Source: Desulfotignum sp.
GTDB taxonomy: Bacteria; Desulfobacterota; Desulfobacteria; Desulfobacterales; Desulfobacteraceae
Direction: 5' to 3'
Assembly: GCA_011390635.1 (NCBI GenBank)
Contig: JAABSA010000028.1
Location: 5,080-51,633, forward strand
DNA: 46,554 nt
How positions within the stretch are numbered: the first letter of the stretch is position 1; each line of letters opens with the position of its first letter. Of the stretch, positions 1 to 46,554 are shown piece after piece. Under the pieces are notes generated by a model, which had not been told where the DNA came from, did not search any database, and saw only the letters and a program-made list of their open reading frames with translations. The position numbers were made by a program, and so were the translations under genes.

Positions 1-2
1 CC

Positions 3-1982
3 AATATTGCCAAGAGCGAATTTCTGGCCAATATGAGCCATGAAATCCGCACCCCCATGAACGGCATCATCGGCATGACAGGGCTGCTTCTGGAAACAGA
101 GCTTGACCAGGAACAAAATCGGTATGCGCAGATTGTCCGCACCAGCGGGGAAGCACTTTTAAACCTTATCAACGACATTCTGGATTTTTCCAAAATCGAG
201 GCAGGCAAGCTGGATCTGGAAATTCTGGATTTCGACCTGGTGAGTCTGCTGGACGATTTTGCCGCCGCCCTTGCGCTGCGGGCCGAACAAAAGGGGCTGG
301 AAATAATCTGCAGCCCCGACCCTGAAGTACCGGCACTGCTCCAGGGAGATCCCGGCCGTCTGCGTCAGATTCTCACCAACCTGACCGGCAATGCCATCAA
401 ATTCACCCACAGCGGCGAGGTGGCGGTACGGGTTGCCCTGGTTTCTGAATCCCGTAACAGGGTGATGCTGCGCTTTTCAGTCCAGGACACCGGCATCGGC
501 ATTCCTGAAGACAAGATGGGACTGCTGTTTCACAAATTTTCACAGGTGGATGCCTCCACCACCCGCCAATACGGAGGAACCGGCCTGGGCCTTGCCATCT
601 CCAGGCAGCTGGTGGAAATGATGGGGGGCACCATCGGTGTTGAGAGCACACCAGGCAAGGGGTCGACATTCTGGTTCACCGCAGATCTGGGCAGGCAGCC
701 CCGTGCCACCCAGTCCCAAAGTGCTGTACCTGCAGATCTGCATGGGATACGGGCTTTGGTTGTGGATGACAATGCAACCAACCGGGAAATCCTGCTCAGA
801 CATATGATCTCCTGGGGCATGCGGCCTGAAACTGCTGCAGACGGACCGGATGCGCTGGAAGCTTTACACAGGGCCGTGGGTGCAGGGGATCCTTTTCAAG
901 TGGCTGTCATCGACATGCAGATGCCGGGCATGGACGGCAAAGACCTGGGCCGGGCCATTCAGGCAGATCCGCGCCTGAAAGAGATCCGCATGGTCATGCT
1001 CAATTCCCTGGGAACCCGGGGTGATGCCAGGCAGTTTACCAAAATGGGATTCAGCGGATACCTGACCAAACCGGCCCAGCACCAGGAGTTGCAGGGGGTA
1101 TTGTCCCTTGCCCTGGCACAGGAGAAATGCAGTGCCATTCAGCCCATTGCCACCCGGCACACCGCCCGGGAAGCCCTGAAACTCACTGTTGACAGCAATG
1201 TGCATATCCTGCTTGCTGAAGATAATATTATCAACCAGCAGGTGGCGCTGGGTATTTTAGAAAAGCTGGGGCTCCAGGCCCATGCCGTGGCCAATGGACT
1301 TGAGGCGGTGCAGGCCCTGGAATCCTTCTGCTATGACATAGTCCTCATGGATGTGCAGATGCCTGAAATGGACGGCCTGGAAGCCACCCGCCGTATCCGC
1401 AGTCCCCAGTCATCTGCGTGCAGCCATGATGTACCCATCATTGCCATGACCGCCCTTGCCATGGCCGGAGATAAAGAAGCCTGTCTTGCTGCAGGCATGA
1501 ATGGCTATATCACCAAGCCTGTCAATCCGGTGGCACTGGCGGATGAATTGAAAAAATGGCTGCCCGGGGAAAAAACAAGGCCGCCCGGCCAGGAGGAAAC
1601 CACGAACCGTCAGGCGCCGGCCCATGGCAGCCATGATCCCGGTGCGGGTATCTGTATCTTTGACCGTACAGAATTTTTCAACCGGGTGATGGATGACCAG
1701 GACCTGGCAAAAAAAATCATAGCCCAATTTTTATCAGACATGCCGGGACAACTGGCAGCAGCCAGAGCCCTTGTGGAAAAGGGCCGGGCAGTTCAGGCTG
1801 GTGCCCAGGCCCACAAGATCAAAGGGGCTGCAGCAAACATGTCTGCCAAACAGATGCATAAAACCGCCCAGGCCATGGAAAAGGCATGCACAGATGGGAA
1901 TACAAGGCAGGCGGCCATCCTGATGGCCCAGCTGGAACACCGGTTCATCCAGGTTAAAACTGCCATGGAAGAAGAACTGTGA
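3..1982 (+). CDS. Hybrid sensor histidine kinase with two receiver domains and an Hpt domain (5' end outside window)
   Basis: Membrane-type or soluble sensor kinase of the BarA/TorS kind; the input part lies left of the window. The reading frame is open from base 3, and the residues before the first ATG (33) read straight into the H-box, [11 protein letters not shown], so ATG 33 is not the true start. Domains numbered from that Met: HisKA with phosphoacceptor His3; HATPase_c with N box (GNAIKF), G1 (DTGIGIPED) and G2 ([10 protein letters not shown]), about 70-225; a first receiver at about 240-360 ([20 protein letters not shown]); a second receiver at about 392-515 ([21 protein letters not shown]); and a C-terminal Hpt domain ([11 protein letters not shown]) at about 550-640. 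All phosphorelay residues look intact. The response regulator gene follows after 58 bp. The signal sensed cannot be told from this part. Confidence 0.95.
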
Positions 1983-2040
1983 AACCTTGTTTTGGCCTGG
2001 AAACATATCTGCCCGAAACATTGCAGTAAAGGAGTCTTTC

Positions 2041-2724
2041 ATGAAAATTTTAATTGCTGAAGATGATGCTGTATCCCGTTCCATGCTCCAGGCGGTTCTG
2101 ACCAAATGGGAATACGCTGTTGTCAACACTGAGGATGGAGATGCCGCCTTTGCCGCATTTCAGCAGAAAGATGCCCCCCAGCTGGCACTGCTGGACTGGG
2201 AAATGCCGGGAATAAATGGCCCTGACCTGTGCAGAAAACTTCGGCAGCACAATGACAAAGCCCCTTTGTACCTGATCCTGCTGACCTCCCGGAACAACAG
2301 TGCAGACCTTGTAGAGGGACTTGAGGCCGGAGCGGATGATTATGTTGTCAAACCCTATAACATGGCTGAACTCCAGGCCAGAATCAATGTGGGGCGCCGC
2401 ATGATTGTTTTACAAAATGAGATGCGGGAACGTGAAAGACTTCAGGGGGTGCTGGAAATGGCCGGTGCCATCTGTCACGAGCTGAACCAGCCATTGCAGA
2501 TTGTTTCAGGCCATTCTGAAATATTGATGATGGATATGGAAAAAGATGACCCGCATTATAAAACCGTGGAAACCATCAAAACCAACATCAACCGGCTGGG
2601 AAAACTGACCCGAAAAATCATGCAGATCACCAGTTACCAGTCCAAACCATACCTGAAACAAAAAATTATCGACATTGAACAGGCAGCATCCCGGCACGAT
2701 AAAAACCCCAATGAACGACAATGA
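2041..2724 (+). CDS. Response regulator with a C-terminal HisKA-like dimerisation domain and no ATPase domain
   Basis: 227 residues. The N-terminal receiver domain (about 1-125) has the acidic pair EDD, phosphoacceptor Asp52 (LLDWEMPG) and the conserved Lys (VVKPYN). It is followed by a charged helical linker and an H-box-like segment, GAICHELNQPLQ, with His146, which resembles the dimerisation helix of histidine kinases. The protein ends before any HATPase domain. Start: AAAGGAG lies 6 nt before ATG 2041, so the open frame's extension upstream to 1987 is not used. It lies 58 bp after the hybrid kinase on the same strand and is probably its partner. His146 may accept or pass on phosphate, or the domain may only dimerise; this is inference. 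Confidence 0.9.
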   Translation: MKILIAEDDAVSRSMLQAVLTKWEYAVVNTEDGDAAFAAFQQKDAPQLALLDWEMPGINGPDLCRKLRQHNDKAPLYLILLTSRNNSADLVEGLEAGADDYVVKPYNMAELQARINVGRRMIVLQNEMRERERLQGVLEMAGAICHELNQPLQIVSGHSEILMMDMEKDDPHYKTVETIKTNINRLGKLTRKIMQITSYQSKPYLKQKIIDIEQAASRHDKNPNERQ

Positions 2725-2800
2725 TATGCATTCAAATTTTGCAGAAATGTAAGGATCAAAAAACTGCACCCCATCTCAGGACAGGCTCCTGGATGCCTGA

Positions 2801-3490
2801 TCAGTGTCCAGGAATTTTTCCTTTGTCAAACCAGTGGCGGGCCAGATAGACAAAGGGGGTATCTGCTGCTCCCACCAACCATTTAATAAGATAGGTGGTC
2901 CAGAAAACCTGCACCAGAACCCCTGAGGGGAAAACCCCCCAAAAAGCCAGAAGAGTAAAAACCGTTGAGTCGATGAGCTGGCTGACCATGGTGGAGGCAT
3001 TGTTACGCAGCCAGATCATGCGGGCAGCCGGAAAACGCCTTCGCCAGAAATCATATGCCCACACATCATGCATCTGGGAAATCAGATATGCCAGGAGACT
3101 GGCCCCGGCAATGCGGGGCATGAACCCGAAAATCGTGGCCATGCTGTCCTGGACAAAATCGTCCGGAGCCGGGGTGAACAACAGGGCCAGGTTCATGAGC
3201 AGTGTCATTGCTGCCAGGGAAAACAGCCCGACAAATACAGCCTTTTGTGCCTGTTTTTTGCCATACATCTCAGACAGGATATCGGTCACCAGAAAAGAGG
3301 ACGCATAGACAATATTACCCAGGGTAGCGGTGATACCGAACAACTGGACCAGCTTTATCACCTGAATATTGGCCACAATGGCTGCCAGGGGTACCCAGGC
3401 ATAAAGTCCCATCCGCCCAAAAAATCTGTAAGAAACAAGGATACATCCGAAATTGGCGGCCAGCATGGCCAGCCAGAGAAGTTCGTTCAA
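2801..3490 (-). CDS. yhhQ: Queuosine precursor transporter (YhhQ/DUF165 family)
   Basis: Integral membrane protein of the COG1738 family, which imports queuosine precursors (preQ0/preQ1) for tRNA modification. There are about six hydrophobic segments. Family-like stretches include IVANIQVIKLVQLFG, SSFLVTDILSEMYG, the DVWAYDFWRR region and STMVSQLIDSTVF, the last being the conserved polar/helical signature near the C-terminus. Start: I chose TTG 3490 because GGAG sits 7 nt upstream, and because the resulting 229 residues match the usual family length and begin directly at the first membrane helix. The frame stays open to another TTG at 3562, which would add 24 hydrophilic residues but has no visible ribosome binding site. 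It is convergent with the response regulator and divergent from glyQS. Confidence 0.85.
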   Translation of the reverse strand: MNELLWLAMLAANFGCILVSYRFFGRMGLYAWVPLAAIVANIQVIKLVQLFGITATLGNIVYASSFLVTDILSEMYGKKQAQKAVFVGLFSLAAMTLLMNLALLFTPAPDDFVQDSMATIFGFMPRIAGASLLAYLISQMHDVWAYDFWRRRFPAARMIWLRNNASTMVSQLIDSTVFTLLAFWGVFPSGVLVQVFWTTYLIKWLVGAADTPFVYLARHWFDKGKIPGH

Positions 3491-3777
3491 GAAAAGTCTC
3501 CAGTTTTGGTAAGGCGGGTGCTGTGACCGCCATGGTTCATAGTAAGATGCCGGGTCAGCCAAACCATCAGCAATAAAGGCGTTATCTGCAATAAGAACGG
3601 CACTTTAACAGGTTGAAACCAGAAAATCAATACCATAAATTACGTAAAAAATCACCTAACCCCTTTTCATTCTCATAAAAGTGTATTACATAAATTAACT
3701 TATCTGAATTGACATATAAACGATGAATCACCCGGCATCAATCCTGGGCGGTTCAAACCAGAATCTGGAGATAACGC

Positions 3778-5199
3778 ATGGGAAAAAGCAAAAAAGAAGA
3801 AACATTGATGGACAAGGTGGTTTCGCTTTCCAAACGCAGGGGATTTGTATATCCCGGATCGGAAATCTATGGCGGCCTTGCCAATTCCTGGGATTTCGGA
3901 CCGTTGGGTGTGGAGCTGCTCAACAACCTGAAACAGGCATGGTGGAAAAAATTTGTCATTGAAAGAACCGATATGGTGGGCCTGGATGCCGCCATCCTCA
4001 TGAACCCAGATACCTGGGTGGCTTCCGGCCATGTGGGCAGCTTTGCCGATCCCCTCATGGACTGTAAAAAATGCAAATCCCGGGACCGGGCCGACAAACT
4101 GGTGGAAAAATGGCAGTTTGATAATAAATCCGACCAGACCCCTGCCAACTGGGCCGGTGAAAAAACCCCTCCCCAGGACATGCTGGATTTCATCAATGAA
4201 AAAAATATCACCTGTCCCTATTGCGGCAGTCTGGACTGGACCCTGCCCAAGGCCTTCAACCTGATGTTCAAGACCAAACAAGGGGTTGTTGAAGGGGAAG
4301 GTAAAGATATTTACCTGCGGCCGGAAACAGCCCAGGGCATTTTTGTGAACTTTAAAAATGTCCAGACCACCTCCCGCAAGAAAGTGCCCTTTGGTATTGC
4401 CCAGATCGGAAAGGCCTTCAGAAATGAGATCACCCCGGGAAATTTTATTTTCAGGACCAGGGAATTTGAACAGATGGAAATCGAATTTTTCTGCAGGCCC
4501 GGTACGGAACTGGAACATCATGATTACTGGAAAACCTTTACCATGAACTGGTACAAGGGCCTGAATGTCAATCCGGACAATCTGCGGCTGCGGGAGCATG
4601 ATGCATCCGAGCTGTCCCACTATTCCAATGCCACCTCTGATATTGAATACCAATACCCGTTTGGCTGGGGGGAGCTGTGCGGCATTGCATCCAGAACCGA
4701 TTATGACCTGAAACAGCACATGGCACACTCTGCCAAGGACCTGCAGTATTTCGATGAAACCACCAAAGAAAAATACATCCCCTATGTAATTGAGCCTTCC
4801 TTAGGGGTACAGCGCTCGGCCCTGGTCTTTTTATGCGATGCCTATGAAGAAGAGCAGCTGGATGACGGTGACACCAGGGTGGTGCTGCATCTGCACAACC
4901 AGCTGGCCCCCATCAAAATCGCGGTCCTTCCTCTGCAGAAAAAGCTGGGGGATGAGGCCAATAAAGTCTTTACCCTGCTGGTAAAAGAGCTGGGACTCAA
5001 CATCGATTTTGACATGGTGGGCAGCATCGGTAAGCGCTACCGCCGCCATGATGAGGCCGGCACACCCTATTGCGTCACCTTTGATTTTGATTCTCTTGAA
5101 GATGCATCCGTGACCATCAGGGATCGGGACACCATGGACCAGACCCGTATGAAAATAACCGAACTGCCGGCATATTTTTGGGACAAGTTCAAATATTAA
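3778..5199 (+). CDS. glyQS: Glycyl-tRNA synthetase, homodimeric class II type
   Basis: 473 residues. Charges tRNA-Gly with glycine in the cytoplasm. It is the single-chain alpha2 type rather than the two-gene GlyQ/GlyS type. Family features visible: the N-terminal [15 protein letters not shown] block, a zinc-binding-like CKKCK with a later CPYCGS, class II motif 2 around [21 protein letters not shown], motif 3 near [17 protein letters not shown], and a C-terminal anticodon-binding domain (from about 380, KIAVLPL, through [17 protein letters not shown]). GGAG lies 7 nt before ATG 3778. The roughly 290 bp upstream, shared with the divergent yhhQ, is AT-rich; I found no confident promoter there and no T-box-like element. 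Confidence 0.97.
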
Positions 5200-5215
5200 A
5201 CCACATCTGTGAAGC

Positions 5216-5251
5216 GTTGTGCCATGCAGGATACATCCGGTATGGCACAAC
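5216..5251. terminator. Hairpin between convergent glyQS and cfa
   Basis: A perfect 10-bp inverted repeat (GTTGTGCCAT at 5216-5225 and its complement at 5242-5251) with a 16-nt loop lies between two convergent genes. Neither side carries a strong T run, so it may stabilise 3' ends or act as a weak or Rho-assisted terminator for both genes rather than being a classic intrinsic terminator. Confidence 0.5.
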
Positions 5252-5270
5252 AGTTAAATAAGCCAAAGAA

Positions 5271-6392
5271 TCAGCGCACACTCTCATAGGCCGGCCGGAC
5301 CCCGTTATTGGAAAACACAATCTGCCACAGCTGGTTCCTGCGGGATCTGAACGTACCGGCACACGCAAGCAGGTAGTATGTCCACATGCGGTAGAACCGC
5401 TTGTCATAGGCAGGCTCAAGTTGCTGCCAGTTCTTTACAAAATTGCGGTACCAGGCCATCAGGGTGGGATCATAATCCGGACCAAAGCTGTGCCAGTCTT
5501 CCAGTACCAGCAGATTCTCCGCTGCTGCGGAAACCTGGCTGCTGGAAGGTACCATGGAATTGGGAAAAATATAGGTGGAAATCCAGGGATCAGTCCATCG
5601 CACCGACCGGTTACCGGCAATGGTGTGCAGTAAAAACAGCCCCTGATCCGCCAGGCAGCGTTTCACCACCCCCATGAAGGTTCTGTACCGGCCGGCCCCC
5701 ACATGCTCGAACATACCCACCGAAACTATACGGTCAAAAGACTCATTCAAATCCCGGTAGTCCATGAGCCGGATGTCCACCGGCAGTCCCTGGCATCGCT
5801 TATCTGCCAGAGCAACCTGCTCTTTGGAAACCGTGATGCCCACAACTTCGGCCTGGTATTTCTGGGCCATATACGCGGCAAGCCCGCCCCATCCGCATCC
5901 GATGTCCAGGACCCGCATGCCGGGCTGCAGGTGTAATTTGCGGCAGATCAGTTCCATTTTGGATTCCTGGGCCTCATCCAGGGTCTGGGCTTTTTTCCAA
6001 TAGGCACACGAATAATTCATCCATTTGTCCAGCATCAGGGAAAACAGCTCATTGCCGATGTCATAGTGTCGCCGGCCGATTTCAAAAGCCCTGAACTTTC
6101 CAGGGGATGTAGACAAAAATGCCTTTGTCCGGCACCATAACGCAGTGAGTGATTTTTTGGCCTTCTGGTCCAGCCTTACCTGCAAGATACGGTCAAAAAA
6201 CTGGTCCAGTTGGCGGCACTCCCACCACCCATCCATGTAGCTTTCCCCCAAAGCCTTTGAGCCGCCGGCCACCAGGCGTTTATAAAAAAGGTCCTCTTTC
6301 ACCTGGATGTCCCAGGGCCGTGATCCGTTAATCGCTACATCAGCAGAGGCAAATAAATCTGTTACCAGTTGTTGGGAAGAAGTATTTTTCAT
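5271..6392 (-). CDS. cfa: Cyclopropane-fatty-acyl-phospholipid synthase
   Basis: 373 residues. Methylates the double bond of unsaturated acyl chains in membrane phospholipids from S-adenosylmethionine. The SAM-binding loop VLDIGCGWGGLA lies mid-protein, followed by GITVSKEQV and VSVGMFEHVG, which are the family's substrate and catalytic blocks; the C-terminal YNYWRFY-like region (MAWYRNFVKNW) is present. The N-terminus (about 1-90) has the Cfa-type lipid-binding segment (SYMDGWWE). Start: AAAAGGAG lies 7 nt before ATG 6392; the frame extends 11 codons further upstream, but that ATG lacks a ribosome binding site. It is a lone gene downstream of yedF on the same strand, 184 bp away, so it is probably transcribed separately. 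Confidence 0.95.
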   Translation of the reverse strand: MKNTSSQQLVTDLFASADVAINGSRPWDIQVKEDLFYKRLVAGGSKALGESYMDGWWECRQLDQFFDRILQVRLDQKAKKSLTALWCRTKAFLSTSPGKFRAFEIGRRHYDIGNELFSLMLDKWMNYSCAYWKKAQTLDEAQESKMELICRKLHLQPGMRVLDIGCGWGGLAAYMAQKYQAEVVGITVSKEQVALADKRCQGLPVDIRLMDYRDLNESFDRIVSVGMFEHVGAGRYRTFMGVVKRCLADQGLFLLHTIAGNRSVRWTDPWISTYIFPNSMVPSSSQVSAAAENLLVLEDWHSFGPDYDPTLMAWYRNFVKNWQQLEPAYDKRFYRMWTYYLLACAGTFRSRRNQLWQIVFSNNGVRPAYESVR

Positions 6393-6576
6393 GGCATTAC
6401 TCCTTTTGCAAGCGTGATCAGGCAAAATGCCGTTTATGAGACGATGCCGCCCGGATGGGTTGACAGGACAGGCCCGGAATTGAAACGAGCAAAAAAATAC
6501 AGCTGTTCACCGTTTCCAAGCGTTGCTTCATATTATCACAATCGGAGCATTCAAAAAAGAAAAAACAACACGGGTA

Positions 6577-7209
6577 TCAGAGCTGGATCACTTTTTGGGA
6601 CAACTGCATGGCAGTGACAATGTCCAGCATATTGGTTGTCTGCCCCACCTGTTTTGCTTCCAGCAGGTCAAAATGGGACAGGCAGGTGCCGCAGACCAGA
6701 ATGGAGAGTCCTTTTTTTTCATATTCTGTAAGGATTTGTAAAACAGGGGAATCAGTGATTGTCAATTTCACACCGTTGTTGACAAATACGAGGCGCCACA
6801 GATCGTCTCCCATCTCCCCAAGGGTGTTGATAAAACTGATCATCAGCTTTTTACCCAGTTCATCATCCCCGAACCCCATACGGTCCGTGGCGATGAAAAC
6901 CAATATTTTTTGGGGGATATCGGGGGCATTAACGCCGGCAACATCCAGGGCAGAGCCTGTTTTTTTTGTTTTTTCCCGAGTATCGGCAGAAGACTGGGTA
7001 AACACCGCCTTGATCGTAAAATCATCACCTTGGCCTGAAGCAGCGGTATCATACCCCCGGGTTCCCAGAAACCGGGACACATTTTCCACAGCAGCTTCAT
7101 TGTCTACCCGAACGGTTAATTGCGCCGGATGGGTCTGCTCCACCGCCTGTTTTGTCTTAAGAACCGGCTGGGGGCAGGAAAGGCCCAGGGCATTGATTTC
7201 GGTTGTCAT
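6577..7209 (-). CDS. yedF: Selenium-metabolism sulfurtransferase-like protein YedF
   Basis: 210 residues. The N-terminal TusA-like domain (about 1-75) carries the signature GLSCPQPVLKTKQA, with the CPxP cysteine thought to carry sulfur or selenium. The C-terminal half (about 100-210) is DsrE-like, with CGTCLSHF near residue 170. This two-domain form is the YedF protein that accompanies selenium-utilisation genes, although its biochemical role is not settled. It lies 92 bp downstream of selD on the same strand and is probably cotranscribed with it. This context supports selenium trafficking to SelD and to the selenoproteins encoded here (SelD, FdhA). Confidence 0.92.
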   Translation of the reverse strand: MTTEINALGLSCPQPVLKTKQAVEQTHPAQLTVRVDNEAAVENVSRFLGTRGYDTAASGQGDDFTIKAVFTQSSADTREKTKKTGSALDVAGVNAPDIPQKILVFIATDRMGFGDDELGKKLMISFINTLGEMGDDLWRLVFVNNGVKLTITDSPVLQILTEYEKKGLSILVCGTCLSHFDLLEAKQVGQTTNMLDIVTAMQLSQKVIQL

Positions 7210-7301
7210 ATCATTTTCCTCATCTTATTGATTTTATGTATAATTTATTCATTATCGAACCAATTACACATCATTTTTGTGCATGGTTTTATTATCAGCA
7301 C

Positions 7302-8366
7302 CTATATAATAGTGATCATTCCCCGGCGGCGATCCGTTACCTCGCCGATAACGGCGGCATCAGCTATTCCCTGTGCGCCCAAAGCATCCACAAGTTCCTG
7401 TGACCGCTTCTTCGGGCATCCCATGAGCAGTCCACCGGAGGTCTGGGGATCAAACAACAGATCCCGCAGGGCTGGATTGAGATCAGCATCCATGGCTACC
7501 ATGGATTCTCTGAATTTTCGGTTCCGAAAAGCCCCACCCGGGACGAGACCCATGCCCGCAAAATCCAGTGCACCTGAAATCAGGGGCACTCTGTCACTGA
7601 AGATCGTTACCCCAACCCGGGTGCCCACAACCATTTCTGCCAGATGTCCCAAAAGGCCGAACCCTGTGATATCGGTGCAGGCGGTGATGGGGAACCGGGT
7701 CATGACAGCGGCGGCATCCCGATTCAGGGCTGCCATAAGCGCTGTAATGGAAACAATCTGTTTATCAGAGGCCAAGCCTGCCTTTACCGCCGTGTTCATG
7801 ACACCTGTGCCCAGCGGTTTGGTCAGAATCAGCCGGTCTCCGGGCATCAGCCCCTGGTTGGCCAGAATTTTGTCCGGATGGACAAAGCCTGTGACGGAGA
7901 GGCCGTATTTGAGCTCATCATCCTCAACACTGTGACCACCTAACAGCACGGTGCCTGATTCCTCGAGAATGCTGATACCACCGGCCAGAATATCGCGCAA
8001 AATTTGCGGGTCCATTGATGCCAGCGGAAAGGCCACCAGGTTCATGGCGGTTTTGGGAACCCCGCCCATGGCGTATACATCAGACAGGGCATTGGCTGCA
8101 GCAATGCGGCCAAAATCATAGGGGTCATCCACAATGGGCGTAAAAAAATCCACGGTCTGAATCAGGGCCAGATCAGCACTGATCCTGTAGACCCCGGCAT
8201 CATCTGCTGTTCCCAGTCCCACAAGAACATTTTCATTTGTTGGTATGGACAGACCCGCCAATGCAGCCGCCAGATCCCCGGGCGGCAATTTGGCCGCTCA
8301 GCCCGCACCTTTGACGCATTGGGTCAGGCGAAAATTCTGCCTTATATTATCAGATTTATGGTTCAT
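7302..8366 (-). CDS. selD: Selenide, water dikinase (selenophosphate synthetase), selenoprotein with in-frame UGA
   Basis: Makes selenophosphate from selenide and ATP for selenocysteine and selenouridine synthesis. Read with UGA 8300-8298 as selenocysteine, the protein is 354 residues and the active-site block reads GAG-U-AAKLPPGDL, with Sec23 where other SelD proteins have Cys or Sec. The catalytic Lys follows three residues later. Further family blocks: VGLGTADDAGVY, TVDFFTPIVDDPYDFGRIAA, NALSDVYAMGG, and FDPQTSGGLLMG near the C-terminus. Start: AGGAG lies 5 nt before ATG 8366 (a second ATG at 8369 is too close to it). An automatic caller would begin at TTG 8288 and lose the active site. 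A SECIS-like hairpin follows the UGA. yedF is downstream. Confidence 0.95.
8257..8300 (-). promoter_or_regulatory. Bacterial SECIS element of selD with its UGA selenocysteine codon
   Basis: UGA is at 8300-8298. Downstream within the coding sequence are a lower stem GCCAA (8294-8290) pairing with TTGGC (8261-8257), an internal loop, and an upper stem GCCGCC (8286-8281) pairing perfectly with GGCGGC (8271-8266) around a 9-nt loop, CGGGGATCT. The loop starts 17 nt after the UGA, the spacing expected for SelB-dependent recoding, and is close to that of the fdhA element in this window (18 nt). Confidence 0.85.
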
Positions 8367-8429
8367 CATATCTCCTTTGTGTGGCAGACAGAAAAAAATT
8401 ATTGCATAGCCAGCCAAGTGCAAATGTGA

Positions 8430-8458
8430 ATTATCACCTAATTTTATCCATGAATCAA
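8430..8458 (-). promoter_or_regulatory. Putative sigma-70 promoter for selD-yedF
   Basis: On the minus strand TTGATT (8458-8453) and GATAAT (8435-8430) are separated by 17 nt. Transcription would start near 8423 and leave a leader of about 57 nt before selD. The further 120 bp up to the tRNA-Asn terminator show no gene. Confidence 0.5.
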
Positions 8459-8580
8459 ATTCAAAATTTCTTTACAAACCGATATTCAGATAGATAAAAT
8501 CAATACCGCCCCCCTCTGCATCATGAGCAGGCGCAGCTTGAACGCGGCTTTCTGGACATACTATTTTTTGGCTTTTTGTA

Positions 8581-8616
8581 AACAAAAAAATCCCGATAAG
8601 CATTGCCTATCGGGAT
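8581..8616 (-). terminator. Rho-independent terminator of tRNA-Asn
   Basis: A perfect 9-bp stem (8590-8598 with 8608-8616, arm sequence ATCCCGATA) and a 9-nt loop, followed on the minus strand by seven T residues and TTGTT-like sequence. It sits 15 nt beyond the tRNA 3' end. Confidence 0.9.
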
Positions 8617-8630
8617 AATTGTTATCAGGT

Positions 8631-8706
8631 TGGCTCCCCAGCACGGACTTGAACCGCGGACCCATTGGTTAACAGCCAATTGCTCTGCCAACTGAGCTAC
8701 TGGGGA
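8631..8706 (-). tRNA. tRNA-Asn (GTT)
   Basis: 76 nt including an encoded CCA. The acceptor stem TCCCCAG (from 8706) pairs with CTGGGGA, with discriminator G. The D arm (GCTCAGTTGGCAGAGC), the anticodon loop CTGTTAA with anticodon GTT, and the T arm GGTTCAAGTCC are all canonical. It has its own promoter and terminator and is transcribed as a single gene. Confidence 0.97.
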
Positions 8707-8732
8707 GCAGCGTCTTGAATCAAGACTTGACG

Positions 8733-8761
8733 TTTATATAAGATCACCCTCTTCCTGTCAA
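8733..8761 (-). promoter_or_regulatory. Promoter of tRNA-Asn
   Basis: On the minus strand a consensus TTGACA (8761-8756), a 17-nt spacer and TATAAA (8738-8733). The start point would be near 8726. The short 5' leader holds a small inverted repeat, GTCTTGA/TCAAGAC (8712-8726), just before the tRNA. Confidence 0.85.
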
Positions 8762-8778
8762 GAAGAAAAAACAAAAAA

Positions 8779-8807
8779 TTGACATTGATTATAGAAATGA
8801 TTACCAT
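8779..8807 (+). promoter_or_regulatory. Possible promoter for the small gene at 8843
   Basis: TTGACA at 8779-8784 with, 17 nt later, TACCAT at 8802-8807. The -35 is perfect and the -10 weak. It stands back to back with the tRNA-Asn promoter. Confidence 0.4.
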
Positions 8808-8842
8808 CCTGGCATTCAAGCATACAAGTCAAGGAGGCACTA

Positions 8843-9157
8843 ATGGAAATGCAAAGCATGCAGGGATATAGCTCCAACACCATCCAGAGGTCTGTACCAC
8901 CACAAATTGAGAGTATTGGTGCAGATCCCCGGAATCAGCAGACATCGGTTTCCGATATTGATATTAATGAAAAATCCGGCCGCACCAGCCAGCAGGCTTT
9001 CCAGGTTGACATTACCCAGCAGGCCCGGGACAGGCTTGCTGCTGAGGCATCCGACAAAACACCAGATAGTGATGACCAAAAAGCAGTTTTTTCTGACACT
9101 TTGTCTTCCGGACGGCCAGATCCCGGCGCCGGACATATCATTAATATCGTGGCCTGA
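8843..9157 (+). CDS. Small hydrophilic protein of unknown function
   Basis: 104 residues, not recognised. A very good ribosome binding site (AAGGAGG, 5 nt before ATG 8843) and a -35-like element upstream argue that it is a real gene. The composition is rich in Ser, Gln, Asp and Thr and low in hydrophobic residues. The stretch around 53-70 (QVDITQQARDRLAAEA) could form a helix, and the end, GHIINIVA, is hydrophobic. There is no signal peptide, Cys or membrane segment. It looks largely disordered. It lies 30 bp before the rseC-like gene and may be the first gene of the rnf transcription unit, but the sequence gives no function. Confidence 0.75.
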   Translation: MEMQSMQGYSSNTIQRSVPPQIESIGADPRNQQTSVSDIDINEKSGRTSQQAFQVDITQQARDRLAAEASDKTPDSDDQKAVFSDTLSSGRPDPGAGHIINIVA

Positions 9158-9187
9158 TACCTTAATATAAAGGAAAAATTACAAACC

Positions 9188-9655
9188 ATGATTACAGAAT
9201 ACGGCATTGTTACCCAGGCCAGCGATGCCATGGCCTGGATTAAAACCAACCGGACCGCCACCTGTCAAGGATGTACGGCAAAAGACAGTTGCGGCACCAT
9301 GCACCGGGGTCAGGAAATGATGGTGGAAGTTCCCAATACCATTGGGGTTCAACCCGGGGACTCTGTGGTTATCGGCATTGAAACCAAACCGGTCATGCTG
9401 CTTACCTTTCTGGTATATGTGGTTCCCATTATCTGCCTGGTGACCGGAGCTCTTTTGGGGGACGCAGTGGCTCCCCTGATCCGGATCAATCCGTCATTTT
9501 TGGCCATGGTGCTTGGGTTTTCAGCATTTGGCGCTGCTTTTGTTGTACTCCATAAAAAATCTGATTTTTTTCATCAGAAGCAAGGATACAAACCCGTGCT
9601 TATCCGAAAAACAAAGTCCAAGGTCCCGGCCTCCTGCCAGACTGATCCAAAATAA
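9188..9655 (+). CDS. rseC: SoxR-reducing system protein RseC family, Rnf-associated
   Basis: 155 residues. Members are inner-membrane proteins with an N-terminal Cys-rich cytoplasmic part and two transmembrane helices, often next to rnf/rsx genes, where they are thought to help maturation or redox control. Here the Cys motif is CQGCTAKDSCG (about residues 28-38), followed by GVQPGDSVVIGI. Two hydrophobic helices follow (about 73-93 and 101-121), then a basic cytoplasmic tail. ATG 9188 is preceded by AAAGGAAAA at a somewhat long distance. It lies 96 bp upstream of the cytochrome that begins the rnf genes, which agrees with a role in assembling or regulating the complex. Confidence 0.85.
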   Translation: MITEYGIVTQASDAMAWIKTNRTATCQGCTAKDSCGTMHRGQEMMVEVPNTIGVQPGDSVVIGIETKPVMLLTFLVYVVPIICLVTGALLGDAVAPLIRINPSFLAMVLGFSAFGAAFVVLHKKSDFFHQKQGYKPVLIRKTKSKVPASCQTDPK

Positions 9656-9664
9656 TTTTTTTTC

Positions 9665-9693
9665 TTGCCAACCCCGTCACAATATACTATATA
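9665..9693 (+). promoter_or_regulatory. Putative promoter for the cytochrome-rnf operon
   Basis: TTGCCA (9665-9670) and TATATA (9688-9693) are separated by exactly 17 nt, 58 bp before the cytochrome start. It could allow expression of the rnf genes independently of the upstream small gene and rseC. Confidence 0.5.
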
Positions 9694-9751
9694 CGCTGCC
9701 AGTTGTGGGTTTGTCTCCTAAACTCTAACCCTTAAACTGGAAGATTTACAT

Positions 9752-10117
9752 ATGACATCACAACCACACCTGAAAGCAGCGGGTTTGATCATGGCCGTGT
9801 TTTTGATCACAGGAATTGTATGCTATGCCTCTTTTCCATCACCGCCCCCGGCTGAACCGATCCGATTGATGTTTCAAAACGATGCGGGCAAAGTGCTGTT
9901 CACCCACCAGACACATACCGAAGAATACTATCTGGACTGCATGGATTGCCATCACAACCTCATGGATGATGATGTGTACAATTGCAGCGAATGCCATGAA
10001 GAAACCGGTGATGAATACATGCTGTCACGGACGGATGCTTTTCATGAACAATGTATTGGTTGCCATGCAGACTATGGTGCAGGCCCGGTGGACTGTAATT
10101 CCTGTCATATGATGTAA
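9752..10117 (+). CDS. Membrane-anchored tetrahaem cytochrome c of the Rnf operon
   Basis: 121 residues. An N-terminal hydrophobic segment (about 9-28) serves as a signal or membrane anchor and sends the rest to the periplasm. Four CXXCH haem-binding motifs are present: CMDCH (63-67), CSECH (78-82), CIGCH (101-105) and CNSCH (115-119). Extra histidines (52, 55, 68, 98) could supply the sixth ligands, as in cytochromes c3/c7. It is the first gene before rnfC (70 bp). Multihaem cytochromes accompany Rnf in several Desulfobacterota and, as MmcA, in Methanosarcina, where they exchange electrons with the complex. By analogy this protein would pass electrons between Rnf and the periplasmic cytochrome pool. 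Confidence 0.92.
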   Translation: MTSQPHLKAAGLIMAVFLITGIVCYASFPSPPPAEPIRLMFQNDAGKVLFTHQTHTEEYYLDCMDCHHNLMDDDVYNCSECHEETGDEYMLSRTDAFHEQCIGCHADYGAGPVDCNSCHMM

Positions 10118-10187
10118 AAATCAGGGGGTGTTCTCTTTTTTTACACACGCCATGACCACAGTTTTTTTTGAAACAAGGACGGAACTC

Positions 10188-11453
10188 ATGATTAAACGAT
10201 CTTTTTTTGCTCTATCCAGACCCAGGCTGACCTATGACCTGCTTGAACCGGATCCTTTAGAGCCGCAGACGATTCCCGTACCAGATCTTATCACACTGTT
10301 TTTGACTGAGAGCATTGACAGTAAAAGACCGGCGCTGATCAAAAAAGGCGACCCGGTCGAGAAAGGGCAGAAACTGGTGCTTTACGAAGACAGCACCGCT
10401 TATGCCGTTTCTCCTGTGGCAGGCACCATAAAAATGATTGATAGCTATTCAGATGATTTTGGCGCCATAGCCACCTGCATCATCATTGCCCATGATCCGG
10501 TCAGAACATCTCAAGCACAATCCATGGAAATGTCAGAGGATATATCCTTTGCTGCGGCACACCTGCTGAAACTGCCCGGGGCCCCCCCTTTTGACATCCT
10601 GGCTGATGAAAATGTCAACATCACTACCATTGTTATCACCGGTGCAGACACAGACCTTTTGACCACCACCTCCCAGTATGTAACCACCTCCCATATCCGG
10701 GATCTGGAACAGGGGGCCAAAATACTCAAACAGATCACCAATGTTTCCAGAATCTGCATTACCCTGCCTGAATCCCTTAACGGTAATGCCCCTACTGCTT
10801 CCCTCCAGGTGTTGCAAACCGGGACTGTATACCCTGATACCCTGCCGGCCATGATCATGAAAGATCATTTGGACCAAATTCTTCCTGCCGGTAAAACCCC
10901 CGAGGAAATGGGGGTGTGTTTTATCCGGGCGGAAGCGGTTGTGTCTCTGGCCCGGGCCTTTGCTGCCAAAGCATATATATTTGAAAAACATGTCACCCTT
11001 GTTGACAAAAACGCCAGCCGGCATCGGATAAAAGCGGTTATCGGCACCCCATTGAGCAACATATTCAGCCAACTGGACATCCAGGTCAATGACCAGGACA
11101 GAATTATCATTGGCGGCCCCATGCGCGGATATGCCACATTCACCGTCCACCATCCGGTGACACCGGATATGGATACGGTTGTGGTCCAGGACCAGAGAAT
11201 CATCCCGAAAATTTCAGACACCCCCTGTGTCAACTGCGGCAAATGTGTCCAGATCTGCCCGGCAGACATCCAGGTCAACCTGCTGGTGCGTTTTCTGGAG
11301 ACCAACCAGTATGAAGAAGCCACAGATAAATACGATCTTGACGCCTGTATCGAATGCGGATTATGTACCTATGTGTGTACGTCACAGATTGCCCTGGGCC
11401 AGTATATCCGGCTGGGGAAACATGAACTGCGCAAACTGCGAGCAGATGTTTAA
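10188..11453 (+). CDS. rnfC: Rnf complex subunit RnfC, without recognisable NADH/FMN site
   Basis: 421 residues, peripheral subunit. The C-terminus has two [4Fe-4S] motifs, CVNCGKCVQICPAD (from Cys347) and CIECGLCTYVCTSQ (from Cys387). The overall RnfC order is kept: an N-terminal barrel/biotinyl-like part (KGDPVEKGQKL, SPVAGTIK), a central domain, and the conserved GTPL and IIIGGPMRG blocks. The motifs that normally hold FMN and NADH are changed. The Gly-rich GGAGFPTHVKL-type segment reads LPGAPPFDIL (around 131), the NGAECEP segment reads TGADTD (151-156), and YPQGGEKQLI reads YPDTLPAMIM (from 215). Start: AAGGA lies 8 nt before ATG 10188; the earlier ATG 10128 has no ribosome binding site. 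It is followed closely by rnfD. Confidence 0.92.
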   Translation: MIKRSFFALSRPRLTYDLLEPDPLEPQTIPVPDLITLFLTESIDSKRPALIKKGDPVEKGQKLVLYEDSTAYAVSPVAGTIKMIDSYSDDFGAIATCIIIAHDPVRTSQAQSMEMSEDISFAAAHLLKLPGAPPFDILADENVNITTIVITGADTDLLTTTSQYVTTSHIRDLEQGAKILKQITNVSRICITLPESLNGNAPTASLQVLQTGTVYPDTLPAMIMKDHLDQILPAGKTPEEMGVCFIRAEAVVSLARAFAAKAYIFEKHVTLVDKNASRHRIKAVIGTPLSNIFSQLDIQVNDQDRIIIGGPMRGYATFTVHHPVTPDMDTVVVQDQRIIPKISDTPCVNCGKCVQICPADIQVNLLVRFLETNQYEEATDKYDLDACIECGLCTYVCTSQIALGQYIRLGKHELRKLRADV

Positions 11454-11467
11454 AAGGGAGACTGCCC

Positions 11468-12433
11468 ATGAATAACACCAAACTCACCGTTTCCCATGCA
11501 CCATTCTGGCATGATGGAGATAACCTGTTTAAAAAAAATCTAAACTTTATGCTGGCTCTTCTGCCGGCCGCCATTTTCGGTATCCTTCAATTTGGTGCTC
11601 CGGCACTCGGAGTAATGGCCCTATCCCTTTCCTGTGCCATGCTCTGGGAACTTGTAATAAACCTTGTTTCAAAAAAACCCGCAACCATTGGTGACCTGGA
11701 AGCTGCCGTCATTGGATTATTGTTCGGCATGATGCTGCCGGCCATCACCCCCTGGTGGCTCATTGTGGTGGGTACTTTTGTGGCAGTATTTGTAGGAAAA
11801 ATGATATTCGGCGGTATTGGATCCAGTCCATTTAATCCCACCCTGCTGGGTATGGCCGTCCTTATGATGTCCTGGAAAATGTTTTTTGATTTTGATACGG
11901 CCTATGTGGATTATGAATTTGCCTTTACAGCCCTGGCCCCCCTGGCAGCGGTGAAAACCCAGGGAGCTGCTGCCGCAGACCTGTTTACATTGGGAGATCT
12001 GTTCATGGGCCGGGAAGTGGGGGCTGTCGGTGCCACCTTTGGCCTGGGCCTGATCATCGGCGGCATCTACCTGATTTTACGAGGCTATGCAAGATGGGAA
12101 TTATCCGTATCCTTTATTGCCGGCATTCTGATAACCGCCTTTCTGTTCCATGCTGCCAGCCCTCAAAACTATGCCGGTCCCCTGTTTCACCTGCTGTCGG
12201 GATACACCCTGCTGGGGGCTTTTTTCCTGATCACGGAAAGCGCATCTTCGCCGGTGAACAGGATTCCCATGCTCCTTTACGGATTTTTAGGGGGGGTAGT
12301 GATCATTCTCATGAGAAATATTGGCGCTTATGCTGACGGTACAATACTGGCCATCCTGCTGGTAAATGTTGTAAGCCCGCTGTTGGACAATATCAGACCA
12401 AATGCTTTGGGAAGGGGTATGAACAATGCGTGA
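11468..12433 (+). CDS. rnfD: Rnf complex membrane subunit RnfD
   Basis: 321 residues with about ten hydrophobic helices; family of NqrB/RnfD, the ion-translocating membrane subunit that usually carries covalent FMN. Recognisable blocks: NFMLALLPAAIFGI, GDLEAAVIGLLFGMMLP, GGIGSSPFNPTLLGMAVL, FFLITESASSPVN and the Asn-Ile-Arg-Pro tail. The place of the flavin motif SGAT-(P/A)L reads FAFTALAPLA, so the acceptor Thr (Thr154) is there but the residues that the flavin transferase ApbE recognises before it are not typical. It starts 14 bp after rnfC with a GGGAG site and overlaps rnfG by 8 bp. Confidence 0.93.
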   Translation: MNNTKLTVSHAPFWHDGDNLFKKNLNFMLALLPAAIFGILQFGAPALGVMALSLSCAMLWELVINLVSKKPATIGDLEAAVIGLLFGMMLPAITPWWLIVVGTFVAVFVGKMIFGGIGSSPFNPTLLGMAVLMMSWKMFFDFDTAYVDYEFAFTALAPLAAVKTQGAAAADLFTLGDLFMGREVGAVGATFGLGLIIGGIYLILRGYARWELSVSFIAGILITAFLFHAASPQNYAGPLFHLLSGYTLLGAFFLITESASSPVNRIPMLLYGFLGGVVIILMRNIGAYADGTILAILLVNVVSPLLDNIRPNALGRGMNNA

Positions 12434-13010
12434 AATGATAAGCATGATTGTTGTTTTGACTTTGCTTGCCTCTGTTTCCGGAGGTCTTCTGGCAGCGGTC
12501 AAATCAGGCACCGAACTGAGAATTGAAGAACAGGTGTTGAAATTTCAAAAAGCCCCGGCCATTGAGTCCCTGTTTTCCGATGTAACCAATGATCCGCTCA
12601 AAGAGCGTTTTACGCTGGATACGGGAGACAGGACCCTGCAGATATTTCCGGGAAAGATGAAAGACGGTTCCCGGGCCGTTGCCTTTGAAACCTCAGGCAA
12701 AGGGGGCTATGGTGGGGATATTGGGCTGATGGTGGGGATTAACGTAGATTCAGACCAGCTGGTGGGTGCCCGGGTTACCACCCATGCGGAAACCCCGGGC
12801 CTGGGTTCCCGGGCCAAGGATGATCTGACCTTTGTTTCCCAGTTTAACAGCAGGCCGCTGGATGCAAACCTGGCCCTGAAAGCCGACAACGGCTCCATAG
12901 ATGCCATATCCGGCGCCACCGTGACTTCCAGGGCAGTTACCCGGGCTGCTATCCAGGCCCAGGAGCTTTACAGTCAACTGAAACCTGAAATTCTAAAACA
13001 GATCCAATAA
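12426..13010 (+). CDS. rnfG: Rnf complex subunit RnfG with covalent FMN site
   Basis: 194 residues. One N-terminal membrane helix (about 4-24) anchors a periplasmic FMN-binding domain. The flavinylation motif SGATVTSRAV is intact; Thr165 is the expected FMN acceptor through a phosphoester bond made by ApbE. The stretch ETPGLGSRAKDD is also typical. The gene overlaps rnfD by 8 bp, so translation is probably coupled. With the tetrahaem cytochrome on the same side of the membrane, RnfG is the most likely cytochrome partner. Confidence 0.95.
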   Translation: MREMISMIVVLTLLASVSGGLLAAVKSGTELRIEEQVLKFQKAPAIESLFSDVTNDPLKERFTLDTGDRTLQIFPGKMKDGSRAVAFETSGKGGYGGDIGLMVGINVDSDQLVGARVTTHAETPGLGSRAKDDLTFVSQFNSRPLDANLALKADNGSIDAISGATVTSRAVTRAAIQAQELYSQLKPEILKQIQ

Positions 13011-13034
13011 GGCATAATAAGGAGATAAACACAC

Positions 13035-13643
13035 ATGGCACAATCCTTGGCTAAAGAATTTACGAAGGGACTATGGGCTGAGATACCTCCTTTCAGGCTT
13101 GTGCTGGGACTCTGCCCCACACTTGCTGTGACCAAATCTGTTGAAAACGGCATTGGCATGGGACTTGCCACCACCTTTGTGCTGGTTTTCTCCAACCTTT
13201 TAATATCGCTGCTGCGCAATGTGATTCCCCCGAAAGTCCGTATTGCCTGTTATATTGTCATCATCGCCACCTTTGTAACCATTGTGGAACTGGTCATGCA
13301 GGCCTATACTTATCCATTGTTCCTGACTCTGGGTATCTTTATCCCATTGATCGTGGTCAACTGCATCGTACTGGGCCGGGCAGAGGCATTTGCCAGTAAG
13401 AACACGCCGGTGCTGGCTGTTGCAGACGGACTTGGCATCGGCATCGGATTTACGCTTTCCCTTGCCTCCCTGGGTGCTGTGCGGGAAATTATTGGGGCCG
13501 GCACCATCACCATCTGGGGAGGGAATCCGGTGTTTGCAGTGGGAGACTGGTATCATCCCTTCTCCTTTATGGTGGAAGCACCCGGTGCTTTTGTGGCTTT
13601 AGGACTGATGCTGGCAGGCATGAACCTGATCGGTAAGAAATAA
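13035..13643 (+). CDS. rnfE: Rnf complex membrane subunit RnfE
   Basis: 202 residues with six predicted helices; homologous to RnfA and NqrD. It keeps the family cysteines: GLCPTLAVT with Cys27 and VNCIVLGRAEAFAS, which in Rnf/Nqr bind the intramembrane [2Fe-2S] cluster shared with RnfA. GGAG upstream (AAGGAG, 13019-13024) precedes ATG 13035. It lies 24 bp after rnfG and 11 bp before rnfA. Confidence 0.95.
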   Translation: MAQSLAKEFTKGLWAEIPPFRLVLGLCPTLAVTKSVENGIGMGLATTFVLVFSNLLISLLRNVIPPKVRIACYIVIIATFVTIVELVMQAYTYPLFLTLGIFIPLIVVNCIVLGRAEAFASKNTPVLAVADGLGIGIGFTLSLASLGAVREIIGAGTITIWGGNPVFAVGDWYHPFSFMVEAPGAFVALGLMLAGMNLIGKK

Positions 13644-13654
13644 GGAGCGCATCA

Positions 13655-14227
13655 ATGGAACTTTTTGAACTTGCCATCGGCAGTATTTTCATCAACAATA
13701 TCATCCTGGCCCAGTTCCTGGGAATATGCCCCTTTATCGGCACCTCAAAAAAAATGGAAACCGCCGTGGGGATGGCCATGGCAGTTGTTTTTGTCATGGT
13801 AATGGCGGGCATGATCACCTGGTCGGTGGACACCTTCCTTCTCAAAGCCTTGAATGTGGAATATCTGCGTACCTTGTCCTTTATTCTGGTCATTGCCTCT
13901 CTGGTTCAGTTTGTGGAAATGTTTTTAAAAAAAAGCATCCCCGGTCTGTATGCGGGCCTTGGAATTTTTCTGCCCTTGATCACAACCAACTGCGCTGTCA
14001 TGGGTACCTGTCTTTTGAATATCGGCAATGAATACGATTTTACCAGTGCTTTGGTATCAGCATTTTCCTACGCCCTTGGATTCGGCCTGGCTTTGGTCCT
14101 GTTTGCCGGAGTCAGAGAGCGCGTCAATCTGGGACGGGTACCCGGACCGCTGCAGGACACCTCCATAGGTCTTATCACCGCCGGTATCATTGCCCTGACC
14201 TTTACCTCTTTCAGGGGGATGGTATAA
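13655..14227 (+). CDS. rnfA: Rnf complex membrane subunit RnfA
   Basis: 190 residues, six helices, full length. Cys25 in LGICPFIGTS and the Cys in TTNCAVMGTCLL are the conserved ligands of the intramembrane [2Fe-2S] cluster formed with RnfE. AAGGAG precedes ATG 13655. In the common gene order rnfCDGEAB the next gene would be rnfB; here only 19 bp separate rnfA from the mltG frame and no rnfB follows. A candidate rnfB begins at 46488. Confidence 0.95.
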   Translation: MELFELAIGSIFINNIILAQFLGICPFIGTSKKMETAVGMAMAVVFVMVMAGMITWSVDTFLLKALNVEYLRTLSFILVIASLVQFVEMFLKKSIPGLYAGLGIFLPLITTNCAVMGTCLLNIGNEYDFTSALVSAFSYALGFGLALVLFAGVRERVNLGRVPGPLQDTSIGLITAGIIALTFTSFRGMV

Positions 14228-14246
14228 AAGATAGCAGGGGGATACC

Positions 14247-15260
14247 ATAAACCCGGTTAAAATCAGCATAAAGATTCTTGCGGGACTCTTTGTGGCCGGG
14301 GGTCTGATTTTCGGTGGCAGCGGGTTCTGGGTCTGGAAAATGCTGCACACGCCCAGTGCAGCAGATGACAGCCAGGTTGTCTTTACCATCCATCCAGGCC
14401 AGACCCTGAAACAGATCGCAGCTGCACTTGAGTCCCGGGGCCTGGTATCAGATGCGTTTTTGTTCACATGGTATGCCCGGTATAAAAAAGCCGGCACCCG
14501 CCTTCCGGCTGGTGAATATCTTCTGCCGGCAAACCTGACACCGGTTCAGATCCTGGAGCAGCTTGTAAAAGGAAAAGTCAGGCTCTACCGGCTTACGATT
14601 CCCGAAGGCCTGAACATGGATGAAACTGCAGCCCTTGTTGCAGCAGCCGGGTTTTGTGATGCAAAAACATTTCTGGATCTGTGCACGGATCAGGAATTTA
14701 TCGCTGCCCTTTCCGTGCCATCCCACACCCTGGAAGGATTTTTGTTTCCAGATACCTATTTTTTTCCAAAATCCACCGCCTGCCGCCGGGTGATTAAAAA
14801 AATGGTGAACACTTTTTTTACCGTTTTCACACCCCAATGGCAGGAACGTGCAGAAACCATGGGATTTACCCTCCAGGAGATCGTCACCCTGGCATCCATG
14901 ATTGAAAAAGAGGCCGGAATTGCTTCCGAACGTCCCCTGATCGCCTCGGTATTTCACAACCGCCTGGCAAAAAAAATGCGCATGGAAAGTGATCCCACGG
15001 TCATTTACGGGGACCAGGACTTTGATGGCCGGATCAGAACCAGACACCTGCGCAGAAAAACCGACTACAACACCTACCAGATGCACGGACTTCCTAAAGG
15101 CCCCATTGCCAGTCCCGGCGCAAAGGCACTTGAGGCCACATTATTCCCTGCCCAAAGCGATTATCTGTTTTTTGTATCCAAAAACGATAAAACCCATCAT
15201 TTTTCCAAAACCCTGACAGAACATAACCGGGCCGTACGAAAATACCAGTTGAACCAGTAA
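14247..15260 (+). CDS. mltG: Endolytic murein transglycosylase MltG
   Basis: Inner-membrane YceG/MltG enzyme that cuts nascent glycan strands. The catalytic region ASMIEKEAG-(I)-ASERPLIASVFHNRL, followed by MRMESDPTVIYG, is present; a LysM-like part (about 45-100, HPGQTLKQIAAALESRGLV) precedes it. The start is uncertain. The frame opens at a stop 12 bp upstream and contains no ATG or TTG before the domain. An ATA codon at 14247 lies 5 nt after AGGGGG and would give a complete N-terminal membrane helix and 337 residues, close to the E. coli length. GTG 14292 is the first conventional start, but it would cut the helix. It lies 19 bp after rnfA and is probably cotranscribed. Confidence 0.88.
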   Translation: MNPVKISIKILAGLFVAGGLIFGGSGFWVWKMLHTPSAADDSQVVFTIHPGQTLKQIAAALESRGLVSDAFLFTWYARYKKAGTRLPAGEYLLPANLTPVQILEQLVKGKVRLYRLTIPEGLNMDETAALVAAAGFCDAKTFLDLCTDQEFIAALSVPSHTLEGFLFPDTYFFPKSTACRRVIKKMVNTFFTVFTPQWQERAETMGFTLQEIVTLASMIEKEAGIASERPLIASVFHNRLAKKMRMESDPTVIYGDQDFDGRIRTRHLRRKTDYNTYQMHGLPKGPIASPGAKALEATLFPAQSDYLFFVSKNDKTHHFSKTLTEHNRAVRKYQLNQ

Positions 15261-15284
15261 AGCTGCCTGTTTTATGGCTTTATG

Positions 15285-15863
15285 TCAGTCATCAAATTGT
15301 CGCAAATAAACGATCACAGCCCCTGATCTGGATTTTTTTTTGCGTTCCCATGCAAACCCCAACACGATGTCCCGGGCTTTTAATTTCTGGAGCAAATCCT
15401 CAATCATGTCCGGCAATACAGGCCCCAGTTCGGAATGCAGCCCTTTTCCCACAATGATGCGGACCGTAAAATATCCCTGGTATTTGCAGGTGCTCAAAAA
15501 AGAACTGGCCTTGTGTTCAGCCCCCAGTGCGGTAAATCCGTGAAGGTCCAGATCCTTTTCCGGCGGCGGATACCGCTTGATTCTCTTGTGGTATGGCATG
15601 GGTTTGGGTGAAGGCCTGGCAGGCGGCTTATCCGGCCGAGACAGAAATGCCTTCAACAGGGTGGAAAAATCTTCTGATTCAGATGTCCCTGCTTCGGATG
15701 TACAAAATTTTTTGTCCACCACCGGCAGGCCATGGCGGTTCACCTGCCCGGGGCAGGAGGTGCTTGACCGACTGTATTCCAGGCGTTTTTTTTGGGTGAA
15801 CACCTGTAAAAAATCTTCATCTGATTTTAATTTCAGTGGTTTGTATTTTCTTTTTTTTCCCAT
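15285..15863 (-). CDS. Smr-domain protein
   Basis: 192 residues. The C-terminal Smr (MutS2-related) domain occupies about 100-190 and has its two signature blocks: DLDLHGFTALGA near 104-115 and VRIIVGKGLHSELG near 135-150. The first 95 residues are basic, low in complexity and probably disordered. Smr domains bind nucleic acid and often nick it; stand-alone forms in bacteria have been tied to ribosome rescue or recombination, so a nuclease role here is inferred. It is convergent with mltG and only 24 bp away, with no clear terminator between. Confidence 0.88.
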   Translation of the reverse strand: MGKKRKYKPLKLKSDEDFLQVFTQKKRLEYSRSSTSCPGQVNRHGLPVVDKKFCTSEAGTSESEDFSTLLKAFLSRPDKPPARPSPKPMPYHKRIKRYPPPEKDLDLHGFTALGAEHKASSFLSTCKYQGYFTVRIIVGKGLHSELGPVLPDMIEDLLQKLKARDIVLGFAWERKKKSRSGAVIVYLRQFDD

Positions 15864-15962
15864 AACTGGTGTGGATTCTATCCCATATACCCCTGTTTTT
15901 CAAGGATGACGTGTGTGTTTGTGTATTTGACTTTACCCCCCCTTCCTGCTATTGTCTGATGC

Positions 15963-17948
15963 ATGAAAATTGGCAGCATTGTTGAATACATTGATCAACA
16001 AAAAATCATAGCAGCGGTAATATTAAGCGAGAAAAAGGGCAGGCTCAAATTACTCAATGAAAACAGCCGGGAAGTCAGCTTTTCTGAAAAAAGGCTTGCC
16101 CATATATCACAGGTGTGCCTGGACATCGGCCAGTCCAGAAACTATCTGATAAACCATCTGCAGTCAGTTACCGAAAACCGCAGACAACTGTCCGAAAAAA
16201 TCGATATCAAAGAATTATGGGAGATTCTCCATGAAGAATCCGGTGATATTGATATTTCCACCATGACCCTGTTCTGCTTTGATCCGCCACTTACCCCCGA
16301 CCATGAAGCCGCCGTTATTAGGGCTTTTTTCAATGATCGACTGTATTTTAAATTCAACCAGATCCTGTTTGCACCCTTTACCCCTGAACAGGTAGCTGCC
16401 AAAAAAAAGCAGATCAAAGAAGCTGAGAAAAAAGAACGGTTGATTCAAAAAGCGGTGACCTGGCTCAGTGCCATGCAGTCAGAATCAGGTGATTCCGGCC
16501 CAGGCCCTTGCGACCCGGAGGTCCTGGATATACTCAAAGCCTATTACCTGTTTGGAAATGATGCAGACAATGCGTCCATTGCCAGGCAGATGATCAAAAA
16601 TGCCGGCCTGGGATCACCGGACCCTTTATTTGATTTTTTTGTCCGCTCCGGAATCTGGCATCCGGATGAGAATATTGACCTTTTGTCCATGGAGGTTCCC
16701 ACAACATTTCCACGGGAAGTACATGACGCAGCCAAAAAACTTGTTTTGACCCAGACCGATATTTTTCATGATCCGGTCCGCCGGGATTTTACCCATATCC
16801 CCATGATAACCATTGACGGACAATCCACCCTGGATTATGACGATGCCATCAGCCTTGAGCATACGGAACAAGGATACCGGCTGGGAGTTCATATCATTGA
16901 TGTGGGGGCATATATTACATCAGGGGACTCCGTAGATATGGCCGCCCGGCAGCGGGCAAGTTCCATATATATGCCTGATGACAAGCTGCCCATGCTCCCG
17001 CCCAACCTGTCCGAGGACTTGTGCAGCTTAAAGCAGGGAGAGGCCCGGCCCGGTATCAGCACCATGGTTCATATGAACCGGTTTTTCGAAATCATTGATG
17101 TTAAAATCATTCCCAGCATTATCCGGATTCACCAGCAGATGAGCTATACCGAGGCCAATCTTTTGAATGGAAAAGATGACCCCATCACCAGCCTGCATAA
17201 AATTGCCACGCTGCTGCGGGAAAAACGCCTCAAAGCCGGTGCGGTTCAGATCACCCTTCCGGAAGTCAATGTATGGCTGGAGGCCAGCGGTGAAATACGC
17301 TATGCCAAGGTTGACCGGGAAAACCCGTCCCGGATGCTGGTGTCGGAAATGATGATTTTTGCCAATTCTTTGATGGCAAAATTTCTTGCCGACCATAAGA
17401 TGCCCGCGGTATTCCGATCCCAGCCCCCGCCTGGCCAGCGGCTGTTCAAGGGCGTTGAAACAGCTCTTCTGCCCAATCTCATGCAGCGCAAACATTTGAG
17501 CCGGGCCGTTATCAGCACCACCCCCCAGCCCCATTCCGGATTAGGGGTTACTGCCTATGCCACTGCCACCTCGCCCATACGGCGGTACCATGACCTGCTC
17601 ACCCAGCGCCAGATAAAAGCAGTTCTGGGAATGAATCCCGCCTATTCAAAAAATGATCTGGAAGATATACTTGCAGCTGTGTCCGGTCCCATGGCTAATG
17701 CCGGCCGTATCCAGGGGGCCAGAAAGCGCTACTGGCTGCTCAAATACCTTGAATCCATGCGGGGCAGCAATGTTGAAGCCCTGGTTCTGGACTGTTATCG
17801 GGATCATTACAATATTGTGCTCAAGGAATTCATGATAGAGGCAAAACTGCCGTCTTCAGGACTCAAACTCAAAACCGGGGACATCCTCCAGGTCACCATT
17901 CAGCATGTTGATGCCCGGCGGAATCAGCTGTCTTTGTTTGCTGTCTGA
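15963..17948 (+). CDS. RNase II/RNase R family exoribonuclease-like protein
   Basis: 661 residues. The central RNB domain has the metal-binding motif ITIDGQSTLDYDDAIS (about 280-295), with the aspartates expected of active enzymes, then VHIIDVGAYI, PMLPPNLSEDLCSLKQGEARP and the late ATSPIRRYHDLLTQRQ block. The N-terminal about 250 residues are not the usual cold-shock domains but a longer divergent region, as in the cyanobacterial/deltaproteobacterial zam-like branch. The C-terminus (LKTGDILQVTIQHVDARRNQLSL) is S1-like. Start ATG 15963 lacks a good ribosome binding site, but no better start exists near it. Probable 3'-5' RNA degradation. Confidence 0.9.
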   Translation: MKIGSIVEYIDQQKIIAAVILSEKKGRLKLLNENSREVSFSEKRLAHISQVCLDIGQSRNYLINHLQSVTENRRQLSEKIDIKELWEILHEESGDIDISTMTLFCFDPPLTPDHEAAVIRAFFNDRLYFKFNQILFAPFTPEQVAAKKKQIKEAEKKERLIQKAVTWLSAMQSESGDSGPGPCDPEVLDILKAYYLFGNDADNASIARQMIKNAGLGSPDPLFDFFVRSGIWHPDENIDLLSMEVPTTFPREVHDAAKKLVLTQTDIFHDPVRRDFTHIPMITIDGQSTLDYDDAISLEHTEQGYRLGVHIIDVGAYITSGDSVDMAARQRASSIYMPDDKLPMLPPNLSEDLCSLKQGEARPGISTMVHMNRFFEIIDVKIIPSIIRIHQQMSYTEANLLNGKDDPITSLHKIATLLREKRLKAGAVQITLPEVNVWLEASGEIRYAKVDRENPSRMLVSEMMIFANSLMAKFLADHKMPAVFRSQPPPGQRLFKGVETALLPNLMQRKHLSRAVISTTPQPHSGLGVTAYATATSPIRRYHDLLTQRQIKAVLGMNPAYSKNDLEDILAAVSGPMANAGRIQGARKRYWLLKYLESMRGSNVEALVLDCYRDHYNIVLKEFMIEAKLPSSGLKLKTGDILQVTIQHVDARRNQLSLFAV

Positions 17949-17958
17949 TTTTTTTATT

Positions 17959-18045
17959 GCCTGATTATATCTTCTTACCTGATTATATTTTTTTGCCCGG
18001 TTATATTTTTCCTACCAGATTTTTACCTGATTTTTACCAGCTCTT
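17959..18045. repeat. Short degenerate tandem repeats at the 3' ends of two convergent genes
   Basis: Three 18-bp units (17959-17976, 17977-17994, 17995-18012; consensus GCCTGATTATATTTTTTT) are followed directly by three 11-bp units (18013-18023, 18024-18034, 18035-18045; TACCWGATTTT-like) that look like shortened versions. The 11-bp units form the last codons of the diguanylate cyclase (minus strand, GKNQVKIW). The T-rich units leave no room for a normal terminator hairpin. Confidence 0.75.
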
Positions 18046-19082
18046 TTTGCAGCATACATGGCGGCATCCGCCTCTTTCACCAGAATATCCCGCCTGGATA
18101 CCGCACCTGCACTTTTCTTGTGATCCAGGGCCGCGCCACCGATAGTCACGCTCAGATTCAGTCCCTTATGCTTAATGGTCCCGTCACTGGTGCGAATGAC
18201 AAAGGTATACTGGTAAATCTTTTTCCGGATGACCTCTGCAATGGTGATCGCCTGACCCGGCTCCACAGCAGGCAGAATCACCGCAAACTCTTCTCCCCCG
18301 TACCGGGTGGGGAAAAAATAAATACCGATGTTTTCAGATTCAGCCTGACAGGCGGCCCGTATATGTTTGGCAACGGTTTTCAGGGCCTGGTCCCCGATCT
18401 GATGGCCATAGGTATCATTAAATCGCTTAAAATCATCGATATCCACCATCAGCAGGTGCAGCCAGGTTTTCTCTGCCAGGGCCTGGTCAACCTCCTGCAT
18501 CAGCTGCCGGTCGAAAAACCGGCGGTTGTATAACCCCGTGAGGTGATCGGTGTTGTTAAGGTGGTCCAGTTTCACCACATCGGCCTGGAATTGCTCAATG
18601 GTATGGGTAAACCGGATTTTCACCTGTCTGATTTTGTCCCGGATGCTCAACTCTGAGGCAACGGTTTCCAGCGTTTCCTTTTCAAGGGTTTCGATATTGC
18701 CCTGGCGGGTAAGACAGATCGATTTAAATTCTCTGGCAAATTCGTCCAGATCATTAAGGGCATCAGATAGTTCTTTGTGACAGACCGATACAAATGCCAT
18801 GTTGCACTCTTTGATCAGATCCAGCAGCGTTGTTTTCGAATATGCAGATCTTTTGGCAATATGCAGTGCCTGGTGCATCACCTGTTCCATTTTTTGCCTG
18901 TTATTCTCCTGCCCGGCCCCGGGGTAACCCTTGAAACCCGGATCAAAAATCATCTGAAAAACCGCTCGCCAGCATATATCACCAGGAACACCTATAGCAT
19001 CAAACAGACTGGATAACTGCTGTTCAGAAACAGGTTCCTGTGAATGAAAAATTTTACCAAGGGCCAAAATGGATGCATTCAA
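18012..19082 (-). CDS. Diguanylate cyclase (GGDEF domain), coupled to purH
   Basis: 356 residues, no membrane segment. The C-terminal GGDEF domain (about 190-355) has DHLTGLYNRRFFDRQL, the substrate block MVDIDDFKRFNDTYGHQIGDQAL and the active-site motif RYGGEEFAVILPA (GGEEF near residue 261-265), so it should make c-di-GMP from two GTP. The usual inhibitory RxxD site before GGEEF is absent and there is a short insertion there. The N-terminal about 180 residues are mostly helical and not recognised. The start is TTG 19082, whose bases overlap the stop of the upstream AICAR transformylase gene (TTGA), with GGAG 9 nt before it. Confidence 0.88.
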   Translation of the reverse strand: MNASILALGKIFHSQEPVSEQQLSSLFDAIGVPGDICWRAVFQMIFDPGFKGYPGAGQENNRQKMEQVMHQALHIAKRSAYSKTTLLDLIKECNMAFVSVCHKELSDALNDLDEFAREFKSICLTRQGNIETLEKETLETVASELSIRDKIRQVKIRFTHTIEQFQADVVKLDHLNNTDHLTGLYNRRFFDRQLMQEVDQALAEKTWLHLLMVDIDDFKRFNDTYGHQIGDQALKTVAKHIRAACQAESENIGIYFFPTRYGGEEFAVILPAVEPGQAITIAEVIRKKIYQYTFVIRTSDGTIKHKGLNLSVTIGGAALDHKKSAGAVSRRDILVKEADAAMYAAKRAGKNQVKIW

Positions 19083-20329
19083 TGTTTGAAGCTCCGCTGT
19101 CCTGTGAATACCATGGCGGCATCATATTCATTACACGCCTGGATCGACTGGTGGTCATTCATGGAACCCCCCGGCTGAATCACCGCCTTGACCCCCTGAC
19201 CGAGCCCCACATCAATGCCGTCCCGGAATGGAAAAAACGCATCCGACACCATGACCGCGCCTGCCAGACCACCATTTTTCCGGGCCACATCCGCTTCAAT
19301 TTCCTGTTTTTTATCCTCGTCGGCCAGATCGGCAAACGATTGGTTGTAACGCTCAAAACAATACCGGTCCGCCAGTTTGCGGTACGCCTTGTCCACCGCG
19401 ATCTGGGCCACGCCCACCCGGTCCTGTTCACCGGTGCCAATCCCGACAGTCACATTGTCCTTGACATAGATGACCGAGTTGGAGGTAATGCCAGATTCCA
19501 CCAGCCATCCGAATATCATGTCCTCAAATTCCCGGTCCGTGGGCTGTCGGTTTACCTCAAAGGTTTCTCCTTTAAACCGGGCTGTGGCCGGTATCACATC
19601 CTCTCTGGTCAGCGTTTTTGGCACAAAGGACCATTGGGCCACAATCCCGCCGTCCATCAGGCTTTTAAAATCCACCACCCGTTCCCCGATAAATGCCTGG
19701 AGACGGTCCATGGCATGGATGCGGATCACCCGCAGATTTTTTCTGGCCCCCAGAATATCCATGACCCCATCCTCAAATTCCGGTGCCACCACCACTTCGG
19801 CATACTGGGATGCAATGGCCCGGGCCGTTGCTTTGTCCACGGCCCGGTTCAGGCCGATGCATCCCCCGAATGCCGCCACCCGGTCCGCCATATAAGCCCG
19901 GGAATAGGCTTTTTCCAGGGTATCTGCCCGGGCCGCGCCGCAGGGATTATTGTGCTTGACAATCACGGCACAGGGAGTATCGGTGAAATACCGCAGGATA
20001 TTCAGGCAGTTGTCTGCATCGGTCAGATTGGTTTTGCCCGGATGCTTGCCGGACTGGAGCAGTTGGATATCAGATACCAGGTGCCGGCCCGGTTGAATGG
20101 TCCGGGCATCCCCCAGGGCCAGATTGCCGTTGACCAACCGGTACAGGGCTGCCTCCTGGCCCGGATTTTCCCCGTAACGAAGGCCTTTTTCAACCCCGTC
20201 AATGACCCAGGACACTTTTTCATAAAACAAGGTCTGGCGTTTGTGACCATCCACAAAAGCAATTTCCATGCACGGGGTGAAATGATCATCCATAATGGTT
20301 TTATACATCTGCTTAAGGTCTTTGGACAT
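19079..20329 (-). CDS. purH: AICAR formyltransferase (stand-alone C-terminal half of PurH)
   Basis: 416 residues. Transfers a formyl group from 10-formyl-tetrahydrofolate to AICAR, the ninth step of purine synthesis. Family blocks: GLRYGENPGQEAALY, the catalytic VIVKHNNPCGAA (Lys-His pair), AFGGCIGLNRAVD, APEFEDGVMDILGARKNLR, and the C-terminal DAFFPFRDGIDVG with GVKAVIQPGGSMND. The cyclohydrolase half that normally precedes it in the same chain is a separate gene ending 3 bp upstream. Start ATG 20329 has GGAG in AACCATGTCC-side sequence (GGAGAATAAACC upstream). Downstream it overlaps the diguanylate cyclase by 4 bp. Confidence 0.93.
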   Translation of the reverse strand: MSKDLKQMYKTIMDDHFTPCMEIAFVDGHKRQTLFYEKVSWVIDGVEKGLRYGENPGQEAALYRLVNGNLALGDARTIQPGRHLVSDIQLLQSGKHPGKTNLTDADNCLNILRYFTDTPCAVIVKHNNPCGAARADTLEKAYSRAYMADRVAAFGGCIGLNRAVDKATARAIASQYAEVVVAPEFEDGVMDILGARKNLRVIRIHAMDRLQAFIGERVVDFKSLMDGGIVAQWSFVPKTLTREDVIPATARFKGETFEVNRQPTDREFEDMIFGWLVESGITSNSVIYVKDNVTVGIGTGEQDRVGVAQIAVDKAYRKLADRYCFERYNQSFADLADEDKKQEIEADVARKNGGLAGAVMVSDAFFPFRDGIDVGLGQGVKAVIQPGGSMNDHQSIQACNEYDAAMVFTGQRSFKH

Positions 20330-20332
20330 GGT

Positions 20333-21016
20333 TTATTCTCCCGGGGTATAGCATGATTGAAGTTGTGTATCTGACCGCCCGGCCAGATAATCCGCAATGG
20401 ACCTTTCATAGGCTGCGGTATGGTCGAACGCCCTGCAGGCCAGTGCAAACCTGTCCGCCAGGGCCAGGGTGCCTTGACCAGCGGTAAGTTTTTTCACAAT
20501 ATCCGGATACCCGGCGGGATCCACCACCGGAGCCACGCGGATAAAATTTTTGGCAGCAGCCCGTATCATGGCGGGGCCGCCGATATCAATATTACCCCGG
20601 GCATTTTCCAGGGTTGCTCCTTCTTGGGCAATTGTCTGACCAAAGGGGTACAGGTTGACCACCACCATATCAATGGGCCGGGCACCCGTACGTTCCAGAT
20701 CCGCTTTATGCTCCTCATTATAGGTTTCCGTCAGCAGGCCCAGGTAAATCTTGAAATCCAGGGTTTTCACCAGTCCTCCCTGGGTTTCCGGCTGGCCCGT
20801 ATAATCAGATACCTGCTGCAGGTGATGATCTGCCCGTTCCCCCAGGATCTCTTTGAGCCGTCCAAAGGTCCCGCCGGTGGACAGAATGATCAGGTTTGGA
20901 TTCAGGGCCGCCATTGCGGGAATCAATTTTTCCAGCCCTGTCTTATCCGACACACTCACCAGCATGGTGTTGATCTTCACCAGATTGTCAATTTTTTCCA
21001 CCACATTTTTTGTCAT
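20333..21016 (-). CDS. purH: IMP cyclohydrolase (stand-alone N-terminal half of PurH)
   Basis: 227 residues with the MGS-like domain of PurH: MLVSVSDKTGLEKLIPAM, ILSTGGTFGRLKE, VVVNLYPFGQTIAQ, and NIDIGGPAMIRAAAKNF, where the last is the substrate-binding block. It would close the ring of FAICAR to give IMP. The signature KTLHPKxHGGLL of fused PurH is altered to KTLDFKIYLGLL, so His and Pro are lost. Start: AAGGA about 8 nt before ATG 21016; the frame extends 10 codons further, but without a ribosome binding site. A promoter lies just upstream. It is the first gene of a three-gene unit: cyclohydrolase, formyltransferase, diguanylate cyclase. Confidence 0.88.
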   Translation of the reverse strand: MTKNVVEKIDNLVKINTMLVSVSDKTGLEKLIPAMAALNPNLIILSTGGTFGRLKEILGERADHHLQQVSDYTGQPETQGGLVKTLDFKIYLGLLTETYNEEHKADLERTGARPIDMVVVNLYPFGQTIAQEGATLENARGNIDIGGPAMIRAAAKNFIRVAPVVDPAGYPDIVKKLTAGQGTLALADRFALACRAFDHTAAYERSIADYLAGRSDTQLQSCYTPGE

Positions 21017-21049
21017 TATTCCGTCCTTTCTCCTGAAAATCGTCATTTT

Positions 21050-21078
21050 TTAATACCATGCAGCCACTGCTGCGTCAA
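21050..21078 (-). promoter_or_regulatory. Promoter of the split purH unit
   Basis: On the minus strand TTGACG (21078-21073), a 17-nt spacer and TATTAA (21055-21050). Transcription would begin near 21043, leaving a leader of about 27 nt, too short for a riboswitch. Confidence 0.65.
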
Positions 21079-21206
21079 GCCGTGAGGCATCCTTCTGGAA
21101 GTCAATCACATGTAACCATCCGGGGGCGGCATCTTTGCCGAACGGTCAGGAAATTTGTTTATTGCGCCAGCCCGGTGGATACCGAACAAGACAGGTACAT
21201 TTTATT

Positions 21207-21235
21207 TTGACTTTTGGACAGGTATGGATGACAAT
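21207..21235 (+). promoter_or_regulatory. Putative promoter of the dehydrogenase-CBS gene
   Basis: TTGACT (21207-21212) and GACAAT (21230-21235) with a 17-nt spacer, 38 bp before the start codon. Divergent from the purH promoter. Confidence 0.5.
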
Positions 21236-21272
21236 AATAAAATGGAATTTACCCCGTTCAAAGGAGAGCACC

Positions 21273-23150
21273 ATGATTCCATTAAAAATGAAAGATCTGC
21301 TGGAAAAGGCTCTGCCCGACAGCGTGTGGCACAACCGCCTGATCAAGGACGGCCCGCTTCGATTCATGGAGTTCGGCCCCCTGGATGTTGACCGGCTCCA
21401 GCGCTTAGGGATAAGGGTGGACCGTCTGGGCCCCAGGCTGGTGGTCTGCATGTGGGATGAAGACAGCCCTCTGCCCATCGGCGGTTTTCTGGTGGTGGAC
21501 AACCTGGCCATGGGACAGCCCGCCATGGGCGGCACAAGGATGCTGCCCGACATCACCCCGGACATCATCCACAACCTGGCCCGGGGAATGACCCTGAAAA
21601 ATGCTGCCGCTGACCTGCCCTTCGGTGGTGGAAAATCCGGTATTGTCCGGCCGGAACAGATCTCTTCTTCCGAGCGCCGGGCCATTGTCACAGGTTTCGG
21701 CCGGCTGCTGAGAAGGTACACAAAAATCTATATTCCAGGGCCGGATGTGGGCACCAATGATGCTGACATGAAAATTTTTGCCATTGAGAACGGGCTCAAC
21801 AATGTGGTATCCAAGCCTGCAGACATGGGGGGAAACCGCATTGATGAACTGGGCGGGGCTGCCAACGGGGTGGTGGTGGCGTTCAAAACCCTGGTGGAAC
21901 ACCTGCCCCGCCTGGGGAACCTGCCCCAGTTCCGGAATCTGACCATTCCAAAACCGGAAGACCGATCCATCCTCATCCAGGGATTCGGGGCGGTGGGCGC
22001 CCATGTGGCACGGATTTTCCATGACTATGACCCGGACATCCCTCCTGTCATCAAAGGCATCAGTGATGCCACAGGCTTTTTGTTACACCCGGACGGCCTG
22101 CCCTGGCAGCAGCTGTTTGACCTATGGAAACAATTTGGTGAAGTAACCCAGCACTATTTTCATGACACCCTGCTCCACGGCCCAAAAACGGAGGCAGACA
22201 ACACCATTTATTCCAACTGTGCCGACAACCTGCTCATGGAATCGGCTTTCTGCCTGATACCGGCGTCACCAATTTCCAACTACCTGGATGTGGGGCCGTC
22301 CACCAGGCCTTCCATGACCGTGAACCGCATGGGCCAATGGCAGATGATCGTGGAAGGGGCCAATACCTATTCCCCCAACCCGGCCAAAAAAGCAGCCCGG
22401 CGGCGCATGGAACGTCATGTGTACCGGGACAAAGGCGTTCTCATTGCCACCGACTACCTGGTCAACTCCGGCGGGGTGATCTATGCGGCCCACGAACGCA
22501 TGATCCCCACACCGGAGGAGCTGCTGGTGCCCCGGGCAATGCTGGGTGACCCCGGTCAGGTGGATGCGTGGCTGGAAAAAAACCGGGACGTCTTTGCCGA
22601 CCTTGCGGAAATCCGGCGCAAAGCCGCCGTGGAAAAACTGGAAACCGTGATCCAGCGCAATATGGAAGAACTCATTGACGGCCTGTGCAAGGATGCGGAC
22701 AGCCTGCCCTGTGAAATTGCTGAAACCATCAGCATTCACCGCATCGCATCCATGGAAAAAACCAAAACCGCAAAAGATGTCATGGAAGAGGCCCCCACCA
22801 TCGGGGTGGACCGGCAGATCACCGATGCAGCGGATCTGCTGGTCAAGGCCCCTGTATCCATAGTCAATGTGGTATCAAAAAAAGGCAAGCTCATCGGCAT
22901 TGTCACCAACTGGGACATCACCAATGCCATGGCATCCCAACTCCCAATGGATGCACCCTTAACCCGGATCATGACGGCTGATGTAATCTTCACAGGACCG
23001 GATACCCCCATCCTTGACTGTGTCCGGATTCTGGAAAACCATGAAATATCGGCCATGCCCATTGTGGAAAATGATCAGGTGGTGGGCGTAATCTCCGGAG
23101 ATATCCTGGCAAAAAGAACCCTTTTCCGCCTGCTGCAGACCATGGATTAA
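21273..23150 (+). CDS. Glu/Leu/Phe/Val dehydrogenase-family enzyme fused to a C-terminal CBS domain pair
   Basis: 625 residues. The first about 470 belong to the glutamate dehydrogenase superfamily, which interconverts an amino acid and its 2-oxo acid with NAD(P). Visible features: MGGTRMLPDITPD, the catalytic Lys region LPFGGGKSGIV, YIPGPDVGTNDADM, and a Rossmann loop, LIQGFGAVGAHVARIF. From about 500, two CBS motifs follow: AKDVMEEAPTIGVDRQI with GIVTNWDI, and ILENHEISAMPIVENDQVVGVISGDIL. CBS pairs usually bind adenine nucleotides, so allosteric control by AMP/ATP or SAM is likely. The substrate amino acid cannot be told. AAGGAG lies 6 nt before ATG 21273; the longer frame from 21135 has no ribosome binding site. 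Confidence 0.9.
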   Translation: MIPLKMKDLLEKALPDSVWHNRLIKDGPLRFMEFGPLDVDRLQRLGIRVDRLGPRLVVCMWDEDSPLPIGGFLVVDNLAMGQPAMGGTRMLPDITPDIIHNLARGMTLKNAAADLPFGGGKSGIVRPEQISSSERRAIVTGFGRLLRRYTKIYIPGPDVGTNDADMKIFAIENGLNNVVSKPADMGGNRIDELGGAANGVVVAFKTLVEHLPRLGNLPQFRNLTIPKPEDRSILIQGFGAVGAHVARIFHDYDPDIPPVIKGISDATGFLLHPDGLPWQQLFDLWKQFGEVTQHYFHDTLLHGPKTEADNTIYSNCADNLLMESAFCLIPASPISNYLDVGPSTRPSMTVNRMGQWQMIVEGANTYSPNPAKKAARRRMERHVYRDKGVLIATDYLVNSGGVIYAAHERMIPTPEELLVPRAMLGDPGQVDAWLEKNRDVFADLAEIRRKAAVEKLETVIQRNMEELIDGLCKDADSLPCEIAETISIHRIASMEKTKTAKDVMEEAPTIGVDRQITDAADLLVKAPVSIVNVVSKKGKLIGIVTNWDITNAMASQLPMDAPLTRIMTADVIFTGPDTPILDCVRILENHEISAMPIVENDQVVGVISGDILAKRTLFRLLQTMD

Positions 23151-23164
23151 AAAGCCCCTGCCAT

Positions 23165-24268
23165 ATGCGCCTTTTTTTGATCATTCTGGCCCAGTTTCTG
23201 TCGGGTTCCATCTGGTTTGCCGCCAATGCCGCTTTCCTTGACCAGAAATTTTTATTGTCTGCTGTCCAGGCCGGTTTTATTGCCGGTACCCTGTGTTTTG
23301 CATTCTTCAACCTGTCTGACCGTTTCTCCCCTGCCCGGGTATTTTTTGCCTGTTCCACAGCCGGCGCCATCTGCAACCTGGCCGGTGTTCTGGTGACATC
23401 CGCTTCAGGGATGCTGCTGGCCTCACGGTTTTTGTGCGGCCTGGCCCTGGCCGGCGTCTATCCGGTGGGCATGAAAATTGCCGCCTCCTGGTATCCCAAA
23501 ACCCTGGGCCGGGCACTGGGGTTTCTGGTGGGGGCTCTGGTTCTGGCATCCGGATTTCCCTATCTGATCAAGGCCATCCACTGGCAGGGAGACCCGGGCC
23601 TGATTCTGGGAGTCACCAGTGTCCTGTGCCTGGCCGGAGGCCTGATCCAGGTACTTTTTGTTGGGGACGGCCCGTCTCTGCCCAGAGGATCCCCCTTTAA
23701 CCCCGGGGTGGTCCGGCATCTGTTTGTGAACCCGCAGTTTACAGCCTCGGCCCTGGGGTATTTCGGCCATATGTGGGAGCTGTATGCGGTGTGGGCTTCA
23801 GTACCGCTGCTGTTGGCTGTCATGGTGCCGACCCGTTCTGATCTGTGGTCCTTTGCCTTTTTTGCCGCCGGGTTTTTGGGATGTGCGGCAGGAGGCATGT
23901 TATCGTTGAAATGGGGCAGCCGGAGGGTTGCCGGCACCGCCCTGGTGATATCAGCGCTTTGCTGCCTGATCTCCCCGGCTATTCTTTACCTGCCCCTGCC
24001 CCTGGGCATGGGCCTGATTCTTGTCTGGGGTCTGGCCGTGGTGACAGATTCCCCCCAGTTCTCATCTCTCAACGCACGGTTCGCCCCCCAGGGGTATGTG
24101 GGATCTGCATTGACCCTTGTCAACTGTATCGGATTTTTCATTACCATTTTTTCCATTGAACTGGTCACCTTCTGGATCCGGCACTGGGGCATTGAAACCG
24201 CTTTTGTGCTGCTGGCACCCGGACCCATTCTGGGATGGATCTGGCTGTATAAAAAAATCCCGGGTTGA
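23165..24268 (+). CDS. MFS transporter
   Basis: 367 residues with about eleven to twelve hydrophobic helices and the layout of the major facilitator superfamily: an N-terminal half with a short basic loop (NLSDRFSPARVF) and ASRFLCGLALAGVYPVGMKIAASWYPKTLGRALG, which resembles the motif of the CynX/NarK-like group, then a long central loop. The substrate is unknown. It begins 14 bp after the dehydrogenase-CBS gene, on the same strand, and may take up or export a compound linked to that enzyme. Start ATG 23165 has only a weak site upstream, so expression may depend on coupling to the gene before it. Confidence 0.88.
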   Translation: MRLFLIILAQFLSGSIWFAANAAFLDQKFLLSAVQAGFIAGTLCFAFFNLSDRFSPARVFFACSTAGAICNLAGVLVTSASGMLLASRFLCGLALAGVYPVGMKIAASWYPKTLGRALGFLVGALVLASGFPYLIKAIHWQGDPGLILGVTSVLCLAGGLIQVLFVGDGPSLPRGSPFNPGVVRHLFVNPQFTASALGYFGHMWELYAVWASVPLLLAVMVPTRSDLWSFAFFAAGFLGCAAGGMLSLKWGSRRVAGTALVISALCCLISPAILYLPLPLGMGLILVWGLAVVTDSPQFSSLNARFAPQGYVGSALTLVNCIGFFITIFSIELVTFWIRHWGIETAFVLLAPGPILGWIWLYKKIPG

Positions 24269-24352
24269 GTTTTGGTACAAAATTGCGTATGAATAACAGC
24301 ATAACAGCCATGATTTTTATATAATCTCGCAATCTATTTCAAGGAGGTCTCC

Positions 24353-25486
24353 ATGCCAGCTGATGTTTTTTTTATGGATCTGTCCGCCACATCCCGGGAA
24401 AATCTGCCGGATAAACTGGGCCGGTTGATCACAAAAACCGGTATTAAAAATATTCTGGGCCCAAAAGATCATACTGCCGTAAAAATACACTTTGGCGAAC
24501 AGGGCAACACCGCCTTTATCAGACCGGTTTTCATCCGTAAAATCATCCAAACCATCCGGAAAACCGGGGCTCTGCCTTTTCTTACCGATGCGAATACGCT
24601 TTATGTTGGAACCAGATCAAATGCCGTCTCCCATATCAAAACCGCCATTGAAAACGGCTTTTCCTATTCTTCCATGGACAACGCACCCATCATCATTGCC
24701 GACGGGCTTTTGGGAAAAAGTGAAACACCGGTGACCGTGGACAAAAAAAACTGCAGCCAGGTGTATATCGGATCCGAGATCGTGCATGCCGGTGCACTGG
24801 TATCGGTGGCCCATTTCAAAGGGCATGAATTATCCGGATTCGGCGGCACCATTAAAAATGTGGGCATGGGATCAGCTTCGCGCAGGGGAAAACTGGACCA
24901 GCATTCCAATGTATCCCCCAAGATCAAACGCAAAACCTGCATCGGGTGCGGTGAATGTGCGGCCCACTGTCCGGGTGAAGCTATTTTCCTGGAGGACAAA
25001 AAAGCCTACATCGCCAAAGAACGGTGTATCGGCTGCGCAGAATGCATTGTCCGATGCCCCACTGGATCCATTTCCATCAACTGGAACCAGACCATACCTG
25101 TTTTCATGGAAAAAATGGTGGAATATACCGAGGGGGTGTTGAAAAACAAGCGAAACAAAGCCTTGTTCATTAACTTCATCACCGACATCGCTCCCAAATG
25201 CGACTGCCTGTCCTATACCGAGTCCCCCATTGTCAATGATATCGGGGTGGTGGCATCCCTTGATCCGGTGGCCATTGACCAGGCCAGCGCGGATCTGGTG
25301 AACCAGCAGCAGGGACGTTCCCACACCGCCCTGAAAACCGGTCTGGCACCGGGGGAAGACAAGTTCAAAGGCCTGTATCCGGATGTGGACTGGACCCACC
25401 AGCTGGCGTATGCAGAAGAGATCGGCCTGGGAACCAGAGACTACAAGCTGGTGAAACTCAAAACCCTGGCTTATAAGAAATCCTGA
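24353..25486 (+). CDS. DUF362 protein with two [4Fe-4S] ferredoxin motifs
   Basis: 377 residues. The DUF362 part has AVKIHFGEQGNTAFIRP near 43-60, SVAHFKGHELSGFGGTIKN near 153-170 and NDIGVVASLDPVAIDQAS near 298-315. Two ferredoxin motifs are inserted at about 196-235: CIGCGECAAHCPGEAI and CIGCAECIVRCPTGSI. Proteins of this type are common in anaerobes; they are assumed to carry electrons, but the reaction is not known. No signal peptide, so cytoplasmic. AAGGAGG lies 5 nt before ATG 24353. A TATAAT at 24320-24325 could be a -10 box, without a clear -35. Confidence 0.9.
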   Translation: MPADVFFMDLSATSRENLPDKLGRLITKTGIKNILGPKDHTAVKIHFGEQGNTAFIRPVFIRKIIQTIRKTGALPFLTDANTLYVGTRSNAVSHIKTAIENGFSYSSMDNAPIIIADGLLGKSETPVTVDKKNCSQVYIGSEIVHAGALVSVAHFKGHELSGFGGTIKNVGMGSASRRGKLDQHSNVSPKIKRKTCIGCGECAAHCPGEAIFLEDKKAYIAKERCIGCAECIVRCPTGSISINWNQTIPVFMEKMVEYTEGVLKNKRNKALFINFITDIAPKCDCLSYTESPIVNDIGVVASLDPVAIDQASADLVNQQQGRSHTALKTGLAPGEDKFKGLYPDVDWTHQLAYAEEIGLGTRDYKLVKLKTLAYKKS

Positions 25487-25510
25487 TGCCCAGATCCACC
25501 CCCTGAGATG

Positions 25511-25613
25511 TCCTGCATCCGGCCTGCCTGTAAGAGCCGGAGAGGCCGGGGGGCCGGATTAATGCAGGAGCGGTTCGCTTCGCATGCAGAGGCGGTTCTT
25601 GAACCTGCTCTGC
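25511..25613. repeat. Two nested/adjacent inverted repeats between convergent genes
   Basis: First: TCCTGCAT-CCGGCC (25511-25524) can pair with GGCCGG-(ATTA)-ATGCAGGA (25552-25569). Second: 25586-25598 and 25601-25613 pair at 11 of 13 positions around a TT loop (GCAGAGGCGGTTC and its imperfect complement). The strip GCAGGAGCGGTTC (from 25564) resembles the left arm of the second hairpin. It lies between the DUF362 gene and fusA. It could be a REP-like element or a stabilising 3' structure; no gene is seen here. Confidence 0.6.
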
Positions 25614-25647
25614 TTATGGCAGATATTCAGCCAAATCTATCAGATGA

Positions 25648-27681
25648 TCAGACCTTGTCAAACCGGTCAAACTTCATGCTGAAAGTTCCCCGGCCCTGAG
25701 TGGCCGAGCGCAGGGCAGTGGAATAACCAAACATCCTGGCCAGGGGCACCACTGCATGGATGATCTGGATATTGGTTTTCGGGGTAATGGATTCCACCTT
25801 GCCTCCTCTGGTATTGAGGTCGGCTATGGCATCCCCCATATAGGTATCGGGCACAAAAACCTCCACCTGCATGATAGGTTCCAAAAGGGCCATTGATGCT
25901 TTTTCCAAAGCATCCTTGCAGGCCATGGAGGCACACACGGAAAATCCCAGGTCCGTGGTTTTGCCCTCTTGAAATTCCCCGCCCAACAGCATAATCCCCA
26001 CGTCCACCAAAGGATATCCCTTGAGATACCCGCCTTCCAGGCTTTCTCTGATGCTCTGTTCAATCGCCGGAACAAAATGGACAGGAATCTGGTCTTCAGG
26101 GGCCTTGTTATAAAAACTGATGCCGGTCCCCCGGTCCAGGGGTTTGAGCTGAATTCTGACTTTGGCATAATGGGTTTTTCCTGAAATCTCACGGTCAAAC
26201 ACAGCCTCGCCTGTGGCAGGAGCCGTCACCACTTCTCTGTACACCACCTGGGGGTTGCCTACATTAACCTGGGTGTTGAATTCCTTGCGCATCCGGGAAA
26301 TAATAATTTCCAGATGCAGTTCCCCCATGCCCGACAAGATTGTCTGGCCGGTTTCCTCATCTTTGGACACCTTGAGGGTGGGGTCTTCTATGGTGAATTT
26401 TTCAAGGACATTGTCCAATTTTTCCTGATCTGCATGGGTTTTGGGCTCAATGGCAATGGAAATCACCGGGTCTTCATACTGCATTCTTTCGAGGAATACC
26501 GGGTGATCCGGCGAGCACAGGGTATCTCCGGTTCCCGAATCCTTTAACCCCACTATCCCCACGATATCACCTGCAGATGCGTCTTTGATACGTTCCCGCT
26601 TGTTGGCATGCATGCGAAGTATCCGGGACAGTTTTTCTTTTTTCTGTAAAACCGGATTGAACACATCAGCCCCTGCTTCGATCTTTCCCGAATAAATTCT
26701 GGCAAAGGAAAGTTTGCGGCCCTCAATCATGGATACCTTGAAAATCAGGGCAGCCAGCGGACCGTTCTGTTCAGGGGGAAAATCAAGAAATTCACCGGAT
26801 TCCGGATGTACTCCCCGCACCGGCGGGACATCCAGGGGGCTGGGCAAAAGGTCCTGGATCGCATTGAGTAACGGCTGTATCCCTTTGTTTTTCAGGGCAC
26901 TGCCACAAAGAACCGGCACCATTTTTCTGCTTATGGTGGCGTTTCGGATAGCTGCAATCAAATCAGATCTGGAAATATCTTCCTCACCCAGATATTTCTC
27001 CATGATGGCATCATCATGCTCAGATACGGCTTCCAGCAGTTTTTCCCTGTATTCCTGTGCCAGATCTTCAAATTCCGGGGCTATATCTTCTATGGAATAC
27101 CGGGCTCCAAGGCTTTCATCATCCCACCGGATCTGCTGCATATCAATCAGATCAATGATACCGGCAAACCGGTCTTCCGTACCCATGGGAACCTGGAGCA
27201 TGACCGGGTTGGCTGACAGCTTTTCCTTTATGGATGCCACAGCCGCAAAAAAATCCGCACCGGTACGGTCCATCTTGTTGATAAAGGCCATCCTGGGGAC
27301 CTTGTAACGGTCAGCCTGGCGCCAGACCGTCTCAGACTGGGGCTCAACACCGCCGACAGCGCAGAACACACCAATGGCCCCGTCCAGAACCCGCAGGGCA
27401 CGTTCCACTTCAACGGTAAAATCCACATGTCCCGGGGTATCGATAATCTGGATGGTGGACTGCTGCCACTGGCAGGTTGTAACTGCCGAGGTGATGGTGA
27501 TTCCCCTGTCCTGTTCATCCTGCATCCAGTCCATGATCGCTTCTCCGTCATGGACTTCACCAAGTTTATGGGATTTCCCGGTATAATACAGAATCCGCTC
27601 GGTCACCGTGGTCTTGCCTGCATCGATATGGGCCATGATGCCGATATTTCTGATCTTTGATATGTTTTTTTTCTGGTTCAT
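25648..27681 (-). CDS. fusA: Elongation factor G, EF-G2-like
   Basis: 677 residues, slightly shorter than canonical EF-G (about 700). GTPase motifs: G1 AHIDAGKTT, switch [10 protein letters not shown]3 DTPGHVDF and G4 NKMD. Domains II-V follow, including [14 protein letters not shown] and the C-terminal [18 protein letters not shown] with [20 protein letters not shown]. It is a ribosomal translocase. It stands alone, away from rpsL-rpsG-tuf, so it may be a second EF-G copy with a special role (for example ribosome recycling) rather than the main one. A consensus promoter lies upstream with a leader of about 95 nt. Confidence 0.95.
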
Positions 27682-27782
27682 TTTTTTACTGTTATGTCGC
27701 TTTATACGCTTTGGTTAGGAAAAATTCAGGTTTTCAAATCCCATGACATCGCGCCCATGGATACCGTAATTTTAAATGGTAT

Positions 27783-27811
27783 TTGATACAGTATTGTCTA
27801 TGGCCTGTCAA
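27783..27811 (-). promoter_or_regulatory. Promoter of the lone fusA
   Basis: On the minus strand TTGACA (27811-27806), a 17-nt spacer and TATCAA (27788-27783). The start point would be near 27776. The 280-bp region between fusA and the next plus-strand gene otherwise holds nothing that I can assign. Confidence 0.7.
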
Positions 27812-27961
27812 GAAAAGCTTGCAAAAACCGGATTGTTTTAATAAAATTACAATCCTTAATCAAAACCCCATATCTTGGATAAACCTGATTTGGATAACCC
27901 CAAATTGTTACACCCATAATTTTACACAGCGCTTATTATATTTTAGGAAAACCAGGACCAG

Positions 27962-28333
27962 ATGATTCCCGGGTTTGAAAAAATTGTGGAGGAAAGAATC
28001 AAAAAAGCCCAGAAAGAAGGGGCGTTTAATGATTTAGAGGGGATTGGCAAACCATTTGTTTTGGAAGAAAACCAGCAACAGGTTCCGGATGACTGCCGTT
28101 TGGCGTATAAGATACTGAAAAATGCCGGATTCCTGCCGCCGGAAATTGAATTAAAGAAAAAGATCACCCAGGCTGAACTTCTGCTTGAAGCCACGGATGC
28201 TGCATCCGGTGAGCACCGGGAAATCAAAAAAAAGCTCAATTATCTTTTGACCAGACTCGATACCATGAGGGGTGGTCTTTCCCCCTTGCTCACAGAAAAA
28301 TACAGGAAAAATATCATCAAAAAATTATCATGA
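27962..28333 (+). CDS. DUF1992 (DnaJ-homologue subfamily C member 28-like) protein
   Basis: 123 residues. The family pattern begins at the N-terminus, FEKIVEERIKKAQKEGAFNDLEGIGKPF, where the Gly-x-Gly-Lys-Pro element is characteristic, followed by DCRLAYKILKNAGFLPPEIEL and a charged helical C-terminus. There is no J domain. The function is not known; eukaryotic relatives carry a DnaJ domain, which suggests a chaperone-linked role. No signal peptide. ATG 27962 is preceded by AGGAAAACCAGG. Its stop overlaps the next gene by 4 bp (ATGA), so the two are probably translated together. Confidence 0.88.
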   Translation: MIPGFEKIVEERIKKAQKEGAFNDLEGIGKPFVLEENQQQVPDDCRLAYKILKNAGFLPPEIELKKKITQAELLLEATDAASGEHREIKKKLNYLLTRLDTMRGGLSPLLTEKYRKNIIKKLS

Positions 28334-28824
28334 AACTTCAGAAATCAGACAAAGAGGGTTTGTTCAAAAATCTATTTATCGGCTACTCCATCCTCCTGCT
28401 CCATGTGCTTCTTCTGGCAGGTATCGCACTTTTTGTGGTGTTCATAAAAGGGGTATTTACCTACCTGCCCTGGATCATGGGCGGCGCTGCTGTTCTGGTG
28501 CTTTTTATTGGCTGGCTCTTATACCGGCGAATGCACAAAAGTTCCTCCCAGATCCAGGACATGCTTTCCAATACGCAACTGGGGGACCGGAACATTGAAG
28601 TAAGTCTGCTGGGGGGGCTTGCCGCATTCAAAATCAATGCAAGACAAAATACCGATTTGCTGCTGGACAATCCCGGCAGTGAAACCGACAGGAACACCCG
28701 TCTTATCGAAACAGAAAGTGACAGGGCGGAACGTAAAATGTTTCAGCTGGATAACATGCTTGAAAAAGGACTGATCACAAAAGAAGAATTTGAAAAAGCA
28801 AGACAAACCATTATCCAGGGATAA
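28330..28824 (+). CDS. Membrane protein with C-terminal SHOCT-like domain
   Basis: 164 residues. Two hydrophobic helices (about 16-40 and 46-66) with short ends are followed by a soluble part. The last 30 residues (KMFQLDNMLEKGLITKEEFEKARQTII) match the short C-terminal SHOCT type, which is linked to oligomerisation. The middle (about 85-125) is not recognised. It overlaps the DUF1992 gene by 4 bp and ends 10 bp before ddl. The function is unknown; the only hint is its position beside envelope and purine genes. Confidence 0.8.
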   Translation: MKLQKSDKEGLFKNLFIGYSILLLHVLLLAGIALFVVFIKGVFTYLPWIMGGAAVLVLFIGWLLYRRMHKSSSQIQDMLSNTQLGDRNIEVSLLGGLAAFKINARQNTDLLLDNPGSETDRNTRLIETESDRAERKMFQLDNMLEKGLITKEEFEKARQTIIQG

Positions 28825-28834
28825 GGAAAACATC

Positions 28835-29794
28835 ATGGAAAAAATCAGACTCGCCCTTCTGGCAGGCGGCATTTCCTCTGAACGGTCCGTTTCTTTGAAC
28901 AGCGGCAACAAGGTATTTGATGCCCTTGACAAGGATAAATATGATATTTTGCGCTATGATCCAAAAACCGATCTCACACAACTGGTCATGGATGCCCCCA
29001 AAATCGATGCAGCCCTGATCATTCTCCACGGCCCCTTTGGAGAAGATGGCACGGTCCAGGGACTGCTGGATCTTCTGGATATCCCCTATCAGGGTGCCGG
29101 GGTCCTGGGGTCCGCTGTAGCCATGAACAAACTGTTGTCCAAACGCCTGTATAAAGGAGCGGATATCCCCACCCCCGCATTTCGGTCTTTTACCCCGAAT
29201 GATGCCGTTGACATTCCTGAACTGATCAGGGAACTGGGTCTGCCGCTGGTTGTAAAACCGGCCTGTGCAGGCTCCAGTGTCGGAATGACCATCGTCAAGA
29301 AAGAACCGGCTATGGAGCAGGCCATCCAGGAGGGCTTTTCCCATGATAACACCATTATCATTGAAGCCTATATCAAAGGCCTTGAACTCACCTGCGGGGT
29401 CCTGGGCAATGATGATCTCCAGGCCCTGCCGGTAATAGAAATCATACCAGGACAAGGCCATGAATATTTTGACTTTCAGGCCAAATATGTGGCAGGTGAA
29501 ACCGAAGAGATCTGTCCGGCCCGCATCGATTCCGAAACCACCCGCCGGGTCCAGGACCTGGCAGTCAAAGCCCACCAGGCCCTGTTCCTCAAAGGATATT
29601 CCCGCACCGACATGATGCTTACAGGAGAAGACCTTTTTGTTCTGGAAACCAATACGATCCCCGGTATGACTGCCACCAGTCTGTATCCCCAGTCTGCCAT
29701 GGCAGCCGGATATTCTTTTTCACAACTGCTTGACAAACTGATCCACCTGGCCATTGAAGAACACCAACATACAAATTTGAGGAGAAAAAAATGA
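28835..29794 (+). CDS. ddl: D-alanine--D-alanine ligase
   Basis: 319 residues. Joins two D-Ala with ATP for peptidoglycan synthesis. ATP-grasp blocks: LLAGGISSERSVSLNSG at the N-terminus, LHGPFGEDGTVQGLLDLLDI (about 66-85), LPLVVKPACAGSSVGMT, and VLETNTIPGMTATSLYPQSA at the C-terminus, with the metal-binding Glu and Asn. The usual EKxI-type loop is less typical. AAGGAAAA precedes ATG 28835; the frame runs 15 codons further upstream inside the SHOCT gene without a better start. It overlaps the next gene by 4 bp (ATGA), suggesting coupled translation with the purine gene. Confidence 0.92.
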   Translation: MEKIRLALLAGGISSERSVSLNSGNKVFDALDKDKYDILRYDPKTDLTQLVMDAPKIDAALIILHGPFGEDGTVQGLLDLLDIPYQGAGVLGSAVAMNKLLSKRLYKGADIPTPAFRSFTPNDAVDIPELIRELGLPLVVKPACAGSSVGMTIVKKEPAMEQAIQEGFSHDNTIIIEAYIKGLELTCGVLGNDDLQALPVIEIIPGQGHEYFDFQAKYVAGETEEICPARIDSETTRRVQDLAVKAHQALFLKGYSRTDMMLTGEDLFVLETNTIPGMTATSLYPQSAMAAGYSFSQLLDKLIHLAIEEHQHTNLRRKK

Positions 29795-31554
29795 ACATCC
29801 TTGTAGTGGGCGGTGGCGGCCGCGAACACACACTGGTATGGAAAATCAGCCAGAGCCCCATGGTTGAAAAAATTTACTGCGCACCGGGCAATGCCGGAAC
29901 CCGGGATTTGGCAGAATCCGTTGCCATTGATGCCGAAGATATCCAGGCCCTGGCTGCGTTTGCCAGAGACAATGACATTGATCTCACCGTGGTGGGCCCC
30001 GAAGGCCCTCTTGTCAAGGGCATTGTCGATGTGTTCCAGGAAAAGGGGCTTGACGTGTTCGGCCCCAGCCGGGCCGCTGCCCGTTTAGAGGGCAGCAAGG
30101 TTTTCTCCAAAAACCATATGCAGAAATATAATATCCCCTGCGCCATGGGAAAAGCGTTTACCGATCCTGCCAAAGCCAAGGCCTATGCCAGATTTTTAGG
30201 GGCTCCCTGCGTGGTCAAGGCCGACGGCCTGGCTGCCGGCAAAGGGGTGATCATTTGTGCCACCCTGGATGAGGCATACCATGCTATTGACGAAATGATC
30301 ACAGAAAATCGGTTCGGCGATGCCGGTGCCACAGTGGTGGTGGAAGAATGCCTGCAGGGAGAAGAAGCATCCTTCATTGTACTGACCGACGGCAAAACCG
30401 TGCTGCCCCTGCCCGAATCCCAGGACCACAAGCGGGCCATGGACAATGATGAAGGACCCAACACCGGCGGCATGGGGGCCTATTCCCCGGCCCCGGTACT
30501 GGATCACATGCTGCGCACCAAAGCCATGAACGAAGTGATGATCCCTGCTGTCCAGGGCATGGCTAAAGAAGGCACCCCGTTCAAGGGAGTACTCTATGCC
30601 GGGCTCATGGTAACCCAGGACAAAATCAAGGTGCTGGAGTTCAACACCCGTTTAGGGGATCCGGAAACCCAGCCCATTCTTATGCGCCTTAAAAATGATC
30701 TGGTACCGCTGATGGAAGCCTGCTGCAACGAGACGCTGCACCAGCATTCCGCGAAAATTGATCCCAGGGCTGCGGTGTGCGTGGTGGTTTCTGCGGGCGG
30801 ATATCCCGGACCGTATGAAAAAGGTCATGCCATCTTGGGCCTGGATGCAGCCAACAATGTAAAAAACACCATGGTCTTTCATGCCGGCACTGCCATGGAT
30901 GGTGACAAGGTGATCACGGCAGGGGGCCGGGTCCTGGGGGTCACCAGCCTGGGGGATACTGTGCAGCAGGCCATTGACACTGCCTATGAAGCCTGTGCCA
31001 AAATCTCGTTTACCGATCATTTCCATCGCAAAGACATAGGAGCCAAAGCAGTCAAACGCCTGTCCGTCCCGCCGAAAGTCGGGGTGATCATGGGATCGGA
31101 TTCCGATTTTGGAGTCATGGAAAAAGCCCTGGTCATTTTAAAACAGTTTGATATTCCGTATTACGTCACCGTAGCATCGGCCCACCGAACACCGGACCAG
31201 GCAGCAAGGCTTGCGTCACAGGCAAAACAAACCGGCATACAGGTGCTGATCTGCGGGGCCGGGCATGCGGCCCACCTGGCCGGGGTGATTGCGGCCCACA
31301 CAACCCTTCCGGTGCTGGGGGTCCCCATAGACTCATCTGCACTCCAGGGGCTGGATGCCCTGCTGGCAACTGTGCAGATGCCCCCTGGCATTCCGGTGTC
31401 CACCATGGCCATCGGCAAATCAGGCGCCCATAATGCCGGCATTTTTGCGGCCCAGATCATCGGTCTGTCAGATCCGGTGGTGGCTGAAAAACTGCTTGTA
31501 TTCAAGCAGACCATGGCTGCCAAAGTAGCAAAAAAGGCTGCCTCTTTTGCCTGA
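29791..31554 (+). CDS. purD: PurD-PurE fusion: phosphoribosylamine--glycine ligase and AIR carboxylase/mutase
   Basis: 587 residues, one open chain. Residues 1 to about 425 form PurD (GAR synthetase), an ATP-grasp enzyme: VVGGGGREHTLVWK, VVGPEGPLVKGI, CVVKADGLAAGKGV, DNDEGPNTGGMGAYSP, LEFNTRLGDPETQ. After a short linker (KRLSVPPK), from about 430, comes PurE: GVIMGSDSDFGVMEKA, ASAHRTPDQAARL, GAGHAAHLAGVIAA, VQMPPGIPVSTMAIGKSGA. In E. coli PurE the third block reads GAGGAAHLPGM. Typical lengths (about 425 and 160) add up, so both halves look complete. The two steps are the second and sixth of the purine path, so they are not consecutive. It overlaps ddl by 4 bp and the next gene by 8 bp. Confidence 0.94.
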   Translation: MNILVVGGGGREHTLVWKISQSPMVEKIYCAPGNAGTRDLAESVAIDAEDIQALAAFARDNDIDLTVVGPEGPLVKGIVDVFQEKGLDVFGPSRAAARLEGSKVFSKNHMQKYNIPCAMGKAFTDPAKAKAYARFLGAPCVVKADGLAAGKGVIICATLDEAYHAIDEMITENRFGDAGATVVVEECLQGEEASFIVLTDGKTVLPLPESQDHKRAMDNDEGPNTGGMGAYSPAPVLDHMLRTKAMNEVMIPAVQGMAKEGTPFKGVLYAGLMVTQDKIKVLEFNTRLGDPETQPILMRLKNDLVPLMEACCNETLHQHSAKIDPRAAVCVVVSAGGYPGPYEKGHAILGLDAANNVKNTMVFHAGTAMDGDKVITAGGRVLGVTSLGDTVQQAIDTAYEACAKISFTDHFHRKDIGAKAVKRLSVPPKVGVIMGSDSDFGVMEKALVILKQFDIPYYVTVASAHRTPDQAARLASQAKQTGIQVLICGAGHAAHLAGVIAAHTTLPVLGVPIDSSALQGLDALLATVQMPPGIPVSTMAIGKSGAHNAGIFAAQIIGLSDPVVAEKLLVFKQTMAAKVAKKAASFA

Positions 31555-32212
31555 TACCCCATTGGAAATACAGCGGGTGATCCAGGTCCATCCGGATCAC
31601 CCGGACCCGGATATCATCAAAAAGGCCGCCGGATGTATAAAAATCGGAGGCGTGGTGATATTTCCCACCCAATGTCTGTACGGCCTTGCAGCAGATGCCA
31701 TGAATCCGGCAGCGGTAAACAACATCTTTTCCATCAAAAAAAGAGAAAGAAACAATCCCCTCCTGGTCCTGGTTCACAGCAAAAAGGACTTGGAGGGGAT
31801 TGTGGCAAAAATTCCGGACCATGCGAAAATTCTGATGCACGCCTTCTGGCCCGGCAGCCTGACCCTGGTCTTTGAAGCAAAGCCCGGTATCTGTCATCTT
31901 CTCACCGCCGGCTCCGGCAAAATCGGTGTCCGGATACCGTTTCATCCCGTGGCACGGGCACTGATCCAGGCAGTCGGCGGCCCCATCACCGGCACCAGTG
32001 CCAACCTGTCCGGATCCCCCGGATGCAGCTGTATCAGCGACATGCCGTGGGAATTGATGCAGGCTGCAGATATGGTCCTGGATGCCGGCACCCTAAAAGG
32101 CGGCACCGGCTCCACCATCCTGGACATCACCCAGGATAAGCCCCGTGTTTTACGTGAGGGCGCTGTAACGCTCGATACCATCCGACAGACTCTGATATTT
32201 AAAAAGATGTAA
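31547..32212 (+). CDS. L-threonylcarbamoyladenylate synthase (Sua5/YwlC/YrdC family)
   Basis: 221 residues. Makes threonylcarbamoyl-AMP from threonine, bicarbonate and ATP for the t6A37 modification of ANN-decoding tRNAs. Blocks: GGVVIFPTQCLYGLAADA, NIFSIKKRERNNPLLVLVHS (the KxR-NPL nucleotide site), FWPGSLTLVFEAK, GKIGVRIPFHPVAR and ITGTSANLSGSPG. The highest start in frame is TTG 31547, which overlaps the PurDE stop by 8 bp; TTG 31562 or a GTG further in are also possible, and all leave the domain intact. It ends the ddl-purDE unit. Confidence 0.9.
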   Translation: MPDTPLEIQRVIQVHPDHPDPDIIKKAAGCIKIGGVVIFPTQCLYGLAADAMNPAAVNNIFSIKKRERNNPLLVLVHSKKDLEGIVAKIPDHAKILMHAFWPGSLTLVFEAKPGICHLLTAGSGKIGVRIPFHPVARALIQAVGGPITGTSANLSGSPGCSCISDMPWELMQAADMVLDAGTLKGGTGSTILDITQDKPRVLREGAVTLDTIRQTLIFKKM

Positions 32213-32290
32213 CAAGCTCCCCTGACCTTGACCGGAATTTCTCCAGCAAGGATATTCAGATGCATTATTTGGGTTGGCCTTGAAAACTTA

Positions 32291-32319
32291 TTGACAAGTG
32301 TATCATTTTTCACTATTAA
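32291..32319 (+). promoter_or_regulatory. Promoter of tRNA-Leu
   Basis: TTGACA (32291-32296), a 17-nt spacer and TATTAA (32314-32319), 11 bp before the tRNA 5' end. Confidence 0.8.
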
Positions 32320-32330
32320 ATATTGCTCGT

Positions 32331-32417
32331 GCCGGAGTGGTGGAATTGGTAGACGCAGAGGACTCAAAATCCTCCGCCCGCAAGGGTGTGCGAGTTCAAA
32401 TCTCGCCTCCGGCACCA
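32331..32417 (+). tRNA. tRNA-Leu (CAA)
   Basis: 87 nt with an encoded CCA. The acceptor stem GCCGGAG pairs with CTCCGGC, with discriminator A. The anticodon stem GAGGA/TCCTC encloses the loop CTCAAAA, anticodon CAA. The long variable arm and the T arm (GAGTTCAAATCTC) are as expected for tRNA-Leu. It has its own promoter and terminator and borders the accessory region to its right. Confidence 0.96.
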
Positions 32418-32430
32418 CAATAAAAACAAG

Positions 32431-32462
32431 GGGTTACGGTAAAATACCATAACCCTTTTTTT
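32431..32462 (+). terminator. Rho-independent terminator of tRNA-Leu
   Basis: GGGTTA (32431-32436) pairs with TAACCC (32450-32455), continued by GGTA/TACC across one mismatch, with a 3-nt AAA loop, and followed by seven T residues. Confidence 0.9.
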
Positions 32463-32503
32463 AATGCCCCAAATATTAATGTAATCAATATGTAATCATC
32501 CGG

Positions 32504-32592
32504 ATAATTATCCCTGCTTGAGTTTTCTGAGGCAGAATAAATTTTTGATACCCAATTGTATTCAAAACCTGCTATGGTCGATTTGTTCAGGG
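32504..32592 (+). repeat. Copy A of a ~90-bp direct repeat, upstream of the DsrE-like gene
   Basis: It aligns along its whole length with 33281-33370, differing at roughly one position in six or seven. Conserved core words are GAATAAATTT, TGATACCCAAT, GTATTCAAAACC and TATGGTCGA. It contains an imperfect hairpin, TTTTGATAC / GTATTCAAAA around CCAATT. The 302 bp between the tRNA terminator and the DsrE gene hold this repeat and otherwise nothing that I can assign. Confidence 0.85.
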
Positions 32593-32764
32593 AGGATGAT
32601 TGCAATTATGCAGCGAGTTTCGAAAGCACTAAAATTGAGACTTGTATAATTCAAATTTTGGTTTAAGTGGCCAGATAATATTCAAAATTATAAGATGGTA
32701 AAATGTGTGCGGAACCACACGTTAACTTGTTCGGCAAACGCAGAAACAACAAAGGAGAAATGGA

Positions 32765-33214
32765 ATGAAAAAATTTATGGTACTTATGCTTATGGTAGCC
32801 GTTTTTTTTGCAAGCATACCTTCATCTGTTGTAGCAGGCAATCTTGCGGCAGAATCAGTTAGAGACGGCGTTTTTCTTCACATCAGCCACGGCAAAGACA
32901 ATCCTCACAGGCTACTTATGGCCCTGAATATGGCGAATATCATGGCCGATGACCACGACGTTCTTGTCTACTTTGACATTAAAGCAGTCCACGCTGTGCT
33001 GAAGGATTCGGAAGATATTGTGTTTGCACATTTTCCTTCGTCCAAAGCTTCCCTGGCAGCCCTCAAAGCCAAAGATGCAATACTCATGGCATGTCCAGGA
33101 TGCTTGAAAGTGGCAGGAAAAACCAAGGAAGACTTGGCTGAAGGCGTTCAGATCGCTGATAAAAAGGTCTTTTTTTCATTCACAGAAGGGCGGATATTGA
33201 CCCTGGATTACTGA
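32765..33214 (+). CDS. Exported DsrE-family protein
   Basis: 149 residues. A signal peptide (about 1-24, basic start, hydrophobic core, SSVVAG cleavage region) predicts a periplasmic product. The rest is a DsrE/DsrF-like fold: VFLHISHGKDNPHRLLMALNMANIM, VLVYFDIKAVHAVL, and KDAILMACPGCLKVAG, where the CPGC pair lies at the position often used for sulfur transfer in this family. Most DsrE proteins are cytoplasmic sulfur carriers, so the exported form would act on periplasmic sulfur or thiols; this is inference. AAAGGAGAAATGGA precedes ATG 32765. It stands alone between the two copies of the 90-bp repeat. Confidence 0.85.
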   Translation: MKKFMVLMLMVAVFFASIPSSVVAGNLAAESVRDGVFLHISHGKDNPHRLLMALNMANIMADDHDVLVYFDIKAVHAVLKDSEDIVFAHFPSSKASLAALKAKDAILMACPGCLKVAGKTKEDLAEGVQIADKKVFFSFTEGRILTLDY

Positions 33215-33280
33215 TTGTTGCTGACCACAAGGGGAGGCTGGTATCAGTAGTGTCACTCAAGTTGCCATTGTCGATGCTGC

Positions 33281-33370
33281 ATAAATTATCCATTGCATGA
33301 GTTTTTGAGGCTGAATAAATTTCTGATACCCAATGGTATTCAAAACCCGTTATGGTCGAGTTGTTCCGGG
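33281..33370 (+). repeat. Copy B of the ~90-bp direct repeat, upstream of the lipocalin gene
   Basis: Matches 32504-32592. The hairpin is kept and is one base pair longer here (GATACC-CAAT-GGTAT, with the T-to-G change completing a pair). It begins 67 bp after the DsrE gene and ends 76 bp before the lipocalin start. Confidence 0.85.
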
Positions 33371-33446
33371 CTAAGGTCTGAAATATCTTGAATTGTGGGC
33401 CAGGTCTATTGATAAAAAACTGTTATATGAGTATCAGGAAAGCACC

Positions 33447-33962
33447 GTGAAAAAAATATTCCTTCTGATCAGTGTATTTATCTTTAATGGCTGCCTGGGT
33501 ATGCCAGAGTCTGTCCAGCCGGTTACCGGGTTTGAGCTGGAGAGATATCTTGGCAAATGGTACGAAGCAGCACGATTAGATCATTCATTTGAAAAAGGGT
33601 TGAGCCAGGTGACTGCGGAATACAGACTCACAGAGGACGGGGGTGTTTTGGTTCTTAACCGTGGCTTTTCTGAATCTGAAAATGAATGGAAAGAAGCTGA
33701 GGGTAAGGCCTGTTTTGTGAACAGCGATTCAGAGGGCTATCTGAAAGTTTCATTCTTTGGGCCGTTTTATGGGTCCTATGTGATTTTCGAGTTGGATCAC
33801 GAAAACTATCAATATGCTTTTGTCTCCGGCCCAAGTACAAAATACCTGTGGTTGTTGTCCCGGACACCTTCAGTAGGAAGAGAAGTTATTGAAAGATTCA
33901 TTGAAATGTCCAAGTCGCTTGGTTTTGATACAGATGGCTTGATTCTTGTGCAACACAGATAA
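33447..33962 (+). CDS. blc: Lipocalin lipoprotein (Blc-like)
   Basis: 171 residues. A lipoprotein signal peptide ends in the lipobox-like FNGC (Cys about 16), predicting a lipid-anchored product in the outer or inner membrane. The lipocalin domain follows: YLGKWYEAARLDHSFEKGL (the GxW motif with Trp and Tyr) near 39-55, VTAEYRLTEDGGVLVLNRGF, YLKVSFFGPFYGSYVIFELD, YAFVSGPSTKYLWLLSRTP, and a C-terminal helix. Bacterial lipocalins bind fatty acids or lysophospholipids. Start: GTG 33447 has AGGAA 6 nt upstream and gives a proper signal peptide; the frame is open to 33393 without a site. Preceded by copy B of the 90-bp repeat. Confidence 0.9.
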   Translation: MKKIFLLISVFIFNGCLGMPESVQPVTGFELERYLGKWYEAARLDHSFEKGLSQVTAEYRLTEDGGVLVLNRGFSESENEWKEAEGKACFVNSDSEGYLKVSFFGPFYGSYVIFELDHENYQYAFVSGPSTKYLWLLSRTPSVGREVIERFIEMSKSLGFDTDGLILVQHR

Positions 33963-34283
33963 CAGACAAGTGTCTTTTGGTGGGCGTACTACAAATTTTA
34001 TCCGGCTATTTAACAAGCCCTGGCATGATGAGTTGACGTCCATAATATAAAAACAGCTTCTTCTGGTACTGTTCAGAAAGAAACGTCACAAGGCCCCTGG
34101 ATTGCCAAGGGCATAAGAGACCCAGCGTGAAAAAATCTATGACACCAGATTTACATAAACTGAACCAGTTCATCATCCGGGTTGCACATATCCACATGGG
34201 CCATAAGGAATTATCCAGCTCATCAATGGACTGCCGGAAAGCGGGTCTGGCATTAATAGAGAAGGGTATATCCGATTTCCATC
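33963..34283. other. Stretch without an intact gene
   Basis: About 320 bp after the lipocalin gene. On the minus strand, broken reading frames run on from the SRAP relic (next entry), with a frame shift after its stop; one frame contains INARPAFRQSIDELD, which I cannot place in a family with confidence. No ribosome binding site, terminator or RNA gene is seen. Confidence 0.5.
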
Positions 34284-34493
34284 CTAAAAACCATCAGCAA
34301 TGATCAGGCACCGCCGTTTCCTAAACGATTCCCTGAAGCTGGGTTTTTGATCCAGTGTCTCCATACTGGCATTGATGTGTCCAGTTCCTTTCTTTTCTTT
34401 TGCCCAGGATGGTATCAGTCCCCAGGCCAAAAGGCCCAGGCGCATTTTTGATTCATGCATGACAATTGCCGGCCCCTGCTGGCACAAAGACAA
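34284..34493 (-). pseudogene. Relic of an SOS response-associated peptidase (SRAP/YedK/HMCES family)
   Basis: About 70 residues of the middle of an SRAP protein survive on the minus strand: LLAWGLIPSWAKEKKGTGHI, NASMETLDQKPSFRESF and RKRRCLIIADGF. In intact SRAP proteins the last words are followed by YEWK; here a TAG stop comes directly after ADGF. The N-terminal Cys2, which forms the DNA crosslink, and the C-terminal His are both missing. The 5' side is cut by the SMP-30 relic on the other strand. Confidence 0.7.
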
Positions 34494-34731
34494 ATTGTTC
34501 TATACCGAATACGGCGCACATACAGTCAAGACATGGGATGGAAAAACCAACCAAACATTCTGGCAACAAAATGGCTGTGGTCCCTCTGCAGTTGTTCCCG
34601 TTGCCAACGATGAGATGTTGGTGACCTGTTATGATTCAGGTGAGATTGTCCGCATTTCCAGTACCGGCAAAACGGTTAAAGCCTATAAAAATGACAAAGA
34701 CGGACAGACCTTTTTGGGACCAAATGACTGA
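34459..34731 (+). pseudogene. Relic of an SMP-30/gluconolactonase-like gene
   Basis: About 85 residues from the N-terminal part of an SMP-30/gluconolactonase/LRE-family beta-propeller: GPCWHKDKLFYTEYGAHTVK, TWDGKTNQTFW, GCGPSAVVPVANDEMLVTCY, ISSTGKTVKAYKNDKDG and a stop right after LGPND, which in intact proteins is the metal-binding Asn-Asp followed by two more thirds of the propeller. The signal peptide is replaced by sequence belonging to the SRAP relic. No ribosome binding site is found. Confidence 0.65.
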
Positions 34732-34873
34732 AGACTTTAAAACAATGAATGTGCTGAACAGAACCTTTACAACCTGATTTTTCCAACTCACCCAAAGAAT
34801 TTTTTGGAATTATTTCTGATTGACAATCCAGCAGACAACTGATACGGCAATAAAAAAATATAAGGAGGGCATT

Positions 34874-37804
34874 GTGAAACTGAAACTCACCGTTTTTTTG
34901 CTTTTATCTGTGCTTTCAGCTTATATTCCCGCATGGGCTGGTCTAACAAAAACAGAAGTATCCCAGCTGTATGTATCCATTTTTGGACGTGCATCAGAAG
35001 GCCAGGGAAATACCTACTGGCAGACATTCGAAGACATGATATCCGCAGCAGATGCCATGCTCGACACACAGGCTGCCCGGGATTATTTCGGAACCAGTTT
35101 GAATTCAGATCAGGCGTTTATTGATCACATCTATTTGAACACCTTGAATAAAGATTACTGGGATGACCCCACAGGAATCACTTACTGGATAAATGAACTC
35201 AACAGCGGTAAAACCCGGGGGGAAGTGGTGACTCAACTGGTGAGAGTGATAGGAAATTACGCCCCGGGCCGCCCGCATTACGACCCTGACGACGCTGCCA
35301 CTGTTACCGCCTACCATCAGTTTACCAATCGTGTCGCCGTTTCCGATTATATGGCGGATGCGATATGGCCTCCGCCATCTGACTGGAAAACGGTTACCCA
35401 TTTCGGACTGGGGGCCTTGCATGTGACAGACGAAGCCGCATCTGTTTATGCGGCTCAGCAGATAATCGATACCTTTTCCGATGTGCCCGCTGCCGACCTT
35501 TTTATTGCTGATTATACCCCACGAAACGGGCCTGCCGGTTCTCCTGTCTTTCTTCAATTACAAGACCCGGTTCTGGAAACCGATGAACTGGAGGGTTTTT
35601 TTAATGACCAGGAAATCGCTGTTACCGGCATATCGGAAAATGTTGTTCAGGTCATGATTCCCAATGACGTTGCTTCCGGGTATATTGCAGTGAAGGCTGG
35701 AAATTCGGTCAGTAATGCCGTATATTTTGATACAGAACAGATGATCGTTACTCCACTGATGACCGCAGATGTCAATCCATCTTCCCAGGAACAGTCAATC
35801 AGCCATAACGGTGAAATCACTGTCACCCTGCCCCCGGACCTGCTGGACCAGGAAAGGACCTTGACCCTGTCGCAGGTAACCGGTGCACCGGCAAATTCAA
35901 TTAATCCCTTTGCTGCAAACATTGTTTTTGATGTCAGCCTGGAAGGAATGGAGCAACTTGCCGATTATATAGAAATCACAGTCAAATATGATCCAATGGC
36001 CCTGCATCCGGATTATCCGGCAGCCGATCAATTGACAGCCATGCGGTGGGATGAGGCTGAACAGTCCTGGCTTCCCCTGCCTTATCAGGTAAATAGCGAG
36101 TCCCAGACCCTCAGTTTTTATACAGATCATTTGAGCCTGCTTGGAATTGGAATACTTGTGACTGGATCAGCAGCGGTCGGCATTCCTGTAACCTGGGTGG
36201 GGGAAAAACTTTTGAATGATGTTTATGTTACTCCTGGTTTGTTTGAAGGCAATTTCAGACTTCTTTACAGCAAATCATCCATACTGGAACATCCCAATTT
36301 AAATGATACAGCATGGTCAAAGACAACCTATAAAAACCATATTTTCCCTTTGGCGGCATACCGGCTGGAGCATCCTCATTTTATCCAGGATATAGGAAAT
36401 CTTCTTGAAACAGCATTGTCAAACTATGTCGATGTGCATGGTTTTCAAGATCCCATTTTAGAGCCCGGCAGTTTATGGGGCATCTCGGTTAATCCGATTA
36501 CCGTCAAAGTGGATTCATGGTGGGTGTGGCTTGCCGGAGATCCCAATTATGAAAAACTGTTTGAAAACATACATCTGCCCACCCTGTATTTAAACGATTT
36601 TGATCCGCCGGAGTATTTTGCCTATGGGACCATGGCCCATGAACTGTTTCACCGGATACAAGCTGAATATTACGGGGTATCCGGATTTTTATATCCTTCC
36701 TGGAAATGGTGGATTGAAGCTGCTGCTGAATATGCCGCATACAGGATCGCATGGCCGGGCAAACAGCTGGATGGTCATCTAAATGGCATGGAAGCGGATT
36801 TTTTCAGTTACCCCATCAATCATACCGGTGTGCCATCCGGCTGGGATGATAGAGCATATGAGTATGCGGCATCGGTTTTTATACAGTTTCTTGTGGAAAA
36901 AAAGGGACTTGATTTCAGGGAAATGGTGGAATATGTCGCCCAGGGTGATCCGTTGTCCAGACTGGATGAGTTTGTGTTGTCGAAACATTCCGTGTCCTTG
37001 AAAGACTATTATGCCGAATTTGCGGCCTGGGCTATTTTTTCTCAGAACGGGTTCATGGAAAAACTCGGGTTCAGTGCAGCCGATATCGCCGGACCGAATG
37101 GAAAAGACAGCTTTTCAATACCTGAAAATCAAACTCTGACTATTTCAGTTGCCGCTGAAAGTGATGACATGGTTGTCAATGTGTATATTACGGAAGAAAA
37201 CAAACGGTTTTCCGGCGATGTCACCCCTTCTCTGCAAGGCACGTTAAAAAACGGGGACAGCCTTGATATGCCAGTGCGTAATTTAGGTCAATCCAACCTA
37301 TTGTATTTACTGGCGGTCACCGGCAAGGCACAAGACACACTTGAGCCGGATTTCATCGGTGATACTGTAAGATATATTCCTCAGAAAGAACTGACGGTGA
37401 CCGTTTCTAATCAAGACAAGAATCCTGTGGAGAAAATACAGCGTTCTTTTACTCTGGAAGGAAGCTATCTGGCAAAACTGTGGCCGGTGGAATTAGACAT
37501 CCTGCCGCAAGAGCTCCCGCCGGGGAATTCATTCAGCTTTACCGGTAAGCGCAGAGACGGGATAGCCCGAAATGGGACGATGACCTTCTACAATGACGGC
37601 ACCCATGAGTTCAGTGTCCAGGATGCCGACGGTCAGGTGAATGCAGGCGGCAGCGGCACTTGGAGCCAATATGGTTCTTCTATGACTATTCTTTTCAGCG
37701 GTGTCATGTCCCCGTGGTATGGGCAGGTTACTGAAGAGAGTCCGGACGGGTTTGTACTTGCCGATACCGGGCATGGTACGTATACTTTTACAAGACAGCA
37801 GTAA
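34874..37804 (+). CDS. Exported 976-residue protein with DUF4214-like region and zincin-like HELFH motif
   Basis: A signal peptide at about 1-23 (KLTVFLLLSVLSAYIPAWAG) predicts export. Residues about 28-180 resemble DUF4214 repeats (VSQLYVSIFGRASEGQGNTYW; HIYLNTLNKDYWDDPTGITYW). Residues about 215-290 look IPT/TIG-like. About 300-430 is a beta-rich part with ITVKYDPMALHPDYPAADQL. A central domain follows with H589-E-L-F-H593 in MAHELFHRIQAEYYG and a Glu (E615) in WWIEAAAEYAAY 22 residues later, a spacing seen in gluzincin metallopeptidases. The last about 200 residues are beta-rich. No type I secretion or LPXTG signal is visible. Start: GTG 34874 has AAGGAGGG 5 nt upstream. Peptidase activity is inferred. 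It lies alone in the accessory region. Confidence 0.8.
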   Translation: MKLKLTVFLLLSVLSAYIPAWAGLTKTEVSQLYVSIFGRASEGQGNTYWQTFEDMISAADAMLDTQAARDYFGTSLNSDQAFIDHIYLNTLNKDYWDDPTGITYWINELNSGKTRGEVVTQLVRVIGNYAPGRPHYDPDDAATVTAYHQFTNRVAVSDYMADAIWPPPSDWKTVTHFGLGALHVTDEAASVYAAQQIIDTFSDVPAADLFIADYTPRNGPAGSPVFLQLQDPVLETDELEGFFNDQEIAVTGISENVVQVMIPNDVASGYIAVKAGNSVSNAVYFDTEQMIVTPLMTADVNPSSQEQSISHNGEITVTLPPDLLDQERTLTLSQVTGAPANSINPFAANIVFDVSLEGMEQLADYIEITVKYDPMALHPDYPAADQLTAMRWDEAEQSWLPLPYQVNSESQTLSFYTDHLSLLGIGILVTGSAAVGIPVTWVGEKLLNDVYVTPGLFEGNFRLLYSKSSILEHPNLNDTAWSKTTYKNHIFPLAAYRLEHPHFIQDIGNLLETALSNYVDVHGFQDPILEPGSLWGISVNPITVKVDSWWVWLAGDPNYEKLFENIHLPTLYLNDFDPPEYFAYGTMAHELFHRIQAEYYGVSGFLYPSWKWWIEAAAEYAAYRIAWPGKQLDGHLNGMEADFFSYPINHTGVPSGWDDRAYEYAASVFIQFLVEKKGLDFREMVEYVAQGDPLSRLDEFVLSKHSVSLKDYYAEFAAWAIFSQNGFMEKLGFSAADIAGPNGKDSFSIPENQTLTISVAAESDDMVVNVYITEENKRFSGDVTPSLQGTLKNGDSLDMPVRNLGQSNLLYLLAVTGKAQDTLEPDFIGDTVRYIPQKELTVTVSNQDKNPVEKIQRSFTLEGSYLAKLWPVELDILPQELPPGNSFSFTGKRRDGIARNGTMTFYNDGTHEFSVQDADGQVNAGGSGTWSQYGSSMTILFSGVMSPWYGQVTEESPDGFVLADTGHGTYTFTRQQ

Positions 37805-37886
37805 ATGATGTGCGATTTAGCAGATAGGGAGGCGTGACTATAAGATTTCACCCTTAACTTGACCATGTATAGAATGGCCATTATTG

Positions 37887-39002
37887 TTAATACCAGAAAA
37901 ATCTGATCACCTGAATAGCTTGATGCACATCCAGTTTATGGCGGTTGTAAAGACCGGTCAGGCTGTCAGTAATGGAAAGCTGCTCCAGTTCGATATTTTT
38001 TTTCTCAAGCAGGGCATAGGCTCTGGATATTTTGCGGTTGAAACCTTGTACCTTTTTGAGACAGACAACCGCTGCCGCCATTACCAGGCCCAAACCAATG
38101 GAAACCTGCCAGACAAGGGTGTAATCCACCTTTTCTTCCAGGCTGATGGATATTCACCGGTCCACCATCCCGATGCGATTTTCCGAAAGCCCCCTGAGAT
38201 TTCCCACAAAAAATTCGTCACTGCGGGTGGCAATCACCAGGGGCAGTGACAGATAAGGGCGGGTAAAAATCAGTTTGGTATTGAATCGGGAAGAGGGAAC
38301 GATCGCAGGCAGCATATCTGACTCTTTTTTGAAGACAGCATCAACTGCCTCTTTCAGACTGCCGGAAACCTGTTCCATCAGTCTGATGCCATGTGTTTGA
38401 GCCGCCATATCAAATCTCTGGGCGGCAATACCGGCATGGGCATTCTGGTCGTCCATAAAATCCAAAGGATACCAGTTTTTATGAAAACTAAGTCTAAAGC
38501 CTCCGTGCTGTTTTGTATGGGCATTGATCAGATCCCGGATATCGGGATAGGCCTGCATATAGTCTTTGTAATAAATTCCGGTCTCCATCCCAACAACCCT
38601 TCCCTTCAGGGTTTCCACGCCGTTGTAGGAAAAACTGTTCTCCCGGGTATATACCACGGTGGGGATCAGGTAATAGGGGGTGGTGAACCGGGTGAATGCC
38701 TCCCGTTCAGGGGTATGGGATATCTCTGTAATGGCATCTACTTCCCCATTTCTGAATTTGGTGAGACTTTCCTCCCATGTTCCGGGAACAAAGGTAAATG
38801 CTATTTTGATTTTTTCAGAAAGCAGATTATCGGTTATTTGTGCTGTTTTCCGGTCCCAGGCTCTCAGGACCTGTTTATCCACCCCAATTATCAGTCTGCA
38901 AGCATAGCATAGATCAAATTTTTGTGATATGCAGTATCTGAATAAAAGAGGGTATTTTTGCAATGGGTATTTATATTTTTCATCAGATATTGTAATATCC
39001 AA
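37887..39002 (-). pseudogene. Broken sensor diguanylate cyclase (periplasmic SBP_bac_3 domains, GGDEF remnant)
   Basis: One reading frame interrupted by a TGA at 38156-38154. The part before it is SBP_bac_3-like (GTWEESLTKFRNGEVDAI, TPYYLIPTVVYTREN, FHKNWYPLDFMDD, FTRPYLSLPLVIATRSD). After the stop come ISISLEEKVDYTLVWQ, a membrane helix, and LSITDSLTGLYNRHKLD, the first 15 or so residues of a GGDEF domain, after which the frame ends without the GGDEF motif. In intact relatives a Trp precedes the ISISLEEKVDY-type segment, so TGG to TGA is the likely change. A stretch of the second binding domain also seems deleted. It therefore cannot make c-di-GMP. Confidence 0.8.
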
Positions 39003-39060
39003 AATTTAAAAAAATGAACCGCCACTTGCACCAGAATGACAAGCTAAGGAGGGAGACAGA

Positions 39061-39516
39061 ATGGAAGATCGTTTGAGTGAGATACTTTCACCCTACAAAG
39101 GAAAACGGGATGCGCTCATCCCGATTCTGCAGAAAGTACAGGCAGAGCTGGGTTATCTGCCGGATGAAGCCATGCTTGAAATAGCCAGGGTAACCGGCCT
39201 GCCTGAAAGCAGGGTATTTGCAGTGGCATCCTTTTATGCCCAGTTCCGGTTCACCCCCAGGGGCAAGCATTCCTTTATGGTATGCCGGGGTACTGCATGC
39301 CATGTCCGGGGAGCGGAAAAAATTCTGGAAGAAACAGAAAGGGCGTTGGGCATTGTTGAGGGAGAAACCACTGAAGACAAAGAATATACCCTGGAAACCG
39401 TGGCATGTATCGGTTGCTGCGCCCTGGCACCCTGTGTGATGATCGACGAGGATGTGGAAGCCAAACTGACTCCCAAAATGGTTTCGGAAATTATCGACAG
39501 GAGGAGAGCACAATGA
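39061..39516 (+). CDS. NuoE-like [2Fe-2S] subunit of a formate dehydrogenase/diaphorase
   Basis: 151 residues. Thioredoxin-like ferredoxin of the NuoE/HndA/HylA family. The four cluster ligands are in CRGTACHVRG (about 80-89) and CIGCCALAPC (about 120-129), and the N-terminal helical part (LIPILQKVQAELGYLPDEAM) is typical. It would hand electrons between the FMN site of the NuoF-like partner and its other Fe-S centres. AAGGAGGGAGACAG precedes ATG 39061. It overlaps the next gene by 4 bp (ATGA). With the NuoF-like protein and FdhA (convergent, 2 kb on) it most likely forms an NAD-linked, possibly electron-bifurcating, formate dehydrogenase. Confidence 0.93.
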   Translation: MEDRLSEILSPYKGKRDALIPILQKVQAELGYLPDEAMLEIARVTGLPESRVFAVASFYAQFRFTPRGKHSFMVCRGTACHVRGAEKILEETERALGIVEGETTEDKEYTLETVACIGCCALAPCVMIDEDVEAKLTPKMVSEIIDRRRAQ

Positions 39517-41426
39517 CCATGACATTTGCTGACATACAGAAACAGGCCCGGGAGGAATGGGATGCCCTGCAAAAAGGCAAGGATCCGCAGATCGCCGTCG
39601 GCACCGCCACCTGCGGCAGATCAGCCGGCGCCATGGCTGTGGTCAAGGCGTTTGAAGAAGAGCTGGCCAAAAAAAACATCACCGCCCACATCCGGGAGGT
39701 CGGGTGTATCGGCCCTTGTTACGCAGAACCTTTGGTGAACATCGACAAACCCGGCAAACCCACTATCAGCTATAAAAATGTCACTCCTGACATGGTGACC
39801 GAAATCGTGGATGCCTACCTGCTGGGAGATGACCCGTTGCCCCAGTATACACTGGGCAGTTTTGGAGAAGGGGCAATCAAAGGGGTTACCAGAATTCTTG
39901 ACACCCCTTCCTTCAAACCCCAGGAGCGCCGGGTGTTTCGCAACTGCGGCATTATCGATCCCACCAACATCAATCACTACATCGCCAACCAGGGATATGA
40001 GGGACTGCACAAGGCGCTGACTACCATGAGCCAGCAGGATGTGGTGGATGAAATGAAAGCCTCCGGCCTGCGGGGCCGGGGCGGCGGCGGATTTCCCGCC
40101 GGCCGCAAATGGGAGGCCGGACTGGTAGCAAAAGGTACCCCCAAATATGTGGTGTGCAACGCAGATGAAGGGGACCCGGGTGCATTCATGGACCGGGCCG
40201 TTATCGAAGGAGACCCCCATTCCGTGCTGGAAGGCATGATCATCGCCGGGTACACCATCGGGGCGGAAACCGGGTATATCTATGTCCGGGCGGAATATCC
40301 CCTGGCCATCAGACGTCTGGAGCGGGCCATTGCCCAAGCCCATGAAAAGGGATTTTTGGGGAAAAATATCATGGGCACCGACTTCAACTTTGAAATCAAA
40401 ATCTTTCCGGGTGCCGGGGCCTTTGTATGCGGCGAATCCACCGCCTTGACCTTGTCCATCGAGGGCAAGCGCGGTATGCCCCGGGTAGCCCCCCGCCCGA
40501 GAACCACGGAGATCGGGCTCTATGACAAACCCACCCTGCTGAACAATGTGAAAAGCTTTTCTTCGGCCCCCATGATCATCTCGAAAGGCGCAGAATGGTT
40601 TGCCAGTGTGGGAACCGAAAAAAGCACAGGCACCGCCATTTTCGCCCTCACCGGTGCGGTCAACAACTGCGGTCTCATAGAGGTGCCCATGGGTATCACC
40701 CTGCGGGAGATCATCTATGACATCGGGGGCGGTATTCCGGACGGCGCCAAGTTCAAGGCGGTGCAGACCGGCGGTCCTTCCGGTGGCTGCCTGCCCGCAT
40801 CCCTGCTGGACACCCCCATTGACTACGACTCTCTGGATGAAGCCGGCTCCATTATGGGCTCCGGCGGTATGGTGGTCATGGATGAAAAAACCTGCATGGT
40901 GGATGTGGCCCGGTATTTTCTGGATTTTACAGAGATTGAATCTTGCGGCCAGTGTGTTCCCTGCCGCCTGGGCACCAAACAGCTGCTGGAAATCTTACAG
41001 GAAATCTGCAAAGGCAAGGGAAGAAAAGAAGACATGGATGTGCTGTATGACCTGAGTCTTTCCGTGCATGCAGGCTCCATTTGCGGACTGGGCCAGACAG
41101 CAGCCAACCCGGTGTTGACGACACTGCGCTATTTCAGGGAAGAATATGAAGCCCATATCTTTGACAAATGCTGTCCGGCAAAGGTATGCAAATCCTTGAT
41201 TTCCTTTGTCATCAGGGAAGACAAATGTGTAGGATGCGGCATTTGCGCCAAATCCTGCCCGGTGAACGCTATTACCGGGGAAAAGAAAAAGATGCATGTC
41301 ATTGACCAGGCTGTCTGTGTCCAGTGTGGGGTGTGTCAGGAGAAATGTCCTGCAAAATTCAGTGCTGTGGACTGTGTGTCACCCAGGATAAAAACGAAAA
41401 TACCTGAAAAAATAACAGCAGAGTAA
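39513..41426 (+). CDS. NuoF-like NADH/FMN subunit with N-terminal and C-terminal ferredoxin domains
   Basis: 637 residues. The N-terminal thioredoxin-like [2Fe-2S] domain (about 28-90) has CGRSAG and VGCIGPCYAEP. The NuoF core has GRGGGGFPAGRKWE for NADH, CNADEGDPGAFMDR for FMN, GAGAFVCGESTAL, and the [4Fe-4S] motif SCGQCVPCRLGTKQL near 490. The C-terminal two-[4Fe-4S] ferredoxin has CVGCGICAKSCPVNAITG and CVQCGVCQEKCPAKFSAVDC. This layout (HylB/HndC/HydB) is that of flavin-based bifurcating or NAD-linked hydrogenases and formate dehydrogenases. Start: GGAGGAG precedes ATG 39513, which overlaps the NuoE stop; the frame extends further upstream only by chance. Confidence 0.95.
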   Translation: MTMTFADIQKQAREEWDALQKGKDPQIAVGTATCGRSAGAMAVVKAFEEELAKKNITAHIREVGCIGPCYAEPLVNIDKPGKPTISYKNVTPDMVTEIVDAYLLGDDPLPQYTLGSFGEGAIKGVTRILDTPSFKPQERRVFRNCGIIDPTNINHYIANQGYEGLHKALTTMSQQDVVDEMKASGLRGRGGGGFPAGRKWEAGLVAKGTPKYVVCNADEGDPGAFMDRAVIEGDPHSVLEGMIIAGYTIGAETGYIYVRAEYPLAIRRLERAIAQAHEKGFLGKNIMGTDFNFEIKIFPGAGAFVCGESTALTLSIEGKRGMPRVAPRPRTTEIGLYDKPTLLNNVKSFSSAPMIISKGAEWFASVGTEKSTGTAIFALTGAVNNCGLIEVPMGITLREIIYDIGGGIPDGAKFKAVQTGGPSGGCLPASLLDTPIDYDSLDEAGSIMGSGGMVVMDEKTCMVDVARYFLDFTEIESCGQCVPCRLGTKQLLEILQEICKGKGRKEDMDVLYDLSLSVHAGSICGLGQTAANPVLTTLRYFREEYEAHIFDKCCPAKVCKSLISFVIREDKCVGCGICAKSCPVNAITGEKKKMHVIDQAVCVQCGVCQEKCPAKFSAVDCVSPRIKTKIPEKITAE

Positions 41427-41447
41427 ACCCAAAAGCATTCTCATTCC

Positions 41448-41493
41448 GTCGGAACCGAATGGCTGTTTCATCCGGTTCCGACACAGCCTTTTC
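41448..41493 (+). terminator. Terminator after the NuoF-like gene
   Basis: A perfect 10-bp stem (GTCGGAACCG at 41448-41457 with 41473-41482), a 15-nt loop and a T-rich tail, TTTTCTT, a few bases on. It separates the diaphorase genes from the Na/Pi cotransporter. Confidence 0.75.
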
Positions 41494-41524
41494 TTATGGT
41501 AATTTTTGAAAAACCGGGAAAATA

Positions 41525-43237
41525 ATGTTTGACATGCTTGATGGATGGAAATTTCTGGCAGGATTGGGCATCTTTCTGTTCGGCATGTTCATGATGGAAG
41601 AATCCATAAAGCTCCTGTCCGGACGGTCTTTTAAAATATTGATCCGCCGGTATACCGGCACCCGCATCAAGGGTCTGTTCAGCGGTATTGTCAGTACAGC
41701 CGTACTGCAGAGCAGTTCCGCCGTTTCCCTCATGGTTCTGGCCTTTGTGGGGGCAGGGCTGGTGACCCTGATCAACGCCATTGCCGTCATCATGGGTGCC
41801 AAAGTTGGTACCACCATTACCGCATGGATCGTGGCCATATTCGGCTTTACATTCAAAATAGAAACCTTTGCCCTGCCCCTTATCGGACTGGGGGGGATCG
41901 GCCTGATCTTTTTATCCAAATCCACCCGGTATGTAAATATCAGCAAACTGCTTATTTCCTTCGGGTTCCTGTTCCACGGACTGGATTTCATGAAAACCAG
42001 TGTAGAACATCTGGCAGCTGCCATTGACATTGCTGCCCTGCCCACTTTCGGCCCCTTTGTCTATATTCTTGCCGGTATTCTGCTCACCGCGATCATGCAG
42101 TCCAGCTCCGCCACCATTGCCGTGGTACTGACCACGCTTTTTTCAGGCATCATAAATTTTCAGGCTGCAGCCGCCATGGTGATAGGCGCCAATGTCGGCA
42201 CTACCGTCACCATTCTTCTGGGTGCCATCGGCGGCATCCCTGCCAAAAAACAGGCCGCTGTCAGTTCCCTGGTGTTCAGCACCGGCACAGCCACCGTTGT
42301 GATGCTCTTGCTTCCTGTTATCTTCTGGCTGATCCTTGATCTGTTTGCCTTTACGGACAACCCTGTTCTGGGAGTGGCGCTTTTCCACACCTTGTTCAAT
42401 GTCGTGGGAGTTATCCTCTTTTTTCCCCTGATCCCTTTTATGGCCGGCCGCCTGGAGCAGCTGTTTATTGAAAAAAAACCTGTCCTGGCCCGGTATATCA
42501 TCAATACCTCCCCTGAAGTGCCGGATGCAGCCATTGCAGCCCTTCGCAAAGAAATTCAGCACCAACTGCATCTGTCCATGCTGTATACCGCCAGAAAATA
42601 CCATATCGTCAAACCGTCCCACCACCGCGCAAACAAAAAAAAACAAAGCAGCACAAGTGCCGGAATGGCAGTTCAGGTGGGTTATGCGGATCTGGAAAAT
42701 CTCCATTCACAAATTTTTGCCTTTTACGCCCGGATCCAGGCACAGCCTTTGGATGAAAATGAAGCCATGCGCATGGAACCTTTGATGCGTGCCAGCCGCA
42801 GCATTATGAATGCCACCCGCAATTTTACTGACATAATGGAAGAAATCAATGATATCGGTAATGATGAAAAAACCATTATGGTGTCCATGAACCAAAATTT
42901 CATATCCCGTCTGAATGCAATGAAAAACCGCGTCGAACGTGTTATGGGGACGCTTGAAAACCAGACAGGTTCTGTAAGTGATATACAGGGTTTTTTGAAC
43001 AATTGTTTTTTCAGTGTTGAAGAAGAGGACAAACAGTTCATTCAGGCCTGCTCCAGGGCCATTGCACAAAAAACCATCAAAGAAACCGATGTATCCCGTC
43101 TGCTGATGGTCAACCGGTTGTTCACCCAGTCCTGCCGAATGATTGTTTTAAGTATGCAGGGCATTTCAAAAATACCTGATACAGGGCAGAATCCTGCCGG
43201 CAAAAGTCCGGGAGTGATTCCGCCCGATATGCAATGA
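41525..43237 (+). CDS. Na/Pi cotransporter family protein with PhoU-like C-terminal domain
   Basis: 570 residues. The N-terminal about 310 residues hold about eight membrane helices with the two inverted NptA/PNaS repeats, each with the QSSS motif: VSTAVLQSSSAVSLMVLAFV (about 56-76) and LTAIMQSSSATIAVVLTTLF (about 183-203), each followed by GAKVGTT or GANVGTT. The C-terminal half (about 370-550) is a helical PhoU-like domain. It would bring in phosphate with sodium, and the PhoU part may gate it. GGGAAAAT precedes ATG 41525. It lies between the two parts of the formate dehydrogenase, whose terminators isolate it; no functional link is visible. Confidence 0.93.
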   Translation: MFDMLDGWKFLAGLGIFLFGMFMMEESIKLLSGRSFKILIRRYTGTRIKGLFSGIVSTAVLQSSSAVSLMVLAFVGAGLVTLINAIAVIMGAKVGTTITAWIVAIFGFTFKIETFALPLIGLGGIGLIFLSKSTRYVNISKLLISFGFLFHGLDFMKTSVEHLAAAIDIAALPTFGPFVYILAGILLTAIMQSSSATIAVVLTTLFSGIINFQAAAAMVIGANVGTTVTILLGAIGGIPAKKQAAVSSLVFSTGTATVVMLLLPVIFWLILDLFAFTDNPVLGVALFHTLFNVVGVILFFPLIPFMAGRLEQLFIEKKPVLARYIINTSPEVPDAAIAALRKEIQHQLHLSMLYTARKYHIVKPSHHRANKKKQSSTSAGMAVQVGYADLENLHSQIFAFYARIQAQPLDENEAMRMEPLMRASRSIMNATRNFTDIMEEINDIGNDEKTIMVSMNQNFISRLNAMKNRVERVMGTLENQTGSVSDIQGFLNNCFFSVEEEDKQFIQACSRAIAQKTIKETDVSRLLMVNRLFTQSCRMIVLSMQGISKIPDTGQNPAGKSPGVIPPDMQ

Positions 43238-43320
43238 TACTATATTTTGTATTTTTCCCGGTAAAAATAAAACCATTTCATCCGGAGAAAACCCGGGTAT
43301 ATTCATAAAAATAACAAAGT

Positions 43321-43377
43321 AAAAAAAACCAGCGTTCCCGACTCAATTATGTTGGCAGAAACGCTGGCAGTTTTTTT
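43321..43377. terminator. Bidirectional terminator between the Na/Pi cotransporter and fdhA
   Basis: CCAGCGTT (43329-43336) pairs with AACGCTGG (43360-43367). Seven T residues follow on the plus strand (43371-43377) and eight A residues precede it (43321-43328), giving a T run on the minus strand. It serves both convergent genes. Confidence 0.88.
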
Positions 43378-43417
43378 GTGTTTTTCTGTTTGTTTTAGAT
43401 CAAACAGGTCTTTCAGG

Positions 43418-46192
43418 TTATGCAGCCGGCTCAATGTTGATGGCGCATACCTTGAGTTCCGGAATTTTGGCAGTGGGGTCCAGTTTGGCATTGGTCAGCT
43501 TATTGGCTGCTGCCTGGGCAAAATGGAAAGGTATAAAAATAGTTCCCTCCACTGCCTTATGGGAAACCTGTAGTTTGGCGCTGATTTTTCCTCGCCGGGA
43601 TGACACATTGACAAGCGCCCCTGTATCCAGACCCAGTTTTTTGGCATCTGTTTTTGATATCTCCACAAAACACTCCGGAGACATCTGGTTCAGTCCCTCG
43701 GTGCGCATGGTCATGGTACGGGTATGGTAGTGGTAAAGCACCCTTCCTGTGGTCAGAACAAAAGGATAATCATCGCTTACCTGTTCTGCCGGAGGCTGGT
43801 GCTCAATGGCATGAAACAACCCTTTTCCCCTGGTGAACTGGGTGGTATGCAGAATCGGGGTGCCGGGATGGCTTTCATCGGGGCAGGGCCAGTGAATGCC
43901 CTTCTTGTCAATGCGCTCCCAGGTGATGCCCCGGTAGGACGGGGTAACCGCACAGATCTCCTTGAAAATTTCATGGCTGTTTTCATACTGCATGTCGTAT
44001 CCCATGCGCCGGGCAATATCACAGATGATGTCCCAGTCAGGACGGGCGCCTTCCGGCCCGTTTACCGCTTTTCTCACCCGCTGGACCCTGCGTTCCGTAT
44101 TGGAAAAAGTACCGTCTTTTTCCGCCCAGCACAAGGAGGGCAGCACCACGTCTGCCATGGCAGTCGTTTCTGTTTGGAAAATGTCCTGGACTACCAGAAA
44201 TTCCAGGTTGGCCAGGGCTTTTTCCGCATGGTTCAGATCCGGATCCGATACCATGGGATTTTCCCCTATGACATACATGGATTTGAATTCACCAGCATAA
44301 GCTTTTTCAATCATTTCAGTCACGGGTATTCCTGGTTTGGCCGGCAAGCCGGTCACCTTCCAGGCTTTTTCATAGCTTTGTCTGGCCTCGTCACTGGAGA
44401 CTGCCTGGTAGGCGGTGAACACATTGGGAAGCCCGCCCATATCACAGGCACCCTGGACATTGTTCTGGCCCCGCAAAGGATTGACCCCGCCGCCGGGTTT
44501 GCCCAGGTGACCGCAGAGCATGGATAAATTAGCCAATGATTTGACATTGTCGGTCCCGCAGGTGTGCTGGGTGATGCCCATGCAGTAGCAGATGGCAGCT
44601 GCCGGGGCCTTGGCAAATTCTCTCGCCACTTCAATAATATCTTCGGCAGCAATCCCGGTAATCTTTTCCACATGCTCCGGGGTGTAGGATGCCACCACTT
44701 CTTTCAACGCTTCAAAATTTTCGGTGCGCGCTTCAATGAATGCCTTAGCATGAAGGTCTTCCTTGATGATCACATGCATCAACCCGTTTATCCAGGCGAT
44801 ATCTGTTCCAGGATTGGGCCGCAGCCATTTTGCGGCAAGATCAACAAGTTTCACCCGCCTTGGATCAACCACATACAGTTTCTTGCCTTTCAAGGCAGCC
44901 CGTTTTATGAAAGTGGACAAAACCGGATGGTTTTCCGTGGTATTGGACCCGGTCACCAGGATCAGGTCCGAGGTTTCAAGATCAGCGATGGTGTTTGTCA
45001 TGGCACCACTTCCAAATGCTGCAGCCAGACCGGCTACGGTGGAGCTGTGTCACAGTCGCGCACAATGGTCGATATTGTTTGTCTTGAGCACCGCCCGGGT
45101 GAATTTCTGGGCAATGTAATTGTCTTCATTGGTGGTCCGGGCAGAGGTGAGCACCCCCATGGTATCAGCCCCGTGCCGGTCCCGGATCTCGGCAAATTTT
45201 TTTGCAACAAAATCCAGGGCTTCATCCCAGGAGGCCGGCACCTGTTTGCCCTCTTTTTTGATCAACGGGGTGGTCAGCCGGTCCTGCGAGCTGACAAAAT
45301 CAAATCCATACCTGCCCTTGACGCACAGCCTGCCCAGATTGGGTTCTGCATCTTCAACACCGGTAATTTTCATGATGGTATTGTCCTGGATATGGAGCAG
45401 CTGCTGACATCCCACACCACAATAGGGACAGGTGGTTCTGATTTTTTCGGTTTCCCAGGGCCGTCCTTTTCCCAGGTTTTTCTTGTCCACAAGTGCTCCC
45501 ACCGGGCAAACCTGGACACATTCCCCGCAGAATACGCAGCTGGAATGCATCAGGGTTGTGCCGGTTCCGGCAATGATTTTGCCGTTGTTGCCCCGGAAAC
45601 CAAAATCAATGGCCTGGTTCACCTGGACTTCATTGCAGGCAGCAACACACCTGCCGCAGAGAATGCAGCGGGACATATCCCGGATAAGAAACGGGTTGTC
45701 ATCTTCCACCGGCAGTTCCAGAGGTTTTCTGTGCCGGCCGCTGACCCGGCCTTTCACCTGATACCGGTAGGCAAGGGTCTGAAGTTCACAATCACCCCAT
45801 ACCGGACAGAGTTCCTCTTTTTTATCATTTTCCATGGCCGCAATCTGAAAATCGGTCCAGGATTCATCTGCAGCAGACCCGATGTCACAATTGTGATTGC
45901 CTGAATCCAGCATCAATCCCAGATATATTTTTCGGTACGAGACGACCTCGGGAGATTCTGTATGAACCACCATGTCTTTTTTAGCAGGGGTACTGCAGGA
46001 TGAGACCAGTTTTTTGCCCCAGGATTCTTCCAGTTCCACAATGCAGATACGGCATGCCCCTGTAGCCCTGGTGCCTTTAAGATGGCATAGGTTCGGGATA
46101 TCAATGTTATTATTTTGTGCTATTTGCAGAATGGTCTGGCCGGGTTCGAAATCATAGGTGTGACCATTGATAGTGATGCTGTTTTGATCCAT
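43418..46192 (-). CDS. fdhA: Selenocysteine formate dehydrogenase, NuoG-like catalytic subunit FdhA
   Basis: 924 residues when UGA 45052-45050 is read as Sec381; otherwise it would split into two frames. Oxidises formate (or reduces CO2) at a Mo/W-bis-pyranopterin site. N-terminal [2Fe-2S] domain (CHLKGTRATGACRICIVELE), a His-Cys segment (NHNCDIG, then LCPVWGDCELQ, separated by an insertion of about 25 residues), and two [4Fe-4S] motifs (CILCGRCVAACNEVQ; CVFCGECVQVCPVGALV). The catalytic domain begins with CPYCGVGCQQLL, and the active site reads NNIDHCARL-U-HSSTV. The C-terminal domain has FVLTTGRVLYHYHT. No Tat signal, so cytoplasmic. AAGGA lies 8 nt before ATG 46192. The diaphorase partners are the NuoE- and NuoF-like genes to the left. 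Confidence 0.96.
45021..45052 (-). promoter_or_regulatory. Bacterial SECIS element of fdhA with its UGA codon
   Basis: UGA at 45052-45050. The apical stem GTAGCC (45037-45032) pairs with GGCTGC (45026-45021, one G-U) around the loop GGTCT (45031-45027). This loop is the same as that of the well-studied E. coli fdhF element, and it begins 18 nt after the UGA. Confidence 0.93.
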
Positions 46193-46259
46193 GGGTGAAT
46201 CCTTCTTTGAATTGTTACATTTTCATCGACCCTGTTTTTATACTCGGCAATTTCAAAGG

Positions 46260-46288
46260 CATGTATCACAAACCGTGAACTGTGTCAA
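46260..46288 (-). promoter_or_regulatory. Possible promoter of fdhA
   Basis: On the minus strand TTGACA (46288-46283) and, 17 nt on, TACATG (46265-46260). The -35 is perfect, the -10 poor, so an activator may be needed. An inverted repeat, CACAC-AATTG-GTGTG, near 46334-46350 lies upstream. Confidence 0.4.
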
Positions 46289-46391
46289 CAAAATCGGCCT
46301 GCAAAACACTGCAAATTAGCATATGCCATTACATCACACAATTGGTGTGGTCCGCCACCCTCTCGAATACGGATCAAATCCAGGGAGATGG

Positions 46392-46420
46392 TTGACATTT
46401 TGCCCATTTAATGGTTATAG
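46392..46420 (+). promoter_or_regulatory. Putative promoter of the gene at 46488
   Basis: TTGACA (46392-46397), a 17-nt spacer and TTATAG (46415-46420), divergent from fdhA. The leader would be about 60 nt. Confidence 0.55.
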
Positions 46421-46487
46421 AATAAAGAATTTATTGAACCGTTTCAAAAATATACATCAACCGTAAAATATAGGTAAAGGATACGGC

Positions 46488-46554
46488 ATGATTCAGTCAA
46501 TTTTGATGATGGGGGGACTGGGGGTTGTCATTGGTACGGCTCTGGTAATCGCTT
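46488..46554 (+). CDS. 5' end of a probable rnfB-like gene (truncated by window end)
   Basis: Only 22 residues are visible: a start MIQSILMMGGLG, then VVIGTALVIA, forming one hydrophobic segment. RnfB proteins begin with such a membrane anchor, often with a Gly-Leu-Gly motif, before the Fe-S clusters. AAAGGA lies 6 nt before ATG 46488, and a promoter is upstream, so it is a real gene. The assignment rests on a short stretch and on the absence of rnfB from the rnf operon in this window; another small membrane-anchored Fe-S protein is possible. Confidence 0.5.
   Translation, partial: MIQSILMMGGLGVVIGTALVIA

Follow-up and report, generated by a model that had tools for sequence, protein, structure and literature searches.

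Rnf, an ion pump of bacterial membranes whose usual course is to pass electrons to NAD and to take them from ferredoxin at its RnfB subunit, is encoded in a genome of Desulfotignum sp. in a form that lacks the NAD site of RnfC, the covalent flavin anchor of RnfD and the whole of RnfB. Since the NAD site, the flavin anchor and the input part are lost and a haem protein is encoded next to the complex, its probable role is to transfer electrons between that protein and the inside of the cell. We lean towards identifying it as a cytochrome-linked Rnf of the Desulfobacula toluolica type (Rnf2) that, as is typical of the genus, has no RnfB. On balance we favor, as the best reading of its function, an Rnf2 core without RnfB that shuttles electrons between an Fe-S carrier in the cytoplasm and a c3 cytochrome in the periplasm; the carrier, the direction of flow and the coupling to ions are parts of it that we infer. 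A previous, sequence-only reading of this DNA was correct about the altered RnfC and its link to a cytochrome, but it missed both the absence of rnfB and the loss of the FMN site in RnfD. It also treated the RnfC loss as new, although RnfC without NADH-oxidoreductase and SLBB domains, accompanied by a large RnfB, was already in print for D. toluolica Tol2 and D. multivorans (in the accessible portion of PMC5109826), and the loss in D. toluolica-type Rnf is likewise found in the accessible portion of PMC11887813. Thus, the disappearance of the NAD site is known in relatives, and the RnfD loss and the RnfB absence are less well described.

The window, by which we mean the entire stretch of 46,554 nucleotides analyzed, comes from an assembly of 98 contigs (4.09 Mb, 96.4 % complete). 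The genes follow one another on the + strand in the order rseC-like, cytochrome, rnfC, rnfD, rnfG, rnfE, rnfA and mltG-like, with no rnfB among them; the last of these, at 14292-15260, is taken to be mltG. The annotated parts are the following.

9188..9655, + strand: rseC-like gene (RseC_MucC; Pfam PF04246, 110.7 bits), which opens the conserved block
9752..10117, + strand: tetrahaem cytochrome c3-like protein, predicted to be periplasmic (Cytochrom_CIII, 50.3 bits)
10188..11453, + strand: rnfC without the canonical FMN/NADH site (ORF of 421 aa; domain scores and alignments)
10572..10601, + strand: LPGAPPFDIL (RnfC residues 129-138), shortened, in place of the glycine-rich FMN loop (alignments)
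10638..10655, + strand: TGADTD (residues 151-156), in place of the (A/C)ECEP segment (alignments)
10830..10859, + strand: YPDTLPAMIM (residues 215-224), in place of the YPQG(G/A)EKQLI segment (alignments)
11226..11261, + strand: RnfC [4Fe-4S] motif 1, C347/350/353/357 (residues 347-358; Cys conservation)
11346..11378, + strand: RnfC [4Fe-4S] motif 2, C387/390/393/397 (residues 387-397; Cys conservation)
11468..12433, + strand: rnfD (NQR2_RnfD_RnfE, 281 bits)
11927..11944, + strand: RnfD TALAPL, canonically (S/T)xATPL, with the covalent-FMN Thr lost (RnfD alignment)
12426..13010, + strand: rnfG (NF045876 RnfG_DVU2794, 254.4 bits, cut-off 205)
12909..12920, + strand: SGAT flavinylation motif of RnfG, retained
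13035..13643, + strand: rnfE, cluster cysteines C27 and C110 retained
13655..14227, + strand: rnfA, cluster cysteines C25 and C113 retained
14228..14291, + strand: rnfA/mltG junction, the site of an rnfB fusion gene of about 2.1 kb in sister genera (locus comparison)
14292..15260, + strand: mltG-like flanking gene, a landmark outside the complex (conserved neighbor)

An rseC-like gene lies 5' of the cytochrome gene in all nine other loci of the genus and in all nine loci from other genera (L285-L293). The cytochrome is indeed tetrahaem and in the operon, as had been claimed from the sequence; its 121 aa contain four CxxCH motifs, nine histidines and a hydrophobic N-terminal segment, and it scores 54 bits against the NCBIfam TmcA model, under the cut-off of 114. 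Class III cytochrome domains are matched 11 times on seven contigs of the source genome, this one included, and the others are possible partners of the complex. The same genome has one ApbE flavin transferase (293 bits), which can flavinylate RnfG.

The replacement of the three FMN/NADH segments of RnfC, at the positions listed above, was borne out by the ORF translation, the domain scores and the alignments, in which the FMN loop is visibly shortened. Against the FMN domain model of Pfam (Complex1_51K) the protein reaches 16.2 bits, where the cut-off is 31.2, and SLBB is absent from its listing at E 1 or better; the four canonical RnfC that served as controls scored 164.6, 166.5, 192.4 and 172.6 bits, and all had SLBB. 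Three other RnfC of the clade described below gave 15.6 bits, 15.8 bits and no listing, and two cytochrome-linked RnfC outside it, L071 and L143, lay above the cut-off (35.7 and 59.8 bits). The IIIGGPMRG block (residues 306-314) and both [4Fe-4S] motifs are retained, again as previously read. All eight cluster cysteines are kept in 46/46 cytochrome-linked RnfC and in the 9/9 other loci of the genus. The comparison with structurally characterized RnfC and the structural model, both proposed in the sequence-only reading, have now been made. The protein aligns over the greater part of its length with the solved chains 7zc6_C, 9eri_C and 8ahx_C (E 1.4e-24 to 7.9e-22), and an AlphaFold model with 24 sequences as input (mean pLDDT 87.8) retrieved in Foldseek, as its top five, RnfC of A. 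vinelandii, A. woodii and C. tetanomorphum (TM 0.80-0.82), the next-best fold being NqrA (TM 0.68). Judged by this model the window protein has the RnfC fold; because the model carries no docked ligand, the probable loss of FMN is deduced from the sequence, and RnfC presumably makes no use of NAD(H). A sequencing or frame error in RnfC was ruled out by the same loss in 27/27 members of the clade. A second canonical Rnf in the source genome was considered as well; RnfC_N exceeds its cut-off in this gene alone, and the one further gene of RnfD/NqrB type is part of an NQR.

How widespread is this type of RnfC? RnfC-like matches (E 1e-10) were found in 136 of 395 genomes of the phylum, and the window belongs to a clade of 27 members with E 8e-75 or better and 34-47 % identity, after which the identity drops to 31 % or less. 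The FMN loop and the ECEP segment are lost in every one of the 27, and in one of them, L066, the third segment still matches a loose pattern. The addition of named contigs brought the collection to 98 loci with 97 usable RnfC (L125 is a fragment), and each was scored with three patterns, the motifs being considered kept when at least two of the three were present. These loci are related and were gathered mostly by their likeness to the window, so that locus counts do not represent independent events: with a cytochrome gene upstream the motifs were lost in 46 and kept in none, and with no linked cytochrome they were kept in 30 and lost in 21. In the scored loci a linked cytochrome is always accompanied by motif loss, and motif loss also occurs without a cytochrome. 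The co-occurrence suggested earlier consequently holds in one direction (46/46) but not in the other (21/97). Among the 21 exceptions are NqrA-type proteins, a Mollicutes/Erysipelotrichaceae branch and Rnf members of the same clade; one of the 21, L123, ends at a contig edge with the upstream gene out of view. On a tree of RnfD with 103 rows, four changes are needed to explain the cytochrome label, and 52 of the 53 cytochrome-linked rows, comprising all the bacterial ones, fall in a single group of 60 rows (support 100/99). Within this group the window nests with the fusion-bearing Desulfobacula locus L116 and others.

In canonical RnfD the threonine of an (S/T)xAT motif carries FMN. When 115 RnfD/NqrB-type proteins were aligned, the whole clade proved to lack this motif. 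Both RnfC and RnfD could be read in 95 loci (L145 and L164 of the 97 had no RnfD), and the threonine was present in 0/46 cytochrome-linked loci and in 28/29 loci whose RnfC motifs were kept, the exception (L165) having serine in SGAS, which is compatible with flavinylation. The 20 motif-lost loci with no cytochrome in view divide into 12 with T at this column and eight with another residue (L073, L082, L083, L123, L126, L144, L152 and L153), and one of the 12, L084 (EAETFL), is so counted through misalignment alone, its threonine being effectively absent. Since the same double loss is seen in cytochrome-less loci, the contig-edge locus L123 apart, the RnfC and RnfD losses do not require a linked cytochrome. 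RnfD could bind FMN non-covalently. The aspartate of its TD(P/Y)xTSP motif, which from its spacing would be the riboflavin/Na+ aspartate of the solved complexes, is glutamate in most of the clade members listed. The cofactor residues of the other membrane subunits are retained: the threonine of SGAT in 44/44 cytochrome-linked RnfG, and both cluster cysteines in 41/41 RnfE and 38/38 RnfA, the denominators being smaller than 46 where no such protein was read in the remaining loci, for example at contig ends. A literature search, with few subscription papers within reach, found no printed account of the RnfD FMN-site loss in cytochrome-linked Rnf, nor of an excision of rnfB throughout a genus.

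The absence of rnfB concerns both the operon and the source assembly, and hence the soluble Fe-S carrier of the earlier reading has no known subunit on which to dock. Of the 26 other clade loci in the phylum sample, 15 encode a fusion protein of about 690 aa 3' of the rnf operon; the five that were scanned combine the RnfB N-terminal part (PF04060) with Fer4_20 and Pyr_redox_2, an arrangement of the latter two as in the small subunits of glutamate synthase. Two loci (L047 and L048) have a plain, divergent RnfB of about 270 aa adjoining the operon, and in L054 (genome G254) the fusion survives after rnfA as two short broken frames. Eight loci showed no rnfB in the stretch fetched; six of their genomes have the fusion elsewhere, and in the other two (G132 and G210) it was not found elsewhere in the genome either. 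The order rnfA-rnfB-mltG is found in sister genomes, five in number when L116 and L289 are counted as the single genome that they represent. In the genus of the window rnfA directly abuts mltG in 8/8 loci that span the site, which rules out an assembly gap as the cause of the missing gene. Outside the genus, L290 (G412) represents a separate rnfB loss and L291 has no rnfB within 1.2 kb after rnfA. When 59 genomes of the family were searched with a Desulfobacula fusion protein, the Rnf2-type fusion (70-100 % identical) was found in 42 of the 48 genomes of other genera (five as contig-end pieces only) and in 0/11 genomes of the window's own genus, of which ten have RnfC; G435 gave no RnfC match.

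The genes that remain in the operon are under purifying selection, with RnfC the most relaxed. In the three pairs formed by the window, L277 and L278, Nei-Gojobori dN/dS is 0.03-0.29 for the cytochrome and all five rnf genes, and it is below 0.3 for each rnf gene and cytochrome comparable in six pairs of the genus. The medians for the RnfB-less genus and for RnfB-bearing genomes are, respectively, 0.257 (44 pairs) versus 0.136 (12 pairs, those of 45 that passed the dS filter) for RnfC, 0.125 (32 pairs) versus 0.105 (16 pairs) for RnfD, and 0.112 (21 pairs) versus 0.158 (44 pairs) for the cytochrome; as the pairs share ancestry, this contrast is a hint and no test. Constraint seems to have been partly lifted from RnfC, slightly from RnfD and not from the cytochrome. 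In A. woodii, RnfC binds RnfB (accessible text of PMC11889175).

In the solved complexes electrons pass from RnfB to the RnfA/E cluster, the FMN of RnfG, the FMN and riboflavin of RnfD, the Fe-S clusters and FMN of RnfC and finally NAD (PMC11889175, in part). Because the readable flavin-attachment sites beyond RnfG are missing here and those as far as RnfG are present, we propose that the returning half of this U-shaped path, from RnfG through RnfD and RnfC to NAD, would be replaced by an exchange between RnfG-FMN and the cytochrome in the periplasm. With RnfB gone from the genus, input or output would then fall to a soluble carrier: on the cytoplasmic side a ferredoxin-like protein may meet the [2Fe-2S] cluster of RnfA/E directly, or the Fe-S clusters of RnfC. 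This entry step is a guess, since no subunit other than the missing RnfB is known to feed RnfA/E. As in other Rnf, RnfA/E would be the site where ion movement is coupled, and in the fusion-bearing relatives NAD(P)H or ferredoxin may provide the input at RnfB. The complex might also run inward from a reduced c3 pool, the carrier side being then the output. Published systems offer parallels: the Rnf of M. acetivorans works without NAD(P), and in the model for it electrons go from RnfG to a cytochrome (PMC4023990 and PMC11024163, in part), and two-subunit Rnf-like complexes whose RnfD-like subunit has no FMN site have been proposed to send electrons outward (accessible portion of PMC10979944). 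The simplest reading of the complex studied here, a path ending in the periplasm, agrees with both. Against it stand, besides the losses in loci without a linked cytochrome, the two RnfC above the Complex1_51K cut-off and a possible non-covalent FMN in RnfD, two published observations. The linked cytochrome gene dhcA of D. alaskensis is dispensable for Rnf-dependent growth (accessible parts of PMC4215793; see also PMC4841214); its RnfC was outside the set scored. A 2025 paper, as far as its accessible text goes, places Rnf2 between the ferredoxin and NADH pools (PMC11887813). The fully specified proposal, an RnfB-free, five-subunit Rnf core that is NAD-independent and ion-coupled and exchanges electrons directly between a soluble Fe-S carrier and the membrane core, and between RnfG and the c3 cytochrome, is one that we advance tentatively, as possible and rather less than probable.

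The kept cysteines of RnfC could be read in another manner. The [4Fe-4S] clusters of RnfC might be the sole cytoplasmic port, reduced or oxidized by a soluble carrier, with a path through the riboflavin of RnfD and the FMN of RnfG to the cytochrome, and RnfA/E serving only to gate ions. A subunit retained for structure alone would not need its cluster cysteines, so the conservation of all eight, described above for every cytochrome-linked RnfC and every other RnfB-less locus of the genus, favors this alternative, as does the disappearance of the RnfB fusion. However, the covalent FMN of RnfD, which in solved complexes links RnfG with the riboflavin, is lost here, and RnfC is the very subunit with the strongest relaxation of constraint. 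We regard this route as unlikely.

A little less likely still is that the input subunit has simply become detached, an unlinked RnfB-like protein having been missed in the assembly and the complex being an ordinary Rnf2 with RnfB in trans. The source assembly is 96.4 % complete, the true fusion lies away from the operon in six genomes of other families (L197, L199, L201, L202, L204 and L206), and six of the 11 genus genomes encode, in an open frame and unlinked to rnf, an RnfB-GltD-like protein of 684-724 aa that is 35-41 % identical to the Rnf2 fusion (in a seventh, G443, the frame is broken). But the Rnf2-type fusion itself is in none of the 11, and the unlinked type also occurs in G161, G315, G333 and G134 beside a fusion borne by the rnf operon; because of this co-occurrence it is probably a separate system. 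The source genome has no unlinked protein of this kind. Its best match to the fusion covers 161-680 of 696 in a frame of 1615 aa, is 44 % identical and misses the start of RnfB; TIGR01944 has no match over the cut-off; and PF04060 matches two ORFs, neither RnfB-like and both without an ANCGGCG-type FeS domain. The one of 447 aa resembles what we take to be a subunit of CO-dehydrogenase/acetyl-CoA synthase, and the one of 272 aa has the same kind of segment. Finally, that the operon is a decaying and functionless remnant of the RnfB loss is very improbable: the RnfC dN/dS about twice that of RnfB-bearing relatives, the two short frames of G254 and the missing RnfC of G435 would fit it, but the remaining cofactor residues are retained in each genus locus read and dN/dS stays at 0.03-0.29 for the cytochrome and RnfC/D/G/E/A in the three pairs with the window, L277 and L278.

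We thus return to the RnfB-less Rnf2 core as the favored reading. Rnf2 is reported to belong to the core genome of the Desulfobacteraceae and to be abundant and constitutive in six strains (PMC11887813, in part), and its mode of action still awaits experiment (PMC5109826). The joint loss of flavin sites in RnfC and RnfD next to a linked cytochrome provides a concrete and testable path, with an exit at RnfG, and the genus without RnfB amounts to a natural deletion, which raises the question of the input that the membrane core requires. The same genus bears on the origin of NQR from Rnf. If the RnfB-free core is real, the RnfB-less intermediate postulated between Rnf and NQR would have a living counterpart in it, and the Rnf path would be modular, an exit at RnfG being possible once the FMN of RnfD and of RnfC are lost.

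Comparison with known systems places the window nearest to the Tol2-type Rnf2, with which it shares RnfC without NADH-oxidoreductase and SLBB domains and a small cytochrome in the cluster; the Tol2 type has an RnfB of about 700 aa with NAD-binding sites (an NAD(P)H flavoprotein fusion), whereas rnfB is absent from the window (PMC5109826, in part). Gene order and RnfD clade are common to the window and the fusion-bearing Desulfobacula contigs, and its Rnf, to judge from these sequences, descends from the Tol2-type clade. The cluster of Desulfotignum phosphitoxidans consists, as here, of a cytochrome gene and then rnfCDGEA, and the accessible portion of PMC4046663 lists no rnfB. The likeness to Methanosarcina that was noticed from the sequence has been upheld: in M. 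acetivorans a multihaem cytochrome (MmcA) heads the operon and NAD(P) is not used, but MmcA is a heptahaem relative of octahaem tetrathionate reductase and RnfB is present, whereas the window cytochrome is tetrahaem and of class III (PMC11024163 and PMC4023990, in part). RnfC and RnfD of the Methanosarcinaceae locus L143 are also without the motifs by pattern and alignment, and its RnfC still scores 59.8 bits with Complex1_51K. The canonical Rnf of A. woodii, C. tetanomorphum and A. vinelandii have in common with the window the RnfC fold, the RnfA/E cysteines and the SGAT of RnfG, and differ in possessing the FMN/NADH site of RnfC, the FMN threonine of RnfD and RnfB. A path to Na+-NQR through loss of RnfB and of the NAD/FMN site in the RnfC homologue has been proposed (accessible text of PMC4014512); compared with Na+-NQR, a complete copy of which is encoded elsewhere in the source genome, the window operon has no NqrF, the NADH-input subunit, among its seven proteins, and where NqrA has no Fe-S its RnfC retains the eight cluster cysteines.

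Ten genomes of the clade, that is, of the RnfC group related to the window's protein and sharing its loss of the FMN loop and ECEP segments, carry an RnfB-GltD fusion close to an RseC-like gene (loci L194-L196, L198, L200, L203, L205 and L208-L210). The C-terminal part of these ten proteins shares 33-37 % identity with that of the Rnf2 fusion, in which RnfB is joined to a GltD-like NAD(P)H flavoprotein part, and no match to other rnf genes was obtained within the stretches examined around them.

Broken genes of the rnfB type were also encountered. In genome G254, a broken rnfB (L054:10384-10900) adjoins an otherwise complete cytochrome-linked operon; there, 3' of rnfA, a short frame of 92 aa and another of 129 aa match the N- and C-terminal parts of the RnfB fusion. 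The frame of the unlinked RnfB-GltD gene is likewise broken in G443, a member of the window's genus (L262:1381-3072).

The NuoF-like protein encoded in the window (39405-41426) possesses a full Complex1_51K domain (144.9 bits) and provides a useful contrast to the degenerate RnfC of the same window. Other open frames in the window are:
21135-23150, Glu/Leu/Phe/Val dehydrogenase whose C-terminal part matches a CBS domain
29791-31554, phosphoribosylglycinamide synthetase (GARS) domains fused to an AIR carboxylase domain
34820-37804, frame of 994 aa with no Pfam match at 1e-10

The window's own genome has, in addition, an NQR operon (locus L296), which falls in the RnfD/NqrB tree into the same group as L166, L169 and L170. 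Its NqrA (L296:6821-8152, contig C25) contains an rnfC-type match at 364-430. The literature consulted describes NqrA as cofactor-free, whereas the C-terminus of this protein retains two cysteine motifs of the Fe-S type.
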